DNA from: a virus
DNA length: 49,531 bases
Reading direction: 5' to 3' (one strand)
Virus record (IMG/VR): IMGVR_UViG_3300044998_001094
Location: 1-49,531 of that record
Position numbers and translations under genes: made by a program. Under the pieces are notes generated by a model. The model worked only from the letters and a program-made list of their open reading frames with translations, was not told the origin of the DNA and did no database searches. Of the stretch, positions 1 to 49,531 are shown piece by piece; within the stretch, counting starts at the first letter, position 1; every line of letters starts with the position of its first letter.

Positions 1-52
1 TGAACCCTCCCACAAGGAAGGGGTCATGGTTGTTTTGTTTCGTGGTTTGCAT
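1..52 (-). CDS. First 17 codons of an early 77-residue protein, cut by the window edge
   Basis: These codons duplicate the start of the gene that is complete at 49106-49339. The ATG is at 50-52 (complement), preceded by the purine-rich ribosome site AAAGGAAAACC. It is a partial copy created by the terminal overlap, not a second gene. Confidence 0.8.
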   Translation of the reverse strand, partial: MQTTKQNNHDPFLVGGF

Positions 53-91
53 GGTTTTCCTTTACGTTTCGCCCGGCTGGATTGCCCAAGC

Positions 92-141
92 GTGAGCGAG
101 TGACCGCTCACCTAGCCGGCCACATGAAGGTTGCGGCCGGC
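92..141 (-). promoter_or_regulatory. Double-hairpin leader element, copy A
   Basis: Read on the minus strand, the first hairpin has a 7-bp GCCGGCC/GGCCGGC stem (135-141 with 115-121). Its loop carries the conserved 11-mer CAACCTTCATG (123-133). The second hairpin is GTGAGCG, a 6-nt loop, then CGCTCAC (105-111 with 92-98). The ATG inside the motif opens a five-codon frame (MWPAR, 108-125) whose TGA falls at the edge of the second hairpin. The element lies 72 bp upstream of the 77-residue gene start at position 52. Five other loci share the motif. Confidence 0.75.
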
Positions 142-160
142 ACGGTGAAAGCGCCCGGTT

Positions 161-349
161 TTAGTGTTGCCCAGAGCGGGCCATTTCCAGCCGGCGGAGC
201 GTTTCCGCCATAACGTCTATGACGTATGGGTTTTGAATCGGGTCAAGTGGGTCAGGGTAGATGCAGAACCCGACCCCGTCCGATGTTTCCCAAAGGTCTT
301 TTTCGGATTCGTCGTCCGAGTCTGGAAAGACGCGGAAGCGCCCCGCCAC
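161..349 (-). CDS. Possibly decayed paralogue of the 143-residue protein at 895-1326
   Basis: From a GTG at 349 this frame gives 62 residues. The last 50 or so nearly match the C-terminus of the neighbouring gene at 895-1326; the stretch from GVGFCIYPDP to MAETLRRL is identical. Similarity continues upstream of the GTG (EEYQRAIDRYGC resembles EEIIRAIELNGC), and the frame stays open back to the TGA at 479-481. I found no ATG, GTG or TTG in that extension, although a GGGAGGGG tract lies there. The gene is therefore either a truncated duplicate or uses an unusual start. Function is unknown. Confidence 0.55.
   Translation of the reverse strand: MAGRFRVFPDSDDESEKDLWETSDGVGFCIYPDPLDPIQNPYVIDVMAETLRRLEMARSGQH
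187..280. repeat. Segmental duplication, unit 1 (pair at 924-1017)
   Basis: Bases 187-280 match 924-1017 with only two differences at an offset of 737 bp. The repeat covers the 3' ends of two paralogous minus-strand genes. Because both copies are followed by a hairpin leader element, the duplicated block was probably gene end plus leader. The right end of the window stops inside this repeat. Confidence 0.85.
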
Positions 350-441
350 AACGTGGCAGCCGTAGCGGTCAATCGCGCGCTGGTATTCCTCGCCGAGCCG
401 GCGGCCGCGTGGCCGCCAGTTGGTTGTCGGTTGTGTTAGTT

Positions 442-473
442 TCCCCTCCCGCCCGCCGGGGACCGGGAGGGGA
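442..473 (-). terminator. GC-rich hairpin after the 76-residue gene
   Basis: A perfect 10-bp stem (442-451 with 464-473) with a 12-nt loop lies just downstream, on the minus strand, of the stop at 479. There is no U-run, so it may be an RNA stability or processing hairpin rather than a classical intrinsic terminator. Confidence 0.45.
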
Positions 474-478
474 GGCGT

Positions 479-709
479 TCATTTCCTCAACAGCCGCCGG
501 GTTTGCCGCCGGACTTCGCGCGCCGCGCGGAGGATTGAGGCGGCGCCGGGCCTGTCTATTCGGACCGCGGGGTGGATGCTTTCGTGTTTTGCAAGCGTCG
601 GGTTTGTCTTCGGGCCAAATGTGCAAAGCGTATATGTCTCGCCGCTTATCGCCCTAAAGGTATATGCGGCCGCTCCTCCTGTTTCGTAACGAACCTTAAT
701 GTCGCTCAT
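479..709 (-). CDS. Hypothetical early protein, 76 residues
   Basis: The frame begins MSDIKVRYETGG and ends with an Arg-rich segment (REVRRQTRRLLRK). I do not recognise a family. The protein is short, basic at the C-terminus and has no membrane segment. Upstream lies the three-hairpin leader element at 776-860. A GGAAGGGGG tract sits about 12 nt before the ATG, a looser spacing than in neighbouring genes, so the start is less certain than the stop. Confidence 0.6.
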   Translation of the reverse strand: MSDIKVRYETGGAAAYTFRAISGETYTLCTFGPKTNPTLAKHESIHPAVRIDRPGAASILRAAREVRRQTRRLLRK

Positions 710-775
710 GCGCTCTTGCGCCCCCTTCCGGCGCTTGGCGGCGTTTCGGCCCCGCGTGCCGTGTCCGTTAGGTGC

Positions 776-860
776 TCCCTCCCCGCTGGACAGGGCGGGG
801 AGGGAAGGGAGTGAGCGTTTAGCCGCTCACCTAGCCGGACGCATGAAGGTTGCGTCCGGC
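776..860 (-). promoter_or_regulatory. Triple-hairpin leader element, copy B
   Basis: On the minus strand, hairpin 1 has a perfect 8-bp stem (853-860 with 834-841) and its loop is exactly the 11-mer CAACCTTCATG (842-852). Hairpin 2 is GTGAGCG with CGCTCAC (824-830 with 811-817). Hairpin 3 is an 11-bp GC-rich stem (776-786 with 795-805). The motif ATG opens a five-codon frame (MRPAR, stop at 827-829). Compared with copy A the first stem has changed on both sides (GGCC to GGACG with CGTCC), so pairing is kept. It lies between the genes at 895-1326 and 479-709. Confidence 0.78.
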
Positions 861-894
861 ACGGTGAAGGGAGCCACCTTCAATCCAAGGTGCT

Positions 895-1326
895 TTAATC
901 GGCGTTGTCAGAGCGGGCGTTGTCCAGCCGGCGGAGCGTTTCCGCCATTACGTCTATGACGTATGGGTTTTGAATCGGGTCAAGTGGGTCAGGGTAGATG
1001 CAGAACCCCACCCCGTCTGCCGTTTCCCAGAGTTCGCTCCGGCGGTCGTCCTCGGGAACATCCGGGAAAACCCGGAAGCTACCGGAAACGCAGTAGCAGC
1101 CATTAAGTTCAATGGCCCGGATGATTTCCTCTTTTTCCTTCTCGGTGTCCGGTTCGCCGTAAACCCGGAAATAGTCCTCTTGCTCCCATTCCGCCGTCAG
1201 CCTGACGTTGCCGGCGGATTCCTCCTCCTCGAACTCGACCACCGTCTTTGCTGCCCAAAGGGCGCTTTGGGCGCGCCAACCGGCCGCCCGGAATTCCTTG
1301 TATTTCCTGACGATTTTCTTGTTCAT
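895..1326 (-). CDS. Hypothetical early protein, 143 residues
   Basis: The start at 1326 is chosen because CGAAAGGAACCAC directly precedes the ATG, matching the ribosome site of most early genes here. The protein begins MNKKIVRKYKEF, has an acidic middle (EFEEEESAG, EKEKEE) and ends in a module, from FRVFPD to the C-terminus, that is nearly duplicated in the frame at 161-349. No known domain is recognised. The downstream intergenic region carries leader copy B. Confidence 0.8.
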   Translation of the reverse strand: MNKKIVRKYKEFRAAGWRAQSALWAAKTVVEFEEEESAGNVRLTAEWEQEDYFRVYGEPDTEKEKEEIIRAIELNGCYCVSGSFRVFPDVPEDDRRSELWETADGVGFCIYPDPLDPIQNPYVIDVMAETLRRLDNARSDNAD

Positions 1327-1362
1327 GTGGTTCCTTTCGTGTTTTCCACGGCTCACCATGAG

Positions 1363-1407
1363 CCGGGAGAGGGCGGCGAAAATCGCGTTCCGCCGCCGTG
1401 CTCCCGG
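1363..1407 (-). terminator. Nested GC-rich hairpin between two early genes
   Basis: Outer stem CCGGGAG/CTCCCGG (1363-1369 with 1401-1407) encloses an inner GGCGGCG/CGCCGCC stem (1372-1378 with 1391-1397). It starts two bases past the stop of the 58-residue gene at 1409. No U-run follows, so termination is an inference; an mRNA-stabilising or processing structure is equally possible. Confidence 0.45.
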
Positions 1408-1408
1408 T

Positions 1409-1585
1409 TCAATGCGCCATAGCCTGCCGGTAGCATTCAAACCGCCCCGGCTCAGGCGTCCGGAACAGGGATACCCCCCAACGCCCCAGCCTCAGCGTGT
1501 ACCGCACCGCGTAACGGTGCCGCACACGCTCCAGCCGAAACGCGCGCCCCGGCCATTTTTCGGCCACCAAGAGGAGATTGCTCAT
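1409..1585 (-). CDS. Small basic protein, 58 residues
   Basis: The ATG at 1585 overlaps the TGA of the upstream 35-residue gene (ATGA), the coupling seen at many junctions in this genome. The frame starts MSNLLLVAEKWPGRAFRLER, has many Arg and aromatic residues (RYAVRYTLRLGRWG) and ends QAMAH. A structured hairpin follows immediately. Its short length makes it easy to miss. No family is recognised. Confidence 0.6.
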   Translation of the reverse strand: MSNLLLVAEKWPGRAFRLERVRHRYAVRYTLRLGRWGVSLFRTPEPGRFECYRQAMAH

Positions 1586-1689
1586 TTCAGCCCCACAAGT
1601 TCAAGTTGACCAACGGCCGCCGACGCCGCCGCCTTTTTCCCACCCTTGCCCTTGGTCAAAAAGGCAAACTCCAATTGCTTGATGTTCAT
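1582..1689 (-). CDS. Small lysine-rich peptide, 35 residues
   Basis: CGAAAGGAACGAA before the ATG at 1689 is a strong match to the early-gene ribosome site. The peptide begins MNIKQLEFAFLTKGKGGKK, has an Ala-rich centre and ends ELVGLK. It is the first leftward gene after the control region and is translationally coupled to the 58-residue gene. Function is unknown. Confidence 0.6.
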   Translation of the reverse strand: MNIKQLEFAFLTKGKGGKKAAASAAVGQLELVGLK

Positions 1690-1728
1690 TTCGTTCCTTT
1701 CGTGTTGCGCCCAGCAGGATTGCCAGAC

Positions 1729-1770
1729 GCGAGCGGCTGACCGCTCACCCACCCAATCCCATGAAGGTTG
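1729..1770 (-). promoter_or_regulatory. Leader element, copy C
   Basis: The motif CAACCTTCATG is at 1760-1770 (complement). It is followed on the minus strand by an 8-bp hairpin, GTGAGCGG / TCAG / CCGCTCGC (1741-1748 with 1729-1736). One pair is a G-U wobble only if the minus strand is transcribed, which supports a minus-strand RNA role. The ATG opens a five-codon frame (MGLGG, stop at 1745-1747). Around it, GGATTGCC and flanking bases at 1706-1760 resemble the region next to copy A. It lies 72 bp upstream of the gene starting at 1689. Confidence 0.7.
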
Positions 1771-1802
1771 ACCACCAAAGCCCCACCGCTTAAACTCCAC
1801 CC

Positions 1803-2126
1803 ATGCCCAGAATCGCCCAAACCACCAAAGACGCCATCGCCCAATCCATTATTGCCCGCAACCTTGCCGCAAAACAGTTAGAGATTCTAAGCGAAACGCT
1901 GGAAAAACGACCCCCCAACGACCCTCAAGCCTTGCGTGAGCTTTCATCCGCAATTCATTCGGCCGCAAAGGCTTTTGACATCGCTTGCGAACGCATCCGC
2001 ATCCTCAAAGGTGTTCCGTTGCCCGGCTCGAAGAAGCACGAGCCGAGGCGAAACAAGCGCCCCGGGGAAACCATCGCCTTCCCTGTCCTTCCCCAGTCCG
2101 AGCCGGAGTCAGCCGGCAACGCCTGA
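1803..2126 (+). CDS. Hypothetical helical protein, 107 residues
   Basis: This is the only rightward gene in the left control region. It starts MPRIAQTTKDAIAQSIIARN, is predicted mostly helical to about residue 70 and has a basic, proline-rich tail (GSKKHEPRRNKR). No Shine-Dalgarno site is visible. A basic tail on a helical body could suit DNA binding, and the small terminase subunit is not assigned elsewhere, so this is a weak candidate for it. A 10-bp hairpin at 2350-2377 may end its transcript. Confidence 0.6.
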   Translation: MPRIAQTTKDAIAQSIIARNLAAKQLEILSETLEKRPPNDPQALRELSSAIHSAAKAFDIACERIRILKGVPLPGSKKHEPRRNKRPGETIAFPVLPQSEPESAGNA

Positions 2127-2252
2127 ATCCCCGGGGAAAAACAAGACCCAACCCCAACTTCCAGACCGTCCCCACACCCCCGGGGAGTGCATCGGCTTTT
2201 ACGGACACGGGTCAAAATAAGGAGGCTCCATTTTATCCGCGCTGAAATTTTC

Positions 2253-2308
2253 CCGTGTTTTGGGTTTCCGTGTTTTGGGTGGGGTGTGGTGTGGGGTTGT
2301 GTATTGGG
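2253..2308 (+). repeat. GT-rich tract with 13-bp repeat and possible G-quadruplex
   Basis: CCGTGTTTTGGGT occurs at 2253-2265 and 2268-2280. The following sequence has four G-runs of three or more (2277-2308) with loops of 1, 8 and 9 nt, which could form a weak G-quadruplex on the plus strand. Such strand-biased tracts are common near origins, but that is inference. Confidence 0.5.
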
Positions 2309-2349
2309 TGCTGTGGTGATTGGACGGTGTTGGTGCGTAAGTCCGCCAT

Positions 2350-2377
2350 AAGAAACTCGTGTGGTGGCGAGTTTCTT
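2350..2377. terminator. Perfect 10-bp hairpin, possible terminator of the rightward gene
   Basis: AAGAAACTCG pairs with CGAGTTTCTT around an 8-nt loop. On the plus strand the stem runs into TTTGGGTATTT, a weak U-rich tail. It would suit termination of the transcript from 1803-2126. Confidence 0.45.
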
Positions 2378-2715
2378 TGGGTATTTAACGTTGGTCTTGA
2401 GGTAGCCAGTGACGCGGATAACTGCCGTTGCGGGGTGGCCGTTGGTGTTAGCCTTTGGCCGCCATTTCGGGAGCAGTGTTGCTATGGCCTGCTTGGCGCG
2501 GCGAATTTGCTTGGCGTATGGGCAGGTCCCGCAAGGCCGCCGGCGGGTATCATTGCATCTCCCCGCGCGCTGCTCGGCGGTCTCTGACGTGTTTTTTCAC
2601 CCCCGTTACCGGGGGCCGAGGCGGGATTGATTACCCCCTCATCACCCGGAGGATTCGACAACCGGATGGGCGTTTGACATCTCAAGGAACGTCACCGGGT
2701 ACTTCTGCCCCGGTG

Positions 2716-2750
2716 AAAGGTGCTTCGGTTAAAAAAGGTGCTTCGGTTAA
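2716..2750. repeat. Tandem 17-bp repeat, possible operator pair
   Basis: AAAGGTGCTTCGGTTAA occurs at 2716-2732 and 2734-2750, a period of 18 bp. The pair lies immediately downstream of the -10 of the leftward promoter candidate, where a repressor would block transcription. Two HTH proteins are encoded at 7219-7479 and 10305-10640. Confidence 0.55.
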
Positions 2751-2757
2751 CGTACGA

Positions 2758-2787
2758 CTGATAAATCTTGGTCCGGGTCGGTGTCAA
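2758..2787 (-). promoter_or_regulatory. Leftward sigma70-type promoter candidate
   Basis: On the minus strand a perfect TTGACA (2782-2787) is followed after 18 bp by TATCAG (2758-2763), four of six matches to the -10 consensus. It points towards the early genes that start at 1689 and continue leftwards across the junction. It would also run antisense to the gene at 1803-2126. Only the motif match supports it. Confidence 0.4.
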
Positions 2788-2817
2788 GCGGTTTCCCGGG
2801 GCTTACCCTTTGAATTT

Positions 2818-2991
2818 TCACCCTTTGAATTTATGGCTCCAGCGGGCGATGCGGATGTTTTCGCTGAGTTTTCTGGCGGCCATGCGGATTTTCCAGCCCT
2901 TGGGACTGCGTTTCCTGCGGTAAAGCGGATTGCGCTTCATCGCCCGCAACCGCGCCCGCGCCGACATCAAACTGGTGTGTATCACCGACAT
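2818..2991 (-). CDS. Small highly basic protein, 57 residues
   Basis: The ATG at 2991 follows GAAAGGCTGTC, a good ribosome site. The frame begins MSVIHTSLMSARARLRAMKR and is rich in Arg and Lys throughout (RRKRSPKGWKIRMAARK), ending HKFKG. Such charge suggests nucleic-acid binding. It is the last gene of the leftward glycan/scaffold block, 41 bp after the scaffold stop. Family is not recognised, and the short length lowers certainty. Confidence 0.55.
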   Translation of the reverse strand: MSVIHTSLMSARARLRAMKRNPLYRRKRSPKGWKIRMAARKLSENIRIARWSHKFKG

Positions 2992-3032
2992 GACAGCCTT
3001 TCAATTCAAAGGGGGTTCGACAAAAGGGGGTT

Positions 3033-4397
3033 TTAATCCAAGGCTTTTTTGAGTTCCGCCTTCAGGTCCAGCACCGGGTCCGCGCCGTCGTCCACGCCGG
3101 AACCGCAATCGCCACGCCGGCCGCCACCCGTCGGACCCGACCCGCGCAACTCCGCCAGCGCCGCCTCCAACTCCTGCACCCGCCGCGTCAACAACGCCGC
3201 CTTGCGCGCCATCCTCGGAAACGCCGCCGCCCGGTTCCGCACCTGCGCGTGCAACAACACCCGCTGCTGCGGCGTCAATGCCGCGTTCCGGTCAAACATC
3301 ACGTCCACCAGCTTGTAGCCGTCCTCCAACAACCGGTTCCCCTCCTCGTCCTCCGGGTCCGGCGCAAACCACTCCGGCCGCTTCGCCCGCAAATCCTCGT
3401 TCGCCCTGCGCCACATCGCATCCACCGCCTCCCGCTGCTGCGCCAGCCGCGCCGCCTCCTCCCGCTCCCGCTGCTCCCACGACGCCCGCTCCTGCCGCTC
3501 CGCCGCCACCCGCACCCGCTCCAACCGCTGCAACTCGTTCAAGTGCGAAATCACCAGCGGAGCCTGCTCCTCCCCAAACAAACGCCGCACCTCCATCAAC
3601 GCCCGCCCCTTGGGCAAACGATACAACGCCACAAAATCATCCCACGTCGCCTGCCGCTCCCCCGCCTCGTCGTCCATCACCACCAACTGCTCAATGTCCG
3701 ACCGCGCAAACTCCGCCGCCTCGTTGAACGGCTTGTGATACTTCTCCACAAACTCCGGCGAAAACTCCCGGCGCGCCGCCCGTAACTCGCTCTGCGCCGC
3801 CCGCAACTCCTCCTCCGCCTTCGCCAGCTTCTCCGCCAGCACCGTCGTGTCCTTCCCCCGCGCCTCCGCCTCCGCCAGCTTGCGCTCATACTCCGCCACC
3901 CGCGCCATCGCCTCGTCCCGCTCCGCCTTCGTCCGCTCATAACTCTCCCGCAACTCCTTGGGCGTCCAACCACCACGCCCACCCTCACCACCACGACCAG
4001 AACCCTTGCCCGCCGACAACCTGTCCCCAGCACCCTCCCCGGAAGATTTGTCCGAGGAAGGTTTGTCCGGGGAAGGTTTGTCTGAGGAGGATTTATCCCC
4101 CTTGTCCACGGCGGATTTTTCCCCGGAAACCTTGTCCCCTTTATCCCCCGCCCCGCCAAACTCACGCTCCAACCCGCCGGTCAAACGCGCGTCCAAAGCG
4201 TCAAAATCCAAATCCACACCCCCACCGGAATCCACGGAACGAACATCCCCGGAACGAACATCCCCGGACGTGGACTGCGACGCATCCCCCGGCCCACCAG
4301 CCCCGGCACCACCGCCGGAAGAACCCACGGCATTCTCAGCCGCCACTCCGCCAGACGCCACTCCAGAACCATCCGTGCTCATGTTTTTTTTGCTCAT
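3033..4397 (-). CDS. Scaffold-like capsid assembly protein, 454 residues
   Basis: The N-terminal third is low-complexity Ser/Gly/Asp/Lys with repeated DKPSSDKSS-like units. A long charged coiled coil follows (ERDEAMARVAEYERKLAEAE onwards), then a conserved-looking SPEFVEKYHKPFNEA segment and a Lys-rich end (LKAELKKALD). This disordered, coiled and basic layout is typical of phage scaffolding proteins, which hold the capsid shell during assembly and are then lost. It is far from the capsid gene and on the other strand, which is unusual. Start at 4397 is preferred over an upstream TTG; two 13-bp AT-rich repeats lie just upstream. An internal virion protein is the alternative. Confidence 0.65.
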   Translation of the reverse strand: MSKKNMSTDGSGVASGGVAAENAVGSSGGGAGAGGPGDASQSTSGDVRSGDVRSVDSGGGVDLDFDALDARLTGGLEREFGGAGDKGDKVSGEKSAVDKGDKSSSDKPSPDKPSSDKSSGEGAGDRLSAGKGSGRGGEGGRGGWTPKELRESYERTKAERDEAMARVAEYERKLAEAEARGKDTTVLAEKLAKAEEELRAAQSELRAARREFSPEFVEKYHKPFNEAAEFARSDIEQLVVMDDEAGERQATWDDFVALYRLPKGRALMEVRRLFGEEQAPLVISHLNELQRLERVRVAAERQERASWEQREREEAARLAQQREAVDAMWRRANEDLRAKRPEWFAPDPEDEEGNRLLEDGYKLVDVMFDRNAALTPQQRVLLHAQVRNRAAAFPRMARKAALLTRRVQELEAALAELRGSGPTGGGRRGDCGSGVDDGADPVLDLKAELKKALD

Positions 4398-4404
4398 AAT
4401 CAAA

Positions 4405-4430
4405 TCTTTATCTCAAATCTTTATCTCAAA
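4405..4430. repeat. Tandem 13-bp AT-rich repeat upstream of the scaffold gene
   Basis: TCTTTATCTCAAA occurs twice in tandem (4405-4417, 4418-4430), 8 bp before the scaffold start. It is strikingly AT-rich for this genome. As mRNA it repeats UUUGAGAUAAAGA, which could serve as a ribosome-loading or regulatory site. Confidence 0.6.
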
Positions 4431-4454
4431 GTTCCACCCTCCACACCTCAATCA

Positions 4455-4763
4455 TCAAGACCCACCGGCCCCACCGGCCCCACCGGCCCCACCGGGGGCG
4501 GATTCCCCACGGCCCGGCAGGGAATGATGCAGGCCCGGATTCAAAGCATGCCACCGGTCATCCTCCGGCGTCGTCATCCCCAACAACGCCGACTCATACA
4601 ACAACGCCCCACGCTGCGCCTCCGGCGTCAACCCCGGCGACTCCATCACCTGCGCCCGCACCATGCACAAACACCGCAAAAACCACTCCGCCCCCACCAC
4701 CACCGACAGACGCGAACGCAACTCGTCGTCCTTGAACAGCAAATTCTTGGGACCCGGTTTCAT
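4455..4763 (-). CDS. Hypothetical protein, 102 residues, Gly/Ala-rich tail
   Basis: The protein begins MKPGPKNLLFKDDELRSRLS, has a helical body and a tail of repeated GGA encoded by a 9-bp tandem repeat (about 4461-4497). It lies between the glycosyltransferase block and the scaffold gene, 57 bp before the latter. Its position next to a scaffold-like gene suggests a small virion or assembly protein, but no family is recognised. Confidence 0.7.
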   Translation of the reverse strand: MKPGPKNLLFKDDELRSRLSVVVGAEWFLRCLCMVRAQVMESPGLTPEAQRGALLYESALLGMTTPEDDRWHALNPGLHHSLPGRGESAPGGAGGAGGAGGS

Positions 4764-4831
4764 AAAATCGTGTGCCGCAAAATAAACATGCCACCAGCCC
4801 GACGGCCAGAAAAATCATACCGCCGCCTCAT
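4760..4831 (-). CDS. Possible 23-residue peptide
   Basis: A short frame from 4831 (MRRRYDFSGRRAGG onwards) ends at a TGA that overlaps the ATG of the 102-residue gene, and it bridges an otherwise empty 77-bp gap. Three ATGAGGCGGC-like repeats lie around its start. The overlap is the only support. Confidence 0.25.
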   Translation of the reverse strand: MRRRYDFSGRRAGGMFILRHTIL

Positions 4832-4840
4832 CCCGCCGCC

Positions 4841-5158
4841 TCATGCCGCCGCCTCATGCCGCCGCAACATCCGCCCGCCGCGCGCCCAATACTCCACCCG
4901 CAACCCCAGCGGCTCCAGCATCCGGTGCGGCTTCACCCCGCCCCAGCCCGGCTCCCCCTCCCGCACCCGCAACGCCTCCCGCAACAACGGCAACACCCGC
5001 GCCCCGCCATACACCACAAAACGACCACCCCCGCCACCCTCCTCCCGCATCCGCTCCATCAACGAGTTGACCACCAGCCCCGCCGAGGCCGCCGCCGCAC
5101 CCTCACCAAGCTCAAACAGGTCCTCGCCAAAAAAATGCAACGCCACCATCCGCCTCAC
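4841..5158 (-). CDS. Hypothetical protein, about 105 residues
   Basis: A GTG at 5158 follows GGGGAGGATTTT, a good ribosome site; an ATG at 5149 is the alternative. The frame reads RRMVALHFFGEDLFELGEG, then an Ala-rich helix, a Gly-rich turn and an Arg-rich C-terminus. It follows the GT2 gene by 40 bp in the same operon. No known family is recognised. Confidence 0.6.
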   Translation of the reverse strand: MRRMVALHFFGEDLFELGEGAAAASAGLVVNSLMERMREEGGGGGRFVVYGGARVLPLLREALRVREGEPGWGGVKPHRMLEPLGLRVEYWARGGRMLRRHEAAA

Positions 5159-5198
5159 AAAATCCTCCCCGCCACCAAGACGCCACCTGTTTCCATGC

Positions 5199-6116
5199 TC
5201 AAACAAAATCCTCCAGCGGTTGACCGTCAAAAATGTCCCGCTCCGGCCCCCACGGCCCGGGCCAGCCGCCACCGGCCAGCACCAGTTCACGCAACCGCAC
5301 CAAATCAAACCCGTGCCGCGCCCGCCGAACCCCGCGCAGCAACCCGAGCACGTGATGACTCTTGTCGTTCGGCGACACCCCCTTGTCCTCCCGCCGCATC
5401 ACCGGCAGGGATTTCCCCGGCGTCCGGTCCTGCCACAACCCCATCCCGCTGTCGTAAATCAACGGCAGCCCGTTGTTCGCCAGCATCAACCCGAAAATCG
5501 AATCCTCCATGCCCAAACCGTCGCAGGTCTCGTCAAACCCGTTGACCGCCAGACAAAACTCCAAGGGCATGGCCAGATTGCAACCATAGGTCCACTCGCC
5601 GGGAGCCGGAACCCGCACCGGATGCACCCGGCCCTGTCCCTCCAGCCACAAACGACGGCTGTCCTGCCCGCTCAACACTCCCCCGTCCACCACCACCCCG
5701 CCCTCCACCCGCATCCCCACCCGCTTCTCATAAGACCCGGCCACCGCATAACCACCCTCCATCGCCGCGCGCACCGCGTCCAGCCAGCCCGGAAGCAAAA
5801 CACAACGGTCGTCAATGAACGCAATCCACGGCGTCCGACACAACGCAATGCCCGTGTTGCGCGCGTTGGCCGCCGCCCACCAGTCGCACTTGGTCCGGCG
5901 CGCCGGCCCCTGCCACACCGTCGGCTTGGGCACCACCCGCAACACGTCCCCCGGCCAGCCGGGCGTCGCCAGCGAACGCCGGTCCGCCTGCAAGTCCACC
6001 ACCGTCAGAAAAATCCGGTCGCCCGCCACCATCTGCCGGGCCAGCGACCCGGTAAACCAGCCAAGCTCCGGCTCGTCCCGGCTGGTGATGTAAACAACCG
6101 TCAACGAATGCTTCAT
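5199..6116 (-). CDS. Family 2 glycosyltransferase (GT-A fold), 305 residues
   Basis: The N-terminus (LTVVYITSRDEP) opens a Rossmann-type nucleotide-sugar fold. ARNTGIALCRTPWIAFIDD holds the region around the metal-binding acidic motif, and GLGMEDSIFG supplies the ED motif that commonly carries the catalytic base. These are hallmarks of inverting GT2 enzymes, which move a sugar from a nucleotide donor. No membrane segment is seen, so it is probably cytoplasmic. Its ATG overlaps the stop of the DUF6165 gene, and a methyltransferase and a GT9-GH130 fusion are in the same operon, so it likely acts in a glycan pathway. Substrate is unknown. Confidence 0.85.
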   Translation of the reverse strand: MKHSLTVVYITSRDEPELGWFTGSLARQMVAGDRIFLTVVDLQADRRSLATPGWPGDVLRVVPKPTVWQGPARRTKCDWWAAANARNTGIALCRTPWIAFIDDRCVLLPGWLDAVRAAMEGGYAVAGSYEKRVGMRVEGGVVVDGGVLSGQDSRRLWLEGQGRVHPVRVPAPGEWTYGCNLAMPLEFCLAVNGFDETCDGLGMEDSIFGLMLANNGLPLIYDSGMGLWQDRTPGKSLPVMRREDKGVSPNDKSHHVLGLLRGVRRARHGFDLVRLRELVLAGGGWPGPWGPERDIFDGQPLEDFV

Positions 6117-6574
6117 ACCCCCGCCCCCGTCCCGCCGCCCGCCACCCCGCCGCCCCCGGGACGGTAGTGCTTCACGTCCACACCCGGCCCGCCCCCCACC
6201 AGCGCGTTGAGCCGCTGCTTGGTTTCCGAGCGGGCGTCGTTGGTGCGCGCAATCTGCACCGCCAGCCAGCCCGGCTCCCCCATTTCATCCGCCGACGGCA
6301 TCGCCGAACAACGCGACATCCACCTTCGCAGTTGCTCCTCCAGCACCCAGAGCCGGTGGTTGATGTAGGCCAGCGCGGAAAAAAGCTCGGCCGCCCCCGC
6401 AACCCCCTTCACCTGCGACTCCCAGAGGCGCTCCAGATGCTCCCGCGCCCGCACCACGTCCGGCAACGCCGGACTGTCCGCCGGAAGAAACTTTTCCTTG
6501 AGTTGCAAAATGGTCAGACGGTCCACCAGTTCGCCCGCCGTGATGTTGATTTCAAATTTCATGACCGGAAACAT
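6113..6574 (-). CDS. DUF6165-like protein, 153 residues
   Basis: The start region FEINITAGELVDRLTILQLK matches what I know of the DUF6165 signature, and the helical remainder fits too. DUF6165 proteins commonly sit beside glycosyltransferases, but their biochemical role is not settled. The tail is Gly-rich and low complexity. The stop overlaps the GT2 start, so the two are coupled. An alternative ATG is at 6562; 6574 is kept because AGAGGG lies about 8 bases upstream. Confidence 0.75.
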   Translation of the reverse strand: MFPVMKFEINITAGELVDRLTILQLKEKFLPADSPALPDVVRAREHLERLWESQVKGVAGAAELFSALAYINHRLWVLEEQLRRWMSRCSAMPSADEMGEPGWLAVQIARTNDARSETKQRLNALVGGGPGVDVKHYRPGGGGVAGGGTGAGV

Positions 6575-7222
6575 TCACCGCACCCTCTGGTACACCGCCC
6601 CGGTGCCCAGTGGATACAAAAACTTGAACCCCAGTTCAAACAACCGCCGCTCCGCCCCGCGCACCGCGCCGCCGCTCCAGTCCAAATCGTCCAGCACCGC
6701 CAGACCGCCCACCCGCACCGCCGGCCCGAAACGGTTCACGTCCGCAATCGCCTCCGGCCCGTGGTTGCCGTCACAGTGGAAAATGTCAATCTCCAGCGGA
6801 GGCACCGTGTCCCGCGAACGCCGCCGGACCACCTCCACGTAAGGCGACAACCCCTCACGGTTGACCGCCTCCATGAACTGCCGGTACACCGCCTCGTGGT
6901 CCAGTTGCGACCACCAGCGCGCATTTTCTCCCTCCTGCCCCTCCACACTGGCCTCCGCACTCCACGGGTCAATCCCCATGATGCGCCCCTGCCCAACCTC
7001 GCGCATCGCCAGCGCCATCGGCAACAGGCTCGCCCCGCCAAAAACCCCGATTTCCACCACCCGCCGGGGTCGCAGCGCCAGCACCATCGCCGCCAGCACC
7101 CGCCCGCGCGTGACCTGATGCGGCCACGTGCCGCCGGGCACCGACAACACCAGCCGCTCGACGCGCTCAAACAACGTCGCCAGCCCCCCGTCCGCCGGCC
7201 CCGCCGCCCCGCCGCCACTCAC
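6575..7222 (-). CDS. SAM-dependent methyltransferase, 215 residues
   Basis: RRVVEIGVFGGASLLPMALA is a glycine-rich SAM-binding loop (motif I), followed by GRIMGIDPW (acidic motif II), then IDIFHCDGNH and GLAVLDDLDW, as in the Methyltransf_24 group that often acts on sugars or small molecules. The start is the GTG at 7222, which overlaps the TGA of the preceding HTH gene (GTGA). The same frame stays open upstream but runs inside the HTH gene, so a longer protein is unlikely. Context predicts methylation of a glycan or sugar nucleotide. Confidence 0.8.
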   Translation of the reverse strand: MSGGGAAGPADGGLATLFERVERLVLSVPGGTWPHQVTRGRVLAAMVLALRPRRVVEIGVFGGASLLPMALAMREVGQGRIMGIDPWSAEASVEGQEGENARWWSQLDHEAVYRQFMEAVNREGLSPYVEVVRRRSRDTVPPLEIDIFHCDGNHGPEAIADVNRFGPAVRVGGLAVLDDLDWSGGAVRGAERRLFELGFKFLYPLGTGAVYQRVR

Positions 7223-7479
7223 AGGCTCACCCCCGCCTTCCTGAGACGCAGATAGGACAACAGCGTCATGTTCGCGCTGCCATTCTCGATTTTGCAGAGA
7301 ACCGAGGGCGAAAGGTTCACCCGCTCCGACATCTCCCGCAGCGTCAGCCCCAGCCGCATCCGCTCCTGATAGGCTTTTTCCGCCAGCCCCAGCAACACCC
7401 CGCGCTCCTGTGGCGTGATTTCCACCCGTCCGCGACCACGCCGCAGGCGAAGCCGCCCTGTTTTGATTTTCGATTTCAT
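7219..7479 (-). CDS. XRE-type helix-turn-helix regulator, 86 residues
   Basis: A basic N-terminus (KSKIKTGRLRLRRGRGR) precedes a Cro/C1-type HTH: LTLREMSERVNLSPSVLCKIENG fits helices 2 and 3, with IENG the usual end of the recognition helix. The ATG at 7479 overlaps the stop of the GT9-GH130 gene and its own stop overlaps the methyltransferase start. A regulator inside the glycan operon suggests self-control or control of a late switch. Target sites are unknown. Confidence 0.8.
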   Translation of the reverse strand: MKSKIKTGRLRLRRGRGRVEITPQERGVLLGLAEKAYQERMRLGLTLREMSERVNLSPSVLCKIENGSANMTLLSYLRLRKAGVSL

Positions 7480-9944
7480 ATCTTGAAGCGTGTATAGGAA
7501 ACGCGCGCCAGAGCGCAAGCCGAATCATTCACCCCCAGCGACAAAATCACCCCGCCCAGCGGAGCCTTGGCCGGGTTCGCCCATGTCAGCCCGCCCGGAA
7601 ACACCACCTTCGGCTTGTGATGCGGGCAACTGGCGCGTTCCGTCTCGGTCAGGTCGTCCGCCTCCGAACCGTAAAACAACGGCTGACGGTAAAAGTGCAG
7701 CGGCCGGAAGGGCGGCTCGGATTCCATCAGGGCCAGCCCGCAGTAGTAACGCCGCCGGTGCGGCCTCGGCTCGTTGTCCAGCGTGGAATGAAACACGCGG
7801 AACATCCTGCCGTCCCCCAAGTCCAGCGGCACCGTGCCGCCCTTGGGACAACCAAAGGGCCAGCGCGTCCACCCTTCCAGCGTCAACTGGTCCCCCGCAT
7901 CGTGGTTGATGGTCAGCAGCGACGGGGCCTTGTGCTCCGCCACCACGCGGCCCGAATCGTCAAACTCAACCGTCACCTGCTCGCGCGGGCCTTGTGAATA
8001 AAAGGCGAACAACCGGCCGGACCGCTCGAAAAACACCCAGTTCTTCTCCATCGCCGAGCCGTCGTTGCGGCCGTAATCCGGCCTCCAGACATTGCGCAGC
8101 CGCCACGGCGGGCCGCCCGTCAGTTCGCCCACCCGCACAACGGAACAAAACGGGGCACCCGACACCAGACGGCTGTTGACAAAGGACAGCATCAGGCGGC
8201 CGCGCCACTCGAAGAAACGCGCATCCTCCATCGAATTGAAACCCGGGTCCCCCTCGCACTCCAGCGGAGACACCGAAAGCACGTTGAAGGCGTTGTCCAG
8301 TTCCGCCACGTGCAACGCCGTCGCCGCCCCGGAATGATGCGCCCGGAACACCATCAACAGGGTGTCCCCGCGCCGCCACAGGGTGGGGTTGTAGCCAAAC
8401 CCGCCCAGCGCCGCCCGGCTCAAAATCTTCACCCCGTCGCGCTGCTCGTGCAGCGGCCGGAACAACGGCGGATTCCCCAGTTCCCGCAACGCCTCCACCG
8501 CCAGCCGCTCGTTGTATTCCACCCTCGGCGGCCGCCCGCCCTCCGCAACCTTGGGCGGACGATACAGCCTTTCGCCCAGCCACGGAATATGCACCGCCCC
8601 GTCCCGGCGCAGGTGCTCCATCAAAACCCGGTGCCAGTGGTGGTCGTTGCCCAGAACCAAGTCTGGAATCTCCTTGCGGTGCCGCAGCCACCAGCCTTTC
8701 GTGAAGCAAAAAACATCCACCGCCGGGGAAAACTCCAGCGCCAAGCCGCCGTCCACCACCCGATGCGAGTAGCAGGGCGTGTGATTCAGAATGGCCTTGG
8801 TCGCCGTGCTGTAAAGCGAGACCGGCCCGCGCGTCAGGCATATAATGTCGCGCTCCTCCATGCGCGCGCAGGCGAGATTCAACACGTCCTCCAAAAAAGG
8901 AAGCCGCTGCTTGTCCTTAAAGACCGAGCGCGTGTCCCGGCCCAAGGCCCCAACGTCTATCGGCGAATCCACCCAGATACCCTCGCAGTAGAGCTTGAGC
9001 CACAACGGACGCAACCGGTTGCGCTCCTCGTGGCTGGTCTCGTGGCCCGGATACACGTGAAAGATTCTCGGCATCGTGCCACCAATGGCCACCCTGCGAC
9101 TGATGCAGCCCGGTTGCCCCACCGCGTCCATCCGGTCCAGAAGCTCCACCGCGTGAGCCGGAAACCGGGAATAGCGACACTGAAAAACATGGTTCGGCCG
9201 CCACGGCGAGCCGTTCCACAACAGCGGTTTGTCCTGCGAAATGGCCAGCACCGGAAGCGTCGGCACCGCACGCGCCAGATGCAGCGGCGCGGAGTCCACG
9301 GAAACCAGACAGTGCGCCAGTTCATACAGCCCAATCAGGTCGTAAAGCCGCTCCACCCTGATTTTCGACAGGTCCACCAGCCGGCGCTTGGCCTTGACCC
9401 TCGCCCGCAACAACTCCCACAGCAGTTCGCCATACTCGAACGGAGAGGATTCCGCCGCCGTGTTGACCAGCACAATCTCCAGCCCCTTGCTGCGATTGTA
9501 GGCCAGTTCCCGCAGCAACGGCTTGAACGTGTCGTATTCCCTGTCCCTGTCCCTGCGGTCAAACACCAGCGGCGGGTGCGTTTTCCAGTCTTTGAGCCTG
9601 CCGAAGATGCGCCAAGGCTCCTTGGCAAAGGAATCCGTCAGCGCGTGAGACGCCCCGGACGGAATATAGGTGCAGTCCCGGACATCCTCCTCATTCCCGC
9701 AAACCTGAACACACAGGACATCCTTGGACATCCTGTTGGCCTCGGCCACCGCCCGGCGAATTTCCGTGTGCTCCCCTTGAAACGGCACCACGTCCACGTA
9801 CGAAACACCGTCCAGCAACGGGACATACTTGGACGCCACCATCAGAGCACACCTGCGACCAGCGTCAGCCTCAGCCTTGAGAACCGGGAGGAACAACATC
9901 AAGTCCCCGGCTTTCCCCAGCAAAACGACAAGTTTTTGCTCCAC
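7476..9944 (-). CDS. GT9-like glycosyltransferase fused to a GH130-like propeller, 822 residues
   Basis: Residues 1 to about 270 look like a heptosyltransferase-type GT9 domain: VVLLGKAGDLMLFLPVL matches the N-terminal nucleotide-sugar loop and SVDSAPLHLARA matches the conserved C-terminal acceptor/donor motif. A middle segment (about 290-500) has no clear family. The last 300 residues carry bladed repeats (YNPTLWRRGDTLLMVFRA, EDARFFEWRGRLMLSF, EKNWVFFERSGRLFAFY) as in GH130 mannoside phosphorylases and related beta-propellers. The start is a GTG at 9944. The fusion joins a sugar-adding and a sugar-cleaving or sugar-binding fold; substrate is unknown. The gene heads the glycan operon. Confidence 0.75.
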   Translation of the reverse strand: MEQKLVVLLGKAGDLMLFLPVLKAEADAGRRCALMVASKYVPLLDGVSYVDVVPFQGEHTEIRRAVAEANRMSKDVLCVQVCGNEEDVRDCTYIPSGASHALTDSFAKEPWRIFGRLKDWKTHPPLVFDRRDRDREYDTFKPLLRELAYNRSKGLEIVLVNTAAESSPFEYGELLWELLRARVKAKRRLVDLSKIRVERLYDLIGLYELAHCLVSVDSAPLHLARAVPTLPVLAISQDKPLLWNGSPWRPNHVFQCRYSRFPAHAVELLDRMDAVGQPGCISRRVAIGGTMPRIFHVYPGHETSHEERNRLRPLWLKLYCEGIWVDSPIDVGALGRDTRSVFKDKQRLPFLEDVLNLACARMEERDIICLTRGPVSLYSTATKAILNHTPCYSHRVVDGGLALEFSPAVDVFCFTKGWWLRHRKEIPDLVLGNDHHWHRVLMEHLRRDGAVHIPWLGERLYRPPKVAEGGRPPRVEYNERLAVEALRELGNPPLFRPLHEQRDGVKILSRAALGGFGYNPTLWRRGDTLLMVFRAHHSGAATALHVAELDNAFNVLSVSPLECEGDPGFNSMEDARFFEWRGRLMLSFVNSRLVSGAPFCSVVRVGELTGGPPWRLRNVWRPDYGRNDGSAMEKNWVFFERSGRLFAFYSQGPREQVTVEFDDSGRVVAEHKAPSLLTINHDAGDQLTLEGWTRWPFGCPKGGTVPLDLGDGRMFRVFHSTLDNEPRPHRRRYYCGLALMESEPPFRPLHFYRQPLFYGSEADDLTETERASCPHHKPKVVFPGGLTWANPAKAPLGGVILSLGVNDSACALARVSYTRFKI

Positions 9945-9962
9945 AATTAAACCCGGTTGACG

Positions 9963-10259
9963 TTAAAGGGGCTTGGGTTTCTCCAAGTAGGCGATTATCT
10001 CGGACTCGTCCAACAACCGGACAGGGTGCCCAGAAATCTCAAAAGTGAGACGCTCGCCGGCGTAGGATTCAAACAGGACAACGTGCCCAACCTTTAGCTC
10101 CGTGGATGCTTCTGGACCCAGAGCCACAATTTCCCCCCAGCGCGTCGGGGCCGACCCGGAAGCGGATTCCGGCGAATGAATAATGCTGCTCCCGTGTTCC
10201 TCGGTGAGCGGATACACAAGGATTCGGTTTCCTGTTGGTTTGATGGTCATATCATCCAT
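9963..10259 (-). CDS. groES: GroES-like co-chaperonin
   Basis: TGNRILVYPL, WGEIVALGP, LKVGHVVLF and LDESEIIAYLE match the order and spacing of GroES/Cpn10, including the KVGD-like turn and the C-terminal ESDI-like strand. The length (95-98 residues) is normal. Phage GroES proteins (such as T4 gp31) cap host GroEL to fold the capsid protein. The gene lies next to the divergent capsid operon, which fits that role. Alignment with GroES suggests the true start may be the ATG at 10250. Confidence 0.82.
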   Translation of the reverse strand: MDDMTIKPTGNRILVYPLTEEHGSSIIHSPESASGSAPTRWGEIVALGPEASTELKVGHVVLFESYAGERLTFEISGHPVRLLDESEIIAYLEKPKPL

Positions 10260-10304
10260 GCTGGTGCGGGGCGCACCATCGCGTCCGAAAGGCCACGGAG
10301 GCCC

Positions 10305-10640
10305 TCAGAGTCGCTCATGCTTTTTGTCCGGGTTTTCCTCCATGCGGCCCGAAAGGTGTTCCATCGCCGAGCGTCCCGGCGTGTTCCTCATCTGCTCCCA
10401 GTTGACATAGGTTTTCAGCGGCACCCCGAGAATGTAGGCCGCCTCCTTCTGCAATCTGCTCCCACGCCACGCGCGCAGCCGGCTGGCAAAGGTATCAGCG
10501 CAAAACTGCCGGAGCATCGCCTCCGCCCGCGTCTTGCTCGCCTTCGCCGTGAAGCGCCTCCACGACTCTTTCAGGGCCTTTGGACTTTTGCCGCTGCTCC
10601 GCGCGTACGCCGTCAGAATCATCTTTGTTCTCTGATTCAT
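10305..10640 (-). CDS. Helix-turn-helix DNA-binding protein, 111 residues
   Basis: The C-terminal half (GSRLQKEAAYILGVPLKTYVNWEQ) fits an HTH of the kind that reads AALLGVSRRTVQNWE in repressors and antitoxins. The N-terminus is basic and helical. The gene is divergent from the capsid operon and first in the leftward block, so it is well placed to control the 10641-10907 intergenic region. Upstream, TTGACT and TAGCAA with a 17-bp spacer form a weak promoter. Confidence 0.7.
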   Translation of the reverse strand: MNQRTKMILTAYARSSGKSPKALKESWRRFTAKASKTRAEAMLRQFCADTFASRLRAWRGSRLQKEAAYILGVPLKTYVNWEQMRNTPGRSAMEHLSGRMEENPDKKHERL

Positions 10641-10907
10641 TTCGCCTTGCTACCAGCCCGCCGTGCGCGAGTCAAGTAGTTTTCCGGTTTGCCTGTTGTC
10701 CCCCACGGATATACGTGTCCGACAGACACAACAACCCGGCTCGTCCCCGGGAGGAACGTATCGCCGCTCGTTCCCGGCTGGCGGCTCAGGCTGCCAAGGG
10801 TGCCAGTGCTTCGACTGGCGAACGGCTTCACCGCCGTTGGAGACGCGCCCGCTCCAAGAACCAAAACCGACAACCCGCCCCTGATGGGGCAAAACCAGAA
10901 CAATCTT
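10641..10907. promoter_or_regulatory. Divergent control region between HTH and capsid genes
   Basis: This 267-bp gap separates leftward and rightward operons. It holds a 17-bp sequence repeated exactly at 43192-43208 (10666-10682), a possible rightward promoter (TTGCCT, then TATACG near 10710), a GTGTC/GACAC hairpin just after it and a GCCAGT/ACTGGC hairpin near 10800-10820. The capsid reading frame is open back to 10689, but that part has no ribosome site and an unusual composition, so I treat it as leader. Confidence 0.5.
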
Positions 10908-12251
10908 ATGGCCTTTTCATTTCAACAGTGTCAGCGGATTAACAACATCCTGTTCCGCCGGACTCCCAACTTCGACAAGCGGCTCGTCAAAGACCGATTC
11001 CCGCAGGACTACACCTACTCCAACATGTACCAGCAGGAGAAGTGGCCCTCGGGGACGGGCACCCAGCATGTCCGTGACCGCGTTCACGTGACCGACCCCA
11101 ACGACGATGGTTGCTGGGACATCGTTTCCATCGGCGGCACCGGCTCCGCCACCGGGTGCGATGCCCTCTGCTCGCCCGGCCGCAAGGTGGTGGGCTTCGG
11201 CTCCACGCGCTACACCTACGAGAAGGCGCATCGGGACTACATGACCCCGCCCATGTGCTTCGACCAGATGCGCGACGTGGAGGAAATCGCCGAACAACTC
11301 GCCGCGCGCATGGAGGGCCTCAAGGAGTTGCCGGACGCCATCGTCTCGGGCTACCTCCGGCTGCGCTCGCTCCAGCTTGCCGATGTTATCCATATCTGCG
11401 GCGCGGACACCCTGACCGTGCCGGTGACTTCCGGCATGTTCACCAACAACTGCACGCGCATCAATCTGGGCGGCACGGGCAATTTGCCCACGTCCAAGCT
11501 GACGTTGCAGTATCTCGACAACCACGCCGAGGACCTGCTCTACAACGGCTACTTCCGCAAGGACTTCATGCCGCAGGGCCTCTACGCCATCACCACCGAC
11601 TTCCAGACGCACCGCGACCTGTGCCAGCAGAACCCGTCGCTTTCCAGCATGTGGGCGCTGCCGGACTTCGACAAGGGCGGCAAGTTCTTCGAGTACGGCA
11701 TGATGCAGAAGGCCGTGGGGAACTGGAAGTTCAAGCTCGACCCCGAACCGATGCGCTTCCAGCATGTCGGCGGCGGGGTGCTGGAGCGGGTGCGCGCCTA
11801 CGAAAACGTGGCCACCACGGTGGGCAAGCGGAAGGAGTTCTCGCAAGCCTACAAGAACGCCCCCTACCAGCTTTACCACGTGTTCAACCGCAACGCCTCG
11901 ACGGTTTTTGTCGGGGACATCACGCCCGTTCACCCCGAATTGAAGTTCAACATGGCCCGCTCGCTGCTTGGTCAGTGGTCTTGGAAGTCGCCCCACTACT
12001 TCACGTTCACCGACCCGAACAACGGCACGACCTGCGCCTACCAGAACGACAAGGGCAACTACGGCTACCTGCTCGGCGAGTTTGAACTGGGCATGGTGAC
12101 GGACTACCCCGAAATCGAAATGTGGATTCTCGCTTTGCGCGAACCGCAGGGCATTGTCAACCTGCCCCGCTCGGCGGCCGTGCCCTCCGTGGTCACGCAA
12201 TCGCTGGCTCCGTACAACTCGGGGCTTTGCGCTGGCGACGACGAGGACTAA
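10908..12251 (+). CDS. Major capsid protein candidate, 447 residues
   Basis: The protein starts MAFSFQQCQRINN and has the length and mixed alpha/beta composition of a phage coat protein. It is followed by a strong hairpin, an intrinsic terminator and two small acidic accessory genes, the usual neighbourhood of a coat gene. Features include Gly-rich loops (NLGGTGNLPTS) and an acidic end (CAGDDED). I do not match it to a named family with certainty. An in-frame ATG at 10884 and an open frame to 10689 exist; neither site has a ribosome-binding sequence. Confidence 0.75.
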   Translation: MAFSFQQCQRINNILFRRTPNFDKRLVKDRFPQDYTYSNMYQQEKWPSGTGTQHVRDRVHVTDPNDDGCWDIVSIGGTGSATGCDALCSPGRKVVGFGSTRYTYEKAHRDYMTPPMCFDQMRDVEEIAEQLAARMEGLKELPDAIVSGYLRLRSLQLADVIHICGADTLTVPVTSGMFTNNCTRINLGGTGNLPTSKLTLQYLDNHAEDLLYNGYFRKDFMPQGLYAITTDFQTHRDLCQQNPSLSSMWALPDFDKGGKFFEYGMMQKAVGNWKFKLDPEPMRFQHVGGGVLERVRAYENVATTVGKRKEFSQAYKNAPYQLYHVFNRNASTVFVGDITPVHPELKFNMARSLLGQWSWKSPHYFTFTDPNNGTTCAYQNDKGNYGYLLGEFELGMVTDYPEIEMWILALREPQGIVNLPRSAAVPSVVTQSLAPYNSGLCAGDDED

Positions 12252-12280
12252 CTGGCGTATTAGTCCCACCGTCAACAACA

Positions 12281-12315
12281 GGGCGGTGTGTCGGTTTTCC
12301 GCCGGCACACCGCCC
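12281..12315 (+). terminator. 10-bp hairpin directly after the capsid gene
   Basis: GGGCGGTGTG (12281-12290) pairs with CACACCGCCC (12306-12315) around a 15-nt loop. It lacks a U-run. Lying 30 bp past the capsid stop and just before a true terminator, it may protect the capsid mRNA 3' end. Confidence 0.55.
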
Positions 12316-12326
12316 GAAGGGCAAAA

Positions 12327-12602
12327 ATGCAAAACGAAAACACTCAGGAGCCGGGTTCCGGCTCCTTTTTCCTTTCCGCCGCAGAGCTTGGCAAAGAGGG
12401 ACACTGCAACCCCGGCGACATCATCCGGCTGCGAGTCGTGGACGTGGGCGACAACGGCGAATACGAAGTGGAGCTTGACGGCGTGGAGAAAAGCGGCGAT
12501 GCCTCAAGTGACACCGGCGAACTGGCGGACGAGCTTCGTTCGGCGATGGACGCCGGCGAGTCCGGCGGGTTCGACGACGACACGGAAGAAACGCAATACT
12601 GA
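12327..12602 (+). CDS. Small acidic capsid-accessory-type protein, 91 residues
   Basis: The start is at 12327 (MQNENTQEPG), where GAAGGGC precedes the ATG. A beta-rich middle (GDIIRLRVVDVGDNGEYEVE) is followed by an acidic tail (DDDTEETQY). The next gene has a similar plan (a GD-containing beta region followed by an acidic tail), so the two are probably paralogues. A position right after the capsid gene suggests a head decoration or stability protein. An intrinsic terminator overlaps codons 7-14, so its expression would be strongly reduced relative to the capsid gene. Confidence 0.65.
   Translation: MQNENTQEPGSGSFFLSAAELGKEGHCNPGDIIRLRVVDVGDNGEYEVELDGVEKSGDASSDTGELADELRSAMDAGESGGFDDDTEETQY
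12346..12370 (+). terminator. Textbook intrinsic terminator inside the start of the next gene
   Basis: AGGAGCCGG pairs perfectly with CCGGCTCCT around a 3-nt loop and runs straight into TTTTCC. This is the best Rho-independent terminator in the window. It lies within the coding region of the gene at 12327, so it acts as an attenuator between the capsid gene and the downstream genes. Confidence 0.8.
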
Positions 12603-12608
12603 CCTTCC

Positions 12609-12953
12609 ATGAATCTGGGAAAAAGGCAGTCAGGTGAAATAGCTCCGGTCAACCCCGATACGAAGGGGGCAACCAGCTACCCCTCCCTCAGTTTCAGCGA
12701 CAGCATCGCCAAGGCGTTCCTCAAGAAATACAAGCCGGAAGTCGGGGATGAATTGACCGCCACCGTCAAGCTGCGGGTGTCGGGAATCAACGTGAGCAGC
12801 TATGGCCACAGCGTTTCGTTCGACGTTGAGGCCATCAACAACGTCAAAGACTCGGGCGGAGCCTCCGAGCCTGACCTCGCCGGCGAAATGCGCGAGGCGC
12901 TTGAGTCGGACGACGACGACGAGAACGACGAGAACGAACCCGAGGAATACTGA
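12609..12953 (+). CDS. Acidic capsid-accessory-type protein, 114 residues
   Basis: A flexible N-terminus (MNLGKRQSGEIAPVNPDTKG) leads to a region predicted as beta strands (VGDELTATVKLRVSGI, HSVSFDVEAI) and a strongly acidic tail (SDDDDENDENEPEEY). It resembles the preceding small protein in plan. Such tails are common in phage head decoration or internal proteins. There is no ribosome site; the start is 6 bp after the upstream stop. Confidence 0.7.
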   Translation: MNLGKRQSGEIAPVNPDTKGATSYPSLSFSDSIAKAFLKKYKPEVGDELTATVKLRVSGINVSSYGHSVSFDVEAINNVKDSGGASEPDLAGEMREALESDDDDENDENEPEEY

Positions 12954-12955
12954 CT

Positions 12956-13360
12956 ATGGCCAACCCCACCTGCTCACTGACCACGCTCGTCACGAACGCA
13001 GCGCAATACAACCAGCAGTTCATCACTCCGCAAATGAAGCGGTGTCTGGCGATTTACGCCAAGGTGCTGGAACTCGAAGCCATCGGCGGCACCGATTACA
13101 CCGGCGACGGTCTGGTGGGGGCGCTGGCCAGCGATGCCGCATCGCTGTTCAACAGCGGCTTCACGCCGGACGCACTGGAGGCTGCCAACCTTGCCATTCT
13201 GTTTGCCAACGCCACCGCTGCCGGGGCCACCGTCCCGGCAGACGTGAACGACAAGCTGGCCGCCATCAACAAGCTGTTGCAGACCGACCCCAACATGCTG
13301 GCCAAGATGGACACGCTGTTGAACTGCAAGCTCGGCGTCCACAAGAACTACCCGCAGTAA
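12956..13360 (+). CDS. Hypothetical virion protein, 134 residues
   Basis: MANPTCSLTTLVTNAAQYNQ begins a mostly helical, Ala-rich protein with a NCKLGVHKNYPQ end. It lies between capsid accessory genes and a series of fibre-type genes and follows the upstream stop by 2 bp. It could be a head or adaptor component. No family is recognised. Confidence 0.7.
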   Translation: MANPTCSLTTLVTNAAQYNQQFITPQMKRCLAIYAKVLELEAIGGTDYTGDGLVGALASDAASLFNSGFTPDALEAANLAILFANATAAGATVPADVNDKLAAINKLLQTDPNMLAKMDTLLNCKLGVHKNYPQ

Positions 13361-13369
13361 AGTCAGCCC

Positions 13370-13618
13370 ATGCCCTGCGACGCCCAAGAGTTGCTCAATG
13401 CCGCCGTGGCGGGAGGGTTCGACAACCTTTCCGACCACACGCTCAAGGTGGCCATCGCCGAGATGGTCTGCCAGTCGCGTGGCGTCATCCCGTCGCAGGG
13501 CACGAACCCGACCGACCCGCCGGCCAACCCGGCCGTCGCCAGCCTCGTGCTCCAGACGGCGACCAACAAGTTGTGGGCGTGGAATCCGGTCACGGAGACA
13601 TGGTTTTCAGTCAACTGA
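13370..13618 (+). CDS. Small protein with the shared N-terminal module 1, 82 residues
   Basis: The first 34 residues (MPCDAQELLNAAVAGGFDNL, then a helix with LKVAIAEMVC) closely match the start of the tail fibre at 13842 and loosely the protein at 13622. The rest (LVLQTATNKLWAWNPVTETW) looks like a beta hairpin used in surface proteins. The repeated module suggests all three bind the same virion site. Function beyond that is unknown. Confidence 0.7.
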   Translation: MPCDAQELLNAAVAGGFDNLSDHTLKVAIAEMVCQSRGVIPSQGTNPTDPPANPAVASLVLQTATNKLWAWNPVTETWFSVN

Positions 13619-13621
13619 TAG

Positions 13622-13840
13622 ATGCCGGCGTGCGACATCAATTCGCTTCTCGCGCAGATGGCGTCGGGCGGGGTGCTTAACCTCGACGACCGGGCGACCC
13701 TGCTTGCCATCGCCGGCGCACTCTCCCAGCAGCTTGGTGGCGTCAACGCGGTGACTGCCGTGGTTGACGGGAAATCCTTCCTCAAGTTCGACGACCGCAT
13801 GTTGAATGCGGCCATCGCGGCGGCCCTCTGTCCTTCCTGA
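13622..13840 (+). CDS. Small protein with the shared N-terminal module 2, 72 residues
   Basis: The protein begins MPACDINSLLAQMASGGVLN and carries a helix (RATLLAIAGALSQQ) like the module of its neighbours. Its C-terminus (LKFDDRMLNAAIAAALC) repeats the same D-x-LxxAI pattern, so it may be two modules in tandem. It starts 3 bp after the upstream stop and ends 1 bp before the fibre gene. Confidence 0.65.
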   Translation: MPACDINSLLAQMASGGVLNLDDRATLLAIAGALSQQLGGVNAVTAVVDGKSFLKFDDRMLNAAIAAALCPS

Positions 13841-13841
13841 T

Positions 13842-15278
13842 ATGCCCTGCGATGCTCAAACCTTAATCAATGAGGCGGTCTCTCAGGGCTACGACCAGCT
13901 TGACGACCACAGCCTCAAGGCCGCCATTTTGCAGCTTATTTGCAACGGCGGCGGCGGTGGTGGCGGCGGCGTTTGGGGCAGCATCACCGGGACGCTCTCC
14001 GACCAGACCGACCTGCAAAGCGCGCTGGACGACAAGCTGGACAAGCTGCTCCCGTCGGCGAACGTCTTTGTTGGCAACGCCGGCGGCGAGGCGGCGGCGG
14101 TCCCGCTCTCCGGGGACATCGGCATCAATGATTCCGGCGTGACCTCGATTCAACCCGGGGTCATCACCAATGCGGACATCTCGGCCTCGGCCGCCATCTC
14201 CCGGGACAAAATCGCCGCCGACTTGGCCGCCCCCGGTGAACTCCTGTTCAACGACGAGACGACCGGGCGAATCACTTCCAGCCTGATGATGGCCGTGACC
14301 ACGGCCGGGCTGGGCAGGTTCTATCCGCTGGGCATGACCCTCCGCATTGCCAGCGCCTCGCCCGGCGGGACCCCGCTCAAGTTCCAAGGCGGCGCGCTCG
14401 TGACCACGCCGGAGGCCGGCGCGCTGGAGGCGCTGAACACCGGGGACGACATCTACTACACCATCGCCACCGGCCCGGCGCGCAAGAAGCTGGTCATGGC
14501 CGACCCGACCGGCGGCCTGACCTCCGGTCGCGTGCCCTACACGACGACCAACGGCCGGCTGACCGACACGTCCGTGTTCACCTACGACCCCTCTGTTGGC
14601 GGCGGCAGGCTGTCGGTGAACAGGATTCTTCTGGCGGCCGGCTCCGCAACCGCCGGAAACGCTCCGCTCAAGTTCACAACCGGAACGCTCCTCTCCACTC
14701 CAGAGGCGGGTGCGGTGGAATACTCGTCTGACGCGCTCTACCTGACAATCAACACGGGCACGGCCCGGAAGCGCGTCGTTCTGTCGGACATGGTTTCCGG
14801 TTTCAGCACCGGGAGCGTGCCGTTTGCGAACTCAACCGGAAGGTTGACCGAGTCCCCGAGGCTCTACTGGGATAACAGCAACAACTCCCTGTACGTCAAA
14901 AACACCGCCGCGCAGTATCTAAATCTGGTCGTTGGTGGCGACAGCGTGAACTCGTCGGCTTTTATTTTCGAGAACGACAACTTTCCGGGTCAGCAGTGGA
15001 CTTTTGCCATGTCCGGCGGCAACTGGCTCTCCACCGGCGAGTTTGTGCTCGACGAAGTTGGGGTTGGCGTTGCGATTATTGTCTCGCCCGGAAACCACTA
15101 CACCCTCATCGGTCAGGGCACATCAACCCCCGAGTATCAGCTTGACGTTCAAGGCGACGGAACAATCAACGCCCTCAACGGCTATTACATCTCCGGGACG
15201 CCCGGGGCCACGGACAGCGTTGTCGCCGGCTCGGTGACGCTCCACTTTGTTGGTGGACTGTTTGTTGGTTACAGCTAG
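13842..15278 (+). CDS. Tail fibre protein, 478 residues
   Basis: Residues 1-35 are the shared module (MPCDAQTLINEAVSQGYDQL). A run of eight glycines links it to WGSITGTLSDQTDLQSALDD, a motif typical of phage fibres. The shaft is beta-rich with repeated LKF..G.L..TPEAGA units (near residues 178-195 and 273-290), as expected of a trimeric fibre. It should mediate host recognition. An in-frame ATG at 13806 is rejected because the shared module begins at 13842. The glycine tract is a GGC/GGT microsatellite that could change length in frame. Confidence 0.85.
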   Translation: MPCDAQTLINEAVSQGYDQLDDHSLKAAILQLICNGGGGGGGGVWGSITGTLSDQTDLQSALDDKLDKLLPSANVFVGNAGGEAAAVPLSGDIGINDSGVTSIQPGVITNADISASAAISRDKIAADLAAPGELLFNDETTGRITSSLMMAVTTAGLGRFYPLGMTLRIASASPGGTPLKFQGGALVTTPEAGALEALNTGDDIYYTIATGPARKKLVMADPTGGLTSGRVPYTTTNGRLTDTSVFTYDPSVGGGRLSVNRILLAAGSATAGNAPLKFTTGTLLSTPEAGAVEYSSDALYLTINTGTARKRVVLSDMVSGFSTGSVPFANSTGRLTESPRLYWDNSNNSLYVKNTAAQYLNLVVGGDSVNSSAFIFENDNFPGQQWTFAMSGGNWLSTGEFVLDEVGVGVAIIVSPGNHYTLIGQGTSTPEYQLDVQGDGTINALNGYYISGTPGATDSVVAGSVTLHFVGGLFVGYS

Positions 15279-15305
15279 TCTTTTGGTCAACCTAGCGTTT
15301 GTTTT

Positions 15306-15551
15306 ATGGCTCAAATCACCATCAACATCCCGGACGCCGCCATGCCGCGCGTGATTGATGCTTGGGGCGCGGGTTACAGTTCAACGCTGCCGGACGGTTC
15401 CCCCAACCCGCAGACAAAGGCGCAGTACGCCAGAGCCAAAATCATTTCTGCGCTCAAGAACCGGGTCGTCATTTACGAGTCCGGCGAGGCGTCAAGGGTA
15501 GCCGCGAGAAGCGCCAAGCAAAAGGCGGAGTCCGAGATTGCCATCAGCTAG
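15306..15551 (+). CDS. Small conserved-type phage protein, 81 residues
   Basis: MAQITINIPDAAMPRVIDAW, then PNPQTKAQYARAKIISALKN, is a pattern I have seen in small uncharacterised proteins near phage tail genes. It has no membrane segment. The C-terminus is a charged helix. It follows the fibre gene by 27 bp and may be a chaperone or small structural protein; this is inference. Confidence 0.7.
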   Translation: MAQITINIPDAAMPRVIDAWGAGYSSTLPDGSPNPQTKAQYARAKIISALKNRVVIYESGEASRVAARSAKQKAESEIAIS

Positions 15552-15561
15552 GGTTCAAAAA

Positions 15562-15771
15562 ATGAACGCAAAAACCGAGCCGGCGAGGCTCACAATCACG
15601 GAACTCAAGGCTTTGGCCTACGACAGAATCGCGGCCATAGAGCGGCTCCGCAACGACCTGTCCACAATCAACGCCGAAATCGAAAGGCGCTACGCCGAGG
15701 AGGCCAAAAAACTGAAGGTTTCGCCGCCATCCGAAAAGGGCGAAACCACTGAAAGCGAGGATGCACAGTGA
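15562..15771 (+). CDS. Small coiled-coil protein, 69 residues
   Basis: The start at 15562 (MNAKTEPARLTITELKALAY) is preferred over an in-frame 15538 start that overlaps the upstream gene. The centre is a helical coiled coil (RIAAIERLRNDLSTINAEIE). Its stop overlaps the GTG of the next gene (GTGA), suggesting co-translation with the membrane protein that follows. Confidence 0.65.
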   Translation: MNAKTEPARLTITELKALAYDRIAAIERLRNDLSTINAEIERRYAEEAKKLKVSPPSEKGETTESEDAQ

Positions 15772-16085
15772 GGAATTTCGTTAATCAAATCTCCCTCGGA
15801 AACTGGCTGACGATTGCCACGTTGATTGGTGGTTTTTCCCTCCAGTGGGGGGCTTTCAGCGCGAAACTCGCCGCGCACGAGGCCGCCATAGACAAGCACG
15901 AAAAGGCGATTCAGACCTTGGAAGTCCGGTCGCGCGGTCTTTACACCGTCTCCGAGGCTTACCAAGAGCAGCGGGCCACGGATTCAAAGCTGGCCGAGAT
16001 AGGGCAGCGCGTGGCCCGGATTGAGGAGGGCGTGGCATCCATCCGTCAGGCCGTTTCGCGCATCGAAAACAAATCTGCTCCGTGA
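15768..16085 (+). CDS. Membrane-anchored coiled-coil protein, 105 residues
   Basis: Starting at a GTG, the N-terminal region (WLTIATLIGGFSLQWGAF) is a single membrane helix. A long coiled coil follows (KLAAHEAAIDKHEKAIQTLE onwards; RVARIEEGVASIRQ). This layout occurs in holin- and spanin-type lysis proteins and in other phage membrane proteins. Its place in a coupled run of small membrane and exported genes supports a lysis role, but no endolysin is recognised nearby. Confidence 0.65.
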   Translation: MRNFVNQISLGNWLTIATLIGGFSLQWGAFSAKLAAHEAAIDKHEKAIQTLEVRSRGLYTVSEAYQEQRATDSKLAEIGQRVARIEEGVASIRQAVSRIENKSAP

Positions 16086-16720
16086 TACGCGCCCTTCTGT
16101 TGTTTCTGGTCGCCGTTTGCCCATGCCTTGCGCAGACCAACGCTCTGCCGCAGTGGGCTGTGGACGAGTTGCTCGCCCGCATGGCGGCCTACTCGAACCA
16201 GTCCACAGCGACGCCCGTTTCCGCGCCCACCGGGGAAACATCCCCCAACACTTTTCAGCCGCCGCCGGAGTCAAGCATCACCCCCACAACCAACCGGAGC
16301 GCCAGCCCACCCATCGGCGCTGCAACTTCGGCGGCGGCGCAATGGATTAGGACCAGATACAGCCCGGACAGATGGGGCGGTGTCGTTTGGTTTGTTGAGA
16401 GCGAAACCGGCGGGGTTCTTGTTCCGGTGGACATGGCCGTTGGCTTTGCGCCCGGCATGATTGTGCCGTTGCACGGCCTGCTCCCCAAGGGATACCAAGG
16501 CCCGCTGCCGCCTTCCGGCGAAGGGCTTCCCGACCCGGCTGAAGTTGACATTCGCCCCGTGCTGGTCGCGTCCGCGCCTGCCCCATCGGTGGCTCGCGGC
16601 GTCGTGCCGACCAATCTGGTGTCCTCCATTGTGCAGTCGCGCCCAGCCATGCACCTTGTTGTCGTCAAAGCCGGGCGCTGGATTTATTCGGAGGCGCGAA
16701 TACCATCGCCCGAAGAATGA
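16082..16720 (+). CDS. Exported protein of unknown function, 212 residues
   Basis: A GTG start overlaps the previous stop. MIRALLLFLVAVCPCLAQT is a clear signal peptide with likely cleavage after CLA. A Thr/Pro/Ser-rich linker leads to a compact beta region (GGVVWFVESETGGVLVPVDM) and a second beta region near the end. I see no lysozyme, amidase or peptidase motif. The protein would act in the periplasm, perhaps in lysis. Confidence 0.65.
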   Translation: MIRALLLFLVAVCPCLAQTNALPQWAVDELLARMAAYSNQSTATPVSAPTGETSPNTFQPPPESSITPTTNRSASPPIGAATSAAAQWIRTRYSPDRWGGVVWFVESETGGVLVPVDMAVGFAPGMIVPLHGLLPKGYQGPLPPSGEGLPDPAEVDIRPVLVASAPAPSVARGVVPTNLVSSIVQSRPAMHLVVVKAGRWIYSEARIPSPEE

Positions 16721-17067
16721 GCGATGGACAGGAAGCCGCAGGAGATGATTTTGTTTCCCCGGATTACCCGCTTCGGGTGCTGGACGCCTTCCGGCGCTGG
16801 GAACTGGAAAACCTGAAGGACGAGCGCAGGGTGCTCCTGAAGCTGGTCTGCGGCAAGCCCGCCGGACACAAGCCGTTGCGACGCAAAAGCCAGACCGCCC
16901 AGCCCGTTCGGTTCCAGTTTGAGCCGCTGGAAAAGGTCATGCTTGGGCACGTGCGCGCCGTCCTCGAAAAAACACACTGGAACTTTTCCCTGACATCGAA
17001 GATTCTGGGAATAGACAACGCCACGCTTTACCGCTGGCGCAAAAAATTCAAACTCAAAAAGCCATGA
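16717..17067 (+). CDS. Fis-type HTH DNA-binding protein, 116 residues
   Basis: The C-terminal 45 residues (EKVMLGHVRAVLEKTHWNFS, then TSKILGIDNATLYRWRKKF) match the HTH_8 domain found at the end of Fis and NtrC-type activators. The N-terminal half has a charged helix (FRRWELENLKDERRVLLKLV). There is no AAA+ domain, so it is not a full NtrC activator. It is coupled to exported proteins on both sides. It may be a late regulator, or it could bind phage DNA for packaging as a small terminase. Confidence 0.75.
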   Translation: MSDGQEAAGDDFVSPDYPLRVLDAFRRWELENLKDERRVLLKLVCGKPAGHKPLRRKSQTAQPVRFQFEPLEKVMLGHVRAVLEKTHWNFSLTSKILGIDNATLYRWRKKFKLKKP

Positions 17068-17654
17068 AAACCACCATCGCCACCATCCTTGCCGCGCTCG
17101 CCATCCTGCTCGTTGGCTGCAACAGCGTTGACAGGTGGGTTCAATCCACCGGCAAGCCTGTCGCCACCAACACCATCCCCGCCGTGATTGACCCCGGCAC
17201 CGGGGCGGTCATCAAGCCCGAGGAGCAGGTCGTCTCCTACGAGCTTCCGCCCGAATATCACAAGGCGATTGAGGACATCAACGCCACGGCGAGGACCTTC
17301 GGGGTCCCCTCCGTGGAGATTATCACCGGGATGATTACCACCCTGCTGGCCGGGGTCTTTGCGTGGAGCAACAACCGGCGCGCCAAGCGAAACCAGACGG
17401 TTTCGGAGATTCTCGTGCAGAACGTGGAGACGGTGAAGAAGCTGGCGCTGCAATACGCGAAGGCGGCCCACCCCAACGACCCGGCGGCGGTGGAGAAGGT
17501 CAACGAATGGATTAACAAGGCGCTGGCCGGCGCTCAGGGCATGGCGGGCGTTGAGGAAATCGTTCGCAGCTTGGTGCTCAAGCACACCGGCAACACGCTG
17601 CTGGAAGTCGGCGTTGACCCGGCGGGAACTGCGGTCAAGCCGCCCAAGCCCTAA
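17064..17654 (+). CDS. Lipoprotein with an internal membrane helix, 196 residues
   Basis: TTIATILAALAILLVGCNS is a lipoprotein signal with lipobox LVGC. Around residues 90-108 VEIITGMITTLLAGVFAW is a membrane helix followed by basic NNRRAKRN. The C-terminal half is helical. A lipid anchor plus a second membrane segment could bridge envelope layers, as spanins do. Its stop overlaps, on the opposite strand, the stop of the portal gene. Confidence 0.7.
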   Translation: MKTTIATILAALAILLVGCNSVDRWVQSTGKPVATNTIPAVIDPGTGAVIKPEEQVVSYELPPEYHKAIEDINATARTFGVPSVEIITGMITTLLAGVFAWSNNRRAKRNQTVSEILVQNVETVKKLALQYAKAAHPNDPAAVEKVNEWINKALAGAQGMAGVEEIVRSLVLKHTGNTLLEVGVDPAGTAVKPPKP

Positions 17655-19936
17655 TCTGATTCTCCTTCACCGGCGGCGGAGGCTGCGGCTTCCGCCGCCA
17701 TTTTCTTTGCCTCAACCTCGGCGGCGGCAAGCGCCAAGCTCCGCTCAATCTCGGCGGCGGCCTCGGCGTCCAGCCGTCGCTGCTCGGCGATGAACTCGGC
17801 TTCCCTGCGGGACTGCTCGGCCTGAAACGCCTCAAGCTGCTGGCGGGCGCGCAACTTGTGCTGCTGCTCGGCAATGACGACCTTCTGTTGCGCCTGAACC
17901 TGAGCGGCTTGGGCCTTGGCCATCGCCGCCGGGTCGGCCTGTGCCTGCTGCGCCTGCTGCTTCTCCGCCAGCCGTTGCCCGAACGCCTTGATTTCGTTGT
18001 CCAGATTCCCAAGGTCATCGGCGAACTGGCGGGCCAAGTCGGCCTGATTCTGGTCTTGGGCGAGCAACTGGATTCGCTCGGCGATAAACTGGGAGGCCGT
18101 GACCATCCCGTGAAGCTCTTGGGGCGTGGGCACGCCTTCCGTGCGGGCAACCGCCGCAATTTTCCCAGCCAGCATCCCAATGAGAACCTCGCAGAGTTCC
18201 GCCGGAGGAACGTTCTCGCGCACCGGCGGAACAACACCCTGAATGAGCGAGCCGAACGCCGCCCCCGCAATTTCCTGCGCGTCGGTAATGTCCCGCTTGG
18301 CGGCCTGCGGGGCAAGGCTCTCCGCCAGCGTCGGGTTGCCAGTCACCGCCTCGGTGAAGATGTGGAGAATCTGCGCCTGAGCCGAAGGCGAATACAGCGG
18401 CCGGTGCTGCATCAGGGCTTGCGCCTGCGTGACCTCCATGACCGGGTTGCCCGAACCGACCGGGACCTCCGGCGTAATCTCCCACCGCTCGGAATTGAGC
18501 CATTCGCGGGGAACACCCTGCCGGCGACATTCGCTCTGGAACTTCTGCACATCGGGGTCCGTGGTGGAGGACAGGCAGAACCGCCGGCAAATCTCCCGGT
18601 AGGCGAAGGTCTCGTACATGAACGCAGTGGAAAGCAGACCGGACATCATCGCGTTGACCTGCGCCACCTTGGCCATCGTCTCCGTCGCCGTCTGCTCCTT
18701 GCTCGTTCCGGTGTCAATTTCCTGCGTGTAACTGGACGACGCCTCTGACATCAGTTGCCGGAGTTGCGCCATCGTGGCCCCGATAAGGTTGGAATCCACC
18801 TGATGCCGCTGCGTTTGCGGCACAATCTCCACGCCGCTGGGCACGACGCACTTGTCAAAAAGCTCAATCTTTTGCGCGCGGTCCCGGTCCACCGGGTCGT
18901 TGACCCGGAACCAGATGTTCATGGAGTCCATCACGTGCTGCACGAGCCGGCAGCGCATCAGGTTGGTCCAGAAACACGGCTCCATGAGCAGGAACCCGAG
19001 CGACCGGACGCTGTGCCACAAAAACGGGGCCTTGTTGTTCAGGTCGCCAAACTGGACGTGGAGAATCCGGTTCAGGTTGGAGGCAAACGGTTTCTCGCTC
19101 TTGTAAATCCACTCACTGCCGGCCTCGTTGATACTTTCATCCGGGACCACCGCCAGATACCACCGGGCGCGCGCCCCGTTCTGGTCGCGGTAAAAGAAGT
19201 TCCACATCGGAATGGTCGGCAGCGCGTCGGAGGAAAAGTAGCCGATGTTCTGCTTGACCAACTCCGCCGCCTTTTCCGGCTGTTCGAGCCAGTCAAAGTC
19301 CGTGACCGCAGACGTGTTTTTGTCGGCATACCTTTTGAGCAGGGCCGCCACCACCTTGCGATTCCAGCCACGGTCGCTGTTCTCGGAAAAAACCTTGGCC
19401 ACCAGTTCGCCGTAGGTGTAGCGCCGGCGCTCGGCAAACCACTCCAGATTGCGGAGGGACACCTCGGTGTCGGTCGGGACCCGCAGGTCCTCAATCGCCA
19501 CGTAACGCGGCAACCACTGGTCCGGCGTGTCCCATATCTGCGCCCCGATGCCGTGCGCCACAACGCAGGAAAACTTGGAGCGGACAACCTCGAAGTACTC
19601 CAAGCTCAACTTCATGGAGCGGTTGATTTGCTGGGTGATGATGCTGCTCCAGTGTGCTTGGTTTCTGGGGTCTGCGGTTGGCAGCGACACGCGGAAAAAC
19701 ATCCCCGGCTTGAGGAAGGCGTTGTAATACTGGCGACGGGCGTGTTGCGCCAGAACCGGAGCCTCGCCCCAGTTGCAGTTCACCTTGATGTTCCACCGCC
19801 GCGCCTCGTCCTCGCTCAACGGCGGCGCGCCGTTGAAAAGCTCATTGACCTTGACGCGGTTAAGCCCGCGAATCCGCTCCACGTCGTCGGAGGCGTGAAT
19901 CGTTTTCAGGACATCCCTCGGGGTTTTGAACGTCAT
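17651..19936 (-). CDS. Portal protein, 761 residues
   Basis: The start at 19936 follows AGAAGGAGAATGT, the clearest ribosome site among the late genes. The body (LKTIHASDDVERIRGLNRVK, QHARRQYYNAFLKPGMFFRV, SSSYTQEIDTGTSKEQTATE) fits a podovirus-type portal, and residues from about 620 on form a long Gln/Ala/Glu coiled coil, a typical portal barrel or tail extension. The ring occupies one capsid vertex and passes DNA during packaging and ejection. TerL and two small genes precede it in the same operon. Its stop codon overlaps the stop of the convergent lipoprotein gene. Confidence 0.85.
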   Translation of the reverse strand: MTFKTPRDVLKTIHASDDVERIRGLNRVKVNELFNGAPPLSEDEARRWNIKVNCNWGEAPVLAQHARRQYYNAFLKPGMFFRVSLPTADPRNQAHWSSIITQQINRSMKLSLEYFEVVRSKFSCVVAHGIGAQIWDTPDQWLPRYVAIEDLRVPTDTEVSLRNLEWFAERRRYTYGELVAKVFSENSDRGWNRKVVAALLKRYADKNTSAVTDFDWLEQPEKAAELVKQNIGYFSSDALPTIPMWNFFYRDQNGARARWYLAVVPDESINEAGSEWIYKSEKPFASNLNRILHVQFGDLNNKAPFLWHSVRSLGFLLMEPCFWTNLMRCRLVQHVMDSMNIWFRVNDPVDRDRAQKIELFDKCVVPSGVEIVPQTQRHQVDSNLIGATMAQLRQLMSEASSSYTQEIDTGTSKEQTATETMAKVAQVNAMMSGLLSTAFMYETFAYREICRRFCLSSTTDPDVQKFQSECRRQGVPREWLNSERWEITPEVPVGSGNPVMEVTQAQALMQHRPLYSPSAQAQILHIFTEAVTGNPTLAESLAPQAAKRDITDAQEIAGAAFGSLIQGVVPPVRENVPPAELCEVLIGMLAGKIAAVARTEGVPTPQELHGMVTASQFIAERIQLLAQDQNQADLARQFADDLGNLDNEIKAFGQRLAEKQQAQQAQADPAAMAKAQAAQVQAQQKVVIAEQQHKLRARQQLEAFQAEQSRREAEFIAEQRRLDAEAAAEIERSLALAAAEVEAKKMAAEAAASAAGEGESD

Positions 19937-20310
19937 ACATTCTCCTTCTTCATCCAGCAATGCTCCGGCAGTCTGGCTCTAACATCATCATTGGTGTGCG
20001 AGCGGATATGTTCTATTGGAACAAACACCTTCAGCGGGAGGCAACACCCGCAGGCCCGGCACATGGAAAGCTGGGTTTCAACGGAAACAGAAAGCCCCAT
20101 TTCGGACTTCTTGGCAAGGTGGCTTTTGATGACCTCGGCGATGGGGTTTGCCGTCACCCTCTCCCACCAGAGCGGCTCGACATTGAGCGGGCAGCCAACG
20201 CACGCCTTGGCACGCTGTTCGGCTTGGGCGTTTGAAACCGGCCGCCCGCCGCTTCCAAGCCACTCCGCAAGGATGGCCGCGCCGGCGGCCAAGTTTGAAA
20301 CCGCGCTCAT
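19933..20310 (-). CDS. Cysteine-cluster (putative metal-binding) protein, 125 residues
   Basis: ATG at 20310 overlaps the upstream stop, and its TGA overlaps the portal ATG. The sequence has CVGCPLN, then CRACGCCLPLK and a final EHCW, a set of six cysteines plus histidine that could bind zinc or an iron-sulfur cluster. It begins MSAVSNLAAGAAILAEW. A small metal-binding protein between TerL and portal may take part in packaging or head completion. Function is inferred from position only. Confidence 0.7.
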   Translation of the reverse strand: MSAVSNLAAGAAILAEWLGSGGRPVSNAQAEQRAKACVGCPLNVEPLWWERVTANPIAEVIKSHLAKKSEMGLSVSVETQLSMCRACGCCLPLKVFVPIEHIRSHTNDDVRARLPEHCWMKKENV

Positions 20311-20618
20311 ATTTCCGCGCCACAACCGCCGCACCCCCCTTTTGCGGGGACGCGAACGGACTCCCGGAAGGGTTGCTCCGTGTTGTAGCAAAAACGCACC
20401 ATGTTCCCGAGGCGCTGGCAGTTGTAGGCGTCAATATCCTCAAGACAGCTAAGATAGTCGCTGCGCTCCAGATTGTTCGCCTTGCGGAAGTCGGAGACCT
20501 TCTGGGCAAGCTCGTGAATCAGCGGCGTGGACTCAAACTTTTTCTCCACCCCATCGGTCTGGTGGTAGAGGAAGCCGCCGGGAGGAACTTTTGTGTGAGA
20601 GATTAAACGGTATGGCAT
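20307..20618 (-). CDS. Hypothetical protein of the terminase-portal operon, 103 residues
   Basis: MPYRLISHTKVPPGGFLYHQ begins a protein with a Cys/Gly-rich end (VPAKGGCGGCGAEI), which may bind metal. It follows TerL by 2 bp and overlaps the next gene by ATGA. The VPPGG-containing start is one I associate with small genes after phage terminases, but I cannot give it a name. Confidence 0.7.
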   Translation of the reverse strand: MPYRLISHTKVPPGGFLYHQTDGVEKKFESTPLIHELAQKVSDFRKANNLERSDYLSCLEDIDAYNCQRLGNMVRFCYNTEQPFRESVRVPAKGGCGGCGAEI

Positions 20619-20620
20619 GG

Positions 20621-22456
20621 CTAGACGTGTTGAAGCTGGCGGCCCTTAATCATGGACTCGTATTCCTGCTGCCTCTCAAACCAGTAGTCGCTCGGCAGGC
20701 GGACATCAAACGTGGGTTCGCCGGCGCGCTGTATCTTGAACCCCTTTTGCCGGGCCATTTCCAGCGCGGTTACGAGCCAGTCAAACAGGTCGGGTGAGCG
20801 GGCCATCCGGGCGCGGGCCTTGGGGTCATGCTTGGACTCGACGAAAATCTTGTTGGCCTTGGAACGGCCGTATTCGCGGGAACACCCCTCTTTCATCACG
20901 TCCTCGGGCAGCCCGCGCATCTGCCCGCACTCGATGGTGTAACGTGCGGAAAACCAAAGCTCGGTCACAAAGTCGTAGTAGTGCTCGTCGCACCGCTTGT
21001 GCCGGCGATGGTCGCCGTCCTGAATGTAAAGGTCATGCCGCACCGGGCGCGTGGACGGCTTGCCGCCAAACTCGATGGGCTGCGGGGTTCTGGACCCCAT
21101 GATGCGGGCAAAGGCCGCACCGAGCGTCCCTCGCCCGGTGGAGTCGTATCCGATGTTCTCCGGCGGAATCCCCAGCGCCTCGCACTCTTGGCGGACAAAC
21201 TCGGCAATCTGGTCCTCCGGCGTCATGGACACCGAGACCGAGATGGGAACAATCTTGGGAGGGTGAACGCAAAAAATCTGCGTGCCGTCCTTGGAGTCTC
21301 CAAACTCGGCGTAGCCGGCAACGCAGCGGTCGCCGCCGGTGCCGGAGTAGGCCGCGTCCACCGCATAGACCATCGTTCTCGGCGTGCCCAGCCATTCGGG
21401 TGGTTCGTTGGCCCGGTGGATGCGGCACAGGTCCGGCGTGATGACGCGACGGGCCAGAAGCCCGGTTTTCATCACGCCAACGCACTGCGAGTAGTATTCC
21501 GCACTGTCCGGCCCCCAGAATGACAGAACCTCGTCAATCTTCCCCTTGTGAATCAGATACGGGTAGCGCGGCTTCTGGCTTTCCGGGAAGTCAAAGTTCG
21601 GGGAGTCCGTCCCGACAAAGTTGACGGTCTTGCCGTTGAGAAACCTGTTTTTCCAGACCGTTGTTTTTTTCGGCTCGGGCATGGCTCCCCAGCCAATTTC
21701 CGGCTCGGCCGCCTGCCCCAGAGGGTCTCCGGGGTCGTTGGGGTTGCCGATGGGGATGAAGCGGAAAAACTCCTTGCCGCCAAGGTTGGACACCGCCGAC
21801 AGGAAGGTTGGCCCCATCGCTTGGCACTCGTCGGCGATAAACACCAACCGCTTGCTCTTGATGCCGATATACTTGCCAAGCCCGACATACTGGCCGCCCT
21901 GCAAGCAGGGGATGCAGATGATGCCGCGATTGAGAACCTTCCCCTTCTTTTTGCCGGTCGCCTCGTCCGGCGGTGTTTCCGTTGTGATGGCGTGGAGAGA
22001 CTCGAAAATCTGGCCGGGCAGCCACGGGAAGGCGTCGGTGGCCCGGTTGTAAAGTCCCTTCATCGCGCCCCACACGCGAAGCTCCAGCCCGCGAACGTCG
22101 GTTGAGGACACCAAAACGCAGGTCTCCTTCGGCCAGCAAAAGTAGTTCACAAGGCCGAACTTGGAGGCGGTATATGTCTTGGCGGAGTCCTTGGGTCCCA
22201 GCAGGCAGGTCACGGTGTTGTTGACGAACTCCCGGATGGCAAGGTCGCACCACCGATGCCAGTCGTCCTCCGGCCAAAGCAGCATCATCGCCGCCTTGTA
22301 GTGCTCGAACATCCCCAGCCCGTATTCCTTTTCCTCCCTTTTGTTCCGCCAGAACCCCCCGTTGCGAAGCATGAAAAACTCGATGGCCAGCGGGTTGGTT
22401 CCGGCCGGCCATTGCAGCCCGTATTTCTCAAAGGTTGTTGACGAACCGGCCGGCAT
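20621..22456 (-). CDS. terL: Terminase large subunit, 611 residues
   Basis: The ATPase domain has a variant Walker A (GPKDSAKT, residues 87-94, with Ala where Gly is usual) and Walker B LVFIADE (204-210). The RNase H-like nuclease has its first Asp in YAVDAAYSGTGGD (D367), a second in IGYDSTGRG (D438) and a C-terminal acidic segment SPDLFDWL. TerL drives ATP-powered packaging through the portal and cuts the DNA. Length is normal for the family. It is first in the leftward packaging operon, 38 bp from a divergent fibre gene. Confidence 0.93.
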   Translation of the reverse strand: MPAGSSTTFEKYGLQWPAGTNPLAIEFFMLRNGGFWRNKREEKEYGLGMFEHYKAAMMLLWPEDDWHRWCDLAIREFVNNTVTCLLGPKDSAKTYTASKFGLVNYFCWPKETCVLVSSTDVRGLELRVWGAMKGLYNRATDAFPWLPGQIFESLHAITTETPPDEATGKKKGKVLNRGIICIPCLQGGQYVGLGKYIGIKSKRLVFIADECQAMGPTFLSAVSNLGGKEFFRFIPIGNPNDPGDPLGQAAEPEIGWGAMPEPKKTTVWKNRFLNGKTVNFVGTDSPNFDFPESQKPRYPYLIHKGKIDEVLSFWGPDSAEYYSQCVGVMKTGLLARRVITPDLCRIHRANEPPEWLGTPRTMVYAVDAAYSGTGGDRCVAGYAEFGDSKDGTQIFCVHPPKIVPISVSVSMTPEDQIAEFVRQECEALGIPPENIGYDSTGRGTLGAAFARIMGSRTPQPIEFGGKPSTRPVRHDLYIQDGDHRRHKRCDEHYYDFVTELWFSARYTIECGQMRGLPEDVMKEGCSREYGRSKANKIFVESKHDPKARARMARSPDLFDWLVTALEMARQKGFKIQRAGEPTFDVRLPSDYWFERQQEYESMIKGRQLQHV

Positions 22457-22494
22457 GGCGCAAGTGTTGGACGTGAATTAACCTTTTCCCCGCC

Positions 22495-23370
22495 ATGCCC
22501 GCAACCCAAAGCTGCACCCCTTGTTGCACCACCCCGCAAAGCGTAGAGATACCCGGCCCGGAGGGGGACGCGGGCATCAACGGCGCGGACGGCCAAAACG
22601 CCTTCACCACCACGACGGCCAGTTTCAACGTGCCGTCCGTCGGGAACACCGTTGTGGTCGCCGTTCAAAACTCCAACTGGATGGTCGCCGGGCAGGTCGT
22701 GGTCACGGACGGCCCGGCCCACTTCCTCGTGGACTCCATCGGCAGCCCCACCAGCGTCACCTTGGAGTTCTTGGGGTATGCAGGAGACGTTGCCCCGTCC
22801 TCCACGGTGGCCTCCGGTTCCAAGGTTTCGCCGTCCGGTGTCGCCTCCCCGCTGTCCGCCCCGCTGCCAACGTCGCTGACGGACAACTCGACCGGCACCG
22901 CGAGCAATACCATCGCCGCCGGGGTGGGGGTTTCAACTCTCGTTTTCCCGCTTTCATCTTTGGCAACGGGAATTGTCTCCGGGGCGATGGACATTGTGAC
23001 CGGATTTACTCCGGGATACAGGTTCAAACTGCTCGCCTTCGGTTTTGTCACCACCATCGTTGGGGCCGGGGCCGGGGCGTCGCAGGTTTTCAACCTTGAA
23101 ATCAACTCCACGGACGTGACGGGGGGCGTTTTGACCCTGAATCTGGCCGCCACGGACACGGTGGGCGAGAATACCGCCGCAACGGCCATCACCGCCGACA
23201 ACGTGGGCAGCGCAACCGACACTATTTCCATCGAAAAAGCCTCCGGCGGCACCGTTTTTACTTCGGGCGCAGGGTTCTTCTGGGTTCAGATTCAAAACAT
23301 GGACACCGCAGACGCGGTTGCGTCCCTCGCCGAGCATGTCAACGACCTGATTACATCGTTGACGCCGTAA
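22495..23370 (+). CDS. Virion surface protein with collagen-like segment, 291 residues
   Basis: A Cys-rich start (SCTPCCTTPQS) is followed by a short Gly-X-Y run (GPEGDAGINGADGQ), then a long Val/Thr/Gly beta region. Collagen-like runs with beta domains are typical of phage fibres and head spikes. It starts the rightward tail operon, divergent from TerL with only 38 bp between. No ribosome site is visible. Confidence 0.7.
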   Translation: MPATQSCTPCCTTPQSVEIPGPEGDAGINGADGQNAFTTTTASFNVPSVGNTVVVAVQNSNWMVAGQVVVTDGPAHFLVDSIGSPTSVTLEFLGYAGDVAPSSTVASGSKVSPSGVASPLSAPLPTSLTDNSTGTASNTIAAGVGVSTLVFPLSSLATGIVSGAMDIVTGFTPGYRFKLLAFGFVTTIVGAGAGASQVFNLEINSTDVTGGVLTLNLAATDTVGENTAATAITADNVGSATDTISIEKASGGTVFTSGAGFFWVQIQNMDTADAVASLAEHVNDLITSLTP

Positions 23371-23389
23371 AAAAACAGGATGCGGACGC

Positions 23390-25408
23390 ATGGAATTGAC
23401 CGCAAGCCTTGGTCCGTTCGACGCCGGCGTAAATGCCGGCGTTTCTCCGCTGATTTTGCCGGACAACCAGCTTGCTTCTGCGACCAACGCCACGGTGCGC
23501 GGCACCTATGTTCGCCAGCGGCCGTGTTTTCGCAGAATCGCCATCAATTCCAGTGACGGCGCGATAAAGCAGGCCGCCACCAAGGCGTATTTTCAGGGCG
23601 CAACCTACTTTGCGCCCGACAACCAGCCCGAGTGTCTGGTCGCCGCCATCGGCGGCAGGCTTTTCCGGTTTGTTCCCTCCGATTTTTCCGCCGATGTCTC
23701 CGAGCACACGGTGGCCGGAGACCCAAACCCGGCCGACCGGCCGCAGGCGTGGCTTTGGCAGGCCGAAAAGTGGGTCATCTGGAACGACGGCCTGAGTCGC
23801 CCGGTGTTTTTTGACGGCACGGTGTCGTTTCGCTCCAACTGGAACACGCCGCTGTCGTTTTCCACCGCCACGGCGACCAACCCCCTCGTGGTTCCGGCGA
23901 TAGGCTCAACGACCGTGGCCACACCAACCTTTGCCGATACTTCAAACATGGAGGAGGGGGACATCCTCACCTTTCAGGGCATCGGCCAGTTTCTAGTGCA
24001 ATCGGTTGACAGCCCAACCACGGCAACACTGGTCAACGTCAACGCCTCACCGACCGGGAAAACCATTCCTGTCGGCACGATTGTGACATGGCAGCACATT
24101 GGCGAGCAGTTGCCCCCGGGACGGATGGGCACCTACGGCTTGGGGCGCAACTGGGTTTCGCTGGTGGACGGCAAGCAGTTCATCGCGTCCGACTTGGTGG
24201 GAGGCTCGTCCGGCACCATCGCCGAGGGGTTCCGTGACGCCGTGCTTTACGTCACGGAGAACAGCTATCTGGCGGGGGGCGGCAACTTCACGGTTCCGGG
24301 GTCGGTCGGCGACATTCAGGCGATGCGTTTCACCGCAACGCTGGACGCCTCTCTCGGGCAGGGTCCCTTGCAGGTGTTCACCTACAACACCGTGTTCTCC
24401 TGCAACGCCCCGGTGGACCGCGCTTCTTGGCAGGATTTGGTCAACCCGATACTCACCGAGTCCCTGATTGCCAGCGGTGCCGTGTCCCAAAACGCCACCG
24501 TGAACGTCAACGGGGACCTGACGTTTCGCTCGGTTGACGGATTGCGCTCGCTGATTCTGGCGCGCCGGGAGTTCTCCACTTGGGGAAACACCCCCATCTC
24601 CCGCGAAGTGCAACCGCTGCTGGACCGGGACGAGCCTTCCGCGCTGTCGTGGGCGTCGGCCATCGTTTTCGACAACCGCCTTCTGGTGACGGCATCGCCC
24701 TCGCAGCACGAGCTTGGCGTGTATTTCCGGGCCATCGTCCCGCTAAACTTCGATGCCCTCTCCTCGCTCCGGGGAAAGGCCCCGGCGGTCTATGATTCAC
24801 TGGCTTGGAGCGGCCTCAACGTCTTGCAGCTTGTCACCGGCAATTTCAACCGCAAGCCAAGGGCGTTCGCGTTCACGCTCAACACCACCACCAGCGAGAT
24901 TGAGCTTTACGAAATCCTCACCACCGATGCGGCCGACTACGACAACGACAACAGCGAAAACCCGGTGTCCGTTGTCTGGACCTTGGAGACCCCGGCCATG
25001 TTCCGCTACGCCAAGGATGACCCGCGCAGCGAGGCTTACAAGCGACTGAGCGACGGCGAGATTTTTGTGGACCAACTGAAGGGCGAGGTTGTTTTTCAAG
25101 CCTTCTGGCGGCCCGACCAGTGGCCGTGTTGGATTCCTTGGCATCACTGGAAGGAGTGCGCCGCGCCCGGTGACGACGGAGCCACCCGGCCGCAGTTTCG
25201 TCCGCGCATGGGTCTCGGTGAGCCGCCCTCGCTGCCTTGCGACGAAACGAACAACCGGCCGCTGCGCGAGGGTTACACGTTTCAGTTCAAGCTCATCATC
25301 ACCGGCAGGTGCCGGCTGCTGGGAATCCGTCTGAAGGCGGACACCATACCGCAACCGAAATACGCCCGGCCGAACTGCTGCCTGTCGGACAACGCTGGCG
25401 AAACATGA
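23390..25408 (+). CDS. Tail nozzle (tubular protein B-like), 672 residues
   Basis: The protein is almost wholly beta-rich and starts with the pattern GPFDAGVNAGVSPLILPDNQ, typical of podovirus tail nozzle or tubular B proteins that list viral attachment blades. The bladed repeats (WLWQAEKWVIWNDGLSRPVF; GTYGLGRNWVSLVDGKQFIA) suggest a propeller. It would form the distal tail tube together with the adaptor at 27232. The Cys-rich C-terminus (ARPNCCLSDNAGET) overlaps the next gene by ATGA. Confidence 0.78.
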   Translation: MELTASLGPFDAGVNAGVSPLILPDNQLASATNATVRGTYVRQRPCFRRIAINSSDGAIKQAATKAYFQGATYFAPDNQPECLVAAIGGRLFRFVPSDFSADVSEHTVAGDPNPADRPQAWLWQAEKWVIWNDGLSRPVFFDGTVSFRSNWNTPLSFSTATATNPLVVPAIGSTTVATPTFADTSNMEEGDILTFQGIGQFLVQSVDSPTTATLVNVNASPTGKTIPVGTIVTWQHIGEQLPPGRMGTYGLGRNWVSLVDGKQFIASDLVGGSSGTIAEGFRDAVLYVTENSYLAGGGNFTVPGSVGDIQAMRFTATLDASLGQGPLQVFTYNTVFSCNAPVDRASWQDLVNPILTESLIASGAVSQNATVNVNGDLTFRSVDGLRSLILARREFSTWGNTPISREVQPLLDRDEPSALSWASAIVFDNRLLVTASPSQHELGVYFRAIVPLNFDALSSLRGKAPAVYDSLAWSGLNVLQLVTGNFNRKPRAFAFTLNTTTSEIELYEILTTDAADYDNDNSENPVSVVWTLETPAMFRYAKDDPRSEAYKRLSDGEIFVDQLKGEVVFQAFWRPDQWPCWIPWHHWKECAAPGDDGATRPQFRPRMGLGEPPSLPCDETNNRPLREGYTFQFKLIITGRCRLLGIRLKADTIPQPKYARPNCCLSDNAGET

Positions 25409-27177
25409 GTGACTGCCCGACATGCGGAGCGATTCCCTGCGGAACGGTTGACGACATTGACCTGTTCTCGCTGCAATCGGAGACGTTCCCGTTCGTCCTG
25501 AACTGTCCGCCGGGATACGACTGCACCGGTCTTTCCTCGTTCAACATGCTGTGCTGCGGCCAGAGCATCGGCGAGGTTTTCCCGAATGACGCCACACTGG
25601 AGCAACGGCTGGAAATCATCCGCCGCGTCGTCCAGCGGTGCTTCGTCGCCCAGCTTTCGTGCGAGAACGTCAACGAGCCGGTCCTTCTGCCGCCATCCGG
25701 CGGGTCCGGCGGCGGCGGTTTCAGGGTTTATTACTCGCGCCCGCAGGCATACACGGTTTTCTGCCCGGACGGGACGCCGTTCACGTATTCCGCCCGGGCC
25801 GGGTTGTTCGCCAGTTTTTCTCAGGAGGCGGCCGATGCGGCGGCGATGCGATTTGCCCGGGCGCAGGCGGCTTCGCTTCGGATATGCCTTAGAGGCATCC
25901 CGGGTTTTATTTGTGCCGGAAACGAAACGGCCATTCCCATTGTCGCCACCGGGGGCGGGCTGGCCGAGCCGCCGGCCATGAACTACTGGCAGGTGGAGTC
26001 GGGGTCCGTCCCGACGGGCATGTTGCTGGGCGACGGATACCTTCCCGGCTCGTCCGGGTCTGCGGCGGCCATTCTGGCCGGAACTCCGTCCGCTGGCGGG
26101 CAGTACCAGTTTCGCGTCCGCGTCACCGGGGAGGCCGGCGCAACGCAGTCCAAGGAGTATTCCGTCTGCGTGGTGGAAATCACCCCGGACGAACTCCCGG
26201 AGGTTGTTGAGGACGAGCCTTATTCGCAGCAGTTGTCGGTCAGCGCGTGCGCCGGCGCGGCCGCATGGACGATTGTCAGCGGCACGCTTCCGGCCGGGCT
26301 GACCCTGTCCCCGGACGGACTTATCTCCGGCACGCCAACCGAACAGCCTTCAGGCCCCATCACGGTCCGGGCAACCATTGTGGTCTCGGAGGACGGGGAC
26401 ACCTTGGATTGCGAGCGGGAAATATCGTTTGCCGAGCCGCCGCCGGAGAACGAGGCGCTCGCATGGTGGAGAATGGAGGAGGCCAGCGGCAACCGCATTG
26501 ATGCCATAAACAGCGTGGAGCTTGAGCCAACTCAAGACCTAAGCTGGGCCGGGCCACCGCCAGAAGGTCCATACGGTCCGGCCTTCGCCTTGGTGTCAGG
26601 GACATCCGGGAAGGTCGGCGGTGCCGTTGAGCTTAGTGGGGCGCAGGGGGACTTTTTTGGTGGCAACTTTTGGGTTCCGTTTGTGGACCTGCACCAAGTT
26701 TCAGGTTACTCCACAACGACCAGCCCGGGCACCGGGTTGTCCATGATTCTGTGGGTGAAATACAACACCCCCATGCTCGTGGATTACTATGCCCAGTGGG
26801 TTCTGGACTCCGGGCGCGGGCTTATTCTCAGGTTTTCAGGTTCCGTGATTGAGGTTGAAACCGGGGGGAGCGGGAACGTCTCCGCCCCGTTCTCCCCGGA
26901 CGGAAACTGGCATTTTGTCTTTTGCAGCTATGACCCCGGCACCAACACGGTGAAACTAAGCATTGATGACGGCACCGTCTATTCCACCGGGACGGTCCTG
27001 CCGATTCCACCGGGAACATCGGGCAGCGTGACAGCCTATCCGGGAACCGGACTTCCCATTACCGGAGGAGGGTTTGCCTTTTCGCTGGATGAATGGGCCT
27101 TGTTTGATGCCCCGCTCACGCCGGAACAGGTCACGTTCTTCTATAACGGTGGCGCTGGCAGGACCTATCCTTATTAA
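25405..27177 (+). CDS. Tail receptor-binding protein with He_PIG and LamG-like domains, 590 residues
   Basis: The N-terminus is Cys-rich (MSDCPTCGAIPC, PPGYDCTGLSSFNMLCC), a probable attachment domain. Residues 180-340 contain two immunoglobulin-like repeats; the second reads WTIVSGTLPAGLTLSPDGLI then SGTPTE, the He_PIG signature. The remainder (EALAWWRMEEASGNRIDAIN, then DGNWHFVFCSYDPG and LDEWALFDAPLTPEQV) is a concanavalin/LamG fold that binds sugars. It should recognise cell-surface glycans. It is coupled to the nozzle gene by ATGA. Confidence 0.82.
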   Translation: MSDCPTCGAIPCGTVDDIDLFSLQSETFPFVLNCPPGYDCTGLSSFNMLCCGQSIGEVFPNDATLEQRLEIIRRVVQRCFVAQLSCENVNEPVLLPPSGGSGGGGFRVYYSRPQAYTVFCPDGTPFTYSARAGLFASFSQEAADAAAMRFARAQAASLRICLRGIPGFICAGNETAIPIVATGGGLAEPPAMNYWQVESGSVPTGMLLGDGYLPGSSGSAAAILAGTPSAGGQYQFRVRVTGEAGATQSKEYSVCVVEITPDELPEVVEDEPYSQQLSVSACAGAAAWTIVSGTLPAGLTLSPDGLISGTPTEQPSGPITVRATIVVSEDGDTLDCEREISFAEPPPENEALAWWRMEEASGNRIDAINSVELEPTQDLSWAGPPPEGPYGPAFALVSGTSGKVGGAVELSGAQGDFFGGNFWVPFVDLHQVSGYSTTTSPGTGLSMILWVKYNTPMLVDYYAQWVLDSGRGLILRFSGSVIEVETGGSGNVSAPFSPDGNWHFVFCSYDPGTNTVKLSIDDGTVYSTGTVLPIPPGTSGSVTAYPGTGLPITGGGFAFSLDEWALFDAPLTPEQVTFFYNGGAGRTYPY

Positions 27178-27231
27178 CCAGAAAACTCTTGCTCTTTATC
27201 CTTACAGGGGCCAGTAGTTTTCCGTGCCGCC
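27178..27231 (+). promoter_or_regulatory. Short leader shared with the capsid control region
   Basis: This 54-bp gap carries AGTAGTTTTCCG, which also occurs at 10675-10686 upstream of the capsid operon in the same orientation. TTGCTC and downstream AT-rich bases could be a weak promoter. A shared 12-mer in front of two late operons is suggestive only. Confidence 0.3.
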
Positions 27232-28239
27232 ATGCTGCTTACCCTGAAAGAAGCCCGGGAATCCTCGCTTGCTGACATCGCCAGCGCGTGCCCGTCGTCA
27301 GCCAAGTTCGCGTCCCTGCTCAACGAGGCCACCGAGCGGCTCCTGCGGCGTGGCGACTGGGAGAAAACCGTTGTCCCGATTTACGTCTGTGTCCGGCGCG
27401 GGTGTGTCACCTTCCCGCGCTACGTTGGTTCGGTTCGCAAGGCCAACGTTTGCTCGCACAGCGTCCCGCTGAACAACAACTGGTATTCGTTTCTCGACTT
27501 TGACGCCGGGCGCAACTGGCGTTCCTGCTACTGGTATGGGTGGCTCGGGTCGCAGTTGCAGATGACGCAGACCTATCCGGCCCCGACGTTTGACGACATT
27601 TACGGCGACGGGCGGCTGGTGCGCGTGTATCCGCAGGCCAACGCCGACGTGGGCAGGACCGTGAAGATTTTCGGTCTGGACAACCACGGGCAGGAACTCA
27701 AGACGCGCGAAAACGACGGCTCTTGGACGCCGGGAATCACCATCACCATCGCCAAGCCGTTCGGCAGCAGCAGCGTTTTCGTCAGGAAAATTGAGCGCGT
27801 CATCAAGGATGAGACCACCGGCCCGGTCTCGATGTTTGCCTACAACGCTGACGGCGATTTCCTTGAACCGCTGGCGACTTACGAGCCTTCGGAAACCAAC
27901 CCGGAATATGTCCGCTTCAGAATCACCGGCGGCTGGCCCGGTTGCGGTTCCGGCGAGTCCTCTTGCAGCGAAACAATGCCGCTGGTGGCAATGGTGAAGC
28001 TGCGCTTCGTGCCGGCCAAGCTCGACACCGACTTGGTGCTGGTGGACAACTTGCAGGCCCTCAAGGAGATGATTCAGTCCATCCGCTACGCCGAGCAGGG
28101 CGAGGTTGCGCTGGCCTCCCAGTTCGAGGCGCGCGCCATCAGGGAGTTGAACATGGGTCTCCGCAACTCCGGCGACGACAGCATTGCCATTTCGGTTGAA
28201 CCGTTCAACGGCGTTTACGCCGGTCAGCGAATGTATTGA
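27232..28239 (+). CDS. Tail adaptor / tubular protein A-like, 335 residues
   Basis: The start LLTLKEARESSLADIASACP and SLLNEATERLLRRGDWEKTV form a helical domain like that of head-tail adaptors, and the C-terminal helix (LQALKEMIQSIRYAEQGEVA) continues it around a beta centre. Such proteins bind the portal and hold the nozzle. Pairing with the nozzle gene upstream supports this. There is no Shine-Dalgarno site (GCCGCC precedes ATG). Confidence 0.72.
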   Translation: MLLTLKEARESSLADIASACPSSAKFASLLNEATERLLRRGDWEKTVVPIYVCVRRGCVTFPRYVGSVRKANVCSHSVPLNNNWYSFLDFDAGRNWRSCYWYGWLGSQLQMTQTYPAPTFDDIYGDGRLVRVYPQANADVGRTVKIFGLDNHGQELKTRENDGSWTPGITITIAKPFGSSSVFVRKIERVIKDETTGPVSMFAYNADGDFLEPLATYEPSETNPEYVRFRITGGWPGCGSGESSCSETMPLVAMVKLRFVPAKLDTDLVLVDNLQALKEMIQSIRYAEQGEVALASQFEARAIRELNMGLRNSGDDSIAISVEPFNGVYAGQRMY

Positions 28240-28241
28240 TT

Positions 28242-29099
28242 ATGGCCACCAACAGCACGCTCGCCGCCCAGTTCGGCTCCAACGCTTTCGGGACTAGGCC
28301 GGCCCCGATTGCACCGCCCAACCCGTTCAACGACTTGGCGGCGGTTTATCCCAACCTGTCCGGCACCAACGCCCTGACATCCGCCGCCATCGCCAGCCAG
28401 TTGGCGGGCCAGTTGTCGCCGTCCACGCTCGCAAACATACAGGATGCCGCCGCCCGGTTTGGTGTGGCCAGCGGGCTGCCGGGCAGCGGGCTGGTTCGCA
28501 ACCGGACCGTCCGGGACATCGGGTTGACCACGGAGCAGCAACAGCAGCGCGGCTTGCAGAATTACGCCACGGTTGCCCCGGTGATTTCCTCGACGCAAAC
28601 GCTGAACCCGGCGCTGCAAATACAGGTGGCCGACCGCAACTCGGTTTATGCCGCCGCCCCCGACCCGACGGCCGCCGCCTCTTATGCCGAGCAGCTTTAC
28701 TCCAAGTATCTGGGCATGACGCGCGGCGGTGGCGTGTCTCCGGCACGCGGCACCGTCCGGCTTGGGGGCGCGCCGTCGCTGCCCGGACGGGCCACGCCGT
28801 CGCCTGCTTCCGGCTTCGGCTACAACCCGGTGCCGGTGTGGCAGGGCGGCAACAATGCGGCGCTGCTCGCCGAGACCGAGCGGGCGCGCGCCGCCCAAGC
28901 CGCCGACATCGCCCGTCGCCAGTCCTATCTTTGGGGGGACGCCCCGGCCTACTACACCAGCCCCGGGCAGGTTCCCTACGATTTTGCCGGCGACCCGTCC
29001 AGCTTGGTGGGCACCTATCGCGGTGTGACGGACCCGGATTCTCTGGCGTGGATGGATGACTTTCTCTCTGAATACGGATACGACTGGTTCTACGAATAG
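28242..29099 (+). CDS. Internal virion or tail protein, 285 residues
   Basis: MATNSTLAAQFGSNAFGTRP begins a protein rich in Ala, Pro, Gln and Gly with no clear domain, ending in an acidic aromatic tail (SEYGYDWFYE). It sits between the adaptor and the coiled-coil and giant proteins, a position held by internal core proteins in podoviruses. An upstream TTG is rejected since the ATG at 28242 begins immediately after the previous stop. Confidence 0.7.
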   Translation: MATNSTLAAQFGSNAFGTRPAPIAPPNPFNDLAAVYPNLSGTNALTSAAIASQLAGQLSPSTLANIQDAAARFGVASGLPGSGLVRNRTVRDIGLTTEQQQQRGLQNYATVAPVISSTQTLNPALQIQVADRNSVYAAAPDPTAAASYAEQLYSKYLGMTRGGGVSPARGTVRLGGAPSLPGRATPSPASGFGYNPVPVWQGGNNAALLAETERARAAQAADIARRQSYLWGDAPAYYTSPGQVPYDFAGDPSSLVGTYRGVTDPDSLAWMDDFLSEYGYDWFYE

Positions 29100-29105
29100 G
29101 CCGCC

Positions 29106-29918
29106 ATGACTCCCGCCCCTTGGCTCCAGCCGCCGGACACGTCCAGCATCATGTCCCGTGCGTCGGCTGTTGGCGCACAGCTTCGCGCCCAGAATCTCGG
29201 CGCTGCCGAGGCTGCCGCGCGGCTGCGCTATTCCTACGATGCACTCGCTGCACAACAGGCGGAGGCCGCCATGCGTGCTGCGGCTGAACGCGAGGCGGCG
29301 GCGGCAAGGCTTATGGCCGCACGCGAGGACGCCCTCAGTCAACTGGCCGGCCGCCGCGACGCCGTGGCCGAGGACCGCCGCCAGTTTGACGAGCGGCTGG
29401 CGCTGGAAAAAAGGAAGCAGGACTTCTTTGAGAACCTGCAAAATCTCAAGCTGTCCGCGCCGGAGGCCGCGCCGGCTGATGATGGCGTCATGGACCTTCC
29501 CTCCGAGGCCGAACCCATTTTGTCGCCGGACGGGTCCATCCTCGGTTACGGCGTGAGAACGTCGCGCACCGGGCGGCAGATTTTGCCGGTGCCGAGGAGC
29601 GACGACGGGCGGCTGTCCGACCGGGACAAGTTCCGGCTGCGGGCGCTTTCGTCCGAGGCGGACAGGCTCAGGAGCGTCATCATGCTGGCGGGCCGGAACG
29701 CGGAAAAGAAGCGAGCGGCCGAGGGCGAGCTTGCCGGCATCAACCGCCAGATTGAATCCATTCTTTCCACCAAACCCAGCACGTCGCCGGCCCCGCCGCC
29801 CGACGGGATGCCGCTGCGGTTCGGCAGTGTTGCCGAGGCCGAGGCGGCAAACCTTCCCCGAGGGACGCGGATTCAAGTTTACGACAACGGCCGCTGGCGA
29901 AGCGCAACCGTCCAGTAG
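29106..29918 (+). CDS. Coiled-coil internal virion protein, 270 residues
   Basis: Residues 20-115 are Ala/Arg/Glu helical coiled coil (AAAEREAAAARLMAAREDAL), a linker follows, then a second helix (RNAEKKRAAEGELAGINRQI) and a short folded end with FGSVAEAEAANLPRGTRIQV, which resembles a small virion-protein signature. It is likely an internal core component or chaperone of the giant protein that follows 2 bp downstream. Confidence 0.7.
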   Translation: MTPAPWLQPPDTSSIMSRASAVGAQLRAQNLGAAEAAARLRYSYDALAAQQAEAAMRAAAEREAAAARLMAAREDALSQLAGRRDAVAEDRRQFDERLALEKRKQDFFENLQNLKLSAPEAAPADDGVMDLPSEAEPILSPDGSILGYGVRTSRTGRQILPVPRSDDGRLSDRDKFRLRALSSEADRLRSVIMLAGRNAEKKRAAEGELAGINRQIESILSTKPSTSPAPPPDGMPLRFGSVAEAEAANLPRGTRIQVYDNGRWRSATVQ

Positions 29919-29920
29919 CC

Positions 29921-32900
29921 ATGCCCATTGTTTTCGACGACGAAAGACCGGCGAAACCCACCATCGCCTACGATGACGAGCCGGCCGTTCCGGGGCCGGG
30001 TCTTTCCGACGCCGCTGCCGCCGACTATCTGCTCGGGCGAATCAAGCTCGCCGAATCCATGCCGCCCGCGCCCACGGTGCAGGGCATGGTGGAGGAAATG
30101 GCCGCCGAGCAGGAGCGGCGGGAACTGGCCGCGCTCCCTTGGACCGAACGGCGCAAGCGCGACCTGCAACGCGGCGTCAATCTTTTGCAGGCCAGCGTGC
30201 TTTCGGCGGCAGACATCGCCTCGCAGTTGACGCCGACATTCACGAAGCGGCTTCCCGGTGGTCAGGTCGAGGAGGTTCGCCCGTTCGGGTTTTCCCCGGA
30301 AATGGAGAAGGCCGTCCGCCGGGAGGTCCAGCGCGAGGTCCGGGAGAATGAGCGGCTCAAGCCGGCTGTCGGCAGCCTCTTTGAAGCGCGAAGCCCTTGG
30401 GATTATATGGAACTGGCCCAGAGCCGCGTACTGGAAAGCGCCCCGATGGTTCTCCCGTCTGCGGCTGGTGGCGGCGTGCCGGCTGTTGCCGGGCGCGGCT
30501 TGATGGCCGCCACCACCGGCGCTTTTCTGGGCAATGTCGCCCAAGAGGCCGGCATCGTCGGCACCCAGCAGACGATGGAGGGAAAGAACAACGCGGCCCG
30601 CGCGCTCCTTGCCGCCATCCCGGCGGCCGCTGCGGACACCCTCACCGACCGCCTTGCTCTTTCCGGCGCGCTTCGTGTCGGGTCCCGGAGCCTGCCCGGA
30701 ATGGCGGCGCGTGGCGCTGTTTCCGAAGGGTTGACCGAACCGGTTCAGGGCATCATTGAGGACATCGGCACGAGCAACGAAGCCGCCCGCCAGCGTTTTT
30801 CCGTGGAGGGTGCCCGCCAGCTTGCCGACGAAGCGTTTGGTGGCGCTGTTGGTGGCGGAGTCATTACTGCCGGGACGACCGCCCTTGGGCGCATGTTGCC
30901 CGAGCGCAGGGTTTCCCTGCCGCCCCCGGTTCAACGCCCGGCGGCAGCGCCGCAGGTGGCTCAAGCCGAAATGCCGTTTGGCCAGAAAACCATCCGTGGC
31001 AACCCGGACTTGGGCGAGTTCGAGAGCGCGGCGGAGGAAATGGGTGTTCCCGTGCGGTTCGCCAGCCCTTATGAGGCCAGCCTTTTCTCCAACGAAGGGT
31101 TCGCCACCATCAACAGCGCCGGAGAGGTCATCGTTCACCCGGAAAGGGCGGCCGCCTATCTCTCGCAGTTTGAATCCGAGAAGGACAAGAAGAAGTTCAT
31201 CCGCTCGATTCTGGCGCATGAGTGGCTCCATTCGGCGGCCACGCCGGAGGATGCTCTTGCCTATCGCCAGAACTCCACGCCGCTGGAGCGCGCCCTGTCT
31301 GACCGGGTTTATTTGGGGCCAAACCTGACACCCGAGGATGCCGGGGTGAACGACGTTCAGCTTGGTTACGAGCAGTTGCGGTTCGCCCAGAGCCGGCTGG
31401 CCAGCATGACCCCCAGCGAGGTTGTTGAATCCAAGGGCATGGAGTGGCTGACCGTTCAGTCCGCGCTTGCCCTGCTTCGGATTGTGGAGAAGGCGCGCGC
31501 GGTCATGGGCACCAAGGCGAGCCAAGAGCAGCGCGCCGTGGTCAACCGCGTCATGGGCAACCTTGAGGCGTTCCTTGAATCTCGCGGCGTTGACCCCAAC
31601 GACGTGCGCGAGGAAGCGCGGCAGGAGGCCGACATTTATTCCAGTGAAAACGCCCCGTTCGCCATCACCCGGGAGGGCGGGGACGCGCTGCGTGAGCTTT
31701 CGCGCATTGCCGGAATGAGCGCCGACGAGTTCAGGGCGCAGGGACGAAACGTTTCCACCGAAAAGTTCCGCAATCTCGGTGCTCAAATCAAAACGGACGA
31801 GGAGTTTCTGGAGCTTGTCCGGTTGCGCGACAAGGCAAGGGAGTCCGCCGAGGCGGCCATGAGGGACTATCGGGATGCCGCCATTTCCGCAGGGAGCAAG
31901 GAAAAGTTTCGCGCTCTCGACAAGGCCATCAGTGAGTCCACCCGCGCGCAATTTTTCAATGAGGCGCTGGAGGTTGTCACCGGAGTTTATGACCCGGTGA
32001 CCGGACAAAAGGGGGACGCGGCTGCACTGGAGGCGGCCATCCGTCAAAGGCTTGAGGCTGTCGGCGTGGCCGGTCCGCAGGCGATTCGACGCAACCGCGT
32101 GCCCGAGTCCCAGACCGAGCTTCCGTTGTTTGCCCAGCCGGTTTCCCAGCCCGAAGCCCGGCCGGTGCCCCGCCGTGAGGCGTTGCAACCCGAACTTCCC
32201 CTTGATGTTCCTGCTCCGCCGGCAACGCCCGTGTTTTCGCCGCCGGGGCCGGCCATGTCGCCGCCCCGGGTTGCCGGTGTCCCGCAAAGCACCACGGCAC
32301 TGGAGCAGGGGGTCATGGATTTCGGCCCGGCTTCCGGGAGCGGGGTTTTGGGCCGGAAGAAAACCGCAACCCCGGCGCGCAAAAGCTGGACGCAGTTCTG
32401 GAGGGAACTGTTCTCCGGCGATGTGTCGGGTTATCCGAGACCTTGGACCCTGCGCTCCGAAAAGCGCGGGCCGCGCACGGTGTTCTACGTCGTGGACGCC
32501 AACGGCGGTCTTGTCGGTGACATCCCGCAAAGACCCGGCCAGTCCATTTCCCAGCTTCAATCCGAGGCCGAGGCGCTGGTTGCCCGGGGCAACTCCATCC
32601 CCAACGAGCCGGCCGCTCCCGCGCCGGAGGCTGTCCCACCCCCTCCGCCCGAGCCAGTCGCCTCACCCGAGCCGGCCGCCCAGCCCAAGGGCAGAGCGAC
32701 CGCCGAAACCATCCCCGGAACGCGCTCCGTTGCCATTCGCATAGTGAACGCCGAGGAAAAGTTTATTGAGTTTGCGATGGAAACGGCGGGATTAACCCGC
32801 CGGCAGGCCATTGACGCCATGCAGGTCATGCGCGACGCCAATGCGCTGGTCATTGACCCGGTTGTCGGCCAGTTCCGTTTTACCCACGGCAGGTTCGCGG

Positions 32901-35900
32901 AGCCGGACATCATCCGGCGGGCCGTGGAGATGGCCGAGGAGGAACGCCGCCAGTCGCAGCAGGCCATCCGTCGTCGCGGTGGGCGGGAACCAGAGGGGCA
33001 GTTGCGGCTGTTCCTTCCGCCGGAATCGTCGCCGGAAGGCCGCGTTACCGCCAGCGAAGTCATCGCCCAGTCCATCCCGCCGATAAACCCCAACGCCGTC
33101 ACTGAAGCCGCGTTCGCAGAACTCGAAAAAACCCGGCCGTCCTTCAGTAATTTCTACGAAGAAATGCGGCAGCTTTACCCGGAACTCACGCGGGGCCAGT
33201 TGCGCGACACGTGGATTGATGCGGTGTGGAAAAAGCTGCTGGACGCCAGTGGTGACGAACTGCGCCGGCTTCGCACCGCCCTGAACCTGCGCCGCATCCT
33301 CAAGCGGGACGACATTGACATTGGCCCGGTCCCCGACGCCCCGGAAGGCGAGGCCCCGTTGATTGAGACCGACGAGGAGGCCAACAAAGCCAAGACGCCG
33401 GAGGGCGCTCGCACCGAAAAGGAACGGCGCGAAACTGCCCGCCGGCAGTTTGTTTGGACCGGCCGGCGACGCGCTCTGGTGCAGGCGGAAATCGGGAACA
33501 AGCTCATCTCGGAGGCCGAGGAGGGCCGCCGCGCCTACAACCGCCGCGAGTTTTCGGTTGAGGAAATCGCGTTCGACAAGCCAAACGCTTGGCGCTCCAT
33601 CTCTCCGTCCGAGGAAAAAGACGCGGAACTCCTTGGCCGAATCATCACCGAGGGCGCTGCGGTGGACCGCACCACGCGGCAGCGTAGCGTGGTCGGGGAC
33701 AAGGTTGTTGAGGTTAAATCCAAGGCCCTCCCGCCGACCGTCACGCGCCGTTTGGTGGCCATGCACGACCGGAAAACGGGCAGGGTGGAAGTGGTTTCCA
33801 CCTACCGCGACACCAAGGTTGGGGCAATGGTGGCGGACCCCAACCTGATTGCGCTCGGGAAACAGCGCCCCAACGTAAGGCTGGCCGAACTCCTTGAGAG
33901 GACCCACGAGGGGCGGCCGCGTTACCGCATTTTCAAGACCATCCTGCTGGATGAGCCGGTCCAGAACTTCCACCAACGCTTTGAGTCCGTTGACGCTTTC
34001 CGTGACGAAATCGGATACGAGGCCGGGGAACGCGCTCAACGCCTAGCCGAGTTGATGGCCGAGCAACAGGCGGCCGATGTCAGCGAGTCCGATGAACCCG
34101 AACGCCCGGCACTGCGGACCGCCGGCCCGCTCACCGACGCCGAGGCCGGTGCGCTTCTGGACACGCTTTACGATGAGGTCAACATTCTGGAGTCCGCCGA
34201 GGACATGAACTCGCTTGTGTCCGGTCTGGCGGACCGGGCGTCCAGAAGGCGCTTGACCGGACGCGACTGGGCCACGATTGTGGCCCTTGAAAAAGCCGTA
34301 ACGGAGGTCGAAAGGAACAACCCCGACTGGCGGGGGACTGACAAGGCTGTCACGGAAACTCTCAACCAAATCTATGAACTCGCACAACAAGCCCAAACCC
34401 GCGACGAATTTGTCGCGTCCGCGCTTGAGCAGTTTGCAAGCAGCCAAGAAGCTGAGGGACCTTTTCCTGTTGCTGCACAAACGGATGCAGAGCGCCGAAC
34501 AACAGCCCTCGTAGAGCGGGCCAAACTTACCGGCGAGATTGCCGGACGGGAGGCGGCCAAGGATGCTTGGTTGCTCCAGCGAAGGCTGCTCAACGACCCG
34601 GCTCGCGCCGCCGCCGGGACCCCCTACACGCCAACACTGAGGGCCGAGCGGTCCTTGGCGGCCCGCCCGCGCCGCATTGAGTCCCCGCCCCCCACCCCCG
34701 AGCAGGTCCGGGAGACTGGACGCCGAAACCTGCAACAACTGGAACAGGCCGAGGAGCAGAGGCTTGCCGCCGAAAGGCTCCGGGACACGCCAAGGTTGCA
34801 GCAGTGGCTCCGTGAGCGTGACCCGCTCAACTATCCGGCCCGTGTTCCACGTGGAACAACGGCCACGGAATCCGCCGCCGGGCCGCAAGCCGTTGCTCGC
34901 GGCATCTCCCGGCGCAAGGAGATGGTTCGTGACGCCATTGCCAACCCGCTTAAGTGGTATTCCGAATGGCTCCCCGACCGGCTGGAATCAGCCTCCGACG
35001 GCGCGCTTGCCAATGTCGCCCGGATTGCCCGCTCGATTGTTGACCGCGAAAAGCAGCTTTACGGCGAAATTTCCGACGTCATTGATGCCGCACGAACCGA
35101 AGCCGGCAAGGCCGGGCGCGCAACGACTTGGGCGAACGGTCTTTCCCGTGTCACCAGCCGCACCGCCGTTCGCAACGTTGTCGGTGCAATTGAGGGCAGC
35201 ACCAGTGTTCCCCCTTACGCGCAAAAGCTGATTGAGTCGGCCCGGTCGGCCAACCTTCTTATCGGCAGGCTATACGAGTCCGTTGCTGCCGGAGAACAGG
35301 GCGATGGATTCACAGCGAGCGGCATGTTCCAGCGCAACCTGACTGGCTTTGGTTACGACGTGATACGTCGCGGCAAGGGCAGGGTTTGGAATGACTGGAC
35401 CGAAGGCTTGGCTGCTGCAAACGGGATTCCAGTTGCTGCGGTTCGCAGGTTTTTCCGGCGCTGGAAGCGCATCCTCGACGACCCGGATTCTGGCACCGTC
35501 AACATTGAGGCGGTTAACCAAGATTTTAAGCGTCGGTTCCCAAAAGTTGTCACTGACGTTAAGGTGGATGGGGTTTTAGGCTCCTCTTGGGAGCCGGTGG
35601 TTCACGCGGATTTGTTCAACTACTTGGAGCATAGCGCCCGCAAGGCGACCCACATCAGGGCGTTCCGGGAGGTGTTCCCGGCCAGCAATGAGGGGCGCAG
35701 GAGATTGCTGGCGGTCATTCGGTCTGCCCGTTCCAACCTTGAGCCGCAATATCACTCCGACGTGGACGCGCTTTTCCGCGCGTTGCAGGGCAACCCAACA
35801 GACACCTATTCCGGATTCTCGTTCCTTTCGCCGGACCGGCCGATTGGAGCCTCGTTCCGGTTCATCAACAACACACTGGGCAACCTGATGGCTCGCATGG

Positions 35901-37336
35901 TGTTGACCGGCCAGATGTTTGTTCAGCCCGGCGAAACCCTGTTTGGCAGCGCGCCGGTTTTCATGGGGGCCAAGCGGTATTTGCGGGCAATGGCTTCGCT
36001 CAAACAGCTTTACCCCGAACTGGAACGGGCCGGGGCGAGAAACGCGGTGGTCTATGACTGGTCTTTCGACCGGGCTTCTCCGGTTCGTTCCGCGTTTCGC
36101 ATTGCCGGCAACGCCATCTCCAAGGGATTCGCCGAGCAACTCCTGAATGAGATTCAGGAAGGACTTGCGGCTGCCACGGCGAGCATTGTTGCCGAAGACA
36201 TTCGCAGCGGGAACCTGTCCGAATGGGACCGCAAGATGTTGCCCAAGACTTTTCAGGCTATGGGGTTCAGCCGTGAGGAATCCCGCCAGATGATTGAGGG
36301 CAGAAGGCCGGAACTTTTGGAGCAGTTCCAACGCAAAGCGGCGGCTTTTCTGACGGCCGGCAACCGGGCTATGGCAGAAGGCTCCGCCTTGGCGTCCAGC
36401 CGCCTGTTCAACAGCATCTTCCGGTTCCAGTCCTACCCAATGGCCAAGACCAATCAGTTGGTCAGGCTGTTCTCTAGGTTTGCAGACGACTGGAGCAAGG
36501 GCAGTGCAGCCGAACGAAACGCATCGGCCCGCATGTTGGGTCGGTTCCTGTTCGGGAACATGCTCCAAGGCGCGGCAACCGTGGCCATCACCAGCCTGTT
36601 CTATGGCGGACTCAAGGGCGAGGACCTTCGGATTCGCGCCAAGGAAGCCGTTGATTCGCCGCTGCGTTTTATCGTGGAGTCCATGCTGGCCTCCATCTCC
36701 GGGCCGCTCTATCTCGTGATGCGCGGCATCACCGACAGCGGTGTGCGGGGCATCGGCAAAGAGGCGCTGCGGCTGGTGTTCCCGTACACGATGGTCTCCG
36801 ACCTGAGCGACCTGTTTTCCGCGCGCGGGAACTACAAGGACCTCCCCCTGCCGGAACGCATCGGGAAATATGTCAATCAGAAGATGCCGGGAACGCGGGC
36901 CATCTCCTCCGGCTTGGCTCTCTTTGGACTTTCTCAGAGCGACAAGGAACTGGATGCGGCGGTCAAGGCATTTTACCGCTGGCGGCGACAGGCCCTAGGC
37001 TATCGCGAAACCGAAACCTTTTTCCGGGATGACGAGCGAAAGGCTTTCCGGGTCAACATGAAGAAGGCCGTCACGCACCTTGGCCGGGGCGAACTCGACG
37101 AAGCCATGACTGCCATCGGCGAAGCGGTTCAGGTGTCGGAACTGAATGACTTCCGACAAATCAGTTCCTCCCTCCGTGGCCGCCAGTTGCTCCGGGACCT
37201 CAATGGCGCAAAGCTCGACGAAGAAGCTATGGAGTCCCTGCGCCAGCGCATCGGGGACAGAGCGGTGGACCGGTTGATTGCCCACGACCAGATGATTGAG
37301 GCGTTGGCCGACATCATTTCGCCGGCAAGGAACTAA
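29921..37336 (+). CDS. Giant multidomain internal virion protein, 2,471 residues
   Basis: This single frame is 15% of the genome. Proteins of this size in short-tailed phages are carried in the capsid and injected or form a DNA-ejection channel. Near residue 433 is HEWLH in a helix (RSILAHEWLHSAA), the HExxH zinc-peptidase motif. Further on are Pro-rich linkers (residues 895-920), several long helices, and near the C-terminus two hydrophobic stretches (MLQGAATVAITSLFYGG; SMLASISGPLYLVMRGI) that could insert into membrane. It lacks a recognisable lysozyme, although murein-cutting activity often resides in such proteins. The start is 2 bp after the upstream stop. Confidence 0.85.
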   Translation: MPIVFDDERPAKPTIAYDDEPAVPGPGLSDAAAADYLLGRIKLAESMPPAPTVQGMVEEMAAEQERRELAALPWTERRKRDLQRGVNLLQASVLSAADIASQLTPTFTKRLPGGQVEEVRPFGFSPEMEKAVRREVQREVRENERLKPAVGSLFEARSPWDYMELAQSRVLESAPMVLPSAAGGGVPAVAGRGLMAATTGAFLGNVAQEAGIVGTQQTMEGKNNAARALLAAIPAAAADTLTDRLALSGALRVGSRSLPGMAARGAVSEGLTEPVQGIIEDIGTSNEAARQRFSVEGARQLADEAFGGAVGGGVITAGTTALGRMLPERRVSLPPPVQRPAAAPQVAQAEMPFGQKTIRGNPDLGEFESAAEEMGVPVRFASPYEASLFSNEGFATINSAGEVIVHPERAAAYLSQFESEKDKKKFIRSILAHEWLHSAATPEDALAYRQNSTPLERALSDRVYLGPNLTPEDAGVNDVQLGYEQLRFAQSRLASMTPSEVVESKGMEWLTVQSALALLRIVEKARAVMGTKASQEQRAVVNRVMGNLEAFLESRGVDPNDVREEARQEADIYSSENAPFAITREGGDALRELSRIAGMSADEFRAQGRNVSTEKFRNLGAQIKTDEEFLELVRLRDKARESAEAAMRDYRDAAISAGSKEKFRALDKAISESTRAQFFNEALEVVTGVYDPVTGQKGDAAALEAAIRQRLEAVGVAGPQAIRRNRVPESQTELPLFAQPVSQPEARPVPRREALQPELPLDVPAPPATPVFSPPGPAMSPPRVAGVPQSTTALEQGVMDFGPASGSGVLGRKKTATPARKSWTQFWRELFSGDVSGYPRPWTLRSEKRGPRTVFYVVDANGGLVGDIPQRPGQSISQLQSEAEALVARGNSIPNEPAAPAPEAVPPPPPEPVASPEPAAQPKGRATAETIPGTRSVAIRIVNAEEKFIEFAMETAGLTRRQAIDAMQVMRDANALVIDPVVGQFRFTHGRFAEPDIIRRAVEMAEEERRQSQQAIRRRGGREPEGQLRLFLPPESSPEGRVTASEVIAQSIPPINPNAVTEAAFAELEKTRPSFSNFYEEMRQLYPELTRGQLRDTWIDAVWKKLLDASGDELRRLRTALNLRRILKRDDIDIGPVPDAPEGEAPLIETDEEANKAKTPEGARTEKERRETARRQFVWTGRRRALVQAEIGNKLISEAEEGRRAYNRREFSVEEIAFDKPNAWRSISPSEEKDAELLGRIITEGAAVDRTTRQRSVVGDKVVEVKSKALPPTVTRRLVAMHDRKTGRVEVVSTYRDTKVGAMVADPNLIALGKQRPNVRLAELLERTHEGRPRYRIFKTILLDEPVQNFHQRFESVDAFRDEIGYEAGERAQRLAELMAEQQAADVSESDEPERPALRTAGPLTDAEAGALLDTLYDEVNILESAEDMNSLVSGLADRASRRRLTGRDWATIVALEKAVTEVERNNPDWRGTDKAVTETLNQIYELAQQAQTRDEFVASALEQFASSQEAEGPFPVAAQTDAERRTTALVERAKLTGEIAGREAAKDAWLLQRRLLNDPARAAAGTPYTPTLRAERSLAARPRRIESPPPTPEQVRETGRRNLQQLEQAEEQRLAAERLRDTPRLQQWLRERDPLNYPARVPRGTTATESAAGPQAVARGISRRKEMVRDAIANPLKWYSEWLPDRLESASDGALANVARIARSIVDREKQLYGEISDVIDAARTEAGKAGRATTWANGLSRVTSRTAVRNVVGAIEGSTSVPPYAQKLIESARSANLLIGRLYESVAAGEQGDGFTASGMFQRNLTGFGYDVIRRGKGRVWNDWTEGLAAANGIPVAAVRRFFRRWKRILDDPDSGTVNIEAVNQDFKRRFPKVVTDVKVDGVLGSSWEPVVHADLFNYLEHSARKATHIRAFREVFPASNEGRRRLLAVIRSARSNLEPQYHSDVDALFRALQGNPTDTYSGFSFLSPDRPIGASFRFINNTLGNLMARMVLTGQMFVQPGETLFGSAPVFMGAKRYLRAMASLKQLYPELERAGARNAVVYDWSFDRASPVRSAFRIAGNAISKGFAEQLLNEIQEGLAAATASIVAEDIRSGNLSEWDRKMLPKTFQAMGFSREESRQMIEGRRPELLEQFQRKAAAFLTAGNRAMAEGSALASSRLFNSIFRFQSYPMAKTNQLVRLFSRFADDWSKGSAAERNASARMLGRFLFGNMLQGAATVAITSLFYGGLKGEDLRIRAKEAVDSPLRFIVESMLASISGPLYLVMRGITDSGVRGIGKEALRLVFPYTMVSDLSDLFSARGNYKDLPLPERIGKYVNQKMPGTRAISSGLALFGLSQSDKELDAAVKAFYRWRRQALGYRETETFFRDDERKAFRVNMKKAVTHLGRGELDEAMTAIGEAVQVSELNDFRQISSSLRGRQLLRDLNGAKLDEEAMESLRQRIGDRAVDRLIAHDQMIEALADIISPARN

Positions 37337-37412
37337 CCTGACTCCCGCCCGAAACGACCCTGACACGGGAGCTTCAACCTCGGCGTTCCTTCGGTTTTCT
37401 TGTTGGGATTGC
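37337..37412. other. Convergent gap between giant protein and helicase genes
   Basis: The 76 bp hold no gene. A short T-rich tract (CGGTTTTCTTG) follows imperfect dyad sequence, so a weak rightward terminator is possible but not demonstrated. Confidence 0.3.
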
Positions 37413-38771
37413 TCACACCTCTGGTGGGTCGGGTTGTTTGTTCGCGAACCGAAACTGCGACCGGAAAAACATCAACTCTATTTCCCCGGTCGGGCCGTCC
37501 TTGTTCTTGTCCACCCGAAGCCGGACCGTCTGCATGTTCTCGTCCGGCTGTTCCGAGAACAGGAACCAAATCTGGTCGGCATCGAATTCTATCTGCCCGG
37601 ATTCACGCAGGTCCGACATCCTTGGCATCCGGTTTTCCTTGGCCGCTTCGCGGTTCAGGGAGGAAATGCACAGCACGGGGCAGTCAAGCTCCTTGGCTAC
37701 CGCCTTGACCGCCTTGCTCGCCATTGACACCTGCTCGCGCAGGGTCTTTGCCTCGCAGTTCAGCAGTTGCAGGTAGTCCACGATGAAGAACCGGACACCG
37801 CTCCGATACATGCGACGGCACTCTGACATCAGCGCGTCACCAGACAGAGCGCCACGGTCGCAGATGCGGATTCTGTCGCGCGCCCCGACAAACCGGCGAA
37901 ACACCCCGGCCACGGCCGCCAGTGTCTCGTCGCTGAATGTTCCACGCAAAAGCGGCGAACCGTTGATTCTCCCCTCGCAGCAGGCCATGCGGTGCAAAAC
38001 CTTTTTGCGGGATGTCTCCAAGGAGACAATCCCCGTCGGAATGGCGTTGCGAAAAACCATGTTGCACGCGATGGTCAGGGCCAGACTCGTTTTCCCGACC
38101 GACGGCGGGGCGGCCAGAACAATCATCTCCTGCCCGCGCATCCCGCCGGTGATGCGGTCCAAGTCCGCCAGCCCGGTCGGCAGCGAGCGGATTTCCTGCT
38201 TTCGCGCCGCGTCGTAGTCCTCCTGAAGTTGCTGGACAATGCTGGCAATGTCATCCGACGGTCGCCCGGTCTCGATGCTCTGCCGGATGGCCAGTGCTTC
38301 GCGCTCAAGATTGCCAAGCAGTTCCAGCGCCCGCTGAAGGTCGCCGCCGGACTCCGCCGACACCGCGTCGCTTGCCGCCGAGCAAAGCCTGCGGGTGCGC
38401 CGGGCAATGTAGTAGGCCGTCAGGACCTCGATGAAAACCTCCAGCGTGCGCGCGCTCGGAACGATGGCTTGGCAGTCCATCAGGAGCTTCGCCCAATACC
38501 CGAAGCCAAGCTCCTTGTCCGCGAGTTTGGCCGCCAGTGTCGGCACGTCCGGCTGGACGCCCGTGGCGCTCAACTCGCCGGCAACCCGGTAGCACCGCGC
38601 CAGTCGCAAGTCGTAGAACGCTTCCGCCCCAATGGGCATCTGCTCCTGCAACAGCGGCAGCGAGTAGGCCGGGTCATCAAGCACGCAGCCAATGACCGCC
38701 ATCTCAACCTCGGTGCTGTACAGCGGGGCGCTCCCGGAGTCCTCCGGCAAATACTCGCTTCTTGAACTCAT
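37413..38771 (-). CDS. dnaB: DnaB-like replicative helicase, 452 residues
   Basis: The N-terminal domain (STEVEMAVIGCVLDDPAYS) matches the DnaB helical domain. The RecA-like C-terminal domain has Walker A APPSVGKT (residues 221-228), Walker B FIVDYLQLL and a DNA-binding tail with SDLRESGQIEFDAD. DnaB-type helicases unwind the fork and load host polymerase. The start at 38771 overlaps the VRR-NUC stop (ATGA). It is the last gene of the leftward replication block and probably works with the sliding clamp upstream. Confidence 0.92.
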   Translation of the reverse strand: MSSRSEYLPEDSGSAPLYSTEVEMAVIGCVLDDPAYSLPLLQEQMPIGAEAFYDLRLARCYRVAGELSATGVQPDVPTLAAKLADKELGFGYWAKLLMDCQAIVPSARTLEVFIEVLTAYYIARRTRRLCSAASDAVSAESGGDLQRALELLGNLEREALAIRQSIETGRPSDDIASIVQQLQEDYDAARKQEIRSLPTGLADLDRITGGMRGQEMIVLAAPPSVGKTSLALTIACNMVFRNAIPTGIVSLETSRKKVLHRMACCEGRINGSPLLRGTFSDETLAAVAGVFRRFVGARDRIRICDRGALSGDALMSECRRMYRSGVRFFIVDYLQLLNCEAKTLREQVSMASKAVKAVAKELDCPVLCISSLNREAAKENRMPRMSDLRESGQIEFDADQIWFLFSEQPDENMQTVRLRVDKNKDGPTGEIELMFFRSQFRFANKQPDPPEV

Positions 38772-39055
38772 GCTGTTCCGGCCACCGCCCGGATGGCTTC
38801 CTCCACGCTTGTTACCACGTGAACCTTGCCGCGCCACGACTCATGCCACCTTGTTTGTTCGCTTGTCAGGCGGCGCTGACTGGGGGGCGCTTTGCCGTCC
38901 TTGATTTCCAGCAGATAGTTCCTGCCGCAAAACCCAACGAGAAGGTCGGGGACGCCGCCACCAACAGCGGCGAGAGACTGCACCGAGCACCCGCACCGGC
39001 GCAGGGCGCGAACTATCTCCGCATGGTTCCTGTCTGTCTTTGCAGCCAGCCTCAT
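38768..39055 (-). CDS. VRR-NUC domain nuclease, 95 residues
   Basis: GGGVPDLLVGFCGRNYLLEI places Asp37 and Glu50-x-Lys52 as in the PD-(D/E)xK active site, and Glu13 supplies the other acidic ligand. VRR-NUC enzymes cut branched or Holliday-type DNA. The length is normal for the phage stand-alone form. ATGA overlaps join it to the clamp and to the helicase, so it likely resolves replication or recombination intermediates. Confidence 0.88.
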   Translation of the reverse strand: MRLAAKTDRNHAEIVRALRRCGCSVQSLAAVGGGVPDLLVGFCGRNYLLEIKDGKAPPSQRRLTSEQTRWHESWRGKVHVVTSVEEAIRAVAGTA

Positions 39056-40176
39056 TCGTTCTCGGGCTTGACCTCTTGCGGCGCGACCCGTGTTGCCATC
39101 ACGGCAACGCGGTCCCCTGACCGAACCTGAATGGCTTCGTTTCCGTTCGGCATTTTGACAACGGAAAGGGACGCCTTTTCTGCGGTAACTTTTTGCATGA
39201 CCTCGGAAAAACCATCAGCCGACAACAGCAGGTTGACGTTTCTCGAAACGGAAACCGGGCCAATTTCCCGCTCAATCGAAGTGTGAGCGCCCCGGTACGA
39301 AACGCTCACGGTTCCGGCTTGGGAGTCTGATGCAAACGTGACAGCGGCAAACTCCGATTTTTCCGCCAACTGATTGACGGCGGACAGCATGGCCCGCAGT
39401 TCCCCCACCTGTTCCTTGTTTATCTCGGCCACAGCATCAGCCGGGGTTTCAAAGACAAAATCCTTGAACGCCCTTCGGGTCGTTGTCCGGTTGACCCAAA
39501 GCTGGCCGGCTTTTGCGTGGACGGAAACCCAGTCCTCCGACACCCGGATTTGAGCGTCCTCCTCCAGCAGCGCAGCAGCCACTTCGGGCGCGTCCTTGGC
39601 CGGGAAAGAAAACGTGGCATCGGCCGCAATGCTCAACTTCTCGGAGCGGGCGACCAAGTATCGCCGCCCGGCTTCGGCCAGAATCTTCCGGGCCGTCATC
39701 TTGACGGCGCAGACAAGCGTCTCGTCCGCCAGAGCCTCGTTGGTGTCGGCCGCCCAATAGACTTCGCGGATGACATCCGACAACTCGCGCGCGTCGCAAC
39801 CGTGGAGCGTGCCGGCGGCAGGAAGCTCGGGGAACTCGTCCGCCGCGACGGTTGGCAGCTTGGCCTTCGCGTCCCCGGACAGGAGCAGGCTCCCGGAGCG
39901 CACCGCCAGCGTGACGTTTTTCCCCATCTGGTTCAGCGCCACCTCAAGGTCCTTGGCCGGAACGCAAACAGGACCGAAAGGCTCGCCGTAAAAGTCAACG
40001 GTGCGCTCGACGTGACGCCCCAAGTCGGTGGCCCGGATGCTGAGGACTGCGGCTCCGTCCGGGTTGGTCTTGGCTTCCAGCCTCAGAAAGCCAAGGATGG
40101 GAAGGGTGGTTCTCGTTTTCAAAACCCGACGGCAAAGTTGGACTGCGGAGAGAAGGTTGCTGGTCTGGTTCAACAT
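39052..40176 (-). CDS. dnaN: DNA polymerase III beta sliding clamp, 374 residues
   Basis: The length and three-domain repeat layout fit bacterial DnaN (about 366 residues). Diagnostic parts are the N-terminus (LLSAVQLCRRVLKTRTTLPI), SGDAKAKLPTVAADEFPELP, and the C-terminus ending near VMATRV, where DnaN has its VMPMRL pocket edge. The clamp encircles DNA and tethers the polymerase. GAAAGGAACCTT precedes the ATG. No phage DNA polymerase is seen, so it probably recruits host polymerase III. Confidence 0.9.
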   Translation of the reverse strand: MLNQTSNLLSAVQLCRRVLKTRTTLPILGFLRLEAKTNPDGAAVLSIRATDLGRHVERTVDFYGEPFGPVCVPAKDLEVALNQMGKNVTLAVRSGSLLLSGDAKAKLPTVAADEFPELPAAGTLHGCDARELSDVIREVYWAADTNEALADETLVCAVKMTARKILAEAGRRYLVARSEKLSIAADATFSFPAKDAPEVAAALLEEDAQIRVSEDWVSVHAKAGQLWVNRTTTRRAFKDFVFETPADAVAEINKEQVGELRAMLSAVNQLAEKSEFAAVTFASDSQAGTVSVSYRGAHTSIEREIGPVSVSRNVNLLLSADGFSEVMQKVTAEKASLSVVKMPNGNEAIQVRSGDRVAVMATRVAPQEVKPENE

Positions 40177-40200
40177 AAGGTTCCTTTCGTTTTTGTGTTC

Positions 40201-40410
40201 CTAGCAAAAAAACACGACGCACCTTTTACCGTGTTCGTTCCGAAGTAATCGTAACCCGACGGCGTGGGTGGTTTCCGTGACATCCTGAGAATCCTTGGAT
40301 TCCTCCACCATAATCAGCACGTCCATGTTTTCGGGCGTGGGAGGCAGGGCTTGCAGGATGTCACGCAAGGTTATCGGTTCCACTTGTTTGCCCTTTATTG
40401 TCACTGTCAT
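40201..40410 (-). CDS. Small hypothetical protein, 69 residues
   Basis: The start at 40410 (MTVTIKGKQVEPITLRDILQ) lies inside the end of the nuclease gene, a 50-bp overlap that suggests coupling. The protein has an acidic centre (VEESKDSQDVTE) and ends VVFFC. A longer in-frame start at 40515 is rejected because it would run deeper into the nuclease frame. No family is recognised. Confidence 0.6.
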   Translation of the reverse strand: MTVTIKGKQVEPITLRDILQALPPTPENMDVLIMVEESKDSQDVTETTHAVGLRLLRNEHGKRCVVFFC

Positions 40411-41254
40411 CTTTGGGGGTGCTTGAGGATTTGATGCGCGCGAACTGTTCACAGAACGGGGCCGCCGCGCAATACGTTTCGCAGCGCGTGCTCTCCCCGG
40501 GGCGCATGACGACAACCTCCCCCTCCTTGAGTTCCTTCACCGCGTCCTCGTAGGAACGAAGCACGCGCCGGGCACGCTTGGCATCCGGCCTCAAAACAGC
40601 AAAGGTGTCCGGCTTGGCCCAGCGTTCTTCCGGGGTGCATTCCGGCAGGGTTCCGGCGCGGGCAGACTGGTGCAGGCGCACCCTTTCCTCAATCCACGCG
40701 GTCGCCCGTTCGTCCGTCCACTGGGGGACGCAAAAAACCTGAACCTGAGACTGCGGATAACTCGAATCCCGGTGCGCCTCCAAGGCAGACCAGTCCCGGT
40801 AGATGGCCACAATCTCCAAGCCCAGCGGAACGAAGTTGTTCCGGCGGGCCAGCCATGCGAGCGCGTTCAACTGCTGCTCCCACTCCGGCTTTAGTCCGTT
40901 TTTGCAGGACCAAACCGTTGTCAGCTTGTAGTCCGTAATCACCCAGTCCAGCAGGTCAACCTGTCCGCCAACAGTCCAGCCCAGAACTTCGGCATAAAGG
41001 CGTTCCTCGACGACGCGGTGCCCGGCCTTGGCCGCGCGCTCCAAGATGGCGTGACCAATCTGGCCGATGAGGGACCAGATGCGGTTGCTGGCGTCGTCCT
41101 CCAGTTCGGCCGCGTGCTTTTTTTCCAGCGCCAGCGCGCGCGGCGGCTTGATGAGTTGCGTCACCGTGATGTCCGACCTGCCCGGCGAGTAGGGGTCGGC
41201 GGTGACGGCGGCCACCAGCGGGGCCGGCAGCCCGTGTTTGTTGGTGATTTTCAT
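40361..41254 (-). CDS. Cas4/RecB-like PD-(D/E)xK nuclease, 297 residues
   Basis: GQVDLLDWVITDYKLTT gives the catalytic Asp100 and Asp108-x-Lys110, and EWEQQLNALAWLA fits the following helix with the QxxxY-like motif. Near the C-terminus CETYCAAAPFC is a Cys cluster as in Cas4 and AddB iron-sulfur nucleases. His68 (GHAILE) is the usual upstream metal ligand. Such enzymes trim DNA ends in recombination. AGAAGGACAACC is a strong ribosome site. Confidence 0.85.
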   Translation of the reverse strand: MKITNKHGLPAPLVAAVTADPYSPGRSDITVTQLIKPPRALALEKKHAAELEDDASNRIWSLIGQIGHAILERAAKAGHRVVEERLYAEVLGWTVGGQVDLLDWVITDYKLTTVWSCKNGLKPEWEQQLNALAWLARRNNFVPLGLEIVAIYRDWSALEAHRDSSYPQSQVQVFCVPQWTDERATAWIEERVRLHQSARAGTLPECTPEERWAKPDTFAVLRPDAKRARRVLRSYEDAVKELKEGEVVVMRPGESTRCETYCAAAPFCEQFARIKSSSTPKDDSDNKGQTSGTDNLA

Positions 41255-41265
41255 GGTTGTCCTTC

Positions 41266-42618
41266 TTAGTCCTTCTTTTTGAACCCGTAGTGTTCTCCTG
41301 CAATGTCCAGCATCTCCCGAAGTTTGCGGTCGGCCTCAATGTATTTGGGGTCGCGCGCCTTGCCCTTGTAAGTGTCCTGCACGGTGAAGTTTGCCCACAG
41401 CCCGAACAGGTACCGCTTTTCCAAGTCGCCTAGGGGCGTCCCCTTGAAGTCGCCGAACGGCATCGGGAAGTCCTTCCACTCGTCATCATCTCCGGCCGGC
41501 TCCGGCTTGGCAGGCTCGGGCTTGGCAGGCTCCGGCTTGGCCGGCTCCGGCTGAGGCCCGGCGGCGATGGCGTCGTTGAACTCACTCATGGACTGGAACT
41601 TGGCCTTGGCCTCATCTCGCTCCGCCTCGGTCATGCCCTCGAACATCTCCTGCACAGCGGCGGCGTGTTTGACGTAAGCCTCGGCAGCGCCGGCTTGTGT
41701 CGCGTTAGGGAACACCTTGGCCGCCGGAACCTCCGACAGCGGTTCGCTGTCCAAAATCCAGCCCTGCCGGACGGCGTAGGCCCACCACGCCCATTCCAGT
41801 TCCCCCTTGGCACGCTGCAACAAGGCAGCCTTGCACTTCTCAGCAAAAGCCGGGTCAGCTTTCGCCGGCTTGGGTGCGGGAGCAGGAGCCGGGGCAGGAG
41901 CCGGGGTTGAGGAAGGAGCCGGGGTTGAGGAAGGAGCGAAGGCGGGGGCCGGAATCTCCTCCTCGTTGTCGCCAATGTCCTGAGTAAAGATGTCGCTGGC
42001 GGCCGTGGCTGTAATCGTGGCGTCAACGAAAGCCCGCTTCTTCGCAATCTTCAGCACCGTGTTGATGCAGTCCGCCGGGTTTTCGTTCTCCACCTTCTCC
42101 TGCGGGACCTCGGCGATAAACCAGCCGTCGTCAGTTTTGACCTTCGTAAACCCCTTGCCGCCGAGGATTTGCTGGGCGCGGGCCGGGTCGGTTTTCCAGT
42201 AGTCCCAGTACTCCTTCGGGACGGGACGGTCCGTCGCGCGTTTTTGAGCCGTGCGGTAGCGGTACTTTGATTCCATAGTGGAGCAGACCCCGACGCCTTG
42301 TCCCACCACATTGCCGCTGGACATGCTGCGGAGGGTGCAGACAACCCTGTACTCCTTGTGCCCGCGCTCCAGATTCGTCTCCTGAATCTGGTATTCCGGC
42401 ACCAGACGGAAGGTCATGCACAGCTTTTGCGCGCCCGGTTGGAGCAGGGTCTTTTTATCCCCGCACCCGGGAATGGTTCCGTAATGTTCGCCGTCCTTCA
42501 TCACGGCCTTCATCACGCGCTGGATTAGTGCGACCTGTTGCAGCAGGTCCTCCGGCGTGAGGGGTTGACCGACCGCCGGCACGTGTTGCGTTTCGTCGTA
42601 CTTGATGATGTTGCTCAT
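41266..42618 (-). CDS. Phage recombination- or replication-type protein, 450 residues
   Basis: The start at 42618 overlaps the previous stop (ATGA). The N-terminal 210 residues (KAVMKDGEHYGTIPGCGDKK, QPGAQKLCMTFRLVPEYQIQ, MSSGNVVGQGVGVCSTMESK) form a conserved phage domain I associate with DNA recombination loci. An Ala/Pro-rich linker and a PEPAK repeat follow, then PFGDFKGTPLGDLEKRYLFG, which resembles DUF3820. A single-strand annealing or DNA-binding role is likely from position beside the exonuclease. The first 92 codons of the open frame are excluded as shadow. Confidence 0.75.
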   Translation of the reverse strand: MSNIIKYDETQHVPAVGQPLTPEDLLQQVALIQRVMKAVMKDGEHYGTIPGCGDKKTLLQPGAQKLCMTFRLVPEYQIQETNLERGHKEYRVVCTLRSMSSGNVVGQGVGVCSTMESKYRYRTAQKRATDRPVPKEYWDYWKTDPARAQQILGGKGFTKVKTDDGWFIAEVPQEKVENENPADCINTVLKIAKKRAFVDATITATAASDIFTQDIGDNEEEIPAPAFAPSSTPAPSSTPAPAPAPAPAPKPAKADPAFAEKCKAALLQRAKGELEWAWWAYAVRQGWILDSEPLSEVPAAKVFPNATQAGAAEAYVKHAAAVQEMFEGMTEAERDEAKAKFQSMSEFNDAIAAGPQPEPAKPEPAKPEPAKPEPAGDDDEWKDFPMPFGDFKGTPLGDLEKRYLFGLWANFTVQDTYKGKARDPKYIEADRKLREMLDIAGEHYGFKKKD

Positions 42619-42836
42619 GGTTTGAGTTGGGGTTGAGAGTCTTGGCAAAGTTCCTCCGGGCATGGGCTGTCGCCAATCCCGGACACACCGCGCCAGCCGT
42701 GGCTGGAGTAGTGGCGCTCCCGGCCGCACCTTGGGCACAAGTCCCGGCCATCGGGAAGCTCCAGCAGCCGGGCGTGGCACGTGTGGCAGTGGCCACAGTA
42801 GCGGCGGGGGTTGTAGCGGCGGGGGTTGCTGCTCAT
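42615..42836 (-). CDS. Small zinc-ribbon protein, 73 residues
   Basis: YCGHCHTCHARLLEL and DLCPRCGRERHY provide two Cys pairs of a zinc ribbon, with further Cys in ELCQDSQ. The protein is basic at the start. ATGA overlaps both neighbours. Such proteins commonly bind nucleic acid or other proteins at the fork; the exact role is unknown. Confidence 0.72.
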   Translation of the reverse strand: MSSNPRRYNPRRYCGHCHTCHARLLELPDGRDLCPRCGRERHYSSHGWRGVSGIGDSPCPEELCQDSQPQLKP

Positions 42837-43222
42837 ACAATGACCCCCAGCAGCCGGGCAAAAGAGACCAGACCGTGCAACGTTTCCGGCTCAAAATATA
42901 TCACGTCCCGGCGGGCGGCACCGTAGATGCCGTCGTGGGTGTAGGCGACAACCGCCTTGTCCCACGCCGTCTCGCAGTAAACCCCGTCCCCGATGTATTG
43001 CGGCCCAGACGGGGGCGCTCCTCCGCCCATCCGGGCGCAAATGGTGGCCATGCGCGCAGCATGGTCTGCGGCCTCGCTGAATCGCTCCGCACGCCACGCC
43101 GCCTCATGTGCGCGGAAGGCGTCCAGCCATTCCGCGCGCAACCTGTTCTTTTCCTCGGCTTCCATGTCCGCATCCTCGGGGGTCTGGCAACGCGAGTCAA
43201 GTAGTTTGTTTCTTTTCATCAT
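42833..43222 (-). CDS. Hypothetical protein, 129 residues
   Basis: The protein has a charged helix (EAEEKNRLRAEWLDAFRAHE), a Gly-rich centre and an end EPETLHGLVSFARLLGVIV. Its start overlaps the previous gene. An internal ATG at 43165 has a better ribosome site (GAGG) and may be the true start. No family is recognised. Confidence 0.65.
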   Translation of the reverse strand: MMKRNKLLDSRCQTPEDADMEAEEKNRLRAEWLDAFRAHEAAWRAERFSEAADHAARMATICARMGGGAPPSGPQYIGDGVYCETAWDKAVVAYTHDGIYGAARRDVIYFEPETLHGLVSFARLLGVIV

Positions 43223-43577
43223 CGAAGGTGAAGGCTCTGATTGTCGCCGGGTTTGTTTGTCCCGGCAGGGCCGGCGGGTTTTGTTTCGCGGACGATTCCA
43301 GCCGGCGCGCCAGTTCCCGGGACATGGCGCGATAGACGCCCCACAGCCGGCCGGCGGCGGCTTGCGGGTTTTCGTTCGGACCGACGAGCGGGGCGACGCG
43401 GCGCTCCATCAGCCTCATGCAGTTGAGCAGGTGCCGGTCGTCCATGTCGGAGATGCGGATGATTCGACCGTCCGAACACTGCCAAAGCTCATCGGTGTTG
43501 ATGGCCGCAGCGGCTTTGCTGGCCGCAGCGGCTTTGATAAGGGCAGCGGCTTTCGTGGCGGGCTTGTTTTTTGACAT
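43197..43577 (-). CDS. Hypothetical protein with an Ala/Lys-rich start, 126 residues
   Basis: GAAAGGCGAAAC precedes the ATG at 43577. The first 30 residues are Ala/Lys repeats (KPATKAAALIKAAAASKAAA), encoded by a short DNA repeat (about 43500-43555). The middle (SDGRIIRISDMDDRHLLNCM) and the following helix look folded. A basic Ala-rich tail resembles histone-like or DNA-binding tails, but that is only composition. Confidence 0.7.
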   Translation of the reverse strand: MSKNKPATKAAALIKAAAASKAAAAINTDELWQCSDGRIIRISDMDDRHLLNCMRLMERRVAPLVGPNENPQAAAGRLWGVYRAMSRELARRLESSAKQNPPALPGQTNPATIRAFTFDDEKKQTT

Positions 43578-43639
43578 GTTTCGCCTTTCAGGGGGTGTTG
43601 CGGCTGTTCCAGCCGCACGGGTTGAACGGTTCAGGGGGT

Positions 43640-43704
43640 GCCCCGCCGGGGTCAAAAGCCGAAAAGGAACAAACGGCTCGGCCCAAGCCTTCCCCCGGCG
43701 GGGC
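43640..43704 (-). terminator. 12-bp hairpin in the 43578-43711 gap
   Basis: GCCCCGCCGGGG (43640-43651) pairs with CCCCGGCGGGGC (43693-43704), enclosing a smaller AGCCG/CGGCT stem. It is the strongest structure in the gap and lies between two early genes. No U-run follows. The gap holds no gene. Confidence 0.5.
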
Positions 43705-43711
43705 TAGAGTT

Positions 43712-44068
43712 TCAGGCTGCGACGTTGCGCGGCCCGGCGATGGCGAGCGCCTCGCGCACCGGCCAGTTTTCCACGAGCGGCCCGGCGAGTTCGTCGTTTT
43801 CGCCGAGCGCAACATACAGGCCGAACACGGCGGCGGCAACAACTTGCGCGCCGCTCATCGGGGCCGGCAGGTGCGGCAGCACGTGCTCCCTTGTGTTGAC
43901 GTGCGGCACGCAGAACAGCGGTCGTTCGACCATGTACCGGGAGGCCGAGCCGATGGTTTCGTGAAGCTGGTCGCGCGTCAGGGCGCGCAGCTTGGGGAGC
44001 AGGGCCACGCCGTGAAACATCACGGCCATGCGGAAAGACTCATGGGCGGCAGCGTAATCGGGCATCAT
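43712..44068 (-). CDS. Hypothetical protein, 118 residues
   Basis: MMPDYAAAHESFRMAVMFHG begins a protein with two helical parts and an Ala/Val-rich stretch (PMSGAQVVAAAVFGLYVALG) that could be membrane-associated or a buried helix. The two start codons are adjacent; no strong ribosome site is visible. A hairpin lies on each side. No family is recognised. Confidence 0.65.
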   Translation of the reverse strand: MMPDYAAAHESFRMAVMFHGVALLPKLRALTRDQLHETIGSASRYMVERPLFCVPHVNTREHVLPHLPAPMSGAQVVAAAVFGLYVALGENDELAGPLVENWPVREALAIAGPRNVAA

Positions 44069-44151
44069 GTTTCATGGTCCGGCGGTGTGCCCGCAGCGGG
44101 GCGCGGACACACCGGACCGGCGGTTGATGGTTTCGGTTGATGGCTCGGGGT

Positions 44152-44625
44152 TCAGGCGGCGTCCGGCTCCTTGCACAGAGCCGGCTCGAACTTGGACAGC
44201 GGCCCGTCGTAGAGGACGTTGCCGCCGCCGTCCTCCACTGTCAGCCGGATGACGCGCGGGTTGCCGCCGAAGCGGGGCGGGTTGGACTGGATTTCCTCCC
44301 CCTCCCTCAGCGTGTAAACGTATTCCTCGCCCACGTCCTTGGTGCCGGGCGCGCACAGATACACGTTGCCGCACAACGCGCGGCCGTTGTCGGGGTCGTT
44401 CGCCATCTTGAGCTTGGCCACCACGATGGCGGCGAGGCAGCCCATGCCGTTGGTCTCACGGGATGCGTCGCGGTATCCGTTGACCAGCGCGAGATGCCCG
44501 GCCGCCGATTTAAGGTCCATGCCGAGGCCCTCGGGGTAGCCGTCGTACTGGCGGTAGATGCAGGCGATTTCGGTTTCTCCATCGTTGGTGCGTTCGATGA
44601 AGCGAGTAAGTGAGCGGGTGCCCAT
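44152..44625 (-). CDS. MGTRSL-type conserved phage protein, 157 residues
   Basis: GTRSLTRFIERTNDGETEIA and YRQYDGYPEGLGMDLKSAA match a protein family widely found in phages and prophages whose function is not known. The C-terminal part has beta strands (NPRVIRLTVEDGGGNVLYDG). The purine-rich AGAAAGAAATCAAAG precedes the ATG at 44625. Confidence 0.78.
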   Translation of the reverse strand: MGTRSLTRFIERTNDGETEIACIYRQYDGYPEGLGMDLKSAAGHLALVNGYRDASRETNGMGCLAAIVVAKLKMANDPDNGRALCGNVYLCAPGTKDVGEEYVYTLREGEEIQSNPPRFGGNPRVIRLTVEDGGGNVLYDGPLSKFEPALCKEPDAA

Positions 44626-44696
44626 AACTTTGATTTCTTTCTGTTTTGTGTTTGGTGTTGTTTTTTCCACCGTTGCCGGACGCAACGGCAGAGAGA

Positions 44697-44719
44697 CCGG
44701 GGCGGTTCGCCCGCCCCGG
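44697..44719 (-). terminator. 9-bp GC-rich hairpin between early genes
   Basis: CCGGGGCGG pairs with CCGCCCCGG around TTCGC. A second stem (44670-44676 with 44682-44688, loop CGGAC) is next to it. Both lie between the genes at 44743 and 44625. No U-run is visible. Confidence 0.4.
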
Positions 44720-44742
44720 CTTGCTCTGCCCTGTCACCGACT

Positions 44743-45039
44743 TCACCGGCCCCGCGCCGCCTCGCGGATTGACAGCAGAAACCGCCGGCGCGCGGTGCGC
44801 CAAGGCACGCCCGCCTTGCGGGCGTCGCTGCGGGCCTTGGCTTCCTTCTGCCCGTGCCACAGGGCCGCCATCCTGTACACGTCGGACAGCGCCACCGCGT
44901 AGGCGGTGCGCTCCCCCTTTCGCCGCAGCACCAGCACGGCCTCGTTTTGTGAGCCGCACGGCGCAAGCGTGACGACGACCGGGCGGCCGCGCACGGCGTA
45001 GCCTGTTTCCCGGGTGACTGGTTTGCCTGGCTTTGTCAT
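44743..45039 (-). CDS. Small basic protein, 98 residues
   Basis: GGAAAGGAACACC precedes the ATG at 45039. The protein has a beta-rich first half (RPVVVTLAPCGSQNEAVLVL) and an Arg/Ala-rich helical end (KAGVPWRTARRRFLLSIREA). It follows leader copy D, whose tiny upstream frame ends with a TGA overlapping this ATG. No family is recognised. Confidence 0.7.
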   Translation of the reverse strand: MTKPGKPVTRETGYAVRGRPVVVTLAPCGSQNEAVLVLRRKGERTAYAVALSDVYRMAALWHGQKEAKARSDARKAGVPWRTARRRFLLSIREAARGR

Positions 45040-45065
45040 GGTGTTCCTTTCCATTTGTACAGTTC

Positions 45066-45076
45066 CATGAAGGTTG
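45066..45076 (-). promoter_or_regulatory. Leader motif copy D (CAACCTTCATG)
   Basis: The 11-mer lies in a CAGTCC/GGA(A)CTG stem with one bulge (about 45060-45081). Its ATG opens a 10-codon frame, MELYKWKGTP, whose TGA overlaps the ATG of the 98-residue gene. This copy therefore directly couples a leader peptide to its gene. Confidence 0.65.
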
Positions 45077-45086
45077 GACTGCCGGG

Positions 45087-45545
45087 CTAGTTGGTATAGA
45101 AACCGCCGGTCTTGAACTCGTTTTCGAGTATCGCCCCCAGCGCCATGCCGACGCGCGCGAAGCGGCTCGGAACCAGAAAGGCATAGAGCCGGCCGCCGAC
45201 GGCCTCCGCCGCCTCGTCATTGCACACGAACTTTTCGATGCGGTGCCAGCCATCAATGACCACCGCCTTGCCGTCCGGCATCTGGACCGCAATCAGCGGT
45301 TGGCGAAGGTCAACGGCCGCCACATCGGCGGGGTCGCGCTCATCCGTGTTGCTGCTCAGCATTTCCACCGCCTCATCGCGCGTGATAAACACCGGGTGGA
45401 CAACGCTCTTGTCGTTGTTTTTCAGTGCCTCCGCCGCCAGCTTGGCGGCCTTTTGCACGGAGTACCACCGGACGTAGCCGTCCTCATCGCTTTGCCAGCG
45501 ATAGAAGTGGGCATAACCGTTTTCTCCAGACAGTTGCATCTTCAT
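45087..45545 (-). CDS. ParB/sulfiredoxin-like domain protein, 152 residues
   Basis: The start at 45545 follows AAAAGGGAACAAG. Near residues 100-135 AVDLRQPLIAVQMPDGKAVV and IDGWHRIEKF match the ParB-N fold, where DGxHRxEA holds the nucleotide-binding loop. Phage proteins of this type may be nucleases or CTP/ATP-using DNA-binding factors. The rest (ENGYAHFYRWQSDEDGYVRW) is unassigned. Confidence 0.65.
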   Translation of the reverse strand: MKMQLSGENGYAHFYRWQSDEDGYVRWYSVQKAAKLAAEALKNNDKSVVHPVFITRDEAVEMLSSNTDERDPADVAAVDLRQPLIAVQMPDGKAVVIDGWHRIEKFVCNDEAAEAVGGRLYAFLVPSRFARVGMALGAILENEFKTGGFYTN

Positions 45546-45580
45546 CTTGTTCCCTTTTGTTTTGCGCCACCGTGATTGAT

Positions 45581-45622
45581 GGCGGAAGGGGCGCACCCGC
45601 GCGGGGTGCGCCTTGTTCCGCC
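45581..45622 (-). terminator. Long hairpin between early genes
   Basis: GGCGGAA/TTCCGCC (45581-45587 with 45616-45622) encloses GGCGCACCC/GGGTGCGCC (45590-45598 with 45604-45612). It sits just after the stop of the gene at 45627 on the minus strand. No U-run is visible. Confidence 0.45.
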
Positions 45623-45626
45623 CTCC

Positions 45627-46583
45627 TTATTCCTCGCCGAACTCGAAGCCGCGCGCGGGAATCTCCGCAATCCCTTTGTCAACGCCCGCCTTCAGGGCGG
45701 CGAAGGCTTGCGCGGTGCGCTCCCGGACAACCTCCGAGTTACGGAGCTTTTCGGCCGCATCGTCGCCCAGCGGCTCAATGATGGCGCGCGCCTGTTCAAC
45801 GAGTGCGCGCAGCTTGGTGTCGCCAAAGGCGTCACGGTTGCCGAAGGCTTTGATGAACAACTTGAGATTGTCCACCGTGGACCGCTGGAACTTTTTCGGC
45901 TGGCCACCGGGGCCGGGTTCCAGCCGTTCCCGGAGATGCTCGACCAGTCCGGCGAACTCGGTCCGGAGGGCGGCAATGATTTGCTGCCGGGCACGCTCAA
46001 AAGCCTCGCGCAGTTTCTTTTCCTCCGCCTCACGCAGTTCCGGCGGCAGCCCCTCGGGCACATCAAAATGGACGATGTTGTAAACCAGCCCCGGGTGCGC
46101 GCGGAGCGTGTCCGGGTTGGGGTAGTCCGCCGGGCTGAACGCCGCCCCGAGCGCCGCGCGGGACCGCTCAATCTCCCGGGGCAGCACATCGGCGAACCGG
46201 TTGACCGCCGCGCGGATTTGCTCGTTGACCCTGGTGATTTCCGCCTCCATTGCGCCCACCCGGTCCAGCCGGACAAGATAAAACCCTTCGTCAATAAATG
46301 ACGGGTTGCAATAGGTCCGCAGGATGCGGGCCTTGCCGTTGGCGATGGCGGCCTTGGCTTCGTCAAGCTCGGGGCAAACGACCAGCTTTTTGGTGGCGGC
46401 AAGACGCTTGCGCGCTTCCGCCCGGATGGCCGTTCTTTCCTCGTCCCGCATGGTTTCCGGGAGGGGACCCGTGGCTTCCTCAACCATTGCGTCCGTGACG
46501 CGGACCTTGCGTGTGTTACCAATGACGCCCGGCGCTTTGATGCGAATGAGGGCGTTTTCCTTGAGTATTTTTGAGCTAACCAT
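45627..46583 (-). CDS. DUF3150-like partner of the AAA+ ATPase, 318 residues
   Basis: ACAAAAGGAAAC precedes the ATG at 46583. The protein is helical and charged, with FIDEGFYLVRLDRVGAMEAE and a C-terminal block STVDNLKLFIKAFGNRDAFG, the layout I know from DUF3150 proteins found beside MoxR-like ATPases in phages. Here the neighbour is a Ycf46-like AAA+ gene, so this is probably its substrate or adaptor. The assignment rests on pattern and position. Confidence 0.6.
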   Translation of the reverse strand: MVSSKILKENALIRIKAPGVIGNTRKVRVTDAMVEEATGPLPETMRDEERTAIRAEARKRLAATKKLVVCPELDEAKAAIANGKARILRTYCNPSFIDEGFYLVRLDRVGAMEAEITRVNEQIRAAVNRFADVLPREIERSRAALGAAFSPADYPNPDTLRAHPGLVYNIVHFDVPEGLPPELREAEEKKLREAFERARQQIIAALRTEFAGLVEHLRERLEPGPGGQPKKFQRSTVDNLKLFIKAFGNRDAFGDTKLRALVEQARAIIEPLGDDAAEKLRNSEVVRERTAQAFAALKAGVDKGIAEIPARGFEFGEE

Positions 46584-46648
46584 GTTTCCTTTTGTGTTGT
46601 GTTGACGCACGCACCATGCGTGCGCCTCGGTGTGTTGAGCACCGAAAG

Positions 46649-46672
46649 GGGGGCCGGATGAAACCGGCCCCC
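46649..46672 (-). terminator. 9-bp GC-rich hairpin before the DUF3150-like gene
   Basis: GGGGGCCGG pairs with CCGGCCCCC around ATGAAA. It lies between leader copy E and the gene starting at 46583, so it may be part of the leader rather than a terminator. Confidence 0.4.
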
Positions 46673-46699
46673 GTGTTCGATGTTCCACCCTTCCAGTTC

Positions 46700-46710
46700 C
46701 ATGAAGGTTG
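46700..46710 (-). promoter_or_regulatory. Leader motif copy E (CAACCTTCATG)
   Basis: The motif lies 117 bp before the gene start at 46583. Its ATG opens a longer frame (MELEGWNIEHGG onward) that overlaps the gene out of frame. No clear stem encloses this copy. The GAA that follows is shared with copies D and F. Confidence 0.55.
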
Positions 46711-46717
46711 CGCCCGC

Positions 46718-48280
46718 CTACTCAAAGGACAGGGCGCGGCCGGCGGTTTCAACCTTGGCGGTTCGCTCTTGGAACTGGTACAACCCCGGTTGACTGGCGG
46801 ACAGGAACCGGCCGGAACAGGACTTGCGCAGCGCGTCCAGCTTGGCCTTTTGCGAGACCGCCGAGGGGCAGATGTTTTTCGCCACGTCCGCCAGCGGCCG
46901 GTCGAACTGCCACGCGCGCCAGCAACAGGCTTCGATTTCCCGGCCAACCCAACCCTCGGACACGGCCACCATGTCTTTCGGCTCATCGGGCAGGGCGTGC
47001 TTTGCCGTGTACATCCGCCACAGGGCCAGACGCTCATCTTCGTCCGGGAAGTCGTAGAAGAACTGGCCCATTGTAAACCGGGCCATGATGTCCGGGCTGA
47101 GGCTGTCCACCCAGTTGCACGAGGCAATCATCAGCACGGAGCCGTCGCCGGCGAGTGCGTCAACGGCGGACAGGGCGGCGCGCAGCTTGGCCTCCGACTC
47201 ACCGACCAAGCTGGCCTTGATGTCCGACAACTTGAACAGCGGGATGCCGGCCTCACCGGCGGCGCAATGGGCGGTCCAAGTCTTTCCGGCCCCGGGCACG
47301 CCCGGCAGCAGGAATCCCTTGGCGCGCCGTTCCGCCGTCCAAGTCAGGAACATGCCCACCAAGTTGGTGGACACGCCGGACAGGTCAGTGCCCGCGCCGG
47401 CGAACAGCTTTTCAATTTCGTCAATGAACAGGACGACGCCGGGGCGTTGCCGCCCGTTGATGAAGGCGCGCAACTCATCCTTCACGTTGGCGCAACCGGC
47501 CAGCGCATCGAAGCCGGGGTTGTTAATGCTGATTTCCGCCCCGGTTTGCGCCCGGAGCCGGGCAATCTTTCGTTCCCAGCAGCCGGCCACGTCAACGCCG
47601 TCCTTGCGAACGGACAGGGACAGCGTTTGTTCCACATCAAAGGCGGATTGCAGCCCGAGCAGGGCGGACACGACGGCGGGGCGGTCAACTTTTTCCACGT
47701 CCGCCCCGCTGGCGGCGGCGGCGCGCAGGATGCCATTGACGACGGCTTCGACGGCTTCCCGGTCTGGGGCCGGCTCGGTGATGACCACCACGTCACTGGA
47801 CAGTTCCGGTGGCAGCTTGTTTGCGCCGGTCAACGGCGGTCCGACCAGCACGCAGGTGGCGCGCACTTTGGCGCGCTTGAACGTGTCGCGCAGGTTCCAC
47901 AAGGCTTGCGCGACACCGTCCCGGTCGAAGTATCGCTGGACGTTGAGCAGGAACAGGATGCCGCCGGCGAACCGTTCCGCGTTTTCGCGGAAACCCTTCA
48001 GCATCTCCGGCAGCGGCATGGCAAGCGGGTCGTACCAAGACACCGCGTTGACGCCTTTATTGTTCATTCCGGCGAGGCCGCCGGAGATGTCCCAGCAGGC
48101 CAGCGGCGTTTCTTTTTCCTTCCCGTTAAGCGCGGCGACGGCGGAACGCATGGTTTCCGCCGGGTCTGCCGTTTCGATGGCGGCCAGCGGAACGCCGGCG
48201 CGCCGGATGTCCCGGAGCGTTGTCAGGGTTTTGCGCCCGGCCGGATTGACCGGCGGGGCGGTGTTGTCTTTGGTTTTCAT
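46718..48280 (-). CDS. Ycf46-like AAA+ ATPase with permuted Walker motifs, 520 residues
   Basis: GAAAGGAACCA precedes the ATG at 48280. The first 230 residues resemble the degenerate N-terminal AAA unit of Ycf46 (GGILFLLNVQRYFDRDGVAQ; PPELSSDVVVITEPAPDREA). The active unit then has Walker B VVLFIDEIEKLF (282-293) before Walker A GVPGAGKT (327-334), then SLVGESEAKLR (358-367), the sensor-1 Asn IASCN (385-389) and an arginine in MARF. In ordinary Ycf46 the A motif precedes VGES, which precedes B. Residues 282-320 therefore look moved ahead of the P-loop. It may remodel a protein or nucleic-acid complex with the next gene. Confidence 0.8.
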   Translation of the reverse strand: MKTKDNTAPPVNPAGRKTLTTLRDIRRAGVPLAAIETADPAETMRSAVAALNGKEKETPLACWDISGGLAGMNNKGVNAVSWYDPLAMPLPEMLKGFRENAERFAGGILFLLNVQRYFDRDGVAQALWNLRDTFKRAKVRATCVLVGPPLTGANKLPPELSSDVVVITEPAPDREAVEAVVNGILRAAAASGADVEKVDRPAVVSALLGLQSAFDVEQTLSLSVRKDGVDVAGCWERKIARLRAQTGAEISINNPGFDALAGCANVKDELRAFINGRQRPGVVLFIDEIEKLFAGAGTDLSGVSTNLVGMFLTWTAERRAKGFLLPGVPGAGKTWTAHCAAGEAGIPLFKLSDIKASLVGESEAKLRAALSAVDALAGDGSVLMIASCNWVDSLSPDIMARFTMGQFFYDFPDEDERLALWRMYTAKHALPDEPKDMVAVSEGWVGREIEACCWRAWQFDRPLADVAKNICPSAVSQKAKLDALRKSCSGRFLSASQPGLYQFQERTAKVETAGRALSFE

Positions 48281-48319
48281 TGGTTCCTTTCTTTTTTTTC
48301 GGAGCGTGATTGCTCCCGG

Positions 48320-48346
48320 CCGCCCCGGACGGGTTGCCCGGGGCGG
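48320..48346 (-). terminator. 9-bp GC-rich hairpin upstream of the AAA+ gene
   Basis: CCGCCCCGG pairs with CCGGGGCGG around a 9-nt loop, and GGAGC/GCTCC (48301-48316) makes a small stem beside it. It is between leader copy F and the start at 48280. Confidence 0.4.
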
Positions 48347-48382
48347 TTGGGGAACAGTCAGGCGGCCCCCCCCTTGCAATTC

Positions 48383-48393
48383 CATGAAGGTTG
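48383..48393 (-). promoter_or_regulatory. Leader motif copy F (CAACCTTCATG)
   Basis: The motif ATG is in frame with the AAA+ gene and would add 35 residues (MELQGGG onward) before its normal ATG at 48280. Only a 4-bp GCAA/TTGC stem surrounds it. Whether this ATG is used is unknown. Confidence 0.55.
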
Positions 48394-48407
48394 CGGTTGG
48401 GGGTGCC

Positions 48408-48638
48408 TTAGTGCGGGTGGCCGTGGCCACCGGCTTCGAGGCTCTTAATGTTGGCCGCCTTGTGGTAGTGCATGGCCTTGCCGTGGCGGTGCCTGATTTC
48501 CACCTCACCGCCGGCGAGCCGGAACATTTCGCGGATGAAGTTGTCCGCGTTGTTATGGTTCGCCGCTGAAACGGTATCGGTGGTGGTCTTGATGGTGCCG
48601 TCTTCCAGTATCTCGATGATAAACTTGTCCGGTTTCAT
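48408..48638 (-). CDS. Small histidine-rich protein, 76 residues
   Basis: A strong ribosome site AAGGAGAAAAAA precedes the ATG at 48638. The protein begins MKPDKFIIEILEDGTIKTTT and ends with many His residues (IRHRHGKAMHYHKAANIK; GGHGHPH), which suggests metal binding. It is a probable small regulatory or accessory protein of the early operon. Confidence 0.7.
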   Translation of the reverse strand: MKPDKFIIEILEDGTIKTTTDTVSAANHNNADNFIREMFRLAGGEVEIRHRHGKAMHYHKAANIKSLEAGGHGHPH

Positions 48639-48648
48639 TTTTTTCTCC

Positions 48649-48939
48649 TTAGAAACTGGCCTTCTGGACCAGCAGTTTTCCGTCGGGTTGCTCCTTGACC
48701 TGCCAGCCGAACCGCTTGGCTTGGGATAGCACAACCTGCTTCGAGTAGGCGCGTTTGACCTTGGCCGTAAATTCCGGCCCGGTGTATGCGCCGGTCACGT
48801 CAACGCGAAGGGTTCCGTCCTTCAGTGTGACCACGTTGTAATCCGGGAACCCAAGTTCCCGCAGGGCGTTGTCCAGCAGTCCCCGGTTGGTTTCCGGCCC
48901 GAGGACAACGCGGGCCGTGCTGATGGTATCGCAGGGCAT
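48649..48939 (-). CDS. DUF1257-like protein, 96 residues
   Basis: MPCDTISTARVVLGPETNRG with a later RAYSKQVVLSQAKRFGWQVK matches the stand-alone phage form of DUF1257 (Ycf35), a small fold of unknown function. AGAAAGGCCCC precedes the ATG at 48939, and the gene ends 10 bp before the 76-residue gene. Confidence 0.72.
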   Translation of the reverse strand: MPCDTISTARVVLGPETNRGLLDNALRELGFPDYNVVTLKDGTLRVDVTGAYTGPEFTAKVKRAYSKQVVLSQAKRFGWQVKEQPDGKLLVQKASF

Positions 48940-48948
48940 GGGGCCTTT

Positions 48949-49092
48949 CTACGCGCGGAGCTTCCGCGCGATGACGACGATGGCCACGGCGAGGGCGGCG
49001 GCGATGAGCAGCGGCAGTTCCTCGCCGTGCGTGTGATTGAAAAACGACACGTGACCAAGCACGTGTCCGGCGGTGGCAATGATTTCGGTCAT
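48949..49092 (-). CDS. Small membrane protein, 47 residues
   Basis: From the ATG at 49092, MTEIIATAGHVLGHVSFF leads to a membrane helix (LLIAAALAVAIVVIA) and ends RKLRA with positive charges, so the tail would face the cytoplasm. It is a simple single-span protein in the early region. It has no ribosome site. A role in early host membrane change is possible but not shown. Confidence 0.55.
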   Translation of the reverse strand: MTEIIATAGHVLGHVSFFNHTHGEELPLLIAAALAVAIVVIARKLRA

Positions 49093-49105
49093 GGGTTGGT
49101 GTGGT

Positions 49106-49339
49106 TTAGGTGTTGGTCTGGACTGCCAGCGGTTGAACGTCCCAGCCGTTGGCGCGGGCGAGGCGTACGGCGCGGTCCGCCCACCAATTGCCGGACTCGA
49201 TGCGCCCGGCGAGGATTTCGGGCGCGACCCTTTGGACGGCCGCGTAAACGTCACGGTACCCCGTGGCGTTGCTATCCGGTTGCAGCTTGAACCCTCCCAC
49301 AAGGAAGGGGTCATGGTTGTTTTGTTTCGTGGTTTGCAT
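49106..49339 (-). CDS. Hypothetical early protein, 77 residues
   Basis: AAAGGAAAACC precedes the ATG at 49339 (also seen at the left edge). The protein begins MQTTKQNNHDPFLVGGFKLQ and has a helical end with WWADRAVRLARANGWDVQPL. It is preceded by leader copy A. No family is recognised. Confidence 0.72.
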   Translation of the reverse strand: MQTTKQNNHDPFLVGGFKLQPDSNATGYRDVYAAVQRVAPEILAGRIESGNWWADRAVRLARANGWDVQPLAVQTNT

Positions 49340-49531
49340 GGTTTTCCTTTACGTTTCGCCCGGCTGGATTGCCCAAGCGTGAGCGAGTGACCGCTCACCT
49401 AGCCGGCCACATGAGGGTTGCGGCCGGCACGGTGAAAGCGCCCGGTTTTAGTGTTGCCCAGAGCGGGCCATTTCCAGCCGGCGGAGCGTTTCCGCCATAA
49501 CGTCTATGACGTATGGGTTTTGAATCGGGTC
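49288..49531. repeat. Right copy of the contig-terminal direct repeat
   Basis: It is identical to 1-244 except for G at 49415 where the left copy has A at 128. That base is within the leader motif, so here it reads CAACCCTCATG on the minus strand, a possible population variant or sequencing difference. Confidence 0.9.

What the first reader, a model, noticed from the sequence alone, without database searches (positions are those of the whole stretch)
92..860. A repeated leader motif, CAACCTTCATG, displayed in hairpin loops ahead of six early genes
The exact 11-mer occurs at 123-133, 842-852, 1760-1770, 45066-45076, 46700-46710 and 48383-48393, always on the minus strand and 25-135 bp before an early gene start. 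In copies A and B it forms the loop of a GC stem whose two sides have changed together, so pairing is conserved while sequence is not. In copies A, B and C a second GTGAGCG-type hairpin follows, and in copy C one pair is a G-U wobble only if the minus strand is the RNA. No motif of this kind is known to me. Inference: a phage-wide cis-acting RNA element that sets early gene expression.
Basis: partly seen in the sequence, partly recalled or inferred. Interest (0 to 1): 0.85.

Follow-up and report, generated by a model that had tools for sequence, protein, structure and literature searches.

The report
Phage-private repeated signal between early genes

Summary
The repeat is real. CAACCTTCATG occurs six times, exact, at the stated places, all on the minus strand (0 expected). 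The window is a circular phage genome; the copies lie in 6 of the 9 gaps of at least 40 nt in the first part of one leftward operon, and in 0 of 6 long gaps further down. The conserved unit is longer than reported: YYG at +14 to +16 and a GGTG-like box at +21 to +24. The hairpin claim is only partly right. Strong stems enclose the motif in A and B, which are duplicates; D has a weak bulged stem; F folds differently; C and E have none; the six share no fold. The element is private to this phage: six phages keep the gene behind copy D without it, a relative has iterated sigma-70-like promoters in two of the same gaps, and Rfam finds nothing. Iterated directional intergenic motifs are already known (SAS/ESAS, cluster EC repeats, stoperators). 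Whether it acts as RNA (slightly favoured) or DNA is unresolved. A side finding is better supported: another phage (L060) has eight copies of a strongly covarying RNA leader hairpin.

The parts
123..133 (-). Copy A of CAACCTTCATG, before the ORF starting at 52
   Evidence: exact match
115..141 (-). Hairpin 1 of copy A: GCCGGCCGC-AACCTTCAT-GTGGCCGGC, with one G-U pair on the minus strand
   Evidence: 9 bp from C1-G11 outward, motif loop unpaired, z -4.2
92..111 (-). Hairpin 2 of copy A: GTGAGCG-GTCACT-CGCTCAC
842..852 (-). Copy B of CAACCTTCATG, before the ORF at 709-479
   Evidence: exact match
834..860 (-). Hairpin 1 of copy B: GCCGGACGC-AACCTTCAT-GCGTCCGGC
   Evidence: 9 bp, z -5.2; one compensatory pair against A
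811..830 (-). Hairpin 2 of copy B: GTGAGCG-GCTAAA-CGCTCAC (loop differs from A, stem identical)
1760..1770 (-). Copy C of CAACCTTCATG, at the head of the leftward operon, before the ORF at 1689-1582; no stem around the motif
   Evidence: exact match; z -0.2
1729..1748 (-). Hairpin 2 of copy C: GTGAGCG-GTCAGC-CGCTCGC, one U-G pair valid only on the minus strand
45066..45076 (-). Copy D of CAACCTTCATG, before the ORF at 45039-44743
   Evidence: exact match
45060..45081 (-). Weak bulged stem around copy D: CAGTCC-AACCTTCAT-GGaACTG
   Evidence: z -1.2
46700..46710 (-). Copy E of CAACCTTCATG, before the ORF at 46583-45627; no stem around the motif
   Evidence: exact match; z +0.7
48383..48393 (-). 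Copy F of CAACCTTCATG, before the AAA ATPase gene at 48280-46718
   Evidence: exact match; Pfam AAA E 4e-13
48369..48403 (-). Different hairpin at copy F (CCCCC..GCAACC-UUCAU-GG..UUGC..GGGGG) that pairs half of the motif
   Evidence: z -3.0
49288..49531 (.). Terminal overlap identical to 1-244 except one base (128 A, 49415 G, inside the motif); shows the genome is circular and holds copy A a second time (49410-49420)

Best explanation
A private, iterated, directional regulatory signal of about 25 nt (CAACCTTCATG-N3-YYG-N4-GGTG) placed in most long gaps of the first part of the leftward operon. It is most likely read in the RNA: a phage or host factor recognises the single-stranded CAACCUUCAUG in the nascent leader of each gene or gene group and adjusts expression at that gap, by letting polymerase or ribosomes pass the GC-rich hairpin that follows in 5 of the 6 copies, or by guiding processing or translation. 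A stem that fixes the motif in a loop is an optional refinement in A and B (weakly in D). Shown here: the copies, their orientation and placement, the extended consensus, the stems of A and B, the lack of a common fold, and absence from the relatives tested. Inferred: transcription timing, a trans-acting factor, and the RNA level. That it is some private directional regulatory signal I hold at about 0.85; the confidence below is for the RNA-level reading.
For: Six exact copies, and no 1-mismatch copy in the operon other than the duplicated terminus, 0 expected. One strand only, in gaps, 6 of 9 proximal gaps and 0 of 6 distal. Invariant G at +16 and +24 and 5-of-6 G, G, T at +21 to +23. The motif loop is unpaired in A, B and D. 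A and B diverged in stem 1 and loop 2 while all 16 pairs and the motif stayed. The wobble pairs in hairpin 1 of A and hairpin 2 of C are valid only in minus-strand RNA. No minus-strand sigma-70-like site in 43.5-49.5 kb or 1-3.1 kb by the scan tool. An independent phage with the same ATPase family has an iterated leader that covaries as RNA (L060), so leaders of this kind can work as RNA.
Against: No consensus structure across the six copies: 5 weak pairs, no compensatory change. Stems absent in C and E. Gaps without the motif fold about as stably as gaps with it, so the downstream hairpins are not specific to it. No RNA-binding protein was recognised. Conserved positions at 0-10, 14-16 and 21-24, about two helical turns, would also suit a DNA-binding protein.
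Confidence: 0.42

Rival explanations
1. A DNA-level directional site: an operator or stoperator-like site, or an activator or promoter element, bound in the gaps of the operon by a phage or host protein.
For: Copy C lies in the divergent gap at the head of the leftward operon, where a promoter is expected. In the TerL relative G004 two of the same genes (AAA ATPase and the 46583 homologue) are preceded by an exactly repeated sigma-70-like promoter TTGACAACGAACAAGC. Several phages with the same ATPase carry iterated palindromes or promoters (L075, L083, L093, L081). Stoperators are asymmetric, oriented with transcription and intergenic (PMC9283540). No shared RNA fold.
Against: GC-rich surroundings and no -10-like box at fixed spacing. 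In copy D the Shine-Dalgarno stretch overlaps the +24 region, so a two-box promoter using it would start inside or after the ribosome site. No integrase, repressor or helix-turn-helix protein recognised in the proteins scanned. The stems of A and B remain unexplained.
Confidence: 0.36
2. A repeat spread by duplication with no function of its own (a recombination boundary or cassette relic).
For: A and B are clear duplicates including the 3' end of the upstream gene. The element is private to one genome. Iterated private 12-mers are common in this module: 20 of 80 loci against 0 of 80 shuffled sequences.
Against: The 11-mer is identical in all six copies while the flanks have largely diverged, which recent neutral copying does not explain. 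Orientation and gap placement are uniform.
Confidence: 0.12
3. A leader mini-ORF starting at the ATG that ends the motif (MWPAR, MRPAR, MGLGG, MELYKWKGTP).
For: A, B and C have ATG, four codons and TGA; D ends in ATGA overlapping the next start.
Against: In E the frame runs 336 codons through the next gene out of frame, and in F it is fused in frame to the ATPase. No Shine-Dalgarno before the ATG, and the peptides are not conserved.
Confidence: 0.04

Closest known systems
Start-Associated Sequences (SAS/ESAS) of cluster K mycobacteriophages and cluster EF Microbacterium phages
   Same: Short, highly conserved, asymmetric, one orientation, non-structural genes only, absent from most other phages; about half (cluster K) carry upstream inverted repeats (PMC3203893, PMC7302621).
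   Different: SAS lies 3-7 bp before the start codon and contains the ribosome-binding core; this motif lies 27-133 nt upstream, contains no Shine-Dalgarno core, and the sequence is unrelated.
18-bp asymmetric repeat of Microbacterium cluster EC phages (also EG, EI repeats)
   Same: Asymmetric motif iterated in small intergenic regions, many among non-structural genes; function unknown (PMC7302621).
   Different: Sequence unrelated; there at 22-30 bp before starts, tolerant of several mismatches, and conserved across a cluster.
Stoperators of cluster A mycobacteriophages
   Same: Asymmetric 13-mer, intergenic, oriented with transcription (PMC9283540).
   Different: Bound by a known repressor of temperate phages and number over twenty; no repressor recognised here, and six copies.
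HK022 put sites and lambda nut sites (from memory)
   Same: Hairpins in early leader RNA; put has two adjacent hairpins, as A and B do.
   Different: One or two sites per operon, structure essential; here six sites, and structure absent in half.
T7 early RNase III sites; T4 PeSL cassettes (from memory)
   Same: Hairpins in the gaps of an early operon (T7); iterated promoter plus stem-loop cassettes (T4-type phages).
   Different: No long duplex around C, D, E; no promoter recognised beside the copies.

Membership tests
SAS/ESAS | Copy within a few nt of the start codon, containing the AGGAG core | tested here: not met
   Distances 27-133 nt; the motif has no such core (PMC3203893)
SAS/ESAS | Asymmetric, one orientation, confined to non-structural genes | tested here: met
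   6 of 6 on the minus strand in the leftward operon
Stoperator | Asymmetric intergenic sites oriented with transcription | tested here: met
Stoperator | Cognate repressor encoded by the phage | tested here: inconclusive
   No repressor, HTH or integrase in the proteins scanned, but most early proteins match no family
Conserved structured RNA family | Common secondary structure supported by covariation across copies | tested here: not met
   RNAalifold -0.91 kcal/mol, 0 compensatory pairs over six copies; the A/B structure keeps 66% of cells against 59% in shuffles, mostly from A and B themselves
Conserved structured RNA family | Present in homologous phages or in Rfam | tested here: not met
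   Rfam 0; absent beside homologous genes
Sigma-70 promoter | TTGACA and TATAAT at 16-18 nt near the copies on the minus strand | tested here: not met
   0 minus-strand sites in 43500-49531 and in 1-3100 by the scan tool
Intrinsic terminator | GC stem followed by a T run | tested here: not met
   No minus-strand terminator-like site at any copy in the scans
HK022 put-type antitermination site | RNA-dependent readthrough of terminators | not testable with these tools
   needs a transcription assay

The most novel reading that the evidence does not exclude
A factor made by the phage reads one single-stranded RNA word, CAACCUUCAUG, in each leader of an early operon, so that a whole set of genes is controlled gap by gap at the RNA level; related phages replace the word with their own signal (promoter, operator, or covarying RNA hairpin), so the control layer turns over faster than the genes.
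Probability: 0.25. Interest if true: 0.62.

Novelty: new member of a known kind. Interest (0 to 1): 0.33.

Why it matters
If real as a control signal, it is a compact, private regulatory code in a phage without close isolates. The comparison shows that phages sharing the same ATPase module place different iterated signals in their gene gaps, which would make the turnover of phage control elements testable. The element alone is one more unexplained iterated phage motif; the RNA hairpin found in L060 is the better candidate for a new RNA element.

Tried and rejected
IMG/VR scan with CAACCTTCATGGAAYTG: 7 stretches, single copies that overlap ORFs in unrelated sequences. A/B/C-type pattern: none. 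Rfam at gathering and at E 1: none. Six relatives by the gene behind copy D, ten by TerL, 80 viral and 80 genome loci by the ATPase: no iterated copy of the motif. The single copy in G011 is isolated and its surroundings read like coding sequence (ORF not tested). 388 genomes of the phylum of a Verrucomicrobiaceae genome: a first pattern was off by one base and is void; repeated correctly it gave 0; the host is not known, so this says little. Leader mini-ORF rejected on frames. Two-box promoter made unlikely by copy D. N4-type hairpin promoter considered because of the 2471-aa protein; no RNA polymerase family matched it, and half the copies lack a stem. Paper searches for repeated hairpin leaders in phages gave nothing closer than SAS.

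Full report
What the window is. The record is a phage genome of 49,287 bp with a 244-bp terminal overlap (1-244 = 49288-49531, one mismatch, at 128/49415, inside motif copy A), so it is circular. It encodes a DnaB-type helicase, a sliding-clamp relative, a PD-(D/E)XK nuclease and an AAA ATPase. The 20621-22456 gene was read as the large terminase subunit from its sequence; no family matched it. Most other proteins match nothing in Pfam or PHROGs. There is no near match to bases 1-20000 in the phage collection. The nearest relatives by the presumed terminase are IMG/VR contigs at 56-61%.

The repeat. CAACCTTCATG occurs six times, exact, on the minus strand, at the stated places; none is expected by chance. 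On the circle all copies lie in one leftward run of genes, in the order C, B, A, F, E, D. They sit in 6 of 9 gaps of at least 40 nt in the first part of that run and in none of the 6 long gaps further down (gene calls are by ORF and codon usage). The run is called early only by inference from gene content and position. Aligned without gaps, the copies also share Y-Y-G at +14 to +16 and a GGTG-like box at +21 to +24 (G+16 and G+24 in 6 of 6; G, G, T at +21 to +23 in 5 of 6). Beyond that only scattered columns agree, near the number expected by chance. A sequence-only model of the six leaders finds those six and the terminal copy, and nothing in the relatives tested.

The hairpins. A and B close the motif with a 9-bp GC stem, extended by a 6-bp outer helix (TTCACC/GGTGAG) that competes with hairpin 2 for GGTGAG. 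They differ by one compensated pair and one G-U to G-C change; the four further differences all fall in the loop of hairpin 2. Seven random substitutions of the same types keep all 16 pairs in 2.7% of trials, and keep the motif too in 0.3%. A and B are duplicates that also share 127 bp upstream at 92%, so this is one comparison. C has only hairpin 2. D has a weak bulged stem. F forms another hairpin that pairs half of the motif. E has no stem. Consensus folding of the six gives five weak pairs and no compensation. The title of the finding is therefore too broad.

Conservation elsewhere. The gene 27 nt behind copy D is kept at 60-66% identity in six other phages; none has the 11-mer, even with one mismatch, in the DNA held around it. 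G004, which keeps the genes behind D, E and F, has instead an exact repeat TTGACAACGAACAAGC with a -10-like hexamer 17 nt after TTGACA, before the ATPase and the 46583 homologue. Among 80 viral loci with the ATPase, 20 carry some 12-mer at four or more spaced places against 0 of 80 shuffled sequences. These are of several kinds: extended ribosome sites, promoters, palindromes, unexplained words, some probably coding repeats, and one RNA hairpin.

The RNA hairpin of L060. In IMGVR_UViG_3300009034_000045 a 62-65-nt leader occurs seven times in 3.6 kb, each followed by AAAAGGAGGACGG and a start codon. Its 26-pair stem has 11 pairs with changes on both sides; 0 of 500 shuffles reach its pairing or covariation score. 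A covariance model finds an eighth, weaker copy at 13335-13394 and none in 75 other sources. Rfam has nothing like it. It is a benchmark: where an iterated leader does act as a folded RNA the signal is plain, and the window's six copies do not show it.

Mechanism. What is well supported is a directional signal private to this phage, under sequence constraint, in the leftward operon. RNA is slightly favoured by the strand-specific wobbles, the unpaired loop in A, B and D, the kept pairs in A/B, and the lack of a recognisable promoter at the copies. DNA recognition remains close behind because the constraint is on sequence, extends over two turns, includes the operon head, and because a relative has promoters in two of the same gaps. 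No computation here separates the two.

Known kinds. Iterated, asymmetric, intergenic motifs among non-structural genes are described for cluster K mycobacteriophages and Microbacterium clusters EC, EF and EI, and inverted repeats for clusters O and EG, mostly with unknown function (PMC3203893, PMC7302621); stoperators are a solved case at DNA level (PMC9283540). The window's motif fits this kind in its layout and is not a member of SAS by position. The put, nut, T7 RNase III and T4 PeSL comparisons rest on memory.

Noticed in passing
L060:8249-11805 (+), eighth copy 13335-13394 (IMGVR_UViG_3300009034_000045): Seven to eight copies of a 62-65-nt leader hairpin (26 pairs, 11 with compensatory changes), each before a ribosome site and start codon, around the same AAA ATPase; no Rfam match. 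Better supported as an RNA element than the finding itself.
   Followed up: partly
L027 minus strand (G004), about 13.6 kb and 16.7 kb: Exactly repeated sigma-70-like promoter TTGACAACGAACAAGC before two early genes in a TerL relative.
   Followed up: partly
L110, L106, L072, L075, L083, L093, L081: Other phages with the same ATPase carry their own iterated words (TGATTCTAGGGGTGGG, TTCGGGCTTAGGT, CCGCCAGCGGGA, TTGGAAACGTTTCC, CCAAACGTTTGG, TGATAGTATCAT, TTCTTGACAA); in L110 some copies cap a hairpin.
   Followed up: partly
128 and 49415: The two ends of the assembled contig overlap by 244 bp but differ by one base, and that base lies in the motif (CAACCTTCATG against CAACCCTCATG): strain variation or an assembly error.
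   Followed up: no
1760-1803: The rightward ORF at 1803 has a sigma-70-like site (TTGACC, 17, TAAACT) whose -35 overlaps the end of motif copy C.
   Followed up: no
2758-2787, minus: Best leftward sigma-70-like site of the region (TTGACA, 18, TATCAG), about 1 kb before copy C.
   Followed up: no
29921-37336: A 2471-aa protein with no match in Pfam or PHROGs.
   Followed up: no

Follow-up and report, generated by a model that had tools for sequence, protein, structure and literature searches.

A conserved cassette of glycan enzymes in the head gene block of uncultured tailed phages and its possible role in decorating the virion

Introduction

To our knowledge, glycosylation of the virion has been documented in only a few phages. 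In the form in which Freeman et al. (2023) is cited in PMC11256854 and PMC12619734, transferases encoded by mycobacteriophage Che8 and its relatives glycosylate capsid and tail-tube subunits, and the glycosylation genes of the related phage Maravista are described as lying close to the genome's 3' end (PMC11256854). This is the nearest known phenomenon to the one proposed here; the likeness lies in the phage-encoded transferases and, by prediction, in their virion target.

Here we analyze a cassette of glycan enzymes found in a single IMG/VR virus record, IMGVR_UViG_3300044998_001094 (49,531 bases; the whole of this stretch is hereinafter the window), and in its relatives, a clade of uncultured tailed phages of approximately 50-58 kb. 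On balance, it appears probable that this is a late cassette that forms part of the head block of the clade and adds a methylated glycan of mannoside type to a protein of the virion.

Results and Discussion

Layout of the cassette

Read along the minus strand from position 10259 to position 5199, GroES comes first and the GT2 glycosyltransferase last, with an 822-aa fusion enzyme, an HTH gene, a methyltransferase and a short protein following one another between them; the operon proper, from the fusion to GT2, occupies window positions 5199-9944 on the minus strand. The genes of this region, including the small gene that bounds it, are:

5199-6116, minus strand: GT2-type (GT-A) glycosyltransferase with a beta4GalT/chondroitin-synthase-like C-terminal ED motif (PF00535, E 5e-6, above the cut-off)
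6113-6574, minus strand: small protein with an N-terminal DUF6165-like motif, coupled to GT2 (PF19662, E 0.067, below the cut-off)
6575-7222, minus strand: class I SAM methyltransferase, 215 aa, GTG start at 7222 (Methyltransf_24, PF13578, E 2e-15)
7219-7479, minus strand: small XRE-type HTH protein, 86 aa, ATG start at 7479 (HTH_3, E 2e-5)
7476-9944, minus strand: fusion enzyme, 822 aa, GT9-like domain, middle domain and GH130-type propeller (AF2 model, fold matches, Pfam matches of homologues, hhalign)
9963-10259, minus strand: GroES-like cochaperonin, 98 aa (Pfam Cpn10, E 3e-9)
10305-10640, minus strand: small conserved protein at the boundary between the cassette and the major capsid protein gene, HTH-like in some homologues (homologues in the same place in 31 loci)

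Four-base overlaps at the fusion/HTH (ATGA, 7479-7476), HTH/methyltransferase (GTGA, 7222-7219) and DUF6165-like/GT2 (ATGA, 6116-6113) junctions, together with the abutting TGA stop and ATG start between the methyltransferase and DUF6165-like genes (6575/6574), make the five genes from the fusion to GT2 look translationally coupled; the GroES gene lies 18 bases upstream of the fusion gene. The arrangement given in the initial annotation, namely a GT9-GH130 fusion, a methyltransferase and GT2 in one coupled operon, with a small HTH gene in the middle and with GroES upstream, is thus borne out, the GT9 part less firmly, by these minus-strand genes and their start/stop overlaps. The gene that it labeled DUF6165 is present as well, but the family assignment is weak: the match covers 25 residues, scores 13.4 bits against a Pfam cut-off of 27 and is found in none of the relatives, so that the label is tentative. 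Our literature search returned no paper on DUF6165. The HTH protein showed no conservation in the relatives.

The head-gene setting

The cassette is surrounded by the following genes:

3033-4403, minus strand: scaffold-like head protein, 456 aa (so named for its place in the locus, its many charged residues and its conservation; homologues next to the major capsid protein or portal gene in 42 loci)
10908-12251, plus strand: N4-like major capsid protein of HK97 fold, in divergent orientation to the cassette (AF2 model; Foldseek)
17651-19960, minus strand: probable portal, 769 aa (position next to TerL; homologues in 23 loci)
20621-22456, minus strand: terminase large subunit (Walker-type and nuclease motifs visible in the sequence)

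The product of 10908-12251 is, by structure prediction, an HK97-fold major capsid protein, the model of which matches the phage N4 capsid (Foldseek E 6.6e-12, Z 16.2). One member of set A16, which holds a homologue of the terminase, matches phrog_2 (E 4e-6). The search with the probable portal returned no database match and that with the scaffold-like protein no informative one, and both identities are put forward on the basis of position and conservation. With the capsid protein, the terminase and these putative portal and scaffold proteins around the cassette, the region qualifies as the head block.

Taken all together, the capsids of the clade are too divergent for their alignment to serve as a search query. 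Two cysteines, at query residues 377 and 442, are invariant among 21 capsid sequences, and the shells might be cross-linked. Elsewhere in the window, a 2471-aa ORF (29921-37336) has no match in Pfam or PHROGs, and the product of 25237-27177, a candidate adhesin or fiber, bears a putative Ig domain (He_PIG) and a putative Laminin_G_3 domain.

The fusion enzyme

The AF2 model of the fusion (mean pLDDT 83) comprises a GT9-like GT-B domain (approximately aa 1-280), an alpha/beta middle domain (approximately 290-480) and a five-bladed GH130-type propeller (approximately 500-822). The top fold matches of the propeller are all GH130 enzymes (best Z 25.8 to 5ay9, rmsd 3.1, 281 residues aligned), and the next are the Leishmania GT108 mannosyltransferases, with Z about 20 (MPT-2, 6q4x: Z 20.8). 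PF04041 (GH130) matches 12 of the 27 fusion homologues (best E 2.6e-17), the window protein alone falling below the Pfam threshold. The model confirms the predicted GH130 fold of the C-terminal part of the fusion.

The subsite -1 residues Asn/Asp/Asp, which were named for GH130 enzymes in PMC4264767 and were aligned here to N28/D98/D287 of Teth514_1789 and to Teth514_1788, are invariant in all 26 phage GH130 proteins compared, and so are the Glu typical of GH130_NC and the Lys, His and Tyr of the neighboring motifs; the catalytic Asp is likewise present in 26 of 26. What has been lost is the HR dyad that follows the N-K-D motif, the His being replaced by Tyr in 23 of the 26 proteins and the Arg being variable (Y-S in the window). 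We take this dyad to be the phosphate-binding pair of the related GH130 phosphorylases. Its loss disfavors phosphorylase activity, given that phosphorylases need phosphate-binding residues (PMC8950772), and the sequence motifs suggest that the phage enzyme is likelier a mannosidase or a mannosyltransferase. The specificity for mannose is predicted from structural homology at 12-17% identity and from the conserved residues.

The assignment of the N-terminal half as GT9-like is weaker and was made by sequence comparison, the fold search with the whole fusion being filled by GH130 matches. In Pfam, the E-value is 0.054 for the window protein and 2.6e-4 for the best homologue; in hhalign, the probability is 90% against the E. 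coli heptosyltransferases WaaF/C/Q/U, over only 50 N-terminal columns, and 0.1% for the GT4/KDO-transferase control. For the middle domain (about 170 aa), sequence search gave no solved relative and the comparison with GT2 no link.

In a search of BFVD with the fusion (7476-9944), the nearest viral models, whichever domain matches, are proteins of uncultured Caudovirales and of Pithovirus-like and other giant viruses, some of the latter bearing the names of sugar enzymes; these model-based matches hint that GH130-type propellers could be used more widely in viral glycan synthesis. Our literature search returned no paper joining GH130, GT108, mannosyltransferase and glycosyltransferase.

The methyltransferase, GT2 and solubility of the enzymes

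In the methyltransferase, the SAM-binding E-I-G-V-x-G-G region is conserved, and the SAM motif is kept together with the D/H residues in 23 homologues. The best solved relatives are 6g7d/6g80/6h40 (E 3e-9), a family that we take to be MeT1, a mannoside 1-O-methyltransferase. This function of MeT1 is described in PMC9883506, and the cassette enzyme probably belongs to the same family. GT2 shows weak similarity to chondroitin synthase, and in an alignment of 23 homologues its DD motif is invariant and its ED motif largely conserved. The initial annotation would have been contradicted by a lack of catalytic residues in the enzymes; on alignment, these residues proved intact in GH130, the methyltransferase and GT2. 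The two highest hydropathy stretches of the cassette enzymes reach 1.7-1.8 over 19 residues and fall in apparent Rossmann-type strands, so the enzymes look soluble.

Conservation and exchange of the cassette among relatives

Scans with the fusion, the capsid protein, GT2 and a GT9-GH130 profile yielded 35 further viral contigs, and about 30 IMG/VR contigs carry core genes for GT9, GH130, the methyltransferase and GT2. The frequency of the cassette was counted, without the window, on the 19 contigs that the capsid search by itself brought up (two of these, L026 and L027, are near-identical), because loci found by GT2 or the fusion contain those genes by construction. Among these 19 contigs, GT9 is present in 17, GH130 in 15, and the methyltransferase and GT2 in 13 each. 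In 20 of 26 distinct contigs (L009 and L016 counted as one), the core cassette lies between the putative scaffold and capsid genes, in three between portal and scaffold, and in the other three the position is different or could not be assigned. Wherever the scaffold gene is seen, the cassette is on its strand; the orientation of the capsid gene varies. The recurrence of the same position in independent contigs rules out chance.

The content of the cassette varies around this core. In L002 and L047, the methyltransferase and GT2 are replaced by a DegT aminotransferase, a PglD-type acyltransferase and GT25; L005 is devoid of the core genes and holds an FkbM methyltransferase, a DUF6492 protein and GroES in the same locus; in L051, the core cassette is absent within the stretch seen. 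The accessory genes match the FkbM, GT2, GT25, DegT and PglD families as well as HNH endonucleases, and GT11-like fucosyltransferase motifs were recognized by eye in six contigs. The fusions also differ from contig to contig (GT9-GH130, GTx-GH130, GH130-MT and MT-GT2, where MT is the methyltransferase), which supports the view that the enzymes are tied into one pathway.

Likely mobile elements also occur among the cassette genes. Judged by eye, ORFs inserted between them, for example L007:3254-3766, L008:4372-5016, L011:5175-5771 and L020:6351-6854, probably encode homing endonucleases of the HNH, AP2 or another type, and HNH_3 matches 6 of 85 accessory cassette proteins. Two cytosine-methylase-like genes, also judged by eye, were noted inside the cassette interval (L037:1638-2465 and L011:5761-6396; DNA_methylase matches 1 of the 85 proteins). 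Three contigs of 66-75 kb (L019, L023 and L024), two of them with an integrase, carry the cassette methyltransferase and GT2, and no homologue of the clade capsid was detected in the stretches fetched; they suggest that the outer cassette genes move between phage groups.

Searches of 50,697 isolate-phage records with the fusion, GT2, capsid, portal, GH130 and methyltransferase found no relatives, and in PHROGs the GH130 and GT2 proteins are essentially unrepresented. The composition of the cassette, described at the outset as unusual for a phage, is absent from the isolates, yet within this uncultured clade it is the usual one.

Pairwise divergence was compared by rank correlation with that of the capsid, the coefficient being 0.93 for the portal, 0.88 for the scaffold, 0.84 for GH130, 0.75 for GT9, 0.65 for the methyltransferase and 0.32 for GT2 (500 permutations, so that small p-values are coarse). 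GH130 thus follows the capsid nearly as closely as the scaffold does. These values suggest that the core of GT9 and GH130 is passed on together with the capsid and that the genes for the outer steps are exchanged more freely.

Proposed function and alternatives

Under the scenario that we consider probable, the cassette would be expressed late, alongside the head proteins. The soluble cytoplasmic GT9 and GT2, with the variable additional transferases, would use nucleotide sugars of the host to assemble a short glycan on a protein of the virion, the most likely acceptor being the neighboring capsid protein; the GH130 propeller would make or edit a beta-mannoside linkage and the methyltransferase would cap a hydroxyl. 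Exchange of the methyltransferase, GT2, GT11-like, GT25, FkbM and DegT/PglD genes would give rise to particles with different glycan coats, which might shield the virion or benefit attachment.

The initial annotation had envisaged a methylated sugar for the virion or, alternatively, a change of the host surface. Of these, the virion is the better supported target, itself a prediction, on account of the location of the cassette in the head block and on the scaffold strand, its partial co-divergence with the capsid and the intact catalytic residues. Counting against it are the moderate tracking of the capsid by GT2 and the methyltransferase, the weak GT9 and middle-domain assignments, and modular acquisition, which could also have brought the cassette next to the head genes. 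The accompanying idea that the enzymes build and trim the sugar is uncertain in its second part: the GH130 enzyme could equally build beta-mannosides, in the manner of GT108. In a more specific and rather speculative version, which we consider somewhat unlikely as a whole, the propeller is a mannosyltransferase and not a degrading enzyme, the vertically inherited core makes a methylated beta-mannoside glycan on the capsid, and the outer genes are swapped for surface diversity, as giant viruses do.

Modification of the host envelope, in which altered LPS or capsule would block superinfection or the adsorption of progeny to debris, draws on the action of GT9 relatives (WaaF/WaaC) and GT25 on LPS and on the serotype-conversion genes known in temperate phages (PMC12619734). 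However, an integrase is absent from the window and from 31 of the 36 records (which may be fragments), there is no GtrA- or flippase-type gene among the best-matched accessory families, the enzymes look soluble, and the genes to which the cassette is coupled are those of the late head block, not of lysogeny; altogether, a change of the host surface against superinfection gained no positive support, and we regard this explanation as unlikely. A catabolic GH130, breaking down host mannan as a phosphorylase or mannosidase for food or receptor exposure and having its neighbors by coincidence, would agree with the GH130 phosphorylases being the closest solved folds of the propeller, but it is improbable in view of the lost HR dyad, the fusion of GH130 to GT9, GTx or the methyltransferase in different phages, and its embedding in a transferase operon; nor was an export signal noticed. 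Glycosylation of modified bases in the phage DNA is very improbable: such phage glycosyltransferases are well known, as cited in PMC12619734, but thymidylate-synthase-type hydroxymethylases were found in none of 25 records, with positive search controls, and the genes around the cassette serve the head rather than replication. A TET/JBP search gave no match, but its control was empty as well, which makes this negative uninformative.

GroES requires separate consideration. T4 gp31 is the precedent of a phage cochaperonin for capsid folding. Cpn10 passes the cut-off in 8 of the 36 records, the window included, and in these the gene lies beside the scaffold or the cassette; GroEL is encoded in none of the 25 records tested, and the GroES sequences are weakly similar across the clade. 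By analogy, GroES more likely aids capsid folding together with host GroEL than takes part in glycan synthesis. That the whole region is one glycan machine, with GroES folding the glycan enzymes, could be argued from its adjoining the cassette in several contigs; yet 28 of the 36 records, the majority of them with the cassette, lack a Pfam Cpn10 match, GroEL is not encoded in the records tested, and the gp31 precedent concerns the capsid, which leaves this possibility highly improbable. The link between GroES and the glycan cluster made originally is accordingly replaced here by the better fitting capsid role. In L005, a 188-aa ORF (7250-7816) consists of two tandem GroES-like domains, with two separate Cpn10 matches.

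With regard to the host, a prophage search of GTDB genomes detected no clade capsid. The GT2 search of these genomes pointed to a single contig of 6.4 kb, from an Opitutaceae MAG, that carries methyltransferase, FkbM-like, GT25, GT2 and GroES-like genes; there was no capsid match in this MAG and no close match in 386 other genomes of its phylum. The assignment of so short a contig to a bin counts for little, and the case for Opitutaceae as the host is weak.

Comparison with known systems

If decoration of the virion is indeed the function of the cassette, glycan coats would be handed down within a phage lineage instead of being picked up now and then, the clade would offer a natural set of capsid glycotypes for study, and a GH130-type enzyme, with none like it among the 50,697 isolate-phage records, would be placed in phage biosynthesis. 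Glycosylation of phage virions as such is already known; what would be new is the GH130-type enzyme and the fixation of the cassette in the head block.

The GroES-like protein resembles the T4 gp31-type cochaperonins in being encoded beside head genes without GroEL. Compared with the Teth514_1788/1789 enzymes of GH130_NC, which are beta-mannoside phosphorylases/mannosidases, the phage propeller has the same five blades, subsite -1 Asn/Asp/Asp and Glu (PMC4264767), but the HR dyad is replaced, transferase domains are fused to it and the operon is viral. The dual mannosyltransferase-phosphorylases of Leishmania GT108 (MPT-2, 6q4x) share the propeller fold, which would fit a synthetic role of the phage enzyme; unlike it, they are eukaryotic and act in beta-1,2-mannan storage. 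The mycobacterial methylmannose polysaccharide cluster (MeT1, MmpH, pMeT3 and ManT; PMC9883506) similarly brings together a methyltransferase, a mannosidase and a mannosyltransferase, the mannose-related roles being predictions in the phage; it differs in its hydrolase and transferase families, in its product, a free cytosolic polysaccharide, and in its location in a cellular genome. Finally, compared with Che8 and Maravista, the present cassette is situated inside the head block, includes GH130 and a methyltransferase, and belongs to an unrelated, uncultured clade.
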